From contig JBBHKE010002488.1 of the NCBI GenBank assembly GCA_037447655.1, positions 69,536-133,535 of the forward strand: DNA of 64,000 nt. Reading direction: 5' to 3'. The DNA comes from Zygnema cylindricum. Taxonomy: Eukaryota > Streptophyta > Zygnematophyceae > Zygnematales > Zygnemataceae. How positions within the stretch are numbered: position 1 is the stretch's first letter; the number at the start of each line of letters is the position of its first letter. Shown here in pieces: positions 1-64,000 of this stretch. A model generated the notes under the pieces. The model saw only the letters and a list, made by a program, of their open reading frames with translations, did not search any database and had not been told where the DNA came from. Both the position numbers and the translations under genes were made by a program.

Positions 1-478
1 AGGACACGTGGCAGAAAGACATTAGATCGCGGCATCTCCGGGTATTAAGGGAGCGAATCCGGATATACCACGTGTTGACATTTAAGACATGTCCTATAGT
101 ATTCGTACAGAAAGTACAACGGCACCAGTACTTTTGTGTACAGAGGAGTAATATGATTGGTCCGTTCATCAGTAGATAAAGTTTGTGAGAGAGATAGGAC
201 TTAGAAAAAATTGGTAGATAGGACCTTCTCTCCCTGAGAGCTTCTGTACAAAAGGTCAAATTTCACCCTCCATAACTTCCTACTCAGGGGAGCAAATTCA
301 TAGATTATTTTTTGCTATTGACTCAAAGGTGTCTTGCCTTCACAGGGGTGAAGGTGGTGAGAGTTTTTTTTTTCCAGGGTGGCAGTAATTCTTGTTGAAA
401 TACAAAGGGGTCAGTGTTATCCTTGAGGCTTCTTAGAAGCTGTCCACTCTGAGGATTTATGGAGGTCTCAGAGTTTCA
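1..478 (+). repeat. 3' part of a family-B Copia LTR
   Basis: This is the right-hand portion of an LTR of family B, cut by the window edge. From about position 100 it aligns by eye with 44860-45238 and 50260-50639, sharing the blocks CATCAGTAGATA, GAGAGATAGGACTTAG, a CCTCCATAACTT stretch and the end GAGTTTCA. The gag ATG seen 20 bases before the LTR end in other copies reads as ATGGAGGTCTCAGAGTTTCA here too. No primer-binding site follows, so this is a solo LTR or a 3' LTR. Confidence 0.85.
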
Positions 479-735
479 TAACACTTTAAATAAATAATAA
501 ACTAAGACGTGTATCGTTTCGTGAATAATATAATGGTTACGGCGTACGTCTATGTAGTACTTCACAGACATAGATTCAAATCTGTTGTAGGGCAACATTT
601 TGGCAATCTATAAATTTGTCTTTCTGTCTGCCTGTTTCTTTTTGACTATGGCGGCATACATGGTGACTCTCTCTCTCTCTCTTCACTCAAGAGTCTAAAT
701 TAAGAATTGAATATTAATTACTTGTTTTCAAGAGA
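479..735 (-). repeat. Remnant of an E/H-like LTR with tRNA-like module
   Basis: The stretch after the B LTR resembles the middle of LTR family E in minus orientation: TATCGTTTCGT, then AATGGTTACGG (box A-like) and GATTCAAATCTG (box B-like), compared with 37127-37205. A short CT repeat (about 669-692) and a terminal TTTTCA near 731-736 look like the decayed start of a minus-strand LTR. The B LTR probably inserted into this older LTR. Boundaries are approximate. Confidence 0.5.
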
Positions 736-1037
736 TACCTTAGGGGATCTGCCCTATCTTTGTATACACGGAAATATGCGGCAATTTGTGCTATTACATA
801 AATGACACCCGCATATTCTGAATCTCTAGCCATAACTGGCAACCCATAAATTCTTTTCCAAGCCGCGGCGCTAGTAAGTTATGACTCTGCAAGTAACGAA
901 ATTTCACCTGAAATATTTGAGGTCCCTCATCAATTGGTTGTTGCCTCTCGCGCAGCAATTCCAGCTTGATCAGCAATGATAGTCCCTCTAAGGGATTCGG
1001 TATCATTTGTCTTCAATTTATTACGGAAGAGGACTAA
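736..1037. other. Unassigned stretch before Ty3 gag
   Basis: I recognise no gene in these 300 bases. By position this could be leader or 5' gag sequence of the Ty3 element. A minus-strand open frame of 70 codons (794-1006) has no similarity that I recognise. Confidence 0.4.
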
Positions 1038-2010
1038 ATGCGTAATCGTGATCAAGTCAAAGAACTAATTAATTTTGAACGTCGACCAGACGAAACTGCC
1101 CCGCCATTGCGAGCACGTAGGGAAACATTACGTGAAACACTGCGTGACCTGATGTCAGACGCAGAGGTAGTTCAATAATTTGTGGGGCAATTTCCCACCC
1201 AATCTTGACGTTTCATTCAAAGCCGTTTGACTGAGGCATATGGCCCTCAAATTTTATTTTGAGCATGCTGGAGAATATGTTGTAAGGTATGAAATGCAGA
1301 CCAACTGGTGGGACGCTGATGAGCGGCCTAAGCCTTCTCCTAGAGGATATCCAAATTTTAACTCGAATCCTAACCCTCGCCCATGGAAAAATACCTGATC
1401 TCTAAGGGCTCTGACCATGGCAACACTACCAACAAACCCTGGAGTGCGTATATGCTTCCGTTGATGTAACATAGGTCATGACGCACGCAACTCTCCAAAT
1501 AAGATAGCCACGTGTACGCATTGCAATCAGACAGGTCAATATGCACATCGATGTCACATTAAAAATTTTGACTTTAGTTATCAAAGTCAAATAAAAAACG
1601 GTGGGATACCTGCTCGCGCAGCAACATTGGTCACTCCACCTAAAGATGTAGAGAAAGACACACCTCCCAAAATCAACTGGAGAGACCAAGAGAAGGCTAA
1701 GTTGCAGGCTACCGTAGCGGTCATGATGAAAGAGCAGTTTGCCGCTCTTATGGCGCATGTCAAACCGCAATTATCTGGAATGGCGCGAACCGTGGTCCAT
1801 ATGCCCTCTTTTGCGGGTCGACCTTTTTGGGAGTCGACTGTTCAACAAAGGTCAGGCCTTATCAAATGTAATCCTGATCAGAATCCAGATTCAAAAACAT
1901 TTAACACCCGCTTACCATTATCGTTTTCTAAAGAACCTCACTCACATACTCCAAAAACAGCCTCTGGTATCACCGTTGAGGCATTAATAATCCTGGAGAG
2001 GAGTATATAA
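1038..2010 (+). pseudogene. Ty3-type gag (capsid/nucleocapsid), decayed
   Basis: Structural protein of the outer Ty3-like element, which would package element RNA in the cytoplasm. The frame opens at ATG 1038 with an Arg/Glu-rich helical segment (RETLRETLRDLMSD) and soon reaches stops. A pair of CX2CX4HX4C zinc knuckles is visible at about 1453-1555. In the first, the second Cys is TGA and the last Cys is Ser. In the second (CTHCNQTG...RC), the His is Gln. A longer open stretch (1627-2010) follows the knuckles, rich in Lys/Gln. The retroviral-type knuckle just upstream of a protease fixes this as gag. Several stops and frameshifts make it non-functional. Confidence 0.75.
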
Positions 2011-2052
2011 GACACTTATAAGGTCAAAGAACGATTATCCATACTGTCCACT

Positions 2053-2427
2053 ATGCTTCCTGATCTGGTAGTCCACACCAAACCTGTGGATATAACCCAA
2101 TCTCCACATGCATTACAGACTCTCCAAAACCATAAAAACACTCTCTCCCTTCAAGGAATTACGCTTGAAGAGCGTTCTAGTCTCACTCCAGACATCAGTT
2201 TTTTGGATAACAAATTGGGTGTGTTCACGGTCAATGGGGCCGCCCAGGCTTTACCTCTCATGGAGACAAGCGCAAAACCAATCATCTTTGGTTCAGAATT
2301 TGCCATAAAAATAGGTCTTACGGCTGATAAACTACAACCTACCACCACTCGCCTGTTGACTTTTGCAGGTACCACTGAACCGGTCCTCCGTATTACAAAA
2401 CAATTCGTTTGTTTACAGTTTCAATGA
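2053..2427 (+). pseudogene. Ty3-type aspartic protease, active site lost
   Basis: Retropepsin-like domain that would cleave the Gag-Pol polyprotein. The core FTVNGAAQALPLMETSAKP aligns with the family pattern (V-N-G, then hydrophobic residues, then D-T/S-G-A). The catalytic Asp-Thr-Gly reads Glu-Thr-Ser here, so this copy would be inactive. A flap-side segment with IGLTADKL follows, as in plant Gypsy proteases. It sits about 40 bases after the gag knuckle region, in the usual order. Just downstream (2464-2517) a 27-base unit is tandemly duplicated in frame. Confidence 0.7.
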
Positions 2428-2463
2428 AAGTCTGAAACGGACTTTGCAGAAATATACGCTCAC

Positions 2464-2517
2464 GCCTTGGTCACTAAGTGTAGTAATTATGCCTTGGTCC
2501 CTAAGTGTAGTAATTAT
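2464..2517 (+). repeat. 27-bp in-frame tandem duplication
   Basis: The unit beginning GCCTTGGTC occurs at 2464-2490 and again at 2491-2517 with one difference. Twenty-seven bases is nine codons, so the frame was kept. It lies between the protease and the methyltransferase of the Ty3 element. Confidence 0.9.
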
Positions 2518-2569
2518 GAATGCCTAGTCGGCCAAACGTTATTTTCCGAGTGGGGGGGGAGGGGTTGAT

Positions 2570-3714
2570 ATGCATGATCAAACATTTTCGTACAAACCAA
2601 ACAATTTTTTGGAACGCAAAGTGTGCTTACCTCTTTTCTCACCTCGACAACCTATGCCTACTAGAGCTCATTGTGCGCTGATCTTGCAAGCTTATGCGTC
2701 AGTTGGCATAGGCACAGACATTCTCGAATGTACAACCGCAGACGAAATCTCACGCGATCCCATGGGAATACCAAAACTATTCAGCACACTCGGATTTACC
2801 ATTGACTCGTCATATTTTGACCGGCTATATAAATTTACAATACTGATTTGTTTATTTAGTATTCCGAATTCACTCTAAATTACGATGGATCCTTTTGGAG
2901 TTTTGCCCATTAAATGGACACCAGTCAGTTTACAACCTCACCTGAACAGTGTCGTTATCTTAGACCTTTTTGCAAGAATTCGTACTTCACTTCTCGCTTG
3001 CCTTCGGAAAGGTCTTTTAATTAAACATTATTATTTTGTAGACATTGACACTTTGGCTCAACTCGCTCAATTGCACCAGTGTCAAATCTTCCACGAGCAA
3101 TATCCTCACCTCTTGCCTCAATCTGCTTTTCACGACATGCATTCGGCTTTACCACAAGATATCCCTCTAATACGAAATAACCATTTGTTGGAGTAAAAAC
3201 CAATAGATCTCCTCTTTGCCGGATGGGAATGTCAGGAATGTCCAAGGCCGGGAAAGGTTTAGGTCTTGCAGATCCACATACTAAGTTTTTTTCGAGTTGG
3301 TGCGTCTTATCCACTTCTTCCAAAAACTGAACCATCTTTTCGAATACATCTTAGAAAATGTCGCAGCTTATAATGATCCTTGACCCACGGTCGTTGCAGA
3401 TTACAAACGTATTGAATCATTGATTGGACCACCGTTAATAATCGATGTTGCACGCCACGATTGACTGGCCCACCAGTTCGTTCCAAGTGGACTAACCTGG
3501 TGGACATGGGCCGTCTTCAAGAGGCCAACCTTGTTGTTCGGCCACCTAATATTTCCATTCAGAATGCACTTCTCCCATTTCATAAGATCCACACATGCAT
3601 TCATACAGACTATCTTCCTGCTTTTGATCTTAACATACTTGGCCAGCCACTACGTGCACTTCCAACACTGGTCGGATATCCACACTCTTATGCATATTCA
3701 CACAACGGACAACG
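2570..3714 (+). pseudogene. Cytosine-5 DNA methyltransferase, N-terminal and catalytic part, inside a Ty3 element
   Basis: A C5-cytosine DNA methyltransferase domain, which would methylate cytosines in DNA with S-adenosylmethionine. Conserved motifs appear in order across several frames: motif I ILDLFARIRTS (family LDLFAGIGT) near 2957-2990, a VDID acidic loop near 3040, motif IV AGWECQECS (family PCQ) near 3218-3243, motif VI LENVAAYND (family ENV) near 3351-3377, and a motif VIII-like RSKWTN near 3480-3497. A target-recognition-like segment with RPPNISIQN and LPTLVGYPHSYAY follows. The pieces are separated by stops and frameshifts, and motif I has lost its central glycines. The gene stops at 3714 where Copia A(+) inserted, and its C-terminus resumes at 20729. 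It lies between protease and RT, so it belongs to the element. An alternative is a bacterial-type methyltransferase captured separately, but the flanking gag, PR and RT argue against that. Confidence 0.8.
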
Positions 3715-4742
3715 TGTTGAAATTACTATATTTATAAGTTATTTCTAGGTCTAAATAAAACAGTAAAATAAGAAAAAAGAAAAGGGTGGACGACCTGCCT
3801 CTACCTCCTCTCTCTAGCCACCAAACTTCATAAAGTCAATGAAGGATAAAGAGGGTGGTTGAGCCATGGCTGTCTTAGTTCAATAGGCAGGACTAAAGAG
3901 TGACTTATGTCACTCTCAACAAAAAGGTTGAGTCCGGCAAGACTCAAACCTCCAACCAGCAGAGCGAGGCATAGTCGTCTGCTCTAACCGGTCTGTCGTA
4001 GGAGTTCATTAACATACATAGGGTGTGATATTTATTTAAATTGTGTTTTGATCCTAAATCCAATTAACGGAATAACAAATGAAAGAACATAGAACTACGT
4101 AATATATAGTGCGAACATTATCTCGCACGAAACAAATGAATCGGACATTTATTTCGACGGTCAATGTTGAATGTCCGTTTATGATCCGACGGCACAAATC
4201 GCTGCCGAAATCTCGAAATGGTCACCTTGGCGGTTTTCGGACATGGCGTGAGCTAGCGACACATGGAGAGATAACATTCGGTCGCGGGAATTCTGGAGAA
4301 CAGAAGGAGAAGTTAAAAATGGACACGCGTCCACTAAATGGCTTTGTCGTACACATGCCATATAGAAAGTACATCGGTCGTAGTACCTTTCAATACTCTA
4401 CAGTCCTTTGATTGGTACAATCGTTTGATTCGTTCATACATCAGTAGATAGGGGTTCTGAGAGGGGCTTAGGACTTAGAGAATTTGGTTGGTAGGGACCT
4501 CTCTCCCTTAGAGAGTTTTGTATAAACTTGGCATTTTTGCCACTTCATAACTAATCGGCTGGTTGGCCGTTTTTAGTGATTTTTTTTGCTACAAACTCAG
4601 AGAAGTCCAAGATGCACAAGGGTGCATTCATACTGTCAATTTTTCCTCTTGGGCAGCAGTGGCTGTGGCTAAAAGTGGGTTGGTTAAAAGCTATCTAGAA
4701 GCTTCCTAAATTTTAAAGTCCAAAAGAGGACACAGAATTACA
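3715..4742 (+). repeat. 5' LTR of Copia element A(+)
   Basis: A 1028-bp LTR starting TGTTGAAATTAC and ending GAATTACA, directly followed by the primer-binding site. It carries a hairpin GAGTGAC-TTAT-GTCACTC near 3899, an antisense tRNA-like module near 3910-4005 and the shared block CATCAGTAGATAG near 4438. The gag ATG expected 20 bases before the LTR end is AAA in this copy. The 5-bp flank CAACG (3710-3714) pairs with CAAGC at 20729-20733. Confidence 0.9.
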
Positions 4743-4755
4743 GGTTATGGGCCCA
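4743..4755 (+). other. Primer-binding site of A(+), half-tRNA(iMet) type
   Basis: GGTTATGGGCCCA begins right after the LTR. It is complementary to the end of the 5' half of initiator tRNA-Met, the unusual primer described for Drosophila copia and Ty5, rather than to a tRNA 3' end. Confidence 0.8.
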
Positions 4756-5006
4756 CCCTCTAGGGTGCCTATCTTCAATGGATCTGGATTTATCTATTGG
4801 GAAGCCATGATGATGGGGGCTTTGTGCGAAAAACGATACTTGGGTATTTTTAGTGGACAAGTGAAACGTCCACCTCAGGAACTCCACCAGGGTTTGGTGG
4901 AATAAGGTTTTCTGCAGCAACCTCTACAACAGCAGAGGAGGCAGATGATGGGGATAACAGTGTGTCCAAGAAGGGGAAAGAGATGGAGACGCCTCTTACT
5001 CCTATT
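4743..5006 (+). pseudogene. Gag N-terminus of Copia A(+), interrupted by element D
   Basis: Start of the A(+) Gag-Pol frame: QVMGPPSRVPIFNGSGF followed by IYWEAMMMGALCEKRY, the family's conserved Gag N-terminus, then an acidic/Lys-rich linker (KKGKEMETPLTP). The frame has a small shift near 4885-4910. It breaks at 5006 after CCTATT, where the minus-strand element D begins. The same linker continues at 13041 with CTATTACC, giving a CTATT target duplication. Confidence 0.85.
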
Positions 5007-5757
5007 TTTTGTTCTACGACCACCGGTGCAGGTGGAGGAGCAGTAGTAGTAGTAGAAGTAGACATGATACACTCTCACAAGCTATCAAGAATCCTACCAA
5101 ACAACTGTTTTCAAGTGCTCACCAATTCTTACAAAAACATCCAAACTTCTCAAAACTCTATCATAATATAGATTACAACAAACAATGACAAATCCCAAAG
5201 TTTCAACACAATTGACCAGACAACACTCAAGATATAATGCTCAAAAGTTTCCCAAAAATTGTCTGCAGTTTTACTACTTGGAAGTCTGGATACAAGATGT
5301 GTTCTGAGTTCTAAGTCTTATACTTGTGTTGTACTGGCAATACAAGTGTACCTGAGAGGTACGTCACTCTACTAGGCTTATACTAATCTATCAAGCTACC
5401 ACTAAGCTACCACTAAGCTACCACTAAGCTACCACTAAGCTACCACTGAGCTACCACTATGATACCACTGAAATACCCACTAAGTTGAGGTCCGTTAACC
5501 TGATTCATATCAAAAGCAGCTGCTGTGTCGTGTACCGAATCATATCCAATATAGCAGCAGCTGCGTTGTCTGTACGGATCATATCTAAAGTAATCGCAGC
5601 TGCGTTTGTCCTGTCTGTGTCGCAGCTTCGCTGCTGCGCTGCTCTGTCTGCATAGCTGTTGCGCTGCTGTGCTGCTCTGTCTGCATAGCTGTTGCGCTGC
5701 TGCGCTGCTCTGTCTGCATAGCTGTTGCGCTGCTGCGCTGCTCAGTCTACATAGTGT
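5007..5757 (-). repeat. First (outer) LTR copy of element D, minisatellite-rich
   Basis: Minus-strand LTR whose element-sense end, with ATGTCTACTTCTAC (Gag MSTSTTTT) and GTAGAACA, lies at 5010-5067. It lacks the start module (TGTTGTTTTTGTAAAGC) seen at 13040-12954. It is directly abutted by a second LTR copy at 5758. Two minisatellites fill its right half: an 11-bp unit AAGCTACCACT repeated about six times (5393-5458) and a 33-bp CTG-rich unit (5641-5757). Three unexplained T residues (5007-5009) separate it from the CTATT duplication. Confidence 0.75.
5641..5757. repeat. 33-bp CTG/CAG-rich minisatellite
   Basis: GCTCTGTCTGCATAG recurs at 5641, 5674 and 5707, with a diverged copy at 5740, a period of exactly 33 bases. 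On the minus strand 33 bases is 11 codons, which gives an artificial repetitive open frame (SSAAAQQLCRQ). The core GCTGCGCTGCT pairs with AGCAGCGCAGC and could fold as RNA. Confidence 0.9.
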
Positions 5758-6284
5758 TGTTCTACAACCACCGGTGCAGATGGAGGAGCAGCAGTAGTAG
5801 TAGAAGTAGACATGATACACTCTCAGAAGCTATCAAGAATCCTACCAAACAGCTGTTCTTAAGTGCTCACCACTTCTTATATAAGCATCCAAACCTCACA
5901 AAACTCTATCACAATATAGAGTATAATAAACACTGATAACTCCCAAAGTTATAGCACAATTGACCTGACAACACTCAAGATATAATACTCAGAAGTTTCC
6001 CAAAAACTGTCTGCAGTTTTACTACTTGGAAGTCTGGATACATTATATGTTATGAGTCCTAAGTCTTATACTAGTGTTGTACCGGCAATACTAGTGTACT
6101 TCAGAGGTACGTCAAGCTGGCAAGCTAATACTAAGCTACCACTGAGCTAGCAGCTGCTCTGCTGTATAGCAGCTGCGCTGCTGTCTTTTGTATAGCAGCT
6201 GCGCTGCTCTGTCTGTATAGCAGCTGCGCTGCTTTGTCTGTAAAGCAGCTGCGCTGCTCTGAGACTGAAAGCTTTCCAAAAAGA
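5758..6284 (-). repeat. 3' LTR of element D(-)
   Basis: About 527 bp in minus orientation. It ends (plus side) at GAAAGCTTTCCAAAAAGACA, matching the D start module at 12954-13040 (GAAAGCTTTACAAAAACAACA). It includes a 25-bp repeat TAGCAGCTGCGCTGCT at 6168, 6194, 6219 and 6244. A polypurine-like AGCTTTAGGGGAGTAT (minus) lies just inside at 6285-6300. Confidence 0.75.
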
Positions 6285-6449
6285 CAATACTCCCCTAAAG
6301 CTTTAGACTCAGTATACAGGCGTAGCTGCGATGACAAACTAGCGCAGCATCGCAACATAGAAACATAACATTTAGCCAGTCACCCAGTTCCACTACATCT
6401 CAATGGTGGACTTATCGCAGCGTGGCAGTATAGCAGTTCAGCAATTGAA

Positions 6450-7927
6450 CTATTCACTTAATCCCACTGCGTTCCTACAATACCTCAGCTTAGGAGCAGG
6501 AAGAGCTTTAGTGAGCATATCAGCAATCATTTTTGCACCTGGCAAATAACATAATTTAATCACTATAGAGAACACTTTTTCTCTTACAAAGTGTAATCTT
6601 ACATCCATATGCTTGTTTTTGAAGTGATGACTCGGGTTAGATCAATGGCTATGGCAGCCTGGTTATCACACCAGATCACCTGTGGACAACCCTGCATGTA
6701 ACCTAGTTCTTGTAACATGGATTTTACCCATAAGAGTTCTTTGAGGGCCGAGCTTGCCGCCATATATTCTGACTCCATTGTTGTTTGTGCTGTCACCTTT
6801 TGAAGTTTGCTGCTCCAGCAGCAAGTACTGTTCCCAATTTGTAGAACGAATCTCGTGGTGGATTTCCGGCTAGGCATGTCGCCATAGCTTGCATCACTCT
6901 ACGTTTGTAGTTTTACTTCTCCTCCGCCTAGTGTAAGTTTGAGGTCTTTGGTTCCGGCCAAATATCTTAAGACTCTCCTTGCTGCATCAAAGTCAGATTT
7001 TCTCGGATTCTCTAGATTTCTGCTCAGTACCTCGAATGCTGCAGCAATGTCTGGAAGGGTACAATTCATGAAATATATTAAGCTTCCCACTATCTGTCTG
7101 TAAGGTATTTGTGTCATAGAATCATTCTCCCCTGATTCTAAATACTTGCTTTCAATGACACCTGGTTATGTCTCTTCTCCCTATAACTTTTGCCGAAACT
7201 CCATTGGAGTTAGACATCCTTTTGCCCCCCGCATTCCGTACTCATCTAACATGTTTCCAATAGCCTTCTTTTGAGTCAATTTTATTTCTTTTTTATTTTT
7301 GTCCCTCTCTACCTAGATACCCAAAATATATTTTGCCTCACCGAGGTGTTTCATCTCGAACCGTGAGTTTAGAGCAGTTTTGATTTTGTTAATTTCAGCC
7401 ATTGATTTGCTAATTAATAGTAAATCATCTACATACACCGCTATATACACTATCCCATTTTCACCCTTTAGAACGTAAACAGAGTGATCAAAACGTATCC
7501 TTTAAAATCCTAGGCTAGTAATAATTCATCAAGCTTCAGATTCCATTGTCAGGGGCCTATTTTAGGCCGTAGAGAGATTATAACAACTTGCATACTAAGT
7601 GCTCTTTTCCTGGTTCCACATACTTTTCAGGTTGCTGCATGTAAATGGTCTTTTCCAGTTCTCCGTGCAAAAAGGCCATCTTTACATCCATCTGATGTAT
7701 TTCCATATCTTCTATAACAGCTAAGGACATCAAAATCCTAACTGTCGGAAATCTAACAACCGGAGAAAATGTTTCTTCAAAATCAATTCCTTCCTTTTGA
7801 TTATACCCCTTTGCCACAAGTTTGGCCTTATGACGTTCAATGGTGTTGTCGCGACTTAACTTCACCTTAAATACCTATTTGCTGCCGATTCCTTTTCGGT
7901 CCGGAGGAAGGTCCACAAGCTCCCATG
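6450..7927 (-). pseudogene. Copia RT-RNase H of element D(-)
   Basis: C-terminal half of a Copia Pol. Minus-strand pieces read in order: WELVDLPPDRK and the RT start with LVAKGYNQKEGIDFEETFSPVV (7578-7927), KMAFLHGELEKTIYMQQPE, a YRQIVGSLIYFMN block (6899-7117), then RNase H with WCDNQAAIAI (6599-6877) and a terminal KMIADMLTKALPAPKLRYC ending at stop 6450. Numerous stops and shifts separate the pieces. Similarity to C (ALPAPKLKYC, MSTSTTT Gag start) places D as a relative of C. The gag, protease and integrase of D are missing: coding stops at 7927 at an inserted LTR piece. Confidence 0.85.
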
Positions 7928-8258
7928 TGTTGAAATTAAAGGTATTTTCTAGGTTATTTAAGTAAGTTAAATAGGAGGAGGAAAAGGCAGAGGCAGCCTT
8001 CTTCTAACTTCTCTCTCTAGCCCTCATACTTGTCGTAGTCACTGAAGGCAGGAGAGGAAGCTAAAGCCATGGCTGCCTATGCTTCTTTTTGTCAAAAGGC
8101 AGATCATTGGTAAACTTACCAAAAGGATTGACAAACCCAGGATTTGATCCCGGTACCTACCGACCGTTAATCTAGCCGTTAGTCTTAACCTATAGTCTAA
8201 GACCTGTGCTGAAGTATATAGGGTACGATAGCTACTTAAAGATAACAAAATAGAGAAT
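7928..8258 (+). repeat. E-like LTR 5' fragment
   Basis: Starts TGTTGAAATTAAAGG and follows the first ~330 bases of LTR E (GCCATGGCTG, GGTACCTACC, TAGGGTACGATAG, AGAGAATTC). It is cut at AGAGAATTC and joined to the minus-strand RT of A2(-) at 8259. The two partners share short identity around GAATTC/GAACTG, so this looks like a deletion or repair junction rather than a normal element end. Confidence 0.75.
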
Positions 8259-11200
8259 TCATAAAATATATTAAACTTCGTACGACCTGTCTATAAGGGA
8301 TAGTCTTCATAAACTCTCTCTCTTCTGTACTCATTTGATCATCTAAGATCATCACTCCTCCTTCTACACTCCCATCACTTACTTTTTTCAAGTCCATGGG
8401 AGTGGTACAACTGTTAGCATTTTCCATCTGGAATTTCTCAAGCATATTACCTATTGCTTCTTTCTGAGTATGTCTGATAATCTTCTTCCCCCTATCTCTC
8501 TCCATTTGAATCCCCAAAATATATTTTGCCTCACCTAAATCCTTCATATCAAATCTGCTTCTAAGATTTGTTTTTAACTTTTTGATCTTTTCCAAGGATT
8601 TACTTAACATAAGCAGATCATCCACATAAATTGCAATAAAAATGACACCATTCTCATCTTCAAACATATAGATAGAATGGTCAGAGATGATACGGATATA
8701 TCCTAGACTGGTAAGAAACTCATCTAGTTTCTTATTCCAATGACGGGGAGTTTGCTTCAGTCCATATAAGGACTTTATGAGCCTGCAGACTTTGCTCTCT
8801 TCTCCTTCTTCCACGAACCCCTCCGGTTGTCTCATGAAAATTTCTTCCTCTAACTCACCATTAAGAAACGCAGTCTTAATGTCCATCTGGTGGATTTCCA
8901 TGTCTTCCGCTGCTGCCTGGCTGAGGAGAATCCTTACTGATGGGAATCGATCAACTGGAGCAAAGGTCTCCTCATAGTCAATCCCCTCCTTTTGGGTGAA
9001 ACCCTTTGCTACCAATCGAGCCTTATATCTTTGAATGGTATTATCAGGGTTCAGTTTTAGTTTAAATACCCATTTATACCCAATAGGTTTTTTGTCTGGA
9101 GGACAATCTGCTAGTTCCCAAGAATTTGCTTCCATGATAGAAGCCATCTCATCATTTATAGCTCTAATCCATCTCTCTTTCTCTGGACTATTCACTGCCT
9201 CCGATTAAGACTGAGGCTCATCAGGGTGAGATAGCTTAGTTACCTTATGAGCGGCTTGTTTTTCCTGTAATCTTTTGCTGCTCCTCCTTCCTCCCTCAAA
9301 CTCTGAAGCAAGAATGGATGGAAGTCTTGCATTTCTTCTCATTGTCTTATCGGCTCCCCTGTCCATGGAAACCGGTTCTTGTCTTGCTGCTTCAATCTCC
9401 TCAAAGTCCATAGGAGTATGTGAGGTTCGCGGTGAGTCTCCTATATCTTAGATCTCTTCTGAATCTCAAATCACGGTTTCACCCATGTCCCTTTCGGGAA
9501 CGACCGAGTTCTCCTCACTTTCGGACTCAAATCTGATCCTTATCTTCTTTGTATATTTGAAGGGGTCAAATGACTTCCCTTCATCCATGACAACTAAGTG
9601 TTTGACTAGAATGATATCTTTCTTTGCTAAGTCATAGGCTCTATATCCCTTAACATCCTCATCATATCCCAGAAAGTATCCAGGTTTTCCCTTAGCATCT
9701 AGTTTCCAGTTTTTCCTATCCGTGTCAAGACTGTAAACTAGGCTACCAAATACTTTAAGGTGTGAGATATCTGGTTTCCTTCCAACCCATCTCTCATAAG
9801 GTGTCACTCCCTTTACAGCTGAGGTAAGGACGCTATTCTTAATGTAGTTGGCACAATTCATTACTTTTGCCCAAAATATCTTTCCTATTTTCTTGTCGGC
9901 CAACATACTACGTACACTATCTCCTAGTGTTCGATTCAACCTCTTACCTACCCCATTTTGTTCTGGGTTATATGGTACAGTTTTTTGGTGCTGCACTCCC
10001 TCATCTCTCAGATATTCCTCAAACTCGTTAGAAGTATATTCCCTCCCATTATCACTCCTTATCCTCTTAATGGGGGTTTAATGCAACTTCTCACACCAAG
10101 CTTTATATTCTTTGAAGTAAGTCGATGCTTCAGACTTTGTTTTCAGAAAGTAGACTCTAGAGTATCTAGACCTATCATCAGTTATTGTCATCATAAACCT
10201 CTTTCCTCCAACCGAAGGTACTTTTGCAGGTCCCCAAATATGTGTGTGGACCAAATCTAACACTTACTCACCTCTATATGTGGCGGCTTTGGGAAAGGGA
10301 AGTCTGTGAGCCTTACCTTGAGCACAACCACTTAAATCATCCATCATTTCATTATCCCCAAACTAAATGCCATCTACTACCCCAAGCTTTTTCATTTCCC
10401 TCAACCTATCAAAATGCACATGCCCCAACCGCTTATGCCAAATCATCACCTTAGGAACACCAACATAGTAAGCATTCTTCTTTTTATTACTCAGGTTAAG
10501 CCTAAACATTCCTTGGCTACCCTTACCTGCTGTGAAGTAAACTTCATCCCCATACTTAGCTGTAAAGACTCCCTTTCTAGTGAAGGTATCAAACTCTTTG
10601 TCATCCAACACAGACGTAGAGACAAGATTTTTACTCAGCTGAGGAATGTAAAGTACATCTGAGAATGTAAGTATAGAAGTGTTACCCTCCACTAAGACTT
10701 TCATATCTACTGATCCCACTAGATCTGTATTAACCACTCTCCCATCCCTATACTTTATCTCTTCAGTAGGAATCTTTCTTAACTTAGTGAAGAGTTCTAT
10801 ATCACGACACATATGCATGGATGCACTTGAGTCAATGATCCATCGTTCCTGTGGAGCTTCCCAGATTGCTCCAAAGGCACACTTCTGCCTCCGATGAATC
10901 TCCTTCTCCTCAAAACTCTCGTCAAGAAGAAGCTCCCCATCCTCCTCAGAGGACTCATCCTCGGTTTCTCCTGACACTTTTGTAACCACAAGTGCCTTTT
11001 TCTTCCCTCTGGAAGAACCCCCTCCACGGTTCTCTAGTAGCCTCAGCTCTGATAGCTTGACACAATCTGCAATAAAGTGTCCCGGCTTTTTGCAATAATG
11101 ACAAAGACCCTTTGGGGGCCTTTGTCCCCCAGAATGATCTCTTTCCCCTCTATATGGTTTCTTCGGGTCCTTCCTCCATCGGTCCCCTCCTGCTGCTAGA

Positions 11201-11956
11201 GCTTGAATGCTCTTTCCTCCTCTCCTAATCTCCATTGTGTTTTCCTGCACAAGTATCATCCTGACTACTGTGTTCCATTTCCATGAACTATCACGCATTC
11301 CCTGTACTCGGTACACTATGTTTTCGAACTCATCTGGTAATTTCATGATAAGGGTGTTAACTTTCATTTTCATTGTACGTGTCTACCCGGCACTTTCAAT
11401 TTCCATATACAAACAAGAAAGATCATTACAGTAATCTAATATCTTTCCTCCTTTGTAAGTGTAACTCACTAGTTTTTGCTCAGCCAACTGGAGCTCCTGA
11501 ATAGTTCCAACTCTATAAATCTCCACCAAACTCACCCACAACTCCTCGGCCTTGTATATGTGAAGTTGAGGAGTGGCCAAACCTTGAGTGAGGTGCCTCA
11601 GAATGAAGTTCTTGGCAGCCATGTTTACATCCTCCCACATCTGAGTATCGTTCTCCACGGTCTTCGCGGTCGCCGCTCCCGATACTGTGGCAATAGGAGT
11701 GAGGGGTGTCTCCTTTTCTTTCCCTTTTTCGGACACACTGCTGTCCCCATCATCTGCCTCCTCCGTTGAGGCAGCCATTGTTGCAGAAAACCTTACTCCC
11801 CCAAATCCTGGTGGAGTTCCCGAAGGTGGACGTTTCACTTGTCCACTGACGATACCCTAGTATCGTTTTTCACACAAAGCTCCCATCATCATGGCTTCCC
11901 AATAGATGAACCCAGATCCATTGAAGGTGGGCACCCTAGAGGGTGGGCCCATAACT
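8259..11956 (-). pseudogene. Nearly full Copia Gag-Pol, element A2(-), RNase H missing
   Basis: Minus-strand polyprotein of family A, readable from gag to RT with about ten stops or shifts. Gag: QVMGPPSRVPTFNGSGF, then a dimer/capsid-like region with NFILRHLTQ and YKGGKILDYCNDLS, and a zinc knuckle CHYCKKPGHFIADC near 11060-11105. Protease: WIIDSSASMHMC (DSGAS changed to DSSAS) near 10830. Integrase: WHKRLGHVHFDRL and a SGCAQGK motif in which the first Cys of CSGC appears lost, plus DLVHTHIWGP (first Asp altered to His-flanked form) and GKRLNRTLGD. RT: 319-codon open frame at 8236-9195 with LVAKGFTQKEGIDYEETFAP and YVDDLLMLSKS. It ends at YRQVVRSLIYFMN at the 8258/8259 junction, so RNase H and the 3' LTR are deleted. 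Confidence 0.9.
11944..11956 (-). other. Primer-binding site of A2(-)
   Basis: On the minus strand AGTTATGGGCCCA follows the LTR end GAATTGCA. One transition from the GGTTATGGGCCCA consensus. Confidence 0.75.
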
Positions 11957-12953
11957 TGCAATTCTGTGTCCTCCATTCGACCACAGAATACAGGAAGCCT
12001 CTAGATAGTATTTAACTAGCCCACTTGAAGCCACAACCACTGCTGTCCAAGAAGGCAAACAGACAATTTGACTGCACCCTTGTGTAGCATGGACTCCCCT
12101 GAGTCTGTAGCAAAAAGAATCACTGAAAACGGCCAACCAGCCGATAAGTTATGAGCCGGCAAAAATGCCAATTTATACAAAGCTCTCTTAGAAAGAGAGG
12201 TGTCAAAATTTCCTAAGTCCTAAATCTCTCTCACAACCCCCATCTACTAAAGTACGAATCAATCATATTACTGTAAACTACACAAAGGTACTACGGCCGA
12301 TGTCCTCTCTGTACGGCCGGTGTAAGACAAGGCTACTGAGTGGACGCGTGTCATTTTTCCACTCGTTCGTATATTCTCCGGAATTTTCGCGACCGAATGT
12401 CATCCTTCCACGCGGCGCCACGTCATGCCACGTCCATAAAATCCAAAGTGACCATTCCGCGATCTCGGCGATGACGTGCGCCATCGGATTAAATGCGACA
12501 TTAAATGTCGACTGTTTAAACAAATGTCTGTTTCATTTGTTTCGTGCGAAATGACGTTCGCACTAAACCTTAACAAGTTCTATGTTCGTTTTGTCCATAT
12601 TACAGTTAAATCATTTCAGTATAATACAGTAGATTAAATATGAATGAAACCTTATATCATCTAACGGACTTCTACAACAGATTGGTTAGAGCTAACGGCT
12701 ACGCCGCGCTCTACCGGTCGGGGGTTCGAGTCCTGCCGGACTTAACCTTTTTTTGAGAGTGACTTAAGTCAATCTTTAGTCCTTTCTATAGAGCTGAGGG
12801 AGCCATGGCTCCATCGCTCTCTCTCTCCTTCAGTGACTACAACAAGTATGGGGGAAAGAGAGAAGAGATGGAGGCAGGCTGCCATCATTTTCTATATATG
12901 TTTCCGCTAGTTTATTTTAGACCTAGAAAATACAAAAACTACTTATTTTAACA
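11957..12953 (-). repeat. 5' LTR of A2(-)
   Basis: A 997-bp LTR; minus sequence starts TGTTAAAATAAG and ends GAATTGCA. It keeps the Gag start ATGGAGGACACAG 20 bases before its end. It contains the clearest tRNA-like module of the window (12683-12754). It was inserted into the beginning of the D 5' LTR, which resumes at 12954. Confidence 0.88.
12683..12754 (+). promoter_or_regulatory. tRNA-like Pol III module antisense within LTR A
   Basis: Box A-like TGGTTAGAGCTAACGG at 12683-12698, a perfect box B GGTTCGAGTCC at 12723-12733, then a run of seven T at about 12748-12754, the usual Pol III terminator. The module is antisense to the element's own transcription. No complete cloverleaf can be drawn by eye, so this is not called a tRNA gene. 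Confidence 0.65.
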
Positions 12954-13040
12954 GTGATGACGCATATCCTTACGCTACAAATTACTACCTTTGTGCCGTC
13001 CTACTAATTTGCTGAGAGTGAAAGCTTTACAAAAACAACA
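12954..13040 (-). repeat. Start of the 5' LTR of element D(-)
   Basis: Minus sequence begins TGTTGTTTTTGTAAAGC at 13040 and continues to 12954, where A2(-) was inserted. It matches the end of the D 3' LTR at 6255-6284. CTATT (13041-13045) follows and equals the CTATT at 5002-5006, giving both edges of D. Confidence 0.75.
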
Positions 13041-16000
13041 CTATTACCACGGCACCCGGAGCGGCGACCGTGAAGACCGCGGAGAATGACACCCAAACGT
13101 GGGAAGACATCAACATGGCTACCAAAAACTTCATTCTAAGACACCTCACTCAGACTTTGGCAACCCTTCACCTTCACATTTAAAAGGCCGAGGAGTTGTG
13201 GGTAAGTTTGGTGGAAATTTATAGAGGTGGTACTATTTAGGAGCTCTAGTTGGCCGAACAAAGGTTAGGGAATTATACTTACAAAGTGGGAAAGATGTTA
13301 GACTATTGTTATGTTCTCTCTTGTTTGTATATGGAGATGAAGAGTGTCGGGTGGACAGGTACAATAAAGATGAAAGTTAACACTCTCACCATGAAGTTAC
13401 TCGACGAGTATGAAAACATAGCGTACCGGGTACAGGAAATGATTGATAGTTCATGGAAATGGAACAGAGTGGTCCGGATGATACTTGTGCAGGATAACAC
13501 AATTGAGATTAGGAGGGGGGGGGAGAGCATCCAAGCTCTAGCTGCAGAAGGAAATCGATATGGGGAGGATCTGAAGAAAACATTCAAAGGAGAGAGAGAT
13601 CAGTCTGGAGGACCGAGGCCCCCAAAGGGTCTTTGTCACTTTTGCAAAAAGTCGTGACACTTCATGGCGGATTGTGTGAAGTTGTCGGAGTAGAGGCTCC
13701 GAGAGAACCGTGGAGGGGGTTCTTCCGGAGGATAGAAAAAGGCACTTGTGGTCACAAAAGTGAGAGGAGAGACCGACGAAAAGTCGTTTGAGGAGGAGGA
13801 TGAGGAGCTTCTTCTTAACGAGAGTCTGGAGAAGAAAGAGATCCCTCGGAAACAGAAGTGTGCTCTCGGAGAAATTCGGGAAGCTCCACAAGAAGGATGG
13901 ATTATTGACTCAGGTGCATCCATGCATATGTGTCGTGATAAGCACCTCTTTACTAATCTAAGGAAAATCCCTACTGTAGAGAAAGACTATCGCAATGGGA
14001 GAGAGGTTTCAACAGATCTAGTGCGGTCGGAGTTCTGAAAGTCTTAGTGGAGGGAAAGACGTATATACTCACCTTTTCAGATGTACTCTACTTTCATCAG
14101 CTGAGTAAAAATCTTGTCTTTACGTTTGTGTTAGATGACAAAGAGTTTGATACCTTCACTAGAAATGGAGTCTTTACAGCTAAGTATGGGGATGTCTACT
14201 TCACGGCAGATAACGGTAGCTAAGAAATGTTTAGGCTTAACTTGAGTTATGAAAAAAACAATGCTTACTATGTTGGTGTTCCAAAGTTGATGATTTGGCA
14301 TAAACAATTGAGGCATGTGCATTTTGATAGGTTAAGGGAAATGAAAAAGCTTGGTGTATTAAAAGACATTTAGTTTGGGGAAAATAAAATGATAGATGAT
14401 TGTAGTGGCTGTGCTCAAGGTAAGGCTCACATACTTCCTTTTCCCAAAGCCGCCACATATACAGGTGAGAAAGAACTAGATTTGGTCCACATAGATATTT
14501 GGGGACCTTCAAAAGTACCTTCGGTCGGAGGGAAGTAGTTTATGATGACAATAACTGATAACTGGTCTAGATACTCTAGAGTTTACTTCCTCAAAACAAA
14601 GTCAGAAACATCAACTTACTTAAATGAATATAAATCCGGGAGTGAGAAGTTGCATGGAACCCACATTAAGAGAATAAAGAGTGATAATAGGGGGGAATAT
14701 ACCTCTAGACAGTTTGAGGAATACTTGAAAGATGAGGGACTTCAGCACCAAAAAAACCGTACCATATAACACGCAACAAAATGGGGTAGCTGAGAGGTTG
14801 AACCAAACACTAGGAGATAGTGCATGCAGTATGTTGGGTGACAAGAAAATAGAAAAGAGAATTTGGGCAGAAGCCATAAACTGTGCCAACTACATTAACA
14901 ACAAAGTCCTTACCTCAGCAGTAAAGGGAATGACACCCTATGAGAGATGGGTTGGAAGGAAACCAAATATCTCTCACCTTAAAGTATTCGGTAGCGAAGT
15001 TTACAGTCTTGACACGGATAGGAAAAACTGGAAACTAGATGCTAAGGGAACACCATGATGCTTTCTAGGATATGATGAGGATGTCAAAGGATATAGAGTC
15101 TATGGCTTAACAAAGAGAGATATAATTTTGGTCAAGCACCTAGTTGTCATGGATAAAGGGAAGTCATTTGACCCTTTCAAATATACAAAGAAGATAAGAA
15201 TCAGATTTGAGTCCGAAGGTGAGGAGGACTCCATATTTCCCAAAAAAAGACATGAGTGAAACAAGGATTACAGATTCAAAGGAGATCTAAGATACAGCAG
15301 ATCCATCGGAAACCTCATATATTCCTATAGACTTCGAGGAGACAAAAAAGGAGGATTCAGAACCGGCTTCCAAGGATAGGGGAGTCGATGAGACAGTAAG
15401 GAGAAACCCAAGACTTCCCTCCCATCCTATCTTTGGAGTTTGAGAGAGGGAGAAGGTGTAGCAAAAGATTACAAGAAAAACATGCCGCTCACAAGGTAAC
15501 TAAGCTATCTCACCCAGATGAGCCTCATTCATACTTGGAGGCGGTGAACAGTACGGAGAAAGACAAATGGATTAGAGCCATAAATGATGAGATGGCCTCC
15601 ATCATGGAAGCAAATACTTGGGAATTAGTAGACTGTTCTCCGGACAGAAAACGGATTGGTTGTAAATGGGTGTTCAAACTAAAACTAAACCGAGATAATA
15701 CCATTAACAGATATAAGGCTCGATTGGTAGCAAAGGGGTTCTCCCAAAAGGAGGGGATTGACTATGAGGAGACCTTTTTTCTAGTTATTCTGTTCCCATC
15801 AATAAGGATTCTCCTCAGTCTGGCAGCAGCGGAAGACATAGAAATACACCAGATGGATATTAAGACTCCCTTTCTTAATGGTGAGTTAGAGGAAAAAATA
15901 TTCATGAGGCAACACGAGGGGTTCGTGGAGGAAGGAGAAAAGAGCAAAGTCTGCTGGCTCATAAATCCTTATATAGACTGAAGCAAGCTCCGCGACAGTG

Positions 16001-16632
16001 GAATAAGAAACTAGAAGAGTTTCTCACCGGTCTGGGATATATCTTGATCATCTCTGACCATTCTATCTATATGTTTGAAGATGAGAATGGTGTTATTATT
16101 ATTGCAATTTATGTTGATGATCTGCTTGTGTTAAGTAAGTCTTTGGAAAAGATCAATAAGCCAAAGAAAGATCTTAGAAGCACATGTGATATGAAGGATT
16201 TAGGTGAGGCAAGATTTATTTTGGGGATCTAAATGGAGAGAGATAGGGGGTAAAGGATTATCAGACTTACTCAAAAACAAACAATAGGTAATATGCTTGA
16301 TAAATTCCAGATGGAAAAGGCTAACAATTGTACTACTCCCATGGACTTGAAAAAAATAAGTGATGGATGTGTAGAAGGAGGAGTGATGATCTTAGATGAT
16401 CAGATGAGTCCAGAGGAGAGAGAGTTTATGAAGTCTATCCCTTATAGACAAGTCGTAGGAAGATTGATCTATTTTATGAACTGTAAAATGCCGGACATAG
16501 CAGCAGTAAGAGTCCTTAGTAGGAGTCTTCACGATCCTAGGAAGAGAGATTAGAGGCAACCAAGAGAGTCATGAGATATGTGGTAGAAACTTGAGAGTTA
16601 TCGTTGCATTTGGGAAGGGAGCACACTGATAT
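13041..16632 (+). pseudogene. Copia Gag-Pol of A(+), gag through RT
   Basis: Continuation of A(+) after the D insertion: gag (ENDTQTWEDINMATKNFILRHLTQ), knuckle CHFCKKS ending in a stop near 13655, protease WIIDSGASMHMCRDKHLF near 13898 with intact DSGAS, integrase (HKQLRHVHFDRL, CSGCAQGKAH near 14400, DLVHIDIWGP near 14478, SDNRGEYTS, GVAERLNQTLGD near 14785), then RT (15433-15981, LVAKGFSQKEGIDYEETFF; YVDDLLVLSKS near 16112; IPYRQVVGRLIYFMN near 16438). More than ten stops and shifts are present. The frame breaks at 16632 inside HTDI, where solo LTR E inserted, and resumes at 17869 with WSDASYGDA. Confidence 0.9.
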
Positions 16633-17868
16633 TGTTGAAATTTATGCATTTTCTAGGTCTGTATTGGAAAAAGAAATAGAGTAAGTCAGCAAAGGTAGCC
16701 TGCTTCTAGATCAACTCTCTCCAGTCCCCATACTTGTTGCAATCACTGAAGACCAGAGAGAGAGCTAGAGCCATGGCTGTCTATAGAGGATAGGCTAATT
16801 CGTAGTTTGTACCAAAAGAGGACTGCCAGACTCAAGATTTTATCCTGGTACCTACCATCTTTAATAGTCGTTAGCTTTAGCCTATAGCTTAGAGTCAACG
16901 ATGAAATGCGTAGGGTACAATAGGTATTTATAAATGTACAAGTAGAGAATTCTAAACAACTAACAAATAACTAAATGCTCCTCTAAATTAGATGTGAACC
17001 AAGGTCTATAGAAATATAAATAGTGGTATACCTTATCCAATAAGGCATTAACGAAACGATACACGTGACGGGTTTCAAAGAAAAATAAACATTAACGTGA
17101 CAGCTAATTAACACTAGACTAACGAAGAGGAATAATTCATGCATCTACGCGAATTTGAATCGTGTAAAATATGTTTTGATCGAACGGTCGGCATTGTAGC
17201 CGCCACGCGAAGTGAGATTTTGGCGGCATTCGGAGATAGCATCACGCGGTGCCATGTGGCGTCACATTATTTGATACCGGAGAAGATGGGAGGAGGAACC
17301 ATGGCTCCCGATTTGCTAGGTGTCACCTTGTAGACCATGTCGTACAATGGCCGTACAATAAGTACATCTCCCATTGAACCTTCTTGTACTATATAGTGTT
17401 CTTATTAGACTAGGATTTAGTAGTAGGTAGTCGTGAGTAGGCAAACCAAGACTTAGTGATATTTAGGTACCTCTCTCTAAGAGAGCTTGTAACTATAAAG
17501 GTCATCTTTGACCAGCCATAACTTAATGCTCGGGTGAGCAAATTTAGTGATTCTTTTTGCTGCGGACTCAGCGAAGTCCAAGCTACACACGGATTTAGTT
17601 AGTTAGAGTCTTTACTTGCCGAGGTGGCACTTATTCAGTGGGAAAGTCAAATTGGGGAATATTGTCCAAAACACATATTCAAGCTTTGCATTCTGTGGTG
17701 GAACTGAGCACACAGAAGGTCTTCTCTTCACAGGGGTGAAGGTGTATTGGGGTTCTAATTGTCATGGGATCATTCATTTGGGTTTATATACTCTTGGAGT
17801 AGGCACTATCTAGATTAGCTTCTTTTGGATCTGCAAATTCTGTGGGCAATGGAGCCAATAAAATTTCA
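16633..17868 (+). repeat. Solo LTR, family E, copy 1
   Basis: A 1236-bp LTR from TGTTGAAATTTATGC to ATTTCA, without internal region. Flanks GATAT (16628-16632) and AATAT (17869-17873) are a 5-bp duplication with one change. It contains GCCATGGCTG, the block GTAGTAGGTAGTCGTGAG, and near its end ATGGAGCCAATAAAATTTCA, the same Gag-start arrangement as families A and B. Same length as the minus-strand copy at 36320-37555. Confidence 0.93.
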
Positions 17869-18361
17869 AATATCAATAATTGGAGTGATGCAAGTTATGG
17901 GGATGCACCGATGAGATGATGCACTTATGGGTATGTCTTGTATGTAGGGGAAGGTGCTTGCTGTTAGAGCAGTAAGCAACAAAAGGTGGTTGCTCAGTCC
18001 ACTATAGAGGCTGAGTATATGGCCTCTTATTCTGCTTTGAAAGAGTTGATGCGAGTCAAGTCCTTGTTGCAAGAACTCGGGTATATCAAGAAGGGAGTGC
18101 ATGAAGTATTAAGTGATAATAAAGCTGCTATTGCAATTGCAGCTAATCGAAAACATCATTTCAAAGCTAAACATATGGACATAAGATTGATTTTTGTGAG
18201 AGAAAAAGTTGAAAATAAGATTATGAATCTTTTTTGTAGATCGGATGAGGAAATGGTGGCTGATATGACAACAAAACTAGTGCTTTTTCCCAAGTTAAAA
18301 TATTGTTGAGAAAAGTGTGGACTAAAACTGAAGTTAAAGTTAGACTAGAAAATAAGGGGAG
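17869..18361 (+). pseudogene. Copia RNase H of A(+)
   Basis: RNase H domain that would remove template RNA during reverse transcription. Motifs in order: WSDASYGDA (first acidic residue) near 17880, CTYGYVLYVGEGAC, VVAQSTIEAEYMA with the conserved Glu at 17986-18020, a Ser-for-Cys SDNKAAIAIAANRKHHFKAKHMDIRL, and MVADMTTKLVLFPKLKYC. A stop replaces Trp in the CCWSSK block (TGTTAGAGC near 17962). The polypurine tract AAAATAAGGGGAGTG follows and leads into the 3' LTR at 18362. Confidence 0.9.
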
Positions 18362-18504
18362 TGTTGAAATTACTAGATTTATATGGTATTTTGTAGGTCT
18401 AAATAGATTAGTAAAATAAAAAAAAGGGCGGACAGCCAGCCTCCTCCTCCTATCTCTAGTCACCATACTTGTTGTAGTCACTGAAGGATAGAGATGGTGG
18501 TTGA
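18362..18504 (+). repeat. 3' LTR of A(+), left part
   Basis: Starts TGTTGAAATTACTAG just after the polypurine tract and matches 3715 onward. It breaks at GGTGGTTGA, where solo LTR F inserted, and continues at 19894 with GCCATGGCTG. Confidence 0.9.
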
Positions 18505-19888
18505 TGTTGTTCTTTGGTCTAAAATAGACCGTAGAAGCCACCCAAACTATCATGCAAACAGCTAAGCAAAGTTAGGCCAATGAACAATCATATTAAAATG
18601 TGCACCCTCCCAATGCGTACACAGACGCACCAAAATGCATACTCAGATGCATCAACAATCCGTACACAGACGGAACAAAATGCATACATAGATGCATTAA
18701 ACAACAACTAGGATTTCATGGAATAATAAACATAAATAAACCCTATGACAACAACTAAGGTTTGATGGAATAATCAACATAAACAAACCTTAGGACAAAT
18801 GCATTAACAATGCATAACAAACAAGCATATAAATAATAACACATGAATTCACCACACATAAACAAATGTATAATCAAATAATCAATTTATCACTCAAAGT
18901 GCATGACCTAATCGACAACCCTAAAATACTACATCTTTGGTCCCCACTTTACTAACCAGCATTGATGATTCATTCTTAACAAAGCTCATTCCTATATATA
19001 CACTTGTGAGCTGTCAACGAATCACTAAGTGTCAAAATAACCAACATACATTACGTAACTGTCATCAAGTCCTATTTAACCATAATAGACCATCACTAAG
19101 AATAAATTAATTGTAAGCGTACACCTGAAAGTCAAGCAATCGTAAGCGTACACTTGTCTGCAAATACGACACATAAAGACACATAAATTAAACTGTCGAA
19201 ACCCTAAATGATCACGTAAATAAAACATGTTATAATCAACACTAATTTATAATACACATAAGACAAACCAATGATATTCCGAATATTTACAGGTACACAA
19301 AATCTTATGCTGAGTCATGGCGAATAAATCAGCAGGACTTTGCGAATCTCGTCAAAGCATCCGGGACGTCCAAAAATAAATATCGTGTGATTGACGCGAT
19401 TTCGCGTCACCACTACTTGAAAATAACGGCGGCCTTTGGCCGCCGTCCGTCACTCTTTTTGTCACCCTCGATGTTGCGCCACGTGGCCCCAAAGTCCAGT
19501 TGACGAAACCACGTCAAACCATCCGAAATTGTCCGTACTGCAATTTTGTTCCTCGTCATAAATGCGCCTGCCAAAAATAAGTACACCTGTCCCAAAAAGA
19601 TTTTATGTACCGGCGGCGTCATTTTCCATATATCCCACCTGTCGCATTATGTTCTTTACGTGCGACGTACCATTTCATCTTCGTCGATTATCTCACGTTG
19701 GATCGCTTCGCGATCCGCCGTCCATTTCCTATCACATTTCGCGCCACTCAATTACTTCATTAATTTTACTCGTACATTTAATTCCTCAATCCGCAAATCC
19801 TTTCGAACCTCCACAATAATTCCAATAATTACGTGCGCACACAAATACGCGCACGCATGTACGAAACTGAATGTTCTTAAAAACAACA
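18505..19888 (+). repeat. Solo LTR, family F
   Basis: A 1384-bp insertion with 7-bp inverted ends TGTTGTT...AACAACA and a perfect 5-bp duplication GTTGA (18500-18504 and 19889-19893). No coding capacity was recognised, so a solo LTR is the simplest reading; orientation is arbitrary. Its left third holds degenerate repeats with GTACACAGACG/GATGCATCAA and an AACAACTA(A)GG-ATGGAATAAT motif given twice. Its right part has two palindromes at 19392-19409 and 19426-19446. It is unlike the other LTRs here. Confidence 0.85.
19392..19446. other. Paired palindromes in LTR F
   Basis: TGACGCGA-TT-TCGCGTCA (19392-19409) and ACGGCGGCC-TTT-GGCCGCCGT (19426-19446) are perfect inverted repeats 16 bases apart. 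Both are GC-rich in an AT-rich LTR. The region could act as a protein-binding site or form an RNA hairpin; neither is shown by the sequence. Confidence 0.8.
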
Positions 19889-19893
19889 GTTGA

Positions 19894-20728
19894 GCCATGG
19901 CTGTCCTTCTTCAACAGGCAGGACTAAAGAGTGACTTATGTCACTCTCAACAAAAAAATTGAGTTCGGCAAGACTCGAACCTCCGACCGGCAGAGCGATG
20001 GGTGGCCGTCAGCTCCAACCAGTCTGTCGTAGGAGTTCGTTAACATAAATAGGGTCTGATATTTATTTAAACTGTGTTTTGACCCTGAATCCGATTAACG
20101 AAATAATAAATGAAAGAACATTGAACAAGGTGATATATAGTCTAAACATTATCTCGCAAAAAACAAATGAATCGGACATTTGTTTCGACGGCCAATGTTG
20201 AATGTCGGTTTATGATCCGACGGCACATATCACTACCAAAATATCAGAATGGTCACCTTGGCGGTTTTCAAACGTGGCGTGACATGGTGACACGTGGAGA
20301 AATAATATTCGGTCGCCGAAATTCCGGAGACGTGTCCACTCAATGGCCTTGTCGTACACACGCCGTATAAAAAGTACATCGGCCGTAGTACCTTTTTGTA
20401 CTCTAGAGTCGTTTGATTGGTTCGTACATCAGTAGATAGGGGTTGTGAGAAAGGCTTAGGACTAAGAGAATTTGGTCGGTAAGGACCTCTCTCCCTTAAA
20501 GAGTTTTGTATAAACTTGGTATTTTTGCCACTTCATAACTAATCGGTTCGTTGGCCGTTTTCAGTGATATTTTTTGCTACGGACTCAGAGGAGGTCAGGC
20601 CACTTAATGGTGCATTCAAACTGTCAATTTGTCCTCTTGGGCAGCATGGTTGTGGCTGAAAGTGGGTTAGTTAAAAGCTATATAGAGATTCATAAATTCT
20701 GTAGTCGATTGGAGGACACAGAATTGTA
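19894..20728 (+). repeat. 3' LTR of A(+), right part
   Basis: Continuation after LTR F; it matches 3864-4742. It ends GAATTGTA, two transitions from GAATTACA. The Gag ATG is TTG here. The next five bases CAAGC are the target duplication of the whole A(+) element. Left and right parts together total about 980 bp. Confidence 0.88.
19951..20022 (-). promoter_or_regulatory. tRNA-like Pol III module, LTR A(+)
   Basis: On the minus strand: box A-like TGGTTGGAGCTGACGG (20022-20007), box B GGTTCGAGTCT (19981-19971) and a seven-T run (19958-19952). This is the same order and spacing as at 12683-12754, again antisense to the element. Confidence 0.6.
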
Positions 20729-20979
20729 CAAGCATGCTGCAGAATACACATAGAGGCACCTTAGAAGAACCTACTGGTGCAAAACGAGAACACTTTTTAC
20801 ATTTCATTTCGGGCACCACTGCCGCTTCGAGACTCACTCAGCGGCAACGCCGCACCTTACTTGGTCGTGTCATGGATCCCAAATCACTGTCATTTGTCTT
20901 GGGCATGGGGTTTGCAGGCCGTCGATGCGCACAAAACTATCCGTCTCAATTAGCTAGGGGGGGGGCATACACTATTTAA
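20729..20979 (+). pseudogene. C-terminus of the Ty3-borne DNA methyltransferase
   Basis: Resumption of the gene broken at 3714. The open frame from ATG 20734 reads MLQNTHRGTLEEP, then EHFLHFISGTTAASRL, then QRRTLLGRVMDP near 20845-20880. LEEP...R E...L.FISGTT resembles the region before motif IX-X of C5 methyltransferases, and LLGRVMD resembles motif X (LLGNAV/M). Joining at CAAGC/CAACG restores an HNGQ context with a one-base shift. The stretch ends in a nine-G tract at 20957-20965 and a stop. Confidence 0.7.
20956..20965 (+). other. Internal polypurine tract of the Ty3 element
   Basis: GCTAGGGGGGGGG here resembles GCTAGTAGGGGGGGAA at the element's 3' end (56339-56348). It could be a central plus-strand primer or only a G homopolymer. 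Confidence 0.35.
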
Positions 20980-21192
20980 ACACACAACATCCAAATCCTC
21001 ACCTTCTCTCCGGGGTATAACTTTTCAGCTCGCTCTTTTTCCTTCCTCTACCACGTTTGACAAAGATCACACTATTTATGATTTTTTGGTCCCCAATCAC
21101 ATGAGTTGGTCTCTTCCAACATATAGAGTTGCTAGGTCTTACGCACCGGCACGGGTATCCCAACACTAAAAGCGACATTCTCGACTAGAAGT

Positions 21193-22074
21193 TTGCATCA
21201 TGCAGTAAACTATTTCCATCAGCTCCTAGTCGAGTACGAGTTGGGGTATTTTTTGATAGCAAACGAACAACATGTATTTGTACGAGCTACGGAAGCCATG
21301 ACCATTAGCACGCTCAAAAAACCGCCATGGAAATTCGGAACAGGACTAACAAAAATTGAACATGAACTCTTAAGTGGAGTCATAAACCGACATATAGACA
21401 AGTTCGCTTTCTCCATGAAAGATTTAGGTCAACCCACCACTTACACAATGTCTATCGACCTAGAGGATGACCGACCCATAATTCAAACCCAAGCATCGTC
21501 TATCGGAAACTCAATGGGAATCGGTCGGCAAACGATGTGTAGAACTTAAAGAGGCAGGTGTGATTTATAGGTTCGACTCCACCTTCGCGGCTTCTACCGT
21601 GATGCTTCGTAAAAAAAATGCAGAGGGGAATTATACAAAACGTTGCACGTGCGGAGACTATCGAGAACTAAATTCACTTACAATCCAGGACCGATATCCA
21701 ATGCATTTGGTGGAGGACATTTTTGATCTTGTCGGAGGAGCTAAATATTTCAACATCCTAGATCTGCGACAAGGTTTAATCAAATCGAAATAGAGGAAAA
21801 GGACCGACAAAAGACTGCATTTTGGGGAAGTGACGGACCTTGGGAATGGGTAGTTATGCCATTTGGCCTGAAAAATGCATCAACTGTATTACACAAAGTC
21901 ATACACTCGGTCTTAGAGGGACGTTAGTTTGCCCGTTGTTATATCGACGATTTAATCATCGCTTCAGCCACTATAGAAGAACATGCAGTGCATAAAGTGG
22001 GTGTTGAAGGAATTAAAAAAGGTAGGAGTTAAATGTCATCGTGCCAAATGCACCTTCGAGGCCGAAGGGGTACC
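21193..22074 (+). pseudogene. Ty3/Gypsy reverse transcriptase, truncated
   Basis: RT domain of the outer element. The pre-RT segment has FAFSMKDLGQP and SIDLEDDRPI (21400-21480). RT motifs then follow: LKEAGVIYRFDSTFAASTVMLRKK (21548-21620), CGDYRELNSLTIQDRYPMHLVEDIFD (21653-21728), KYFNILDLRQG, KTAFWG, MPFGLKNAS (21857-21885) and catalytic CYIDDLIIAS (21938-21967) with the YxDD-type Asp pair retained. At least four stops or shifts. It ends at CTFEAEG, 22074, where element A(-) inserted (flank GTACC). No RNase H was found on the far side, where integrase resumes at 54824, so a deletion is inferred. Confidence 0.9.
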
Positions 22075-23051
22075 TGCAATTCTGTGTCCCCCATTGGACT
22101 ACATAATCTAGGCAGCCTCTAGGTAGTTTTTGACTAACTCCTTTTCAATTAGAACCAATGCTACCAAAGCAGGAAAAGTGACTGCACCCTTGTGCAGTCT
22201 AAACTCACCTGAGTCTGCAGCAAAAAGAATTACTGAAAACGCTCAACCAAGTGATTAATTATCAAGTGGCAAAGATGCAAAGATTTATACAAGCCCTCTA
22301 GAGAGAGGCGGCTATCTCCTTAGTTCTCTAAGTCCTAAACCCCTCTCACAACCCCTATCTACTGGTGTAGGCTCCAATCAAAAGACTGTAAAATACAAAA
22401 AGGTGCCATAACCGATGTACTTTTTGTACATCTTGTGTACGACAAGACCATGGAGTGGACGCCTTTCTCCTTTGGACTTGTCCTCGTGCTCCTTGAGATT
22501 CTCGCTTCCCAATGATATCTTTCCACGTGGCACGAAGTGGACCAAGTTACGCCCGAAAACCACCAGAGCCCCATTTTGGGATCTCAGGGATGATGTGTGC
22601 CGTCGGATCCAAACCGGATTTTAACAATAGCCGTTAAAACAAATGTTTGGTACATTTGTTCCGTGCGGGCTCAAACTCGCACTAAACTTTAACTAGTCTC
22701 CATGTTCTCCACCCGTAATTTCGTTAATCCGATTATATTTTCTAAACAGTGTTTAAATACATTTCAAACCCTATGTAGTCTAACGAACTCCTACAACAAA
22801 CCGGTTAGAGATGATGGCTATGCCTCGCTCTGCCAGACTCAACCCTTTGTTGAGAGTGACTTATGTCACTCTTTGGTCATGCGTATGGAGCTGAGCCAGC
22901 CATGGCTCCACCACCTTCTCTTTCCTTAAGTAACTATAACAAGTATGGGGCTAGAGAGAGGAGGTGGAGGCAGGTTACCTACGCTTTCCCTCCTAATTTT
23001 ATTTATTAATTCAGACCAAGAAAATATCCCCTAAATCTAGTGATTTCAACA
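22075..23051 (-). repeat. 3' LTR of Copia A(-)
   Basis: A 977-bp minus-orientation LTR (minus start TGTTGAAATCAC, end GAATTGCA). It keeps ATGGGGGACACAG, the in-LTR Gag start. The tRNA-like module near 22793-22850 has box A but has lost box B. The polypurine tract on its internal side reads AAATAAAGGGAG (minus). Confidence 0.88.
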
Positions 23052-23054
23052 CTC

Positions 23055-24876
23055 CCTTTATTTTCTAGTCTAATTTCAATTTCTCTTTTAATCCACACTT
23101 TTCTCTATAGTATTTTAACTTGGGAGAGGGCATAGGTTTGGTCATCATGTCAGCCACCATTACCCCATCACCCTTATACACAAGATTCACAATTTTGTTT
23201 TCAACCTTTTCCCTCACAAAACTTAATCTTATGTCTATATGTTTAGCCTTGAAATGATGTTTTGGATTGGCAGCAATTGCAATGGCAGCCTGATTATCAC
23301 AGAACACTTCATGCAATCCCTCTTTCATATACCAAAGTTCTTGCTATAAGAACTTGACCCACATCAACTCTTTCACAACAAAACACGAGGCCATGTACTC
23401 AGCCTCAATAGTGGACGAAGCAACCACCTTTTTTTGCTTGCTACTCCAACAGTAAGTACCTTCCCCCACATACAACACATATCCAAAAGTGCATATTCTC
23501 GTATATGCATCCCCATAACTAGCATCACTCCAAGTGGTGATGTCGGTGTGCTCCCCTCCCAAATGTAACCATAAGTCCTTAGTTCCCACCAGATATCTCA
23601 TGACTCTCTTAGTTGCCTCCTAGTCTCTCTTCCTAAGATCATTAAGGCTCCTACTGAGGATTCAAACTGCCGTTGCTATGTCCTGTCTAGTACAGTTCAT
23701 AAAGTAGATTAAGCTTTTTACAACCTGTGTGTAAGGAATAGAATTTATAAACTATCTTTCTTCTGGACTCATTTGATCATCTAAGATTATCACTCTTCCT
23801 TCTACACTCCCATCGCTTACTTTCTTCAAGTCTATGGAATTGGAACAACTGTTTCCCTTTTCCATCTAGAATTTCTCAAGCATATTTCTTATAGCTTTTT
23901 TTTGAGTAAGTCTGATAATCCTTTTCCCCCTATCTCTCTCCAATTGAATTCCCAAAATGTACTTTGCCTCCCCTAAATCCTTCATGTCAAATCTGCTTAT
24001 AAGATCTTTCTTTAGCTTATTGATCTTTTCTATAGACTTACTTAACATTTGCAAATCATCCATATAAATTGCAATGAAAATAACACCATCCTCATCCTCA
24101 AAAATATAAATAGAATGGTCACAACTGATCCTGATATATCCTAGACCGGTGTGATAGTCATCTAGTTTCATATTCCATTGTTTGGGAGCCTGCTTCATTC
24201 CATATAAGAACTTTATGAGTTTGCAGACTTTGCTCTACTCTCCTTCTTCTACAAACCCCTGTAGTTGCCGCATAAAGATTTCTTCCTCTAGCTAACCGTT
24301 GATGAAGGCGGTCTTAATATCCAACTAGTGTATTTATATGTCTTGCGTTGCTGGTAGACTGAGGAGAATCCTTACTGATGGGAACCGATCCACTGGACCA
24401 AAAGTCTCATCATAATCTATCCCCTCTTTTTGGGTGAACCCCTTTGCTACCAACCGAGCCTCATATCTCTCAATGGTATTATGTGGTTTCAATTTTATGA
24501 TAAATACTCATTTACATCCAATTGGTTTTCTTTCTGGAGGACAATCCACCAGCTCCCAAGTATTAGCTTCCATGATAGAGGTCATTTCATCATTTATGGC
24601 TCTAACCCACCTATCTTTCTCCAAACTGTCTATTGCCTCCGAGTATGACTGAGGCTCATCAAGGTGAGACAGCTTAGTTACCTTGTGAGCTGCCTATTTT
24701 TCCTATAACCTTTTGTTGCTTTTTTGTCCTCCCTCAAAGTCAAAAGCTAGAATAGAGGAAAGTCTCGGATTCCTCCTCACTGTCTCATCCACTCCCCTAT
24801 TCATGGAAGCCGGTTCCGGCTCCTCCCCCTCTGTCTCTTCGGAGTGTATAGAGATATGAGGAGATTTTGGAATATC
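23055..24876 (-). pseudogene. Copia RT-RNase H of A(-)
   Basis: Minus-strand Pol C-terminal half. RT: IERYEARLVAKGFTQKEGIDYDETF near 24390-24480, VCKLIKFLYGMKQAPKQWN near 24170-24215, YMDDLQMLSKS near 24030-24065 (YVDD changed to YMDD), LGIQLERDRGKRIIRL. RNase H: WSDASYGDAYTR near 23500-23530, STIEAEYMAS near 23395, FCDNQAAIAIAANPKHHFKAKHIDIRL and MVADMMTKPMPSPKLKYY ending at 23065. Several stops. It is cut at 24876 by element B(-) and continues at 31343 with the integrase tail. Confidence 0.88.
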
Positions 24877-24881
24877 TCCCC

Positions 24882-25936
24882 TGAAACTCTGAGACCTCCA
24901 TTGGCCCTCAAAGTAGGCAGCTCACTCGAAGCTCCTAAGATAACCCTGACCCCTTTGTGTTTCCACAAGAATAACTGCCACCCTGACACATAAAAACTCT
25001 GACCTATTTCATTTTTGTGAAGACAAGACTTCCATGAGTCTATAGCAAAAAGAATCTTGGAATTTGCTCGCCTGAGCAGTAAGTTATGAAGGGTCAAAAT
25101 TGACCATTTGAACAGGAGCTCCCTGGGAGAGAGGGGTCTACCTACCAAATTTTCTAAGTCCTAAATCCCTCTCTAAACCCTATACTACTAGAGTACGGAC
25201 CAATCAGATTACTGTATTGTACAGAAAAGTACAGGTGCCGATGTACTTTATGTACTGTCATTATACGGCATGGCCAAAATGCCGATGTCTGCCACATCCG
25301 GATTTGTTCCCGTATTCTCCGGAGATGACGCAAGCCAATGTGATTTTGCCACTTGTCATTTGACGTTGCGATGACCAAAAACCGCCAAAGTGTTCATTCC
25401 GCTTTCCCGAAATCTATCACGACCGTTCGATCTAGATCGGCATTTAATTATAGCCGTCGAAATTAATTGCGTGGTTTTTGTTTCGTGCTCGAAACAAATG
25501 CGCGATATTCAGTTCGTGAATTAACGTACGCCGTACTATACAAAATTGTGTCTATGTCTGAATAATTGTTCGCAACGTAAAACGAACTTGTGTACGCATA
25601 ATAATTTAAATAAATGTCAAACCCAATATGTATCAGCAGCGATCCTAGGCTAATAAGATAAAGCTACTGGCTACGGCTATACTTGAATAACGGTAAGTAC
25701 CACGATCAAATCCTGGGTCCGTCAAATAAGTTTTGGTAAATCTACCAAAATCTACCAAATGTCTCTCTATCTCTAAGCGGCATAGGCAGCCATGGCTCTA
25801 GCTTCATCTTCAGCCTTTAGTGACTGCGACAAGTGTGGGGGCTGAAGAGAGGAGTTAGAGGTAGATTGCCCCGCCTTCTTTTCTGCATTTTATTTTAGAC
25901 CTAGAAAATACTAAAAAATAATCATTAATTTCTACA
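24882..25936 (-). repeat. 3' LTR of Copia B(-)
   Basis: A 1055-bp LTR, minus sequence TGTAGAAATTAATG...GAGTTTCA. TCCCC at 24877-24881 equals TCCCC at 31338-31342. The internal side has the polypurine tract AGAAAATAAGGGGAG (minus). By eye it is only about 90% identical to its partner at 30283, so it is clearly older than B(+). Confidence 0.92.
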
Positions 25937-28900
25937 CTCCCCTTATTTTCTAGTCACTCTTTAATTTCAGACAACACTTCTCTTTGCATAAAATTAGCTT
26001 AGGGGAAGGCACAGGTTTGGTCATCATATCTGCTACCATCTTGCTATCTAGTCTGTACTCTAAGCTGATTATTTTGTTTTCTACCTTCTCTCAAACAAAA
26101 CAAAGTCTAATGTCCATGTGTTTGGCTTTAAAATGGTGTTTAGGATTGGCAGCAATTGCGATTGCTGCTTGATTATCACAAAAAAATTCTGCACACCACT
26201 CTTAAGGTGACCAAGCTCACTAAGCAAAGATTTGACCCGCATCAATTCTTTTACAGCAGAGCAAGAGGCCATATACTCAGCCTCGATGGTGGACTGAGCA
26301 ATAATCTTTTGTTATTTGCTACTCCAGCAACAAGCTCCATCACCCACATAGAATACATATCCAGAAGTACATCTCCTCATCGGAGCATCACCATAACTGG
26401 CATCACTCCAAGTAATTATTTCACTATTCCCTCCACCCAAATGCAACCATAGATCCCTAGTTCATATCAAATAACTAAGGACTCTCTTAGCTGTCTCCCA
26501 ATCTCTCTTAGTGGGAGCATTTAGACTTCTACTTAGCACTTCTACAGCTGCAGCCAAATCCGGACAGGTGTAATTCATAAAATAGATTAGGCTTCCCACA
26601 ACTTGCCTATAAGGAATAGTCTGTATGATTTTCTGTACTTCCGGACCTAATTCCTCGTCAAAGATTATAACTCCTTCCACACTCCCCTCACTTCCCTTCT
26701 TAACCTCCATTGGAGTTGTACAATTATTAGCCTTATCCATCTAAACCTTTTCCAACATGTTCCCTATTGCTTCCTTTTGAGTTAGCCTTATAATCTTTCT
26801 TTCTTGGTCTCTTTCTACTTCAATTCCCATAATATATCTTGCCTCTCCCATATCTTTCATCTAAAATCTCCCCTTAAGATCCGTTTTCAGTATATTAATT
26901 TTCTTCATTGATTTACTTAGAACAAGCAAATCATCAACATAAATTGCAATAAAAATAACGCCTTCCTCATCTTCAAAACCATAGATTGAGTGATCTGAGC
27001 TGATCTGGGTGTATCTCAGACTTGTAAGAAACTCATCAAGCTTCTTATTTCATTGTCGAGGCTGCTGTTTCAACCCATAAAGAGATTTAATCAGCCGGCA
27101 TACCTTACTCTCCTCTCTTTGCTCCACAAATCGTTCACGTTGTCACTTGAAGATCTCCTCTTCCAATTCTCCGTGCAAAAAGGTTGTTTTGATGTCCATC
27201 TGGTGTAATTCCATCTCTTTCGCTGCTGCCAGGTTGAGAAGTATATGGACGAAAGGAAAATATGACGACCGGGGCAATGGTTTCCTCGTAGTCAATTCTT
27301 TTTTTCTGTATAAATCCTTTGGCCACTAATCAGGCCATGTAGCGCTCAATGGTGTTATCAAGGTTCAGTTTTAATTTGAAAACCCACTTACACCCGATTG
27401 GTTTTCGATCAGGTGGACAATCCACTTGCTCCCAAGTATCGGCTGCCATGATCGAGACCATCTCCTCATTAACGGTTATCATCCACCTATTCATTTCTAG
27501 ACAATTCATCGCCTCTCCTTAAGTTTGAGGTTCATCTAGATGAGAGAGTTATGTTACCTTGTTATTAGCCTATTTTTCTTGCAACCTTTGTTACCTCTCC
27601 TTCCCCCTTCAAAATCTGCGGCCGCTATAGATGGTTGCCGTGGGTTATTGCGAACAATCTCGGCTTCTCCCCTGTCCCTTGATTCCGAATCATTTTCCAT
27701 CACGTCTTCCGCTTCTGGTAGAGTTGTCACTAGAGTTTCCGCAGCCGAGTCCTTCTCAGTCTGATTTGTACCTGCAAAAATATCATCTTTTCTAAAAACC
27801 TTGATAGTTAGGAAGCTCAAAGTCATCTGAATTTTATAACTCAAATAAGATTTTTACTGACTTTGTATACTTGAAAGGATCCACAGACTTTCCTTCATCC
27901 ATAACTACTAGGTGTTTTACTAAGATTATATCTTCTCTTTTTTCAGATCATAAACTCAGTATCCTTTGACATCCTCATCATATCCTAACAAGTACCCTGG
28001 TTTTCCTTTAGGATCTAGCTTCCAGTTAGACCGATCTCTATCTAGACTGAACCTTTAAGTGAGATATGTCTAGTTTCCGACCGGTTTATCTCTCATAAGG
28101 TGTTTGGCCTTTTACTGTGAAGTGAGATCTATTTTTGAGGTAATTAGCATAGTTCATTGCTTCGGCCCAAAACCTTTTTCCTATACTCTTGTCCGACAAC
28201 ATACTTCTAGTACTATCACTAAGTGTCCTATTTAGTCTTTCAGCTACCACATTCTGTTCCGAGTTTTCAAGAACTATCTTTTATTGTTGGACTCCATCTT
28301 CCCTCAAAAATCTTCAAACTAATTAGAGGTATACTCTCCACCATTGTTACTCCTTACTCTCTTGATTAGGGTTTCATGGAGTTTTTCACTCCATGCTTTA
28401 TATTGTCTAAAACATTCCTGAGCCTCTCACTTATTTTTCAAAAAATACACCTTCGAATACCGAGACCAATCATCGGTGATATTCATCATAAATATCTTCC
28501 CCCTGGGTGAGGGCACTTTGGCTGGTCCCCAAATATTTGTGTGTACTAAATCTAGGATCCTTTCTCCTTTATAAGTGGCAGTTTTTGGGAAGGGTAACTT
28601 GTGTGCTTTACATTGAGCACATCCACTACAATCACTTAGATTCTCACTCTCATCGAACTCAATCCCTTCCACTACTCCCATCTTTTTCATCTCTCTTAAC
28701 TTATCTAGATTCACATGCCGAAGCCTCTTATGCCACAACATTATATCATGAACACCAGCATAATCAAGTTTTTTCTTTTCATTGCTTAAATTCAGCCTAA
28801 ACATCCCTTGGGTGCCTTTTTCAACAGTGAAATAAACTTCCTCCTCAAAACTAGCAGTAAAGACTCCTTTCCTAGTGCTAATATGAAAACCATTGTCATC

Positions 28901-30282
28901 TAATACAGATGTAGAGATGAGGTTTTTGTTCAGCTCCGGAATAAACAATACATCGGAAAATGTAACTATGGATGTCTTTCATCTATTAACACTTTCAGAT
29001 CTACCGATCCTACAAGAGTATTAGTGACTATCCTCCCATCCCTGTACTCTATCTCTACGGTGGGAATCTTCATTATCTTAGTGAACATGTGTTTATCCTT
29101 ACACATGTGCATGGAGGCACTTGAATCTACAATCAAGCCTGCTTCACCTTTCAATCCACCGAAAGCACATTTCTGCTGTCGTAGAATTTCGACCTCGTTT
29201 TGGGTCTCCAACTCCTCATCCAATAGAAGCTCATCGTCCTCGTCCTCGGATTCCGCTTCATGTACCTATGTTACAAAGGCCTTTTTCTTTCCTCTCGGGG
29301 GCCCACCGGTCTGCCCCTCCTTTAACCGAAGCTTAGTAAGCTTAGTACACTCTGCCATATAGTGTCTTGGTATCTTGCAAAAGTGACACACCCCTTTGGA
29401 GACCCTCGGTCCAGATTTATCGGACAGATTTTTGTGTCCTCCTCCTTCATAGTTTCCATCTGATTTTTTGGGATCCTTGCTCCTCTCATCAGTTCCTGTT
29501 GCAAAAGCTTGTCCACTCTTCCCTCCTCTTCGGATCTCATTTGTATTCTCTCGGACAAGAATCATCCCTACCACAAAATTCCAAATCCACCTGGAATCCG
29601 GCAAATCTTGGACACGGTTGACTATGTTTTCATAGTCATCAAGTATTTCATAAGCAGATAGTTCACCTTCATCTTTTCTATTTCTACTTGACCAGCGCTC
29701 TCTACTTCCATGAAAAGGGTGGCAAGCTCATTACAAAAGTCTAGCATTTCCCCCCTTTTTTATACATATGCATCTATCTTTTGATCAGCCAATTTCTTCT
29801 GCTGAATAGTACCACTGCGGTACATCTTTGTGAGGGCAATCCACAGATTGATGCCCTTTCCACCTACAAATGAGGAGATGCAAATCTTTGAGTAAGATGA
29901 CGGAGAATGAAGTGTTTTGCCGCCATATTGTTGTAGTCCCAAGTATCAACATCATTCTCCTCATTCCTCGGAATAGGTGACATGAACGTTCAACCGGTTG
30001 CGATAGATGTTACAATCAGTGTAACTGTCTCCTTGTCTTTCCCTTTTTCCATTACAATGCTCTCCCCGTCCTCTGAATCCTCCGATGGAGTTGGATCTGC
30101 TTTTGTGGTAAATATGTTTCCCCCAAACCTTAGAGGAATGGCTGAAGTGGATGGATGCCTCACTCGTCCGATTACTATCCCCCAAAACCTCTTTTTCGCA
30201 TAGAGCCCCTGTCATCATACTTTTCTAATATATGAAGCCTGCTCCATTATATATGGGTACCCTAAAGGGTGGGCCCATAACC
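25937..30282 (-). pseudogene. Full-length Copia Gag-Pol of B(-), many lesions
   Basis: Complete internal region in minus orientation. Gag from 30282 with IPRNEENDVDTWDYNNMAAKHFILRHLTQ and a knuckle CHFCKIPRHYMAEC near 29350-29395. Protease LIVDSSASMHMCKDKHMF near 29090-29140 (DSGAS changed to DSSAS). Integrase: a 173-codon frame 28427-28948 with HKRLRHVNLDKL, CSGCAQCKAH and DLVHTNIWGP (first Asp replaced by Asn). RT near 26900-27470 with YVDDLLVLSKS. RNase H 26081-26450. The Gag frame is closed at the LTR/primer site, where CAG is TAG. Stops throughout. C(-), G(+) and fragment I lie to the right, outside this element. Confidence 0.9.
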
Positions 30283-31337
30283 TAAAACTCTGAGACCTCC
30301 ATTGGCCCTCATAGTAGGCAGCTCACTCGAATCCTCTAGGATAACCTTGACCCCTTTGTGTTTCCACAAGAATAACTGCCACACTGACTGATAAAAGCTT
30401 TGACCAACTTCAACCCTGTGAAGAGAAAACTCCCTTGAGTCTATAGCAAAAGGAATCTTTGAATTTTCTCCTCTGAGCAGTAAGTTATGAAAGGTCAAAA
30501 TTGACCTTATGTACAGGAGCTCCTTGGGAGAGAGGGGTCTACCTACCAAATTTTCTAAGTCCTAAATCCCTCTCTTAACAGTATACTACTAGAGTACGGA
30601 CCAATCAGATTACTGTATCGTACATGAAAGTACAGGAGACGATGTACGTTATGTATTGTCATTGTACGGCATGGCGAAAATGTCGACATCTGCCACATCT
30701 GGATTTGTTCCCGTATTCTACGAAGATGACGCAAGCCTATGTGATTTTGCCACGTGTCATTTGACATGGCGATGACCAAAAACCACCAAAGCGTCCATTC
30801 CGCTATCCCGAAATCTATCACGGTTGTTCGATCTAGATCAACATTTAATTATAGTCGTCGAAATTAATTGCATGGTATTTGTTTCGCGGTTGAAACAAAT
30901 GCGCGATATTCATTTCGTGAATTAACGTACGCCGTACTATACAAAATTGTGTCTATATCTGAAAAATTGTTCGCGCCGTAAAACGAACTTGTATACGTAT
31001 AATAATTTAAATAAATTTCAAACCCAGTATGTATAAGCATCGATCCTACACTAATATGATAAAGCTAACGGCTACGGCTGGACTTGATGGACGGTAGGTA
31101 CCAGGATCAAATCCTAGGTCCGTCGAGTAAGTTTTGGTAAATCTACCAGAATCTACCACCTGTCTCTCTATCTCTAAGCAGCATAGGCAGCTAAGGCTCT
31201 AGCTTCCTCTTTAGCCTTTAGTGACTGCGACAAGTGTGGGGGCTGAAGAGAGGAGTTAGAGGGAGACTGCCTCGCCTTCTTTTCTGCATTTTATTTTAGT
31301 CCTAGAAAATACTAAAAATTAACCATTAATTTCTACA
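30283..31337 (-). repeat. 5' LTR of Copia B(-) with adjacent primer site
   Basis: A 1055-bp LTR; element-sense end GAGTTTTA (CA changed to TA). The primer-binding site GGTTATGGGCCCACC follows on the minus strand (30282-30268), intact. TCCCC (31338-31342) is the target duplication. Confidence 0.92.
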
Positions 31338-31342
31338 TCCCC

Positions 31343-32418
31343 TATCTTAGATCTCACCTGAATTTGCAATTACATTTTCACTCATGTCTCTTCCAGGAAG
31401 ATCCGAGTCCTCCTCATTCTCCAACTCAAAACTGATTCTTATCTTCTTGGTGTATTTGAAAGGATCAAATGAATTCCCATCATCCATGACAACTAGGTGT
31501 TTTACTCAAATGATATCTTGTTCAGCTAAGTCATAAACTATATATCCCTTGATATCCTCATCATATCCCACAAAATATCTCAATTTCCCTATAGCATCTA
31601 CATTCCATTTTTTCCAATCAGTGTCAAGACTGTACACTTGACTACCGAATACTTGTAGGTGAGAAATATATGGTTTCCTTCCAACCCATCTCATAAGGTG
31701 TCATTCCATTCATGGCTTTAGTAAGGACTCTATTCTTAATGTCGTTAGCACAGTTCGTGGCTTCTGCCCAAAACCTTTTTCCTATCTTTTTGTCGGCCAA
31801 CACACTACGCACACTATCTCCTAGAGTCCAGTTCAACCGCTTTGCTACTCAATTTAGTTCTTGATTTTTTGGTACAATTTTCTGATGCTCAACTCCCTCA
31901 TCCCTCAAGTATTCCTCAAACTGGTTAGAGGTGTATTCCGCCCTATAGTCACTTTTTATTCTCTTAATAGGGGTTCCATGTAAAATCTCACTCCACGCTT
32001 TATATTCTTTGAAGTAAGTTGGTGTTTCAGAATTTATTTTTAGGAAGAAGACTCTAGAGTATCTAGACCAATCATTAGTAATTTTCAACATAAACCTCTT
32101 CCCTCCGACCGAAGGTACTTTTGCCGGTCCCAAAATGTCTGTGTGGACCAGATCTAAAACTTTCTCACCTCTATATGTGGAAGTTTTGGGAAAGGGAAGT
32201 ATGTGAGCCTTACCTTGAGCACACCCACTACAATCATCCATCATTTTATTATCCCCAAACTGAATGCCTTCTACTACACCAAGCTTCATCATTTCCTTTA
32301 GCCTATAAAAATGCACATGCCCCAACCGCTAATGCCAAATCATCAAGTTTGGGACACCAACATAGTAAGCATTATTTTTTTCATTACTTAGGTTAAGCAT
32401 AAATATTCCTTGGCTACC
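31343..32418 (-). pseudogene. Copia integrase of A(-), middle piece
   Basis: Integrase catalytic and C-terminal region of A(-), between the B(-) and C(-) insertions. Seen: zinc-binding GHVHFYRLKEM and DDCSGCAQGKAH near 32240-32325, DLVHTDILGPAKVP with the first catalytic Asp near 32130-32160, SDYRAEYTSNQFEEYLRDEG near 31900-31960 (DNGGEY altered), ERLNWTLGD-like block near 31810-31840, KVFGSQVYSLDTD near 31600-31650, and the acidic tail to 31343. Five or more stops or shifts. Confidence 0.88.
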
Positions 32419-32423
32419 CATAT

Positions 32424-33420
32424 TATTGTTCTACATCCACAGTTGCAGGTGGAGGACCACCAGTAGTAGTAGATGTAGACATAGACTTCAACAAAAGCTA
32501 CTAGAAAACCTATCAAACAGCCAACTTTGATATAACACAGAAATTACTTTAGGTGTTCAAATAACACCAAAATCCACACTAATACAATATCACATACAAT
32601 CTGACTATTCCCAAAATTGCAGCCCAATCAAACAAGTAAACCATAAGATGTAACACTTGGGAGTTTCCCAAAAATTGTCCCTTAGAGAGTTAGATCTCAA
32701 TACTGGGTAGATACAATTTCGGCTAAGTCCTAACTTTACACACACAGAGAGTATCAACTAAAAACTAACTAATCAAATGTCTACATCTGGAACAACATTA
32801 CTGTACTACACTACGACAAGGTACCGATCAGTACGCTATTTGTACTGTGAGTACGTCCAAACCCTATTTGTCTACTAGACAAAAATATACTTAGTGGAAC
32901 ACTACATTCTAATCCGCTAAGCAAAAACTACTATATTTCAGATATGCAAATAAATTCCTATACAATAGTGTTCAAAGTGCTTAGTCAGTAGTGAATGCTA
33001 ACGTCCAGCCGACTGTTGATCAAGTGATCCAAGTCACCTGAGGTCGTACAAAGTGATGAGTAATTTTGTGGTCCCACATGAATCTCGTCCCTTCACTCAA
33101 TTCACATCTACGGTCGTCGTTGAATGTTGTACCACTATCTTCGCGGACAATCGGTTAAGTCTCCGTCCGTCCAATTCTTCAACAGTATTCGTTGGATGTG
33201 TGACGCGTAGTAAAGTGTGTCAGCGCCTTTCCGTAAAACCCGTATGATGTTCATTTTCTGACGCGTGTCCCTGCAGAAGTACAATACACTCAAAAGTACT
33301 ACTGCTATTGTCACACTAAATGAGGTAAGTATTACAACTTACCTAGACAAAAAATATTCTAAGTACTTGGTCTCTCCTCACAGCTCTGTTTACTGAGTAT
33401 TAAGATTTCTTATTTCAACA
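32424..33420 (-). repeat. 3' LTR of Copia C(-)
   Basis: A 997-bp LTR: minus start TGTTGAAATAAG, end GTAGAACAATA (CA changed to TA). The in-LTR Gag start ATGTCTACATCTACT lies near its end (32482-32468). CATAT at 32419-32423 pairs with CTTAT at 39830-39834. Confidence 0.9.
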
Positions 33421-33429
33421 CTTCCCTAA

Positions 33430-36314
33430 ATCTTTAGACTCACTTACACACTTGACCCAATAGACTCTCTGCAATACTTCAACTTAGGAGCTGGAAGAGC
33501 TTTAGTCAACATATCAGCCACCATTTTTTCATCCGGTAAATAACTCATTTTTATCTCTCTTGCAAGCACATTTTCTCTCACAAAGTGTAGTCTGACATCC
33601 ATATGTTTGCTTTTAAAATGATGGCTAGGGTTAGAGGCAATGGCAATTGCTGATTGGTTGTCACACCAAATAACCAGAGGACCGGTTTGCATATACTAAA
33701 GTTCTTGCAAAGTGGCCTTAACCCATAGGAGTTCATTGAGGGCAGAACTGGCTGCTATATATTCCGACTCCATCGTGGACTGAGCCGTGACCTTTTGTAA
33801 TTTGCTGCTCCAGCAGCAAGTTCCATTCCCAATTTTTAGAACGAAACCGGTTGTTGTTTCTGGCTTGGCATATCTCCATAGCTGGCATCGCTCCAAGTCT
33901 GTAATTTTACCTCTCCTCATCCGAGTATAAGCTTGAAGTTACCGGTACCTGCCAAGTATCTCATAACTCTCTTTGCTGCTTCCCAATCTGCTCTTTTAGG
34001 ATTCTGAAGTCTCCTACTTAGGACTGCCACAGTTGCAGCAATATGAAGTCTCGTACAGTTCATAAAATAAATAAGACTCCCCTCTACCTGTCTGTATGGC
34101 TTTGTAGCCATAAACTCTTCCTTTCCCGACTCTAAGATTTCACTAACCATTATGCCCGAGTTTGATTCACTCCCCTCTAGCTTCTGTCTAAATTCCATGG
34201 GAATTACAGATCCCTTCACATCCTTCATCTCAAAGTTTTCCAGCATGTTCCCTATAGCTTCTTCCTCGGTTAGCATAATTAATTTGTTATTTCTATCCCT
34301 TTCAACTTGTATGCCCAATATATATTTGGCCTCACCTAGGTCTTTCATTTCAAACCTAGACCTCTAAGCTGCTTTAATACGGTTTATTTCATTTATGGAT
34401 TTACTTATTAGTAAAAGATCATCCACATATACAACGATATAAAGAATCCCATCCTCCCCTTGTAAGAGATAGACTGAATGGTCTGAACTAATTCTTTTCA
34501 ACCCTAGACTAGTGAGAAATTCATCTAACTTCAGATTCCATTGTCTAGGGGCTTGTTTCAGCCCATACAGAGATTTTATCAGTTTGCATACTAACTTTTC
34601 TTTCCTTTTTTCCTCATACATTTCAAGCTGATGCATATAAATAGTCTCTTCTAACTATCCATGAAAAAAGATTGTCTTAACATCCATCTGATGTATTTCC
34701 ATGTTTTCTATAGCAGCTAAACTCAACAAAATTCTGATAGTAGGAAATCTGACGACTATGGAGAAGGTCTCCTCAAAGTCAATACCTTCTTTCTGGTTGT
34801 ACCCTTTGGCCACTAGTTTGGCCTTATACCTTTCAATAATGTTGTCCGGATTTAGTTTGACTTTGAAGACCCACTTGCTCCCAATGGCTTTCCTCCCCGG
34901 GGGCAGGTCCACTAGCTCCCATGTCTGTGCCTTCATAATCGACTTCATGTCGTCGTTGACCGCCTCAATCCAGTGGTTTTTCTCTTGTGATGAGAAGGCC
35001 TCTTTGATGGTCATAGGCTCCCCTAGTGCGGTAGAAAAAGCAAAGTGAGAATCGATTTGCAGACGACTGCTAGATTTTCTTCCCCCCGGAAAATTCTAAG
35101 GCTCAAATGGTCGGCAATCTCCGATTTCGTGGTGCTAAAACTGCTACATGATCCAAAGGTGTAGAAGTCTATTCCTTCGGATTTTGATGCAGTGGAGAAG
35201 TATCCATAGCAGGAACAAGGGGTGTAGTAACAGAAGTTGTACTTATGGGAAGAGATGGCACCGGAAAATACACCTGTTGTTGGTGGTGAAAAATGGCATA
35301 CTCTTCTTTCTGGTTTTCTGTTAGCCTATCAGTTGCTTTGAACAGATCAACCGAATCCTGTTCATCTTTAATCTGAATATTCCGGGACACAAAAATCTTT
35401 TGTTTATCTAAGACGTACACTCTATATCCCTTTGCATTATCATCATAACCCTAGAGAATTACTGCTAAGCCTTTGGCTTCCATTTTCCAATTATCATGTG
35501 AGTTATCTAAAATAAAGCACTTACTTCCAAAAACTTTAAAGTGACTAACATGTGGGACCTTCCCTGTCCACGGCTCATAAGGAGTAGAGCTTACAAATCT
35601 GAACGCAATTTTATTATTTATATAGATTGCACAGTTAAGTGGTTCAGCGCATAATTTCAAACGTATACCCTTGTCTGCAAGCATGGACCTAGCAATCTCT
35701 GTGACTCTCTGTTTAGTCTTTCCGAAACTCCATTCGGCTCAGGAGTATATGGAACAATCAGATTGTGACTTATACCCTTATCAAGTAGAAATTGCTTCAT
35801 TTCATTAGAGGTGTATTCACCTCCATTATCCGATCTGAACACCAAGATCAGAACTCCGTGTAATTTCTCTGCCCAGACCTTGTAGTGCTTCAATACCTTG
35901 TAGTGCTTCAAGTGAGTGAATACTTCACTTTTGTACTTCATAAAATAAACCTTCGTGTACCTGGAGAAATCATCAGTGAATGTGACCATATACTGAACTC
36001 CTCTAGTCGATGCTACTTGGGATGGTCTGAGGACATCCAAATGAATGAGTTGGAGGACTTTTGTGGATCTGTTTTCGGTCTCCTGTGGAAATGGCAATTT
36101 ATGAATCTTGCCTAGTGAGCAGCCATCACATATTTTCACAGACTGAGATGTGAGAGAAACACCTTTAACTTTCCTAACATTCACCATCGTTTTTAGACTT
36201 TCATAATTAATATGTCCTAACCTCTTATGCCATAATTCATTCTTAGATGACACACTGGAGTACAAAACATTTTTTTCTTTGTATTCAGCCATGTCCATCC
36301 TGTACATCTTACTA
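33430..36314 (-). pseudogene. Copia integrase-RT-RNase H of C(-)
   Basis: Pol of element C in minus orientation, one of the best-preserved regions. Integrase: 245-codon frame 35657-36394 with WHKRLGHINYESL and ICDGCSLGK (HHCC), HLDVLRPSQ, FRSDNGGEYTS and PNGVSERLNRES, so all three acidic residues remain. RT: 34655-35014 with LVAKGYNQKEGIDFEETFS and 34364-34636 with YGLKQAPRQWN and YVDDLLLISKS. RNase H: 33444-33920 with WCDNQSAIAIASNPSHHFKSKHMDVRL and MVADMLTKALPAPKLKYC. Stops and shifts separate these blocks. Coding continues upstream across the solo LTR E (36320-37555) into protease at 37561. Confidence 0.9.
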
Positions 36315-36319
36315 GCATC

Positions 36320-37555
36320 TGAAATTATATGGGCTCCAATGCCCACAGAATTCGCAGATCCAAAAGAAGTTAATCTAGATAGTGCCAACTCCAAGTTGAT
36401 ATAAACCCAAATGAATGATCCCTTTACAATAAGAACCCCAATACACCTTCACCCCTGTGAAGAGAAGACCTTATGTGTGCTCAGTTCCACCACATAATGC
36501 AAAGTTTGAATATGTGTTTTGGACAATATTCCCCACTTTGACTTTCTCACTGAATATGTGCCACCCTGGCACGAAAAGACTCTGACCGACTACACCGCTG
36601 TGTAGCTTGGACTCTCGTGAGTCCGCAGCAAAAAGAATCACTAAATTTGCTCACCTGAGCATTAATTTATGGCTGGTCAAAGATGACCTTTATAGTAACA
36701 AGCTCTCTTAGAGAGAGGTACCTAAATATCACTAAGTCTTGGTCTGCCTACTCACGACTACCAACTACTAAACCCTAGTCCAATAGGAACACTTTATAGT
36801 ACAAGAAGGTACAATGGGCGATGTACTTATTGTACGAATATTGTACAACATGGTCTACAAGGTGACACCTATCAAATCGGGAGCCATGGTTTCTCCTCCT
36901 ATCTTCTCTAGTATCAAATAACGTGGCGCCACGTGGCACGGCGTGACGCTATCTTCGAATGCCGCCAAAAGCTCACTTCGCGTGGCAGCTACAATGTCGG
37001 CCGTCAGATCAAAACATATTTTACACGGTTCAGATTCGCGTACATGCATGAATTATTCCTTGTCGTTAGTCAGGTGTTAACTAGCCTCTGCGTCAAGGTT
37101 TATATACTTTTGAAACCTAATACGTCTATCGTTTCGTTAACGCCTTATTGGTTAAGGCTTACCTCTACAAATATATCTATAGACCTTAGTTCAAATCTGG
37201 TCTAGAGCAGTTTTTGGTTATTTGTTAGTTTGTTAGAATACTCTAATTCAACACTTTTAAATACCTATTGTACCCTATACATACCATCATTGACTCTAAG
37301 CTATAAGCTAGAACTAATGGCTATTATAGGATGATAGGTACCAGGATCAAATCCTGATTCCGACATATCAATTTTGGTACAAACTACGATTAGCCTATCC
37401 TCTTTAGACAGCCATGGCTTTAGCTCTCTCTCTAGTCTTCATTGACTGCAACAAGTATGGGGACCGAAGAGATTTGAGCGAGAAGCAGGTTGCCTTTGCT
37501 GACTTACTCTATTTATTTTTCCAATACAGACTTAGAAAATACAAAAATTTCAACA
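36320..37555 (-). repeat. Solo LTR, family E, copy 2
   Basis: A 1236-bp LTR in minus orientation with a perfect 5-bp duplication GCATC (36315-36319 and 37556-37560). Removing it restores an open reading of element C: VTRTRDASKMYRMDMAEY. Exactly the length of copy 1 at 16633-17868. It carries a tRNA-like stretch near 37145-37200 (TTGGTTAAGG and GTTCAAATCTGG). Confidence 0.96.
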
Positions 37556-37560
37556 GCATC

Positions 37561-38829
37561 TCTAGTTCTTGTTACTGCTATTTTTCCTAGCTTACTAACA
37601 ACCTGTCTCCCCCCTTTAAGGGTGACCTCAAAACCCTTACTCTCTACCAAAGAAGTAGAAAATAAATTCTTTTTTAAAATCTGGAACATGTAAAATATTG
37701 TGGAGGGTCCTTTCTACAGACCTTCCCCCCACATCTACCATTAGAGATACATCACCCTGTGCTGAGGACTGGACACTCATGCCACGCGCATAGTAGATAT
37801 ATTTCGGATGAGTTTGCTTTAAATTTGTAAAAATTGTTTTGTCCCAACACATGTGGGCCGATGCCCCGGTGTCCATGATCTATCCGCCATCTTTGGGACC
37901 CTCCATTGCTGCAGCTATAGCAAAAAACTGTGCATCCTTTTCATCATTGAAGCTCTGAGATGAATCTGCATCATCTGTAACTATTGAAAAAAGTGCATTT
38001 CCTCGAGAGGGATTGCCAAAAAAGCCTTGATGAAATTGGCTTTGTTGCCATCTAGGCATGTATAAACCAGTTTCATCGCCTTTTTGAGATTTGGACAGTA
38101 CCTCTAACCTTGTCTTTTTTCAGAACAATAAAAACAAGAAGTAGAAGACTGCCTATTTTGCCTCTGACTACCCTAATTAAACTGGTTCTGATTCTGGTTA
38201 AACTAGTTTCTGTTTTGATTCAACTGATTTCTCTTCTCAAAATTTGTATTGAAAGCTTCTACTTTCTTTTCACCATCAAGAACCTTACTTGTAGACTCTT
38301 CTTCTAATATATGATTGTAAGCTAACTGAAAAGTCCAGCTAGACTTATTATGCCCATTTAAAGTTGTAGACTCTCCCTTCATATGACTAGGGAGACCTCT
38401 AATAAGGAAAGCAGCTTGCTGAAACTCTGGAAAAGTTCCACTAGCCGAAGAGTGAGCATCAATGAGTTCTCGAAATTTATCGCAATACTCGCTATTGATC
38501 CCCCCGAGTATTTGTAGTCCCAGATCCGACCAGCCACCAAAAGCTCCTCTTGGACGTTTGCCTTTTCATGGGAAGTTTTCAGCGAAGTCCAAATCTCGCT
38601 CGCCTTTTTCATCTTGAGCCGAGACATAACCAAACTTTCTGAAATGCAAAGAATCAAGTTGTTTTTGGCGAGGGAGTTCTTCTTCGCCCAGCTCGGATCT
38701 GCTTCCGCAAGAGATCCATCCAAAACTCCTAACAAGTCTGCAGTTTCAAAAGATGATTCAACCATAGCTGCCCAGTACGCATACTTCTGGCCATTGAAGA
38801 CAAGAATTCTGGACGAAAGGCCCATAACC
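37561..38829 (-). pseudogene. Copia Gag-protease of C(-)
   Basis: Gag of family C begins on ATG in the LTR (MSTSTTTGDPPPA, near 38888) and reads through the primer site into QVMGLSSRILVFNGQKYAYWAAMVESSFETADLLGVLDG... (148-codon frame 38379-38825). A knuckle CFYCSEK-type block lies near 38090-38140. Protease with intact MDTGASAHMCWDKT at 37835-37876 is followed by LHNILHVPDFKK. The gene is cut at 37560 by solo LTR E. Few lesions compared with A and D copies. Confidence 0.88.
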
Positions 38830-39829
38830 TGTTGTTATACAACCACAATTGCAGGTGGGGGATCACCAGTAGTAGTAGATGTAGACATAGACTTCAACAA
38901 AAGCTACCATAAAACCTATCAAATAACCAACTTTCATATAACACAGAAATCACTTTAGGTGTTCAAATAGCACCAAAATCCACACTAATACAATATCACA
39001 TACAGTCTGTCTATTCCCAAAATTGCAGCCCAATTGAACTCATAAACCATAAGATGTAACACTTGGAAGTTTCCCAAAAACTGTCCCTTAGAGAGTTAGA
39101 TCTCAATACTGGATAGATTCAATTTTGGCTAAGTCCTAACTGTACATTCACACAGAGAGTATCAACTAAAAACTAACTAATCAGATGTCTACACCTGGAA
39201 CAACAGTACTATACTACACTACGACAAGGTACCGAATTAGTACGCTATTTGTACTGTGAGTACGTCCAAACCCTATTTTACTACTAGACAAAAATATACT
39301 TAGTGGAACACTACATTCTAATCCGCTAAGCAAAAACTATTATGTTTCAGATATTGAAATAAATTCCCGCACAATAGTGTTCAAGGTGCTTAGTTAGTAG
39401 TGGATGCTAACGTCCAGCCGACTGTTGATCAAGTGCTCCAAGTCACATGAGGTCGTACAAAGTGATGAGTCATTTTGCGGTCCCAGGTGAATCTCGTCCG
39501 TTCACTCGATTCACATCTACGGTCGTCCTTGAATATTGTACCACTATCTTCGTGGAGAATCGGTTGAGTCTCCGTCCGTTTGATTCTTCAACAGTATTCG
39601 TTCGATGTGTGACGCGTGGTAAAGTGTGTTGGCACCTTTCCGTAAAACCCGTATGATGATCATTTTTAAAAGCGTGTCCCTGCAGAAGTACAATACACTC
39701 AAAAGTACTACTGCTAGTGTCACACTAAATGAGGTAAGTATTACAACTTACCTAGACCAAAAATATTCTAAGAACTTGGTCTCACATCACAGCTCTGTTT
39801 ACTAAGTATTAAGATTTCTTATTTCAACA
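38830..39829 (-). repeat. 5' LTR of Copia C(-)
   Basis: A 1000-bp LTR, minus start TGTTGAAATAAG, end ATAACAACA, followed on the minus strand by GGTTATGGGCC (primer site, 38829-38819). By eye about 95% identical to its partner at 32424-33420. CTTAT follows at 39830-39834. Confidence 0.9.
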
Positions 39830-39834
39830 CTTAT

Positions 39835-41276
39835 GTGCTGTGAATTAGACTTCATCTCCATACTTAGCTTTAAAGACTCTATTTCTAGTGAAGGTATCAA
39901 ATTCCTTAACATCTAGTAGAGAGGTAGAGACAAGACTTTTACTCAGTTGAGGAATGTAGAGTATATCTGAAAAAGTGAGTATAGAAGTCTTACCCTCCAT
40001 TATAACTTTCAAATCTACCAAACCCACTAGATTTGTAATAACTACTCCTCCATCCCCATACTTTATCTCTACAGTAGGAATCTATTTTAGCTTGGTAAAG
40101 AGGTGCCTGTCATGACACATATGCATGGATGCACCTGAGTCATTGATCCATCTTTCCTGTGGAGCTTCCCGAATGGCTCCAATAGCACACTTATGTTTCC
40201 AAGCGATCTTATTCTCCTCCAGATTCTCGTCAAGAAGGAGCTCCCCATCTTCCTCGTCAGAGCACCCGTCCTCCTCCGTCTCTCCTTTCAATTGTGGGAC
40301 CACAAGTGCCTTCTTCTTTCCTCTAGAAGAACCTCCTCCACGATTCTCTTAAAGCCTCTGCTCTGCCAGCTTGGTACACTCCCCTATGAAGTGTCTCGGC
40401 TTTTCGCAGAAATGACAAAAACCCTTTGGGGGCCTCGGTCCTCCAAACTGATTTCTCTCTCCTTTGAAGTTGTTATACGACTTCTTCGAATCCTTCCCCC
40501 ATTGGTTCGTTCCGGCTGCTAGAGCTTGAACGCTCTTACCTCCTCTCTGAATCTCAATTGCGTTTTCCTGCACAAGTATCATCCGGACCACTGTGTTCCA
40601 CTTTCAAGAACTATCATCCATTTCTTCCACTGGGTACACGGTGTTCTCATATTCATCATGCAACTTCATGATGAGGGTGTTGACTTTTATCTTCATTGTA
40701 CCTGTCCACTCGACACTCTCCATCTCCATATACAAATAAGATAGATCATTACAGTAGTCTAACTTTTTTTCCCCTTTGTAAGTGTAATCCTCAAGCCTTT
40801 GCTCGGCTAGCTTGAGCTCTTTAATGGTACCAACTCTATAGATCTCCACTAAAGTCTCCCACAACTCCTCCGCCTTGAGAATGTGAAGATGGGCGGTCGT
40901 AAGAGAGTAAGGTGCCTCAGAATGAAATGCTTGGGAGCCATGCTTGTGTATCCCCACGATTTAAAATCGTTTTCCTTGGTCTTTACGGCTACCACTATGG
41001 GTGCCGTAGCAATTAGAGTGAGAGGTGTCTTCTTCCATTTCCCTTTTTCGGACAAGCAACTGTCCCCATCATCTGCCTCCTCCGTTGGGGCAGGTGCTGC
41101 TGCAAAAAAAACTCACTCCACTAAACCTTGGTGAGATTCCTTGAGATGGGTGTTTCACTTGCCCACGAACAATACCCTAGTATCGTTTCTCACACAAAGC
41201 CCCTGTCATTATGGCTTCTCAATAAATGAACCCAAATTCGTTGAAGATGCGCACCCTAGAGGGTAGGCCCATAACC
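39835..41276 (-). pseudogene. Copia Gag-protease of A(-), with primer site
   Basis: First part of element A(-), to the right of the nested C(-). Minus strand: primer site GGTTATGGGCCTA at 41276-41264; QVMGLPSRVRIF-type Gag start; HILKAEELWETLVEIYRVGTI (40604-40957); knuckle CHFCEKPRHFIGEC near 40385-40425; acidic segment EEDGELLLDE; protease INDSGASMHMCHDRHLF near 40095-40150 (DSGAS retained). It breaks at 39835 within GDEV-FTAHK, where C(-) inserted. In the 5' LTR the Gag start reads MGDT followed by a stop. Confidence 0.88.
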
Positions 41277-41627
41277 TGCAATTATGTGTCGCCCATTGGA
41301 CTACAAAATTAAAGAAGCCTCTAGAGAGTTTTTGACTTACTCCCTTTTAATTAGGACCGCAACTACCCAAGCAAGAAAATAGACAACCTGACTGCACCCT
41401 TATGCAATGTGGACTCTTTTGAGTTTGTAGCAAAAAGAATTATGCAAACGCCCAACTAGGCGATTAATTATCAAGTGGCAAAGATGCCAAGATTTATACA
41501 AGCACTGTGGGAGAGAGGCGGCTATCTCCTCAGTTTTCTAAGATATAAACCCCTCTCACAACCCCTAACTGCTGGTGTAGGCTCCAATCGGAAGACTGTA
41601 CAGTACACAAAGATGCCATATCCGATG
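41277..41627 (-). repeat. 5' LTR of A(-), truncated
   Basis: The element-sense 3' third of an A LTR (end CATAATTGCA). It is cut at 41627, where the G(+) LTR starts. The missing two thirds are not found to the right of G(+), so part of the locus has been deleted. Confidence 0.85.
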
Positions 41628-42458
41628 TGTTGTTTTGGAAAGCTTTAGTCCTCTCTATACCTCGAGTGTGAGGGAGAGAGAGTTTCACGACTAAGCATAT
41701 GTTTGGTTGTAAGTTCGGTTCATTACACACCAAAATTGATGTTCCACTAGATTGGTAGGGAGTACACCTTTGTATACACTGTCGAGACAAAAGTCACTAC
41801 AAGAAAGAAGACACTCCGGTTGTTGGTGCATAGATACACTTGAGAACCAAATGGCACATGGAGATTTGTCTACGGTGCCGAATCTGATAGGTACACAGCC
41901 GACAGAGGCCACCGACAAATGCTGTTCCGTGTGAATCACATATATGACAAATGACGTGGCATACAGAATCCTACCCCTTTGTAAATATCTGGTTAAGTAG
42001 ATTTTTGTCTTTGTGTGGTTAGTTGATTAGTAAAGGAATCTTTTTGTATAGCGTACCTTGTTCGGTTCGAGCTGTAGGTATTTATTGTACGGTTCGTATG
42101 CCTCCGTACGCTCTGCAGCATAGGCTTCAGTCTATATTAGTAGGACTTAGACAATTTTGTAGGAATGAACACTTTGTAGTCAAAAACTGTACAGCCTGTT
42201 TTTGGCATTTTTATCTATGAATATCTCACATATCTGCGGGCAGAATTACTTGTAATTTTCGGTGTTTGTTAATTCTAATATTATCTATATTGTGGTAGAT
42301 TTGTAGAGGTGTTATGTCTTTGTTTGAGTTTTATTAACTGTTGAAGTTGTTGTAATATCAAACCGGTTTTTGTGAAAGTTTATTGCTTGGCTTGGTTCCG
42401 AGATGACTACACCGGCATCCTCATCGTCTTCGGTTCCGGTTGATGTCTCAGAACAATA
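41628..42458 (+). repeat. LTR of Copia element G(+)
   Basis: An 831-bp LTR starting TGTTGTTTTGGAAAGC, like the D LTR start, and ending GAACAATA. The Gag ATG lies inside it at 42403 (MTTPASSSSSVPVDVSEQ). The primer site that follows is degenerate (GGTCACGGGCCC against GGTTATGGGCCCA). Confidence 0.75.
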
Positions 42459-43430
42459 GGTCACGGGCCCGCCTTCACGAATTCCGATTTTCGGGCCCGC
42501 CTTCACGAATTCCGGTTTTTGATGGGAGAGAATATCTATATTGGGCAGATCTTGTCAGGTCTTACTTTGTACAAGTGAAGCTTTTTGATGTTGTTAATGG
42601 ATCTATGGTAGACACTGATGTAAACTATGATAAAAATAATGAACAGGCTCTTCATCTAATAAAATTAATGATATCTAAGGAGATGCATATGACATACATT
42701 TAGGCTTCTAAAGCATCAGAGATTTGGGCAGATCTGGGAATATAAGTATACACGCGGAAGCATGGCAAAATATTGCAATAAATTCAGACTTCTAGTTGCA
42801 AAAAATGAATGTTCAGGTTGTTCATTTCCTGAGTATCACCAAGCAATGATTTTAGTGAGGGGGCTTCTACTAAGTATAAAGTTGCCTATGATGAACTGAA
42901 AAAATTGGATAAGACAGTGGAATCTAGCTACAGCTATAGAGTTTGTGCTAGAAGAAGAAGAAGCAAATCAGCAGGCATTTAATTCTAGAAAGCCAGATGT
43001 AGCTTACAATGCTCAATTTCAGAGAGATAATAGATTTCAAGGAAATCGGAATTTCAACAATATGAAAGGTGTGTCTATTGTTCTAATAATGGTCATTTGT
43101 ACAAGTTTTGTATATAAAAGCGTGTGAAACAGGTTCTTATCGCAAAGGATGGAAGGTGAGGGGAGCTTCATTTACACCGAAGCCTCCGAGCAAAACTGCG
43201 GTTCTTTCAGCGGAGGAAGAGGAACGGGTGAAGGAGATGGAGAAGAAGAAATCACAGGATGTCAATTTTCCTAAAACTGACGACTCCGAGTTCTTTGCTA
43301 TGACAAAGATGATGGAAGGAGAGAAAGATCTCGGGTGGATTATAGACTCTGGGAGTTCCTCCCAAATGTCTAAGAACAAATAATATTTCAAGGATATGAC
43401 ACCTATCCCTACTCGTCAAATCTTTTATGC
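42403..43430 (+). pseudogene. Gag-protease of Copia G(+), 3' truncated
   Basis: Gag starts in the LTR at 42403 and meets TAG at the primer site (CAG in other families). A 28-bp tandem duplication (42464-42519) shifts the frame. The conserved core then reads PVFDGREYLYWADLVRSYFVQVKLFDVVNGSM (42507-42610). Later pieces: an Asn-rich stretch (42945-43080), KTAVLSAEEEERVKEMEKKK, and protease WIIDSGSSSQMSKNK near 43336-43380 (DSGSS variant). It ends abruptly near 43430 at a minus-strand Copia fragment. Confidence 0.8.
42464..42519 (+). repeat. 28-bp tandem duplication at the G gag start
   Basis: The unit beginning CGGGCCCGCCTTCACG occurs at 42464 and 42492. Twenty-eight is not a multiple of three, so the copy carries a frameshift. 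Confidence 0.9.
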
Positions 43431-44188
43431 TTGGGTACATATCCAGAAGTTGACCTTCTGAGTGGCACATCTCCATAACTAGCATCACTCCAAGAGGTGA
43501 TGTTAGTATTCTCCCCTCCCAGATTTAACCATAATTCCCTTGTTCCCACAAGATATCTCATTACCCTCTTAGTTGCCTCCTAGTCTTTCTTTCTCCGATT
43601 ATTCAAACTTATACTCAGAACTCCTACAGCTGTCGTTATGTCCAGAAGTGTGTAGTTGATAAAGTAGATCAAGCTTCCTACAATTTGTCGATAAGGAATA
43701 TTTTGCATAAATTTCTGTTCTTCTAGAGTAATCTGATCATCTACGACTATTACTCCCCCTTCAGCATTCCCCTCACTAACCCTTTTAAGTTCCCTAGGAA
43801 TAGAGCAACCATTGGCTTGGTCCATCTTAAATTTCTGAAGCATATTACCGATTACTTCTTTCTGAGTTAGACTAATTATTTTCCTGTCTTTATCCCTTTC
43901 CATTTGTATTTCCAAAATGTACTTAGCTTCTCATAAGTCTTTTATATCAAATTGACTACTCAAACTTCTTTTTAGTTTATTTATTTTCTCAATAAATTTA
44001 CTCAAAATAAGCAAATCATCCACATACACTGCAATGAAAATTGCACCATTTTCATCTTCAAAGAGATAAATGGAGTGATATGAGTTGATCTGAATGTAAC
44101 CCAGACCGGTAAGGAACTCATCCAAATTTATGTTCCATTGTCGGGGCGCTTATTTCAGCCTGTATAGTGATTTAATCAACCTGCACAC
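43431..44188 (-). pseudogene. Copia fragment I(-), RT end and RNase H start
   Basis: Minus-strand Pol piece. Seen from right to left: VCRLIKSLYRLK at the right end (44188), a 64-codon frame with HSIYLFEDENGAIFIAVYVDDLLILSKFIEK (43931-44125), YRQIVGSLIYFINYT (43580-43915), and the start of RNase H. The RT is broken exactly between SKV and CRL by B(+), and the preceding residues continue at 50640. Confidence 0.9.
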
Positions 44189-45238
44189 TGTAGAAACTAA
44201 TGGTTTTATTAGTATTTTCTAGGTCTGAAAAGAAATATAGAAGTCGAGGCAGTCTATCTCTAACTTCTCTCTCCAACTCTCAAACTTGTCGCAGTCACTG
44301 AGAAATTGGAGAGGAAGCTAGAGCCATGGCTACCTTCGCTATCCTGAGGTTTACGGGAATTTTATATTAGGGTTTATTTATTAAATTAAAAGGTATGTGC
44401 CGGCGGCAGGATTTGATCCTTGTACCTTCCGGACGGCAGATAGTATATAGCCGGTAGCCTTAGCCGTTAAGTCTAGCGGAAGTGTTATGTAGCATATAGT
44501 TTGATATTTATTTAAATATGTATACGTGCGATAAACCATTTAACTGAAATGAATTAGGGGATACATAGATCCAGTAATATATAATGTACGACTTACGGTA
44601 CGGACAAAAATCAGTACCGCGCATTTGTTTCGTAAATGAAACAAATACCGCGCATGTATTTATTACGGCTACGATTAAAGCCAAATTTAATCGGACGGCC
44701 GGGATTAGCGTCGAGATCGCGGAGGAAGATTTCGGCGGTTTGTGGCCATCGCCACATCGGATGACGCGTGGCGAAATTCCGTTGGATTGTGGAATCTCCG
44801 AAGATTATGGCACCGGATTCCGGATTTGACATGTGTCGACATTTTGGCCATGTCGTACAATGTCCGTACATAAAGTACACCAGCAGCTGTACTTTTGCGT
44901 ACGCAACTCAATTTTGATTGGTTCCGTACATCAGTAGATAGAGTCTGTGAGAGAGATAGGACTTAGAAAAATTAGAAGATAGGACCCCCTCTCCCAGAGA
45001 GCATCTGTACAAAAGGTCAACTTTGACCCTCCATAACTTACTGCTCAGGGGAGCAAATTCAGAGATTCTTTTTGCTATCGACTCAGGGGAGTCTTGCCTT
45101 CACAGGGGTGAAGTTGGTCAGAGTTTTTGTCTGCCAGGGTGGCGGTTATTTTTGCTTAAACACAAAGGGGTCAGGATTATCCTAGAGGCTTCTTAGAAGC
45201 TGTCCACTCTGAGGACTTATGGAGGTCTCAGAGTTTCA
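44189..45238 (+). repeat. 5' LTR of the full-length Copia B(+)
   Basis: A 1050-bp LTR from TGTAGAAACTAATGG to GAGTTTCA. It has an antisense tRNA-like stretch near 44400-44480 (GGATTTGATCC, GCCTTAGCCGTTAAG), a CATCAGTAGATAGAG block near 44928 and the Gag ATG at 45219. By eye about 97% identical to the 3' LTR, the closest pair in the window. Flank CACAC (44184-44188). Confidence 0.95.
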
Positions 45239-48200
45239 GGTTATGGGCCCACCCTCTATGGTACCAATCTTTAATGGAACTGGCTTCATATACTGGGAAA
45301 GTATGATGATAGGAGCTGTATGCGAAAAAAGGTTTTGGGGGATAGTGAGTGGACGATTGGGGCGTCCATCAAGTCTAGGAATTCCTCCAGGGTTTGGAGG
45401 AAGCAGATTCACCAGGAAAGAGGATTCACCTTCAACGGAGGAAACAAAAGAAGGAGAGGTGGTGGACAAAGGAAAGGAGAAGGAGGCGACCACACCAATA
45501 GCAACTGGTTTAGCATTCATGTCACCTATTCCGAGGAACGAGGAGAATGATACTGAAACCCTGGGACTTCAACAATATGGCGGCAAAGCACTTCATCCTA
45601 CGCCATCTCACTCAAGGACTTGCATGTCCTCATTTGCAGGTAGATTGGGCATCCGATCTTTGGATGGCTCTTATAGAGATGTACCGAAGTGGTACGATTC
45701 AGCAACAACAGTTGGCTGATCAGAAAGTTAAGGAGTATGTATACAAAGGGGGAAATATGTTGGATTTTTGCAATGAGCTTGCTACACTCTTCATGGAGCT
45801 AGAGAGTGCGGGAAAAATTTTTAGTGAAAAAGAAAAGGTTAACTATTTACTGATGAAGTTACCTGATGAGTTCGTGAACATAGTTTACCGTGTGCAGGAC
45901 TTGCCTGACTCAAGGTGGATATGGAACTCAGTGGTAGGGATGATTCTCGTTCAAGAGAATACAATTCAGATCCGAAGGGGAGGAAAGAGTGGCCAAGCCT
46001 TGGCAACAGCGACTGATTGGAGGAACAGGGATTCCCGAAAACCGGTCGGAAACTATGGGGGTAGGGAGCAGAAAAAACAGACCGACGAGTTCGAACCAAG
46101 GGCTCCCAAAGGTTTATGTCATTTTTGTAAGAAACCGGGGCACTATATGGCAGAGTGCACTAAGCTAACCGAGCTTCGGTTAAAGGAGGGGCAGACCGGT
46201 GGTACCCCGAGAGGAAAGAAAAAGGCCCTTGTCACACAGGTACTTGAGGCGGAATCCGAGGACGAGGACGATGAGCTCCTTTTGGATGAGGAGTTGGAGG
46301 CGAAAAATGAGGTCGAAATTCCACGAAGGCAGAAATATGCTTACGGTGGATTGAAAGGTGAAGCAGGCTGGATTATAGATTCAGATGCCTCAATGCACAT
46401 GTGTAAGGATAGGCACCTGTTCACTAAGATAAGAAAGATTCCCACCGTAGAGATAGAGTACGGGGATGGGAGGATAGTCACCACTACTCTTGTAGGATCG
46501 GTAGATCTTAAAGTGTTAGTAGAAGGAAAGACATCCATATTAACATTCTCCGATGTATTGTTTATTCCGGAGCTGAACAAAAACCTTATCTCTACATCAG
46601 TATTAGATGATAAGGGTTTTTTCACTAGCACTAGGGAAGGAGTCTTTACTGCTAGTTTTGAGGAGGATGTCTATTTCATTCCTGAGAAAGGTAGCCATGG
46701 GATGTTTAGGCTGGTTTTAAGTAATGAAAAGAAGAAACTTTATTATGCTGGTGTTCATGATATTATGATGTGGCATAAGAGGCTTGGGCATGTGAATCTA
46801 GATAAGTTAAGAGAGATGAAAAAGATGGGAGTGGTGGAAGGGATTCAGTTCAGTGAGAGTGATAATATAAGTGATTGTAGTGGGTGTGCTCAAGGTAAAG
46901 CACCCAGATAACCCTTTCCTAAAACAGCCACCTACAAGGGAGAAAAACTTCTAGATCTAGTACACACAGATATTTGGGGACCGGCTAGAGTGCCCTCACC
47001 GGGGGGGAAGAGATTTATGATGACTATAACTGATGATTGGTCTCGGTATTTCCGGGTGTATTTTTTGAAAAACAAGTCAGAAGCTGAGGATTGTTTTAGA
47101 AAATATAAAGCATGGAGCGAAAAACTCCATGAAACTCCAATCAAGAGAGTAAGGAGTCACAATGGTGGAGAGTATACTTCTAACCAGTTTGAGGATTTTC
47201 TGAGGGAAGATGGGGTCCAACACCAAAAGACAGTTCCAGAAAATCTTGAACAGAATGGGGTAGCTGAAAGGTTAAATAGAACACTAAGTGATAGTGCTAG
47301 AAGTATGTTGTCGGATAAAAAGATAGGAAAAAGGTTTTGGGCAGAAGCAATGAACTGTGCTAATTACCTCAAGAATAGAGTTCTTACTTCAGCTATAAAA
47401 GATCAAACACCTTATGAGAGATGGACAGGCCGGAAACCAGACATATCTCACTTAAAGGTTTTCGGCAGTCAAGTATTCAGTCTAGATACTTATCGGTCCA
47501 ATTGGAAGCTAGATCCTAAAGGAAAACCGGGATACCTATTAGGATATGATGAGGATGTTAAAGGATATAGAGTTTATGATCTAAAAAGGGAAGATATAAT
47601 CTTAGTAAAGCATCTAGTAGTTATGGATGAAGGAAAATCTGTGGATCCCTTCAAATATACGAAGCCAGTAAAAATCAGATTTGAGTCAGAAAATTCCGAT
47701 GACTTTGAGCTTCCTAACTATCCAGGTTTTAGAGAAGATGACATTCTTGCAGGTACAAATCAGACCGAAAAGGACTCGGCTGTGGAAACTCTAGTGACAA
47801 CTCTACCCGAAGGGGAAGACGTGGTGGAAATTGATTCGGAATCAAGGGATAGGGGAGAAGCCGAGTTTGTTCGAAAGAATCCACGAGAACCATCTATTCC
47901 GGCCTCAGATTTTGAAGGGGGGAGGAGAAGTAGCAAAAGACTGCAAGAAAAACAGGTTAATAACAAGGTAACTAAACTATCTCATCAAGATGAACCTCAA
48001 AATTATGGAGAGGCGATGACTTGTCCAGAGAGAAACCGGTGGAAGACAGCCATCAATGAGGAGGTGGCTTCAATCATGGCAGCCGATACTTGGGAGCTGG
48101 TGGACTGTCCACCTAACCGAAAACCAATCGGTTGTAAGTGGGTTTTCAAACTAAAACTGAACCCAGATAACACAATCGAGCGTTACAAGGCCAGATTAGT

Positions 48201-49579
48201 GGCAAAGGGATTTACACAAAAGGAAGGAATTGACTACGAGGAAACCTTTGCCCCGGTGGTCTGATTTCCCTCCGTCCGCATACTTCTCAGTTTAGCAGCG
48301 GCGGAAGACATGGAAGTGCACCAGATGGACATCAAAACAGCCTTTTTGCCTGGAGAATTGGAAGAGGAGATCTTCATGCGACAACCCGAAGGGTTTGTGG
48401 AAGAAGGAGAGGAGAGTAAGGTATGCCGGCTGATTAAATCTCTTTATGGTTTGAAACAGGCGCCTCGACAGTGGAATAAGAAGCTTGATGAGTTTCTTAC
48501 CGGTCTAGGATATATTCGGATCACCTCAGATCACTCAATCTATGTTTTCGAAGATGAGGAAGGTTTTATATTTATTGCAATTTATGTTGATGATTTGCTT
48601 GTTTTAAGTAAATCAATGGAAAAAATTAATAAACTGAAAAACCGATCTTAAGGGGGGATTTGAAATGAAGGATATGGGGGAAGCAAAATATATTTTGGGA
48701 ATTCAAGTAGAGAGAGACCGAAAAAGGAAAATTATAAGATTGACTCAAAAGGAAGCAATAGGGAACATGCTTGAAAAATTTCAAATGGATAAAGCTAATA
48801 GTTGTACAACTCCAATGGAGTTGAAGAAGGGAAGTGAGGGGAGTGAGGAAGAAGTAGTAATAGTCTTAGACGAGGAATTATCTCCTGATGAACAGAAGTT
48901 CATGCAGACTATTCCTTACAGGCAAGTAGTGGGAAGTCTAATCTATTTTATGAATTGTACCCGGCCGGATTTAGCTGCAGCTGTAGGAGTGCTGAGTAGA
49001 AGTCTAAATGCTCCCACTAAGAAGGATTGGGAGGCAGCTAAGAGAGTCCTTAGATACTTGGTAGGAACTAGAGATCTATGGTTGCATTTGGGTGGGGAGA
49101 ATACTGACATCACTACTTGGAGTGATGCCAGTTATGGTGATGCTCTGATGAGGAGATGTACTTCTGGATATGTATTATATGTGGGTGATGGGGCTTGCTG
49201 TTGGAGTAGCAAACAGCAAAAGGTTATTGCTCAGTCCACCATGGAGGCTGAGTATATGGCCTCTTGCTCTGCTGTAAAAGAATTGATGTGGGTCAAGTCT
49301 TTGCTTGGTGAGCTTGGTCACCTTAAGAGTGGTGTGCAGAAAATATTTTGTGATAATCAGGCAGCAATCGCTATTTCTGCCAATCCTAAACACCATTTTA
49401 AAGCTAAACACATGGACATCAGACTCAGCTTTGTTAGAAAGAAAGTAGAAAACAAAATAATCAGTTTAGAGTACAGACCAGATAGTGAGATGGTAGCAGA
49501 TATGATGACCAAACCTGTGCCTTCCCTTAAGTTATTTTTTTGCAGGGAGAAGTGTGGTCTGAAATTAAAGATTGACTAG
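45219..49579 (+). pseudogene. Gag-Pol polyprotein of Copia B(+), nearly intact
   Basis: The youngest Gag-Pol here. The frame starts at ATG 45219 inside the LTR (MEVSEFQVMGPPSMVPIF) and shifts by one base near 45555-45565. Domains: Gag (to about 46090), knuckle CHFCKKPGHYMAEC 46117-46158, protease WIIDSDASMHMC 46369-46404 (DSGAS changed to DSDAS), integrase HKRLGHVNLDKL and CSGCAQGK, then a stop at 46909 (Leu TTA to TAA). Catalytic block DLVHTDIWGP; RSHNGGEYTS near 47152 (Asp to His); GVAERLNRTLSD near 47258. RT LVAKGFTQKEGIDYEETFAPVV, then TGA at 48262 (Arg CGA to TGA), YVDDLLVLSKS near 48584, a frameshift near 48635-48660, and RNase H to the stop at 49577-49579 (WSDASYGDA, FCDNQAAIAI, MVADMMTKPVPS). 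Five lesions: two stops, two shifts and lost catalytic residues. Confidence 0.95.
45239..45251 (+). other. Primer-binding site of B(+), coding in Gag
   Basis: GGTTATGGGCCCA directly after the LTR. It is a perfect match to the half-tRNA(iMet) site used by Drosophila copia, and is translated as (Q)VMGP in Gag. Confidence 0.85.
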
Positions 49580-49592
49580 AAAATAAGGGGAG

Positions 49593-50639
49593 TGTAGAAA
49601 CTAATGGTTTTATTAGTATTTTCTAGGTCTGAAAAGAAATATAGAAGTCGAGGCAATCTATCTCTAACTTCTCTCTCCAACTCTCAAACTTGTCGCAGTC
49701 ACTGAGAAATTGGAGAGGAAGCTAGAGCCATGGCTACCTTGGCTATCCTGAGGTTTACGGGAATTTTATATTAGGGTTTATTTATTTAAGTAAAAGTCAT
49801 GTGCCGGCGGCAGGATTTGATCCTTGTACCTACCGGCCGGCAGGCAGGAAATAGCCGGTAGCCTTAGCCGTTTAGTCTAGCGGTAGTGTTACGTATCATA
49901 TAGTTTGATATTTATTTAAATATGTATACGTGCGATAAACCATTTAACTGAAATGAATTACGGGATACATAGATCCAGTAATATATAATGTACGACTTAC
50001 GGTACGGACAAAAATCAGTACCGCGCATTTGTTTCGTAAATGAAACAAATACCGCGCATGTATTTATTACGGCTACGATTAAAGCCGAATTTAATCGGAC
50101 GGCCGGGATTAGCGCCGAGATCGCGGAGGAAGATTTCGGCGGTTTGTGGCCATCGCCACATCGGATGACGCGTGGCGAAATTCCGTTGGATTGTGGAATC
50201 TCCGGAGATTATGGCACCGAATCCGGATTTGACATGTGTCGACATTTTGCCATGTCGTACAATGTCCGTACATAAAGTACACCGGCAGCTGTACTTTTGC
50301 GTACGGAACTCAATTCTGATTGGTTCCGTACATCAGTAGATAGAGTCTGTGAGAGAGATAGGACTTAGAAAAATTAGAAGATAGGACCCCTTCTCCCAGA
50401 GAGCTTCTGTACAAAAGGTCAACTTTGACCCTCCATAACTTACTGCTCGGGGGAGCAAATTCAGAGATTCTTTTTGCTATCGACTCAGGGGAGTCTTGTC
50501 TTCACGAGGTGAAGTTGGTCAGAGTTTTTGTCTGCCAGGGTGGCAGTTATATTTGCTTAAACACAAAGGGGTCAGGATTATCCTAGAGGCTTCTTGGAAG
50601 CTGTCCACTCTGAGGACTTATGGAGGTCTCAGAGTTTCA
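49593..50639 (+). repeat. 3' LTR of Copia B(+)
   Basis: A 1047-bp LTR preceded by the polypurine tract AAAATAAGGGGAG (49580-49592). It ends GAGTTTCA at 50639. The next base C followed by CTTGC, against CACAC on the left, suggests the right-hand duplication lost CACA by slippage in a CACACAC run. Confidence 0.95.
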
Positions 50640-51281
50640 CCTTGCTTTCTTCTCCCTCCTCTACAAATCCCTCCAGTTGTTTCATCAAAATTTCTTTTTC
50701 TAGTTCCCCATTTAGAAAAGCAGTTTTTAAGTCCATTTGATGTATTTCCATGCCTTCTGCTACAGCTAGACTTAGAAGGATTCTAACAGAGGGAAACTGG
50801 ACTACCGGTGCAAATGTCTCCTCATAATCAATTCCCTTCTTTTGAGTGTATCCCTTTGCTACCAAACTAGCCTTATACCTTTCTATAGAATTATCTAGGT
50901 TCAATTTTAGTTTAAAAACCCATTTACAACCGATTGGTTTTCTATCCGGAGGACACTCCCATGTGTTTGCCTCCATTATGGAACTCATTTCCTCATTAAT
51001 AGTTGTTTTCCATCCATCCCCTTCCAAGCTATTTATAGCTTCCAAATATGTTTCAGGTTCTTCCAGATGGGACAGCTTGGTAAACTTACTTTTGGCCATT
51101 CACTCTTAAATCCGTTTGCTGCTTCTCCGTCCTCCCTCAAATTTTGATGGCGGTATTGAGGGCATCCTCAGATTCCTTTTGGGTACAACTTCATCTCCCC
51201 TATCCACCGACTGTGGTTCTTCTTTAGTTTCATTTTGAAGTGGAGCCTCATGCGTCTCCTCCACTTTCTTGTCATATGAAT
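50640..51281 (-). pseudogene. Copia fragment I(-), 5' part of RT
   Basis: Minus-strand continuation of the element split by B(+): a 156-codon frame with FTKLSHLEEPETYLEAINS, WKTTINEEMSSIMEANTWE, CKWVFKLKL, LVAKGYTQKKGIDYEETFAPVV, HQMDLKTAFLNGELE and FVEEGEESKV at 50640. Residues VD are missing from the usual WELVDCPPDRK. The next residues, VCRLIKSLY, are at 44188. It is cut at 51281 by the C(+) LTR. Confidence 0.92.
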
Positions 51282-52370
51282 TGTTGAGATTTGAAATCTT
51301 TAGTTAGTAAATAGAGTAGACTTAGAATAGTTTCTAAAAAGTGGTATATAAGACTTACCTTTATTAGTATTACAGTAGGCAAAGTACAATAGAGTGTATT
51401 GTACCTCTGCAGGTTTTACGGAGTGACGACGACACGCGTCACGCAGCAGGCAATTGGAATCGCCAGATCAGACGAACGGAATTTGATCTGGATATCTCAG
51501 AAAATATATGATACGGCTATTTTTGGAGTCATACGGATATTTTGGAATTATATGGTACAGAATATTTTTATGATCATTAAATAGAAACGTCCGGATATTT
51601 CGGAAGTGAATTATGATCATTGATTTTGAGAGAGACGTCGACGGACGCGATTCACGTGGGACCGCAAGTGACGAGGCGAGATTTACGTCGGACCACAAAG
51701 TGACGAGGCGTGATTCACGTGGGACCACAAGTGACGAAGCACTCAGGTGCTTCTTACTACGCGACCACATTCGGCCAGACTTTAGCGGCTACTGCTGACT
51801 AAGCATTTCGAACGTTGTGTGTACGCTTAGAACGTTTTGTGTACGGTTCAATGTCTGTAAATATCTGAATAACATTAGTTTGTATTTTAGTGTGATAAAA
51901 AAAATATTGTTCCATTAATCAAGTTTTTAGAAAATAATAATTAGGGTTTTGAGGTACAGTGACGTACAGGCAGGATGCTTTGTCGTTAGTCAAGATAATA
52001 ACCGTAGTTATAGTTACCCAAATTAGTGTAGATCAGTAGATAGACATTGTGAGTATATAACTTAGGACTTAGCCAATTTTGTAGTATCTAGTTTTAGGAA
52101 TATGATTTTCTAAGGGCAGTTTTTAGGAAACATCCAGACATCATATCTTATTGTTTACTGGGTCATTTAGGCTGCAATTTTACGAATTGTGAGTTTACTG
52201 TATCTTGTATAGCTGTGGCAAATTTGAAGCATATTGGCTTTCTGAGTCATATTTTGTGTCAGTTCTAAGTTGGCTATTGAGTAGGTACTTTGATAGTTTC
52301 AGCTGTTTTTCATGTCTACTTCCACTACTACTGCTGGTTGTCCGCCTGCAACGGTGGTTGTAGAAAAACA
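51282..52370 (+). repeat. LTR of Copia C(+)
   Basis: A 1089-bp LTR from TGTTGAGATTTG to GAAAAACA, related to the C(-) LTRs (shared GGTAAGT-type region, Gag start ATGTCTACTTCCACT at 52312). The primer site that follows reads GGTAATGGGC, one change from consensus. Confidence 0.82.
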
Positions 52371-53405
52371 GGTAATGGGCCTTTCGTCAAGAGTTCATAT
52401 CTTCAATGGCCAAAAGTATGCGTAGTGGGCGGCGATGGTTGAATCGTCGTTTGAAACTGCTGACTTATTGGGGGTCTTGGATGGCTCCCTTGATGAAACA
52501 GATCCAACTTGGGCGAAGAAGAATTCAATGGCAAGGAACAATCTAATTCTTTGTATTTCAGAAAATTTGGTCATGTCTCGACTGAAAATGAAGAAGGCGA
52601 GGGAGATTTGGACTTCCCTCAAATCCGCTTTTGAGAAAGCAAATGTTCAAGAGGAGCTCTTGGTGGCTTGAAAAAATTGGGGATACAAATACACGGGGGG
52701 GACTATGGTTGAGTATTGTGACAATTTTTGCGCGCTCATTGATGCTCACTCTTCTGCTGGGGGGTCATTTCCTGAGTTTCAACAGGTAGCTTTGCAAAAT
52801 TAGAGGTCTCCCTAGTAGCATGAAAGGTGTGTCTGTTCAATTAAAGAGTCATGACAAAGCTAGCTGGTCATTTCGATTAGCGTATAATCTTATATTGGAG
52901 GAAGAAACAAATATTAAACTCCTTGAGGGAGAAGGAAAGGTTGAAGCATTTGCAATAGACTTTGACAAAAGAAATCAGCTTAATCAAAATAGGAATCAGT
53001 TTAACCAGATTCCGAATCAGTTTAGTCAGAGGCAGAATAGGCCATCTACAACTACTTGTTTCTATTGCTCTGAGAAGGGTCATGGATACAGGTACTGTCC
53101 TAAATTGAAGAAGGCTAATGAGACAGGTTTATACAGGCCAAGTTGGCAACAGAGCCAGTACCACAAAGGTTTTTCTGGAAATCCTTCCCGTGGAAACGCT
53201 CTTTTTCAGCTTCTGCAACTGATACAGATGAGTCTCTCAACTTCAATGAGCAAGAGGAGGCGGATTTATTTGCTATAGCGGCTACCATGGAGGGTCCTAA
53301 GGATGCAGGATGGATCATGGACACGGGAGCGTCTGCTCACATGTGTTGGAACAACGCGGCATTTACGAATCTGCAACAAACATCTCCAAAGAGTATCTAC
53401 TATGA
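52312..53405 (+). pseudogene. Gag-protease of C(+), 3' truncated
   Basis: Gag opens in the LTR (MSTSTTTAGCPPA) and continues QVMGLSSRVHIFNGQKYA with one stop, then WAAMVESSFETADLLGVLDGSLDETDP (52435-52671). After several stops, 52820-53278 is open with an Asn/Gln-rich linker and knuckle CFYCSEKGHGYRYC. Protease WIMDTGASAHMCWNN near 53312-53350 has intact DTGAS. It ends at SIYYD, 53405, in a join to the minus-strand H(-) fragment. Integrase and RT are absent. Confidence 0.88.
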
Positions 53406-53857
53406 TCCACTAATCTTACAAGGTTTGTAGTCACAACTCTACCATCCCTATATTCTATCTCAACAGTGGGGATTTTCCTCAACTTTGTAAACCACCTTTT
53501 GTCTTTGCACATATGCATAGATGCTCCCGAATCGATGATCCACCTTTCCTCCGAGGGTTCTTTCTTACCTCCAGATGCACATTTTTGCTTTCTTGGTATT
53601 TCCACTTCATTATATCTTTTCTTATTGTGGATAAGCTCCTCCATCTCCTCTTTGTTGATGTTCACCTGCTTGTATTTGTTACTTAATTCTTCCAATTTGG
53701 TGCAATCAACCATGTAATGTCGTGGTGTTTTGTAAAATTGACAAACGCCTACTTTTGGAGCTCCCATTTCTTGTTCATTGGGTTGTCCTCCTCCTTTTCT
53801 CTTATAAAAAACGCCTGAACTATCCTTTATGGCCACCGTAGGTGGTGGGCCCATAAC
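53406..53857 (-). pseudogene. Gag-protease remnant of Copia H(-)
   Basis: A 177-codon minus-strand frame. After the primer site (GGTTATGGGCCCA, 53857-53845) comes QVMGPPPTVAIKDSSG, then directly a knuckle CQFYKTPRHYMVDC (one Cys to Tyr), a Lys/Glu linker and protease WIIDSGASMHMCKDKRWF. Most of Gag is missing, about 300 codons compared with B(+), so this copy has an internal deletion. It ends at RVVTTNLV near 53406. Confidence 0.82.
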
Positions 53858-54541
53858 CTGAAAATTGTGTGGGCTCCGTTGCCCCACAGAATGCACAATT
53901 CACAAGTAGCCACTAGGATAGCATCAACCCACTTTGGTTTTCCAAAATATAACAGCCACCCTGGCAGGCAATGACTCTGACCAACATGAGCGTTGTGAGG
54001 ACAAGACTCCCTTGAGTCCAACGCAAAAAGAAACACCGAATTTTCTCCCCTGAGCAATTAGTTATGGTTGGCCAAAGACATCATATTTATACAAAAGGTC
54101 ACTTGGAGAGAGGCGCCTCAAATATTATTAAGTCCTAGTCTGCCCACTCTCAACTACCTATTACTAAACCTTAGTCCAATAGGAACACTATATAGTACAA
54201 AAGGTACAATGGTGGATGTACTTATTTACGGATATTGTACAACATGGCCTTCAAGGTGACGCTTGTCAAATCGAGAGTCATGGTTCCTCCTCCTATCTTC
54301 TGTGGTATCCAAATAGTGTGACGCCACGTGGCATTGCGTGAAGCTATATCCAAAGGCCGCCAAAAGCTCATTCCGGGTGGCGGCTACAACGACGGCGGTC
54401 CGATTAATCAGATTTACACGGTTCAAATTCACGTTCGTGCATGAATTGTTTCATATGCGTCTTGTAGTCAGTTACGTGTGAATTTGTCGTCGTGTCACAG
54501 TTTAAATACGTATCAAATCTAATGAGTTCATCCTGGCGTTG

Positions 54542-54601
54542 ACGGCTTAATGGTTAAAGCGTCCCATTATATATAGTCGGCAAACCCGTGTTCAAATCCG
54601 G
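54542..54601 (+). promoter_or_regulatory. tRNA-like module in LTR H
   Basis: Box A-like GGCTTAATGGTTAAAGC (54544-54560) and box B-like GTGTTCAAATCCGG (54588-54601). Plant tRNA genes show GGCNNAGTGGTTA and GGTTCGAATCC at these places. It is antisense to the LTR. No T-run follows at once. Confidence 0.55.
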
Positions 54602-54678
54602 TTAAGGGTGACATTTTGGTAAAAATGCTCTTTACTTCAGTCTACCACCTTTCTGAATAGCGCGGCAGCCATGGCGTG

Positions 54679-54686
<8 letters not shown>

Positions 54687-54760
<74 letters not shown>

Positions 54761-54772
54761 TCTCTCTCTCTC
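54687..54772. repeat. CT/GA microsatellite
   Basis: About 43 CT repeats broken by a single A at 54755, inside LTR H. In the other LTRs the same position holds short CTCTCT tracts, so it has expanded here. Confidence 0.97.
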
Positions 54773-54823
54773 GTTAGAGACTAAAATAAAATAGAGACAA
54801 TATATAAATTACCTTTTTCAACA

Positions 54824-55790
54824 GCGCTTTCAATATTTTTCTATCTACTCAGACTTTTCGGACGTGCACCCTACCAATGAAAGAGGAGTGTGTTCGTAAG
54901 AGAGCCCAAAGTTACTTATGGATGGGGCACTCACTTATTCGTCTTCTCTCATATGTAAGTCATCGGCATGTTCCTTAGCCAACGGAGCGACTCTCCCTTA
55001 TTAACCATATTCATACTCACCTTGGACACTACAGTACTAAACGTACCTTGAGTTTGGTGCAAGCGCGCTATTGGTGGTCGGGCATGCAGGCCGACGTGGC
55101 GTTTATGTTGCAGAAATGTTGCACATATGATCCGTTACAAACCTCATTCTCTAACCGGTAGACCACTCTTCTACCCTTGCCTATTCGAGGGCTCTTCTAC
55201 AGATGGTCGTGTGACTTGGCAGGTCCCTTTCCAATTTCTCGAAGGGGCAAGCAATACATTATGATAATGATCGAGTATTTCAGCAAATGGGTGGAAGTTG
55301 TGACCTTTCCGCAGAAAACAACCAAACTCACCACCGCAGCTTTCAAGAAGCATGTACTCCTCTGATATGGAGCCCCAGCAGAAGTACTTACAGACCAGGG
55401 AACCGAGTTTCGTGGCGAATTTCAGGAGATGTTGGACGAGGCGCTAATCGATCACTAGCGAACTAGTCGAGATCATCCTCAAGCAGACGGTTTGGTAGAG
55501 AGAGTTGTACAAACATTTAAGCGGGCTTTGCGTAAACACTGTTTGAAAAAAACAGATTCCTGTGTGGGATGAATCTTTGGGATATATTGTTATGGGTTAT
55601 TGCATTGTGTGGGATGAATCTTGAGGATATATTGTTATGGGTTATTGCATGTCTGTACAGGCCAGCTTGGCAAATTTCAGTCCCTATTATGTGTTGTTTG
55701 GTTGAAAACCACTACTAGGTAGAAAAGTAAAGAAAACCGCTAGCTTGCCATTGCCTCTTATGTCGGATTCTTTTTTTCTGGAAGAACTTA
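54824..55790 (+). pseudogene. Ty3/Gypsy integrase
   Basis: Integrase of the outer element, which would join element cDNA to host DNA. N-terminal HHCC zone near 54990-55150: IHTHLGHYSTKRT, ARYWWSGMQADV, CCTYDPLQ. Catalytic core: WSCDLAGPFPISRRGKQYIM near 55199-55260 (first Asp), LTDQGTEFRGEF near 55389-55425 (second Asp), DHPQADGLVERVVQTFKRAL near 55471-55530 (Glu). Stops interrupt at about 55363 and 55456, with a frameshift around 55550. A short duplication (TGTGTGGGATGAATCTT...GGGTTATTGCAT) occurs at 55559 and 55608. RNase H is not visible upstream. Confidence 0.88.
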
Positions 55791-55808
55791 CTAACACATC
55801 ATTGTTTT

Positions 55809-56152
55809 TTGCTATGGAAATGCCCATGGCCTTTTAACATTTACAGATTGCCCAACATCGCGACTCCTTACGGTTTGCAACAACTCGCAGTGGCAGCTAC
55901 CGGCCACAACAAAAACCCTTCCTGGTGGGGGGTTACGTTTATTTACGACGGCAAACATTTGACACAGTCGACACAGACGTTTCAGCTCACATTTTTAGGA
56001 TTACAAAGATCAACTTCAATGGATTACTGAGCCTACAAGGGGCTGACACGCGAACTTTGGGGGAGCATTCAAAAAATTATGCTCCATGCTACTTACCCGA
56101 TCTATCCCACAGCATGGACCCATGGTGGATGCAAATTCTTGAGGCCACTGAG
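55809..56152 (+). pseudogene. Ty3 post-integrase region
   Basis: C-terminal extension between integrase and PHD finger. Recognisable parts are a QIAQHRDSLRFATTRSG-like segment and VGGYVYLRRQT (55920-55960), a barrel-like end as in Gypsy integrases (F..G..V.LRR), then LQGADTRTLGEHSKNYAPCYLP (56030-56095). No chromodomain signature was seen. A frameshift lies near 55920. Confidence 0.65.
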
Positions 56153-56287
56153 TGTCTGTTGTGCCGACGCTCTGATGGAGAAACGACTATGCTTCTCTCT
56201 GACTATTGCAATTTGGGATTCTATAAAGAGTGTTTGGTTCCACCTCTTCACACTATCCCGGTTGGACTATGGTTCTGCCACGGGTGA
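56153..56287 (+). pseudogene. PHD finger at the Pol C-terminus of the Ty3 element
   Basis: A PHD-type zinc finger, a domain that usually reads histone H3 tails. It shows the Cys4-His-Cys3 layout: CLLC at the start, 12 residues including SDGETTMLL, then S-D-Y-C (family C-D-x-C), LGFYKEC (family GxHxxC), PPLHTIPVGLWFC, H-G and a stop where the last Cys should be. So Cys3 is Ser, the His is Tyr and Cys8 is TGA, each explained by one base change. It lies on the same open frame as the post-integrase region and just before the polypurine tract, hence part of the element's Pol. RING or FYVE fingers fit worse because of the P-x-G-x-W-x-C ending. Confidence 0.75.
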
Positions 56288-56338
56288 CATGACCTATCGG
56301 TTGTCCTTACCAGCTCCCCTGCATGCTAACGAGCTAGT

Positions 56339-56348
56339 AGGGGGGGAA
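56339..56348 (+). other. 3' polypurine tract of the Ty3 element
   Basis: AGGGGGGGAA immediately before a 1.1-kb repeat unit, where plus-strand DNA priming is expected. Confidence 0.65.
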
Positions 56349-56589
56349 TTCCATCTATACTTACCTGACCTTGCTTTGTCTTTTGTTTATTTTGCTTAGT
56401 CCATTTGTTTGGCATCTTTCGTCTTTTCGAGCAGATTTATTTATTATTTCTTGCAGTATATATGCTTTGTACTCTGGTTGTGATCGCGCATATTGTACAT
56501 ATGTAATGTTTATCCATTTTTTGGTGTTTATCGGCGACCCAAACTCGATTTGATGCATGCCATTCACGGTTGTACTGTCATGCACGATA
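56349..56589 (+). repeat. Direct repeat R1 (start of the Ty3 LTR)
   Basis: About 240 bases beginning TTCCATC, repeated at 57445-57685 with about 90% identity by eye. It starts right after the polypurine tract, so it is probably the left end of the Ty3 3' LTR. It does not begin with TG. Confidence 0.75.
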
Positions 56590-57444
56590 GCTGTCATGCC
56601 GTAAAACGTCGGCAGGTATTATTACTTAGTCATATACTAATTGACGTATAGGCGACGTGACAAGTTCATATCCAAGAGTACAACTTGAGATATGGATGGG
56701 ACAAAGACTGATTATACTCACGTACGGCACAGTGAGAACACGATGTGGAATCAGCGTGGAACTAGACTGCGATACGGCATCGGATGTCAAGAACTCAAAC
56801 AGCTCCAAACCTAACAGATGTTTGAAGTCATGAACCCTCGGAGGTTCATGCATTATTTTTGCTTAGCTTAGGGAGGGTTTTCATCCTCGAGGTGTAGATG
56901 TAAGGCATTCCGTGGTGGCCACGTAGCGGTCGTCTCTAGAAACTGGCAGCAATTTATACAAACTTGTGTGCTCAAAGATATATAAGAATTAGTGTGGTTG
57001 TACGGTTAGCGAAAACATAGGATAAATGCCATTTGGCATTTTAGAAACAATTGCAAATTAAGAACGGGAATCCAACATTGGAAGTTTGTCGTTTTCTAGC
57101 ATGCGTTTTTCTCCGGATTTGTCGATCTGTTTGATAGTTAGGGTTTCTTCTAAGTATTTTAGTGACAAGCTAGTTTCGAGTTAGGGTTTCCAAAGAGGCT
57201 CGTAGTTTGATGCTGGTGAACTATCTCTGAGCTCCATATTCTCTCTTGTAACAAGTCCTTACATAATCTACTGGTGCAAACCGGTCTGCAAGGTTTCCCT
57301 CCAAACTGTTGTCTACTTATTGTGGTGTGCGACTTGTGTTTGTAGACTTTGTGCTTTCTTGCTGTCAGAGCGTTGACTGTACAGGCTAGCTCTCGTCCTG
57401 TCTGGCTTTGTGGGAATACTGGCTATCTCGGCTCCTTCGTCCAG
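56590..57444 (+). repeat. Body of the putative Ty3 LTR
   Basis: No gene. By position it is the rest of the first LTR copy; the R1-to-R2 distance gives a unit of 1096 bp. It contains GTTAGGGTTTC motifs and an oligo-T-rich stretch but no recognised coding sequence. Confidence 0.5.
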
Positions 57445-57685
57445 TTCCATCCTTACTTACCTGACCTTGCTTTGTCTTTTGTTTATTTTGCTTAGTCCAT
57501 TTGTTTGGCATGTTTCGTCTTTTTGGGCAGATTCATTTATTATTTCTTGCGGTATATATGTTTTGTTCTCTGGTTGTGGTCACGCATACTGTACATATGT
57601 AATGCTTATCCATTTTCTAGTGTTTATCGGTGACCCAAGTTGGATTTGATTCATGCCATTCACGGTTGTATTGTCATGCACGACA
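57445..57685 (+). repeat. Direct repeat R2 (second LTR copy, truncated)
   Basis: Second copy of the 240-base unit. A tandem LTR arrangement, one complete plus one partial, would explain it. The open frame shared by R1 and R2 (LLCLLFILLSPFVWH...) is not taken as a gene. Confidence 0.75.
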
Positions 57686-59723
57686 TTTATTTTTTGAGTC
57701 CATTTTGCTTTTATTCTATAATTCCAATAACCCTAAAGTCAAAAACACACCCAAAATGGGAAGTTAACGGACTGTTTAGACCGTTCAAATTGAAAATTAG
57801 TATGGAATGTTATTTCAGAACATTATTTAGGATAAAAAAGTGCAAATGTTTGTTAAAATGTGCGAAGGAATAAGTGATTGCTTTCTTTTTGCAAAATGGA
57901 AAAAACTGTGCAGTGTGAACATGTACCTATCATTTCTCTGAAGTTATTAAAAATTATTTGATTGGGAGTTTTTTATAAATCAGAAATTATTAGTGTAGCA
58001 TTAAGGCCATGGTTCTATTAGGCGATGTTAGTAAACGTAAAAATACTGTTACTGAAGGCCCTCGTTCCATTGCGTCGGCTCAGTAACCAACATTTTTTGC
58101 GTGGCACATGCTGGTTGGTTCCACGTAAGAAACTATTACGATTGTGCAAATCTATATAGAACCTTCGACGGCATGGTGATAACGCAATATCTACCACTGG
58201 AGGTAAAAAGTGCGTCGTACGACGTATCGAATACAATCTGCACGAGCGGATGAAACCTAAGATTTGTAAAAGCGTGCGAAAAATGTCAGAATGGTTAGTG
58301 GATGCCAACTAGAGCGTGAAAGAATATCCTCCGTCAAAGATTTTCTCGCGGCTCTGGTGGCCTCCTATCCATCCTGGCGGAAGGCACATGGTCAATGCGA
58401 TGTGTAGCCACCTGATAGCGCGTTCATCGTGGATATTTTTTCACTTTTCCACGTGGCAAAATGCCATACGTTCAGGCTCTTAAAATTGACCTCCTTCACG
58501 TCCCTTATTGCAAACTTAAAGGTTCGACCGATGGTGTATCTGATCCTGCATCCGACGGTCAAGATTTACGCCCATAAACTTGGAGAATCAAATCAGTCGT
58601 TGCCTTTTTTTTGACAAAAAAAAAATTGGTACGGCACTGTGCGAAAGTACGACATTCAATAAACAACCTCATTTTTCCCCTAATGGAACTTAACCCTAAA
58701 TCACTCGGTATTAGATTAGTGATGTAAATCAAAGGATTAACCGTTAATACTCCACCGTCACCCCGCAACATGAAAAATATAATTTTAAAATAGTATACCT
58801 ATTGACATAAAGTGCTAATACAGTACACTGAAGAATCGTTAACTCTCATAGCGAGAGAATCCTGGACTGGTTAACCCCTACATTGTATAAGTTATAAAAA
58901 GACTGGAAATGAAAAACAGGAACTAGATGCCGAGCAATTTTTGGGCATAATTGGTATTTTTGACTCCAATAGAAGAAAGGAATGCCGATAAGGACGAGGG
59001 TTCTATATGAATCATTCTTCTCAAAATACCCAATGGACAAGAAAACGTTCAATAAGCGACAATAGACCTAGAACGGCAATACTACTACAAAATAAAAGTA
59101 CAAACAAAAGAGAGTCCTCGATAACAACCCGATTAATTTTTGTACAACAAACGTGTTAGAAGAGTAGTCTTCCCTTAGATGTCCGTTTGGTGTTTATTGC
59201 TTCTTTGGGTGTTTTCAGTTTACCTACCATCTTTTAGTATTTTCGTTGCTTTTGCCTTGCTTATCTTTTTTGTTTTATTCCCTCCACATGTAGTTTTTCG
59301 GTTTTAGCACTGGTGCCTCCTTTCGTTCCCATGGACTCAGATGGTTTACCATCGCGCTATTCAATAAAGTTCAGCACCTCATATTAGAAAACCCCAAAAA
59401 ATAAACCTTTCTACAGATCACTCCACCATTGAAAAACATCATGTTGTTGTCGAGAAAAGACAAAATATCCTCAGAACTGTCCAAGAATTTTAGACAGCAG
59501 AGGGGCATTCACTAAAAGAAACACGATGACAACAAAAAACGCTCCAAAATAAATTAAAAATACGACTACCAATCTCACTAATCTGCGTTATTCACCACAT
59601 TCTACCTTTACGTGCCAAGAAAAAAAAAGGGGGGAGAAAAAAAGGGAAGATCATCGACAAAAGAGGAAAGACCGTCAACAAAAAAGGGAGAAACTGAGCT
59701 TATATTTCTCCAAACCTATCTCT
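57686..59723. other. Intergenic stretch between Ty3 and DVR
   Basis: Two kilobases with no recognised gene. A 96-codon minus-strand frame (58018-58308) has no family similarity that I recognise. The segment next to 59723 should contain the DVR 3' UTR and its polyadenylation site; a minus-strand ATAAA-type signal may lie near 59270, but I cannot fix it. Confidence 0.5.
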
Positions 59724-62700
59724 CTAAAAGACAGCCTGGTCTCCTAATTCCTGTCCCGCCATTCCTTCTCTCACAACTCGTTCAAAAAATTGATCCAAAG
59801 TATCTTTCCCGTAACTCGGAGTTGCTTCTGCATCATATTCCTTAGTCTCCGGATTATAAATCAACATACTCTCGGCCGCATAATACCGTCCAATTTTTCC
59901 AAATTCTGCCGCATCTTCCAAAGACGGAAAACCTTTCGCCAAAAAGTCGAGAATACCGATCACAAAGTCCATCACTTGAATGGGAACTTTGATAAATTTG
60001 GGCTCTTTACCGACAATATTGAACAACATTTCGCCTTGCTCCAGTGGAGTGAGAGCCTTAGAAGGTCCACCGATCGGGAGTACCTTGTTTATTTTACTTT
60101 TATCTGGAGGAAAGACATAGTTTTAGACAATTAACCATTTTGTCGAAACTTTTTGAAGAGTGAAAAACCTCACTCAACGAAAGACATAGTTGTAAAAGAA
60201 TAGCATTTTGTTCTTTACTTTTATGGCTGCAAATGCTAGGTGAAAACCCTCATAGAGTTGAAAATATAAGTTGTAAACGACTAACATTTAAACATTTTGT
60301 TCTTCACTTAAACCTCTTTTCCCTTAAAACCTCTTAAAAACAAGAGGCAAAAAACAACATCCGTTTTAGAAAATGCTTAATACAACCACGGTGATGATGA
60401 TGGAATTTAAAAAACAAAAAAAACCTAACATGAAATCTCACAGGGATCAGAAAAAGGGATTGTCAAACCTGTGAGGCATTCTGCAATAAAGTCGGCGAGA
60501 TCCTCCTCACTTATGGGCTTACAAGCACAAAGTTGACCGTCTCCAAACATGACATAAGGTCCTCCGTTTTTTACACTCTCCACCTGACAAGATCCTCAAA
60601 GAGAGCCTTAAAAACCTTTCTACAAGAAAAATCTAAAGCAGCCAAAAAATGATAAGAACAAGGTGACTGATAAACTTCCCATCATCAAAGATTCTGTTTA
60701 TCCCTTTCAAATCGTTTGAGCAAAAATCACACTTGAAAATTGCCGAAAAATTATGGGTCAACAATAGTTGACTTCATCCCCTAAAAGTGTAATATTAACT
60801 GTTACTCGAAGACTAGAGATCTCTTGTAAAATACTCACCTGTCCTCCCAAGGATTTGAAGAAGGCTGTTGGTCTCACAATACTGTGAGTCACTTCCGGAT
60901 CTGCCTGAAGTTCAGCTTCAAATTGAAGCTTGGCCCTTTGAAACTCCAGGAGAGGCTTCTGAACACAAATCGCTGGTCCCAAAAACCACTATCTTCGGTT
61001 TTAAGGATTTTTTTTAAGTTTTTCAGGGCTCTCGACGTTTTTTAGAGTCTGTTGGGGTTTGTTAGAGGTTTCCAGTCTTGCTTATCAAATGAGGAGAGTC
61101 AACAAGGAATTCCTTTCTTAAACTATACTACCGGGGTTGACTCCACTTAAAAACAAACGATCAAGAGCACACTATTTACCTGCCATTCATTTGTTTAATA
61201 GGTCCTGCAGTTATGAATAGTGGATGCGACCCCTACACTGTTTACCACCCTTGATGTGGGCTGTACATGTTTAACAGTGGTAATCCACACTTGCAATTTT
61301 CAAGGACCAGATGCTCTCCATTCTAGCTCACGTCTAGTACTAAATAACCTTTCTTGAGTCTTTCAAACCACAAGTTACCAGATACTAAACAATGTTTTCT
61401 TATCATGACTCAACAAAAATCAGCAAAACATGAAACAAGACTTGGATAGTGGTATCTGCCAGAAATCTCGGGGTTTTTTAGATCATTTTGCAACACCGAT
61501 AAACAATATTGGCCCAGCATAAGACAAGCAATGGATTGTGGAAAAGAAGGCTAGTATGGAATGATGGAGTCAACACTGCCAATAGTAACAAAAAAGTACA
61601 AAACAAAATGGGGAAAGTTCAAGGCAAGCATACCAGAAAGTAGGACAAAGTGAGAAGCACCAGCTGCCTTGCCAGCAAGAAGACTGTTCTTTGTTGCCTC
61701 ATAGTCTATCTTCCACGAATCCTGTCCTACCAAACCGTCGCCAATGGAAGGAGGTGCCATTAGCCTACGAACTAGATGGGAGAATAACCAACTGTCCTAA
61801 GCAGTAATTCGATTTAATTATCAACTATCAAACACTTGTGCTCGAAAAAGCATTGAACATTGATATTTACATTCATAACATACTTTCTTTGCTTTCAGGT
61901 GACGCAAAAGTAAATCACAGCCTAGTTAAAAAAGAACTTGACTCAGAACCTTCAGTGGAAAATAATGCTTGCAAAGTTTCTTGAGGTGTTCCAATTCGGC
62001 TCACTTCTGCATGTCCACTAGAGATACTTACAACATTTTGTGCAGAGAAAAACAAGTAGTGTACACCATAAATCACTATCTTTGTTAAGAAATACATAGC
62101 GCGGGATTTATCTAAGTGTTTCTAATTCTAATTTATGTTTGAAAGACATGGAAGCAACCGCTTACAAAATTGGCGTTAAGAAACAAATAACTAGAATTAT
62201 TAATGCTGTTTTATGTTTAGGGCCAGCGAATTAGTGTTATTAGCGCTGATAGCGATTCAAGTGTAGCATAGAAAAGGCACACAACCAACTGTAATTAGCC
62301 TGGACTACAGCTACTTTAAACCATTTTTTGACAACAACACATGATTTGTGATGGACCACGATAATCAGCCTACACTACACATTAGAGTATAAAGTGTTAG
62401 CACATTAATTTCCCAGTACACTTCACATTCACATCTATTCGAGTAAAAGAAAAAAAAAATCTCCGCATGACTAAATAAGAAAAAGCAACAGGAAAGAGCC
62501 ATTATAGCAAAGACTTCAAATATTCAAAATAAAGACAACCCCCATTGAACCTCCTGCAAATGAGGAAATAGACTATGTTCCCACATGATTTAGTACAGGT
62601 TACTGAATTAGAACCTATTACAACTAGGTGTAGATGAGAAAATTACTCCAGATTTCAGGTTATTATGAACGAGTTATTTCTAGCGCATAACTATAGTATG

Positions 62701-63158
62701 AATTATATACTACAGACTGAAACTACCAAAGGTCAAAATGAATAAATGATTAATTACAAGCAATGTATCCTACTTGCTTCTTTCATTCAAACTGTATGTC
62801 GACTTCCCGTAACACTGCTTCTTTACATACCGTGGCTCCTTAACGGTTAAAGACTCTCAAAAACCCTTCAACAAAATCCTAAAACAAACTTAAAAAACGC
62901 GAATCCTAGAAAAAAACCCTAAACAACCATAAAAAAAGTCGCGTCTGTAACACATCAAGGCAGGAGCACAATTCACCTTTTTGCCGCCTGTACGGCTGGC
63001 GAGGCAAGAAACCACAACATCCACTTTGGTATCTCCTAGGACAGAGTTGAGAGACTCCAAACTTGTGACATCTCCAAAACGGACGTCTCCACCTTCAAAC
63101 TCAGCCCGTGTCTTTTCCATATCCCCCTTGCCTCCAATTCCACTCTTTTCCCTTGCAA
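59724..63158 (-). CDS. DVR: Divinyl (proto)chlorophyllide 8-vinyl-reductase, 3' five exons
   Basis: Plastid enzyme of chlorophyll synthesis; it reduces the 8-vinyl group of divinyl chlorophyllide or protochlorophyllide with NADPH. Exons (minus): 63158-62977, 61721-61634, 60972-60839, 60583-60469, 60103-59724, all with GT-AG introns of 1255, 661, 255 and 365 bp and matching phases (1 at entry, then 0,1,0,1). The spliced reading is open for about 298 residues and ends TAG. Plant-type landmarks: [110 protein letters not shown] and EGMAGQELG. It is an NmrA-like/extended SDR family protein. About 115 residues (transit peptide and the Gly-rich NADP motif) are missing compared with Arabidopsis DVR; they should be upstream of 64000 after another intron. 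No stop, shift or splice defect was seen, so the gene looks functional. Confidence 0.95.
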
Positions 63159-64000
63159 CTGAACTCCAACAGACACCAAAGTTTAAAAAAAATAATAATA
63201 ATGTGCATTAGGATTCCCAAACTGTCTAGTAAACAAATCTTTGGGGGGCATCCATCACATGATGCTACACCGCGAATCGTTATCAGCGTCAATGGATTTT
63301 CTTCCACGTAAAACATCTTTCCTCTGTGCACACTTGTCGCATTATTAATCCAACGGTGCAACAGAAAGATAAGTATCTTGCCTTCCAAACAGCGGTCTTC
63401 AAACAGCAATTGGACAAGTGTGCAAGGCGAAAATATGACTAAGGTGGCAAAAAAAACATTGAAGCTAATAGCAATTCACGGTGTAGTTGAAAAGCACCAA
63501 CATAAAGAATGAACGCTGGAAAACGCGGTTTTACGATACACCTAACGAATAGTGAAACCCTTGAAACAATAAATTTTTAAAATGGAAATGGTGAAACACG
63601 CATTACTAATTTATGATTCACAAAAATGGTGCATACTTGTTGGAAATGGTTTAAACTGAGGTTTCATTTTATTTTTTTCCCCTAGGAGATGAGTGGTCAA
63701 CACATGGAAACCTAAAAATGCTAAAATATGTTAACTGTGTTTAATTGCCTATTTTGAACGTTGTCTGTCCTTTGAGGCCTTGATTCCTCGTTGAATTGGA
63801 ATATATACGTTTGATAAGACATTTTCATTAAGTGTACTAAATTTTCCTTGAAAGCAAAATTTTACCAGTTGCTTACATTGTACTTGTTACAGAATTTGCC
63901 ATTTCTATGAATTGAGAATTTCTTTCCACGTCCCTAATTCTTGCTGAACACATATCAAATACAACTAAAAAATGCCAATATTAACAAGAAGAAGGACATT
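63159..64000. other. 5' part of a DVR intron
   Basis: The acceptor TTCAG (minus) at about 63163-63159 precedes the first visible exon. I searched the minus strand to 64000 for the Gly-rich GxxGxxG exon and found none, so this looks like intron sequence longer than 840 bp. Confidence 0.65.

Follow-up and report, generated by a model that had tools for sequence, protein, structure and literature searches.

The window, a 64,000-nucleotide stretch of a Zygnema cylindricum contig, holds one dead copy of a Ty3/Gypsy-type retrotransposon in which a DNMT3-like cytosine methyltransferase (MTase) lies between protease and reverse transcriptase (RT) (Table 1). The first-pass annotation had confined this element to 2570..20979; tblastn and blastn extend it to about 680-57,685, with interruptions at about 3711-20731 and 22076-54820, and place the integrase and 3′ part at 54.8-57.7 kb. 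The copy is damaged by stops, frame changes and two nested Copia blocks. Positions 734-3710 align at 80.5% (blastn) with another copy, C1344. The gag/protease pieces and the RT 5′ pieces tested gave no Pfam match, about 800 bases of the element (RT end, RNase H) were not found within the 64-kb window, and an Rfam scan of the window had no match. Repeats B1 and B2 differ by a distance of 0.095 (K2P). Relative to C1344, the window copy has kept 143 of 299 CG and 208 of 330 GC dinucleotides; this mild CpG depletion is counted against our best explanation, as is the greater depletion of the Copia blocks compared with the Gypsy parts of the window.

Table 1. Features of the retrotransposon copy in the 64,000-nucleotide window
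Feature	Position	Strand	Basis or remark
gag and protease part, broken	682..2559	+	tblastn of L009 frame residues 196-809, 64.6%
Zinc-knuckle stretch	1465-2007	+	within gag/protease part
Protease-like stretch	~2011-2424	+	within gag/protease part
MTase N-terminal and middle part (motifs I, IV, VI, VIII)	2945..3709	+	three frames with stops
Nested Copia block inside MTase	3711..20731	.	element stops at 3710, restarts at 20732
Copia RT PF07727 in first Copia block	8239-9204	-	Pfam; repeats also support the block
MTase C-terminal end, motif X-like LLGRVMD	20734..20940	+	tblastn, blastn
RT 5′ part	21476..22075	+	tblastn of L009 frame residues 1443-1643, 56%
Second nested Copia block	22076..54820	.	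Copia domains at 46912-48261
Integrase and C-terminal end	54820..56323	+	84-85% to L009 residues 1909-2394
PHD finger	~56153-56281	+	PF00628 24.6 bits, cut-off 24
G-tract before B1, polypurine-tract-like	56340..56346	+	
Repeat B1	56344..56587	+	
Repeat A2	56592..57446	+	
Repeat B2, 3′ end of element (..GCACGACA)	57445..57685	+	

The MTase motifs are arranged in order over about 2945-3709 and 20734-20940, between protease and RT as the first-pass annotation had read them; its motif IV, GWECQECS, needs correction to GWECQECP. Because the motifs are spread over three frames with stops, no single piece of the window was assigned to the Pfam family of C5 MTases. A profile search of the conceptual translation, proposed at the outset, fell short for the window copy itself (pieces joined with X at stops, PF00145 E=0.024, 14.5 bits, cut-off 22) and succeeded for open sister copies of the same assembly (L009 44.4, L011 41.2 and L012 44.2 bits), which bears out the claim of a C5 MTase inside a Ty3/Gypsy polyprotein. 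The joined pieces matched DNMT3A at E=0.024 and, in a search of 5.8 billion sequences, P0001, a metagenomic protein of PF00145, at E=1.7e-26 (43% identity over 149 aligned positions), which by sequence comparison is far beyond chance; chance motifs were dropped as an explanation. A search of viral contigs with P0001 gave no match.

The 353-Mb assembly contains many less damaged relatives of the window copy; the scored matches number at least 148 for related RTs and at least 123 for the MTase. The intact protease-MTase-RT arrangement that the first-pass annotation suggested looking for exists in one open frame of 2395 aa, ordered gag-protease-MTase-RT-RNase H-integrase-PHD finger. The order protease-RT-RNase H-DDE integrase in the L009 and L012 frames fits Ty3/Gypsy (Metaviridae); the Pfam protease match was under the cut-off in the three frames scanned, or absent (L012). 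MTase sequence lies upstream of the RT in 44 of 45 copies examined (from the best 46 RT copies), so the domain is present at this site in nearly all family copies examined, as the initial claim demanded; the single exception, L055, had no MTase within the 1.2 kb that were read and is counted against our best explanation. Two families can be told apart, A (L009, L011) and B (L012), with MTases about 42% identical and motif IV GWECQ and GWPCQ respectively. Among close pairs, 11 of 55 were usable for the MTase, with a median dN/dS of 0.242, and 5 of 66 for the RT, with a median of 0.130; in these usable pairs the ratio is well below 1. Relatives were also found in Closterium and in metagenomes. 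In the protein P0018, an RNase H before the MTase is detected by blastp against L009 and L012 and not by Pfam. Three host-like frames had no Pfam match, and the RuBisCO large-chain family had 0 matches in the assembly. That an MTase-bearing Gypsy family exists here is nearly certain.

By sequence ranking, the enzyme is nearest to DNMT3A and far from DRM2. Family A matched DNMT3A at 7.9e-11, HhaI at 1.7e-3 and DNMT2 at 0.18; family B matched DNMT3A at 2.5e-13, HhaI at 1.7e-5 and DRM2 at 1.5e-3, and DNMT1 was absent among its matches up to E=1. The DNMT3 class is thus one of ranking only, and the MTase tree took in a single DNMT3A fragment. A separate DRM frame of the host, found in this assembly, matches DRM at 2e-73 and marks the host as a streptophyte. 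The retroelement motifs, in rows covering them, follow the canonical order I, IV, VI, VIII, X and not a DRM-like permutation. Pro-Cys is usual at motif IV of C5 MTases. It is present in 9/9 family B rows, whereas in 12/12 family A rows Glu replaces Pro before the catalytic Cys, which is counted against our best explanation; most open family A copies read GWECQGMS. The catalytic Cys, motif VI (ENV/ENI/ENM) and the motif VIII Arg are conserved in the rows covering them.

After the integrase, the polyprotein of this family carries a PHD finger. In family A it matches PHF12, KDM5/Lid, BAZ2B, PHF21A and ATXR5, which are readers of unmodified H3K4; the family B finger scored 21.5 bits, under the Pfam cut-off of 24, and is counted against. 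From these matches we tentatively suggest that the finger may read unmodified H3K4.

The ends of the element depart from the Ty3/Gypsy trait of two whole direct LTRs. All three full-length family A copies (C1344, C1915, C829) have split repeats in the order A-coding-B-A-B, with A at the 5′ end and B-A-B at the 3′ end, together with TG..CA ends and 4-bp target duplications (flanks ttgg, ccct, aagg), two traits that do fit Ty3/Gypsy. In each of these copies the A2/B2 joint corresponds exactly to the two cDNA ends. The border of A1 is complementary to the middle of A over 15-22 nt in 5/5 copies (four different sequences), compared with at most 10-12 nt in 300 random interior 31-mers per copy. The two family B copies examined had no matching flank tetramers and lacked the second A-B, which is counted against. 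We propose that the element's RNA would use its own 5′ part to prime minus-strand synthesis, that the end of A and the start of B, being the two ends of the cDNA, would be joined into a circle, and that the DDE integrase would open this circle at the palindromic B-GC-A joint (..GACA GC TGTC..) and insert it, leaving A-coding-B-A-B. Self-priming is likely, and a circle opened by the integrase is somewhat less so, if still the option we favor. The MTase, while part of Pol, might methylate the cDNA, its circular form or the site of insertion, and the PHD finger might hold the integrase at nucleosomes that lack H3K4 methylation; new copies would then arrive already marked and in quiet chromatin.

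There are rival explanations for these observations. The broken and split window copy, taken alone, would be compatible with a host gene or unrelated fragment that chance or misassembly had placed next to retrotransposon debris. Single open frames with both MTase and RT on several contigs, the 44 of 45 RT copies with MTase, and a protein from another source (P0007) whose 476-aa alignment to L009 runs from the end of the protease into the MTase (E=4e-102) in effect refute this, and we assign it a negligible probability. A different possibility is that the domain has been retained for a non-catalytic role, for example in nucleic acid binding or polyprotein folding, and no longer methylates. This would apply most readily to the Glu-Cys family, as Glu-Cys is found not only throughout the family A rows but also in P0001 and further relatives, and the Klebsormidium nitens domain was inactive in yeast, a result described as inconclusive (PMC5890265). 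The retained catalytic Cys, motif VI and motif VIII Arg, and the Pro-Cys of family B, argue the other way. We consider loss of catalysis unlikely, and activity of the MTase in open copies reasonably probable.

Split repeats could also arise without a circle, for instance if copies recombined with one another or if a linear cDNA became linked end to end with a second one and then integrated. Recombination does occur: C544 shows it between copies in inverted orientation, whose flanking tetramers are swapped. However, the exact joining of the two cDNA ends at A2/B2 and the matching 4-bp flanks of C1344, C1915 and C829 are not expected from chance recombination, and an origin without a circle seems improbable to us. 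We place the MTase-bearing Gypsy family together with the terminal mechanism, in outline, at a probability of roughly 0.7. A far more ambitious proposal would be a large, old streptophyte-algal Gypsy group that unites a histone reader with a methylation writer whose Glu-Cys motif IV is functional, makes self-primed cDNA, integrates as a circle after its DDE integrase opens a palindrome inside the repeat, and delivers copies pre-methylated into chosen chromatin; as a whole this is speculative and rather unlikely to hold in every part.

MTase-carrying elements reverse the usual view of the element as a target of host silencing, and the open, near-identical copies in this assembly are enough to probe the role of the enzyme in the life cycle. 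The PHD finger may represent an aiming part added to the writer. Tf1 of fission yeast self-primes from the 5′ part of its own RNA through an 11-nt complement. Such self-priming is probably common to both elements, with a complement of 15-22 nt and split repeats in the Zygnema element only. The split direct repeats resemble those of DIRS elements, which have a tyrosine recombinase and no target duplication, in contrast to the rve integrase and 4-bp target duplications found here; L009 and L012 had no phage-integrase family among their matches at E values of 1 or less. SymbioDIRS-Dnmt3 and SymbioLINE-Dnmt of Symbiodinium also carry an MTase inside a retrotransposon polyprotein, with two domain orders in DIRS, but use a tyrosine recombinase and an endonuclease, respectively, in place of a DDE integrase (PMC5890265). 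Chromoviruses are Gypsy elements with a chromodomain after the integrase, as described in PMC3605345; in the Zygnema element a PHD finger replaces it, an MTase is added and the repeats are split.

The closest known system is KnitGypsy-Dnmt3 of Klebsormidium nitens, a Gypsy element with Dnmt3 and DIRS-like repeats (de Mendoza et al. 2018, PMC5890265), so the algal precedent mentioned in the first-pass annotation is real, the kind is already known and the present element is a variant of it. Both are intron-free LTR Gypsy elements whose Pol frame includes a Dnmt3-related MTase, and both have a DIRS-type repeat arrangement with Gypsy domains and low Ka/Ks (below 0.2 in KnitGypsy-Dnmt3, median 0.24 here) (PMC5890265). 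In yeast, neither the K. nitens enzyme nor one LINE Dnmt produced methylation, a result that its authors call inconclusive and that is counted against our best explanation (PMC5890265). None of the matches in our searches for relatives was named as a K. nitens sequence. Copy number is higher in Zygnema, and the term 'PHD' occurs 0 times in the main text on KnitGypsy-Dnmt3 (PMC5890265). Going by that published description, TG..CA ends, target duplications and a self-complementary primer site are described for the Zygnema element, and its ends offer a testable account of DIRS-like repeats in a Gypsy element with a DDE integrase, which the published case notes without more (PMC5890265). What is added to the published Gypsy-Dnmt3, as described there, is the PHD finger and the way in which the repeats are built (PMC5890265).

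The cytosine methyltransferase (MTase) that the first-pass annotation placed in a Ty3/Gypsy-type retrotransposon recurs in copies elsewhere in the assembly containing the window (352,776,454 bases in 2689 contigs), where all element copy counts are lower bounds. A PF00145 search of the assembly gave at least 123 scored matches, of 782 candidates, and the first sample of loci comprised 18 stretches of 9.9 kb each. One locus, L009, holds a single open frame of 2395 aa with MTase, reverse transcriptase (RT), RNase H, integrase and PHD finger above the Pfam cut-off and zinc knuckle and protease matches under it; the intact protease-DNMT-RT frame that the annotation had suggested looking for is present for MTase and RT, with the protease a match below cut-off. 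The elements form two families, A (L009, L010, L011) and B (L012, L013), whose MTases share approximately 42% identity; the family B PHD finger scores 21.5, under its Pfam cut-off of 24. Searching the assembly with the L009 RT returned at least 149 matches (148 scored of 3595 candidates), each at 79% identity or more. Among the best 46 of these, an MTase match lies at most 4 kb upstream of the RT in 24. From the remaining 22, 21 were read directly (L040-L060), and 20 contain MTase sequence, partial in five (L042, L046, L049, L052, L057). The view that the domain belongs to the element is borne out, with the MTase upstream of the RT in 44 of the 45 copies examined from the best 46 of at least 149; the exception, L055, has no MTase sequence in the 1.2 kb read.

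The MTase domains of both families match DNMT3A best (2.5e-13 for B, 7.9e-11 for A), followed by HhaI (1.7e-5 and 1.7e-3) and, for B, DRM2 (1.5e-3); DNMT1 was not found for either domain up to E=1. In a tree that leaves a fragment of DNMT3A and five further C5 MTases outside, families A and B cluster with the metagenomic protein P0001 (98/95), which adjoins A (93/89). A wider tree places A with P0001 and two further proteins from beyond the assembly, P0007 and P0014 (100/99), its deeper forks being unsupported as to order. The RT tree has the same A/B split, with L022 as a single long branch. Motif IV reads Glu-Cys in 12/12 family A sequences and Pro-Cys in 9/9 of family B. Switching between the two pairs, always preceded by GW or GS, is seen among families A, B, P0001 and P0007-P0018. 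With family A queries, median dN/dS was 0.242 (0.118-0.340; 11 of 55 pairs usable) for the MTase and 0.130 (5 of 66) for RT, in sets that mix both families and use open copies only, which biases them towards constraint.

In the window itself, the MTase motifs claimed earlier are present, spread over three frames with stops. Pfam assigned none of the single pieces to the C5 MTase family; joined, with X at stops, they match P0001, a PF00145 protein, with 43% identity over 149 positions and E=1.7e-26 in a search of 5.8 billion sequences. Among solved structures, this broken copy matches DNMT3A best (E=0.024). The element had been thought to end at 20979, but the copy continues through integrase and PHD finger to its terminal repeats, at 57,685. 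Its three pieces differ from the full-length C1344 copy by 0.21, 0.19 and 0.18 substitutions per site, as expected if a single element was split by later Copia insertions. The Copia nest is dense, on both strands (3711-20731 and 22076-54820), with several long open pieces (e.g. 46912-48261, 8239-9204). A tandem array of approximately 33-bp, CTGTCTGCATAGCTGTTGCGCTGCTGCGCTGCT-like units occupies 5611-5775. Minus-strand open pieces at 59727-61796 resemble a plastid divinyl reductase; the pieces tested matched no Pfam family.

Two of the first 8+18 loci, L026 and L007, are not element MTases. L007 matches chains 4fsx and 7ubu, labelled DNA methyltransferase 1; 4fsx is the maize chromomethylase ZMET2. 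According to PMC12344493, DRM is confined to streptophytes; the host, which has it, is therefore most likely a streptophyte alga that carries its own methylation enzymes of plant type.

Coordinates of host methyltransferase loci and of the distal parts of the window copy
Feature	Location	Strand	Basis
Host DRM-type MTase gene piece	L026 (C2414) 4765-5910	minus	DRM match 2e-73, permuted order
Host MTase exon	L007 (C514) 1501-1749	plus	closest to plant enzymes related to 4fsx (E=8.8e-28)
Integrase + PHD of window copy	window 54,820-56,323		mapping of L009 onto window
B1, A2, B2 of window copy	window, end at 57,685		

Terminal repeat parts follow the order A1-coding-B1-A2-B2 in C1344, C1915 and C829, three family A copies of full length. 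Each copy starts with TGTC, ends with GACA and has one tetramer repeated on both sides (ttgg, ccct or aagg). Their A1 and A2 are 99.5-100% identical, which indicates young insertions. In these three copies a G-tract precedes B1, the B1/A2 junction reads ..GACA GC TGTC.., and the A2/B2 joint unites A's last base, which adjoins the primer site, with B's first base, which adjoins the G-tract. In 5/5 copies (four different sequences; the stretch read covers A1 of C1848 incompletely), A contains a perfect 15-22 nt complement to the 31 nt found at the A1 border; random interior 31-mers, 300 per copy, gave no more than 10-12 nt. The favoured scheme is that a self-primed start and ordinary reverse transcription would yield [B-A]-coding-[B-A], whose ends would be joined into a circle; opening at one B-GC-A joint would then give A-coding-B-A-B with TG..CA ends. 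This scheme explains every junction found in the three family A copies, and the encoded DDE integrase would suffice. Family B has the identical B-GC-A joint and a 15-nt complement; neither matching flanks nor a second A-B were found in the two copies examined. On C544 (114000-136000; L033, L012, L034), a family B copy and a nearby inverted A-B remnant have exchanged flanking tetramers (gaac/agct), a pattern as after inversion between two copies. Roles of the MTase and PHD finger may be those of their families, to which sequence assigns them; the CpG data back this weakly at most.

Searching with a profile built from six MTases gave 25 proteins with E <=1e-5 among the 8000 candidates scored, 14 of which (P0001, P0007-P0019) separate at E <=2.5e-13, the others starting at 1.2e-9. 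P0010 and P0016 are labelled Closterium sp. NIES-53 and NIES-54; NIES-53 is zygnematophycean. P0007 also carries the protease end joined to the MTase, its residues 1-476 aligning with L009 763-1219 at 40% identity (E=4e-102); Pfam recovered the MTase alone. In the JGI metagenome protein P0018, an RNase H end matching L012 (E=2e-15) is followed by the MTase (E=1e-20). As judged from these matches, P0018 is the same MTase family in another domain order, the RNase H end preceding a GWPCQ MTase.

In the literature searched, judged on titles and abstract openings with subscription papers mostly outside reach, a PHD-bearing MTase Gypsy element is not reported. PMC2836005 describes a Ginger transposase, a relative of Gypsy integrase, that carries a PHD finger; PMC6338049 speculates on antiviral roles; and PMC12344493 states that DNMT3 occurs in ‘LTR Copia and DIRS’ elements, crediting the work of PMC5890265. 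The Symbiodinium DIRS elements of PMC5890265 have varied domain order, much like P0018.
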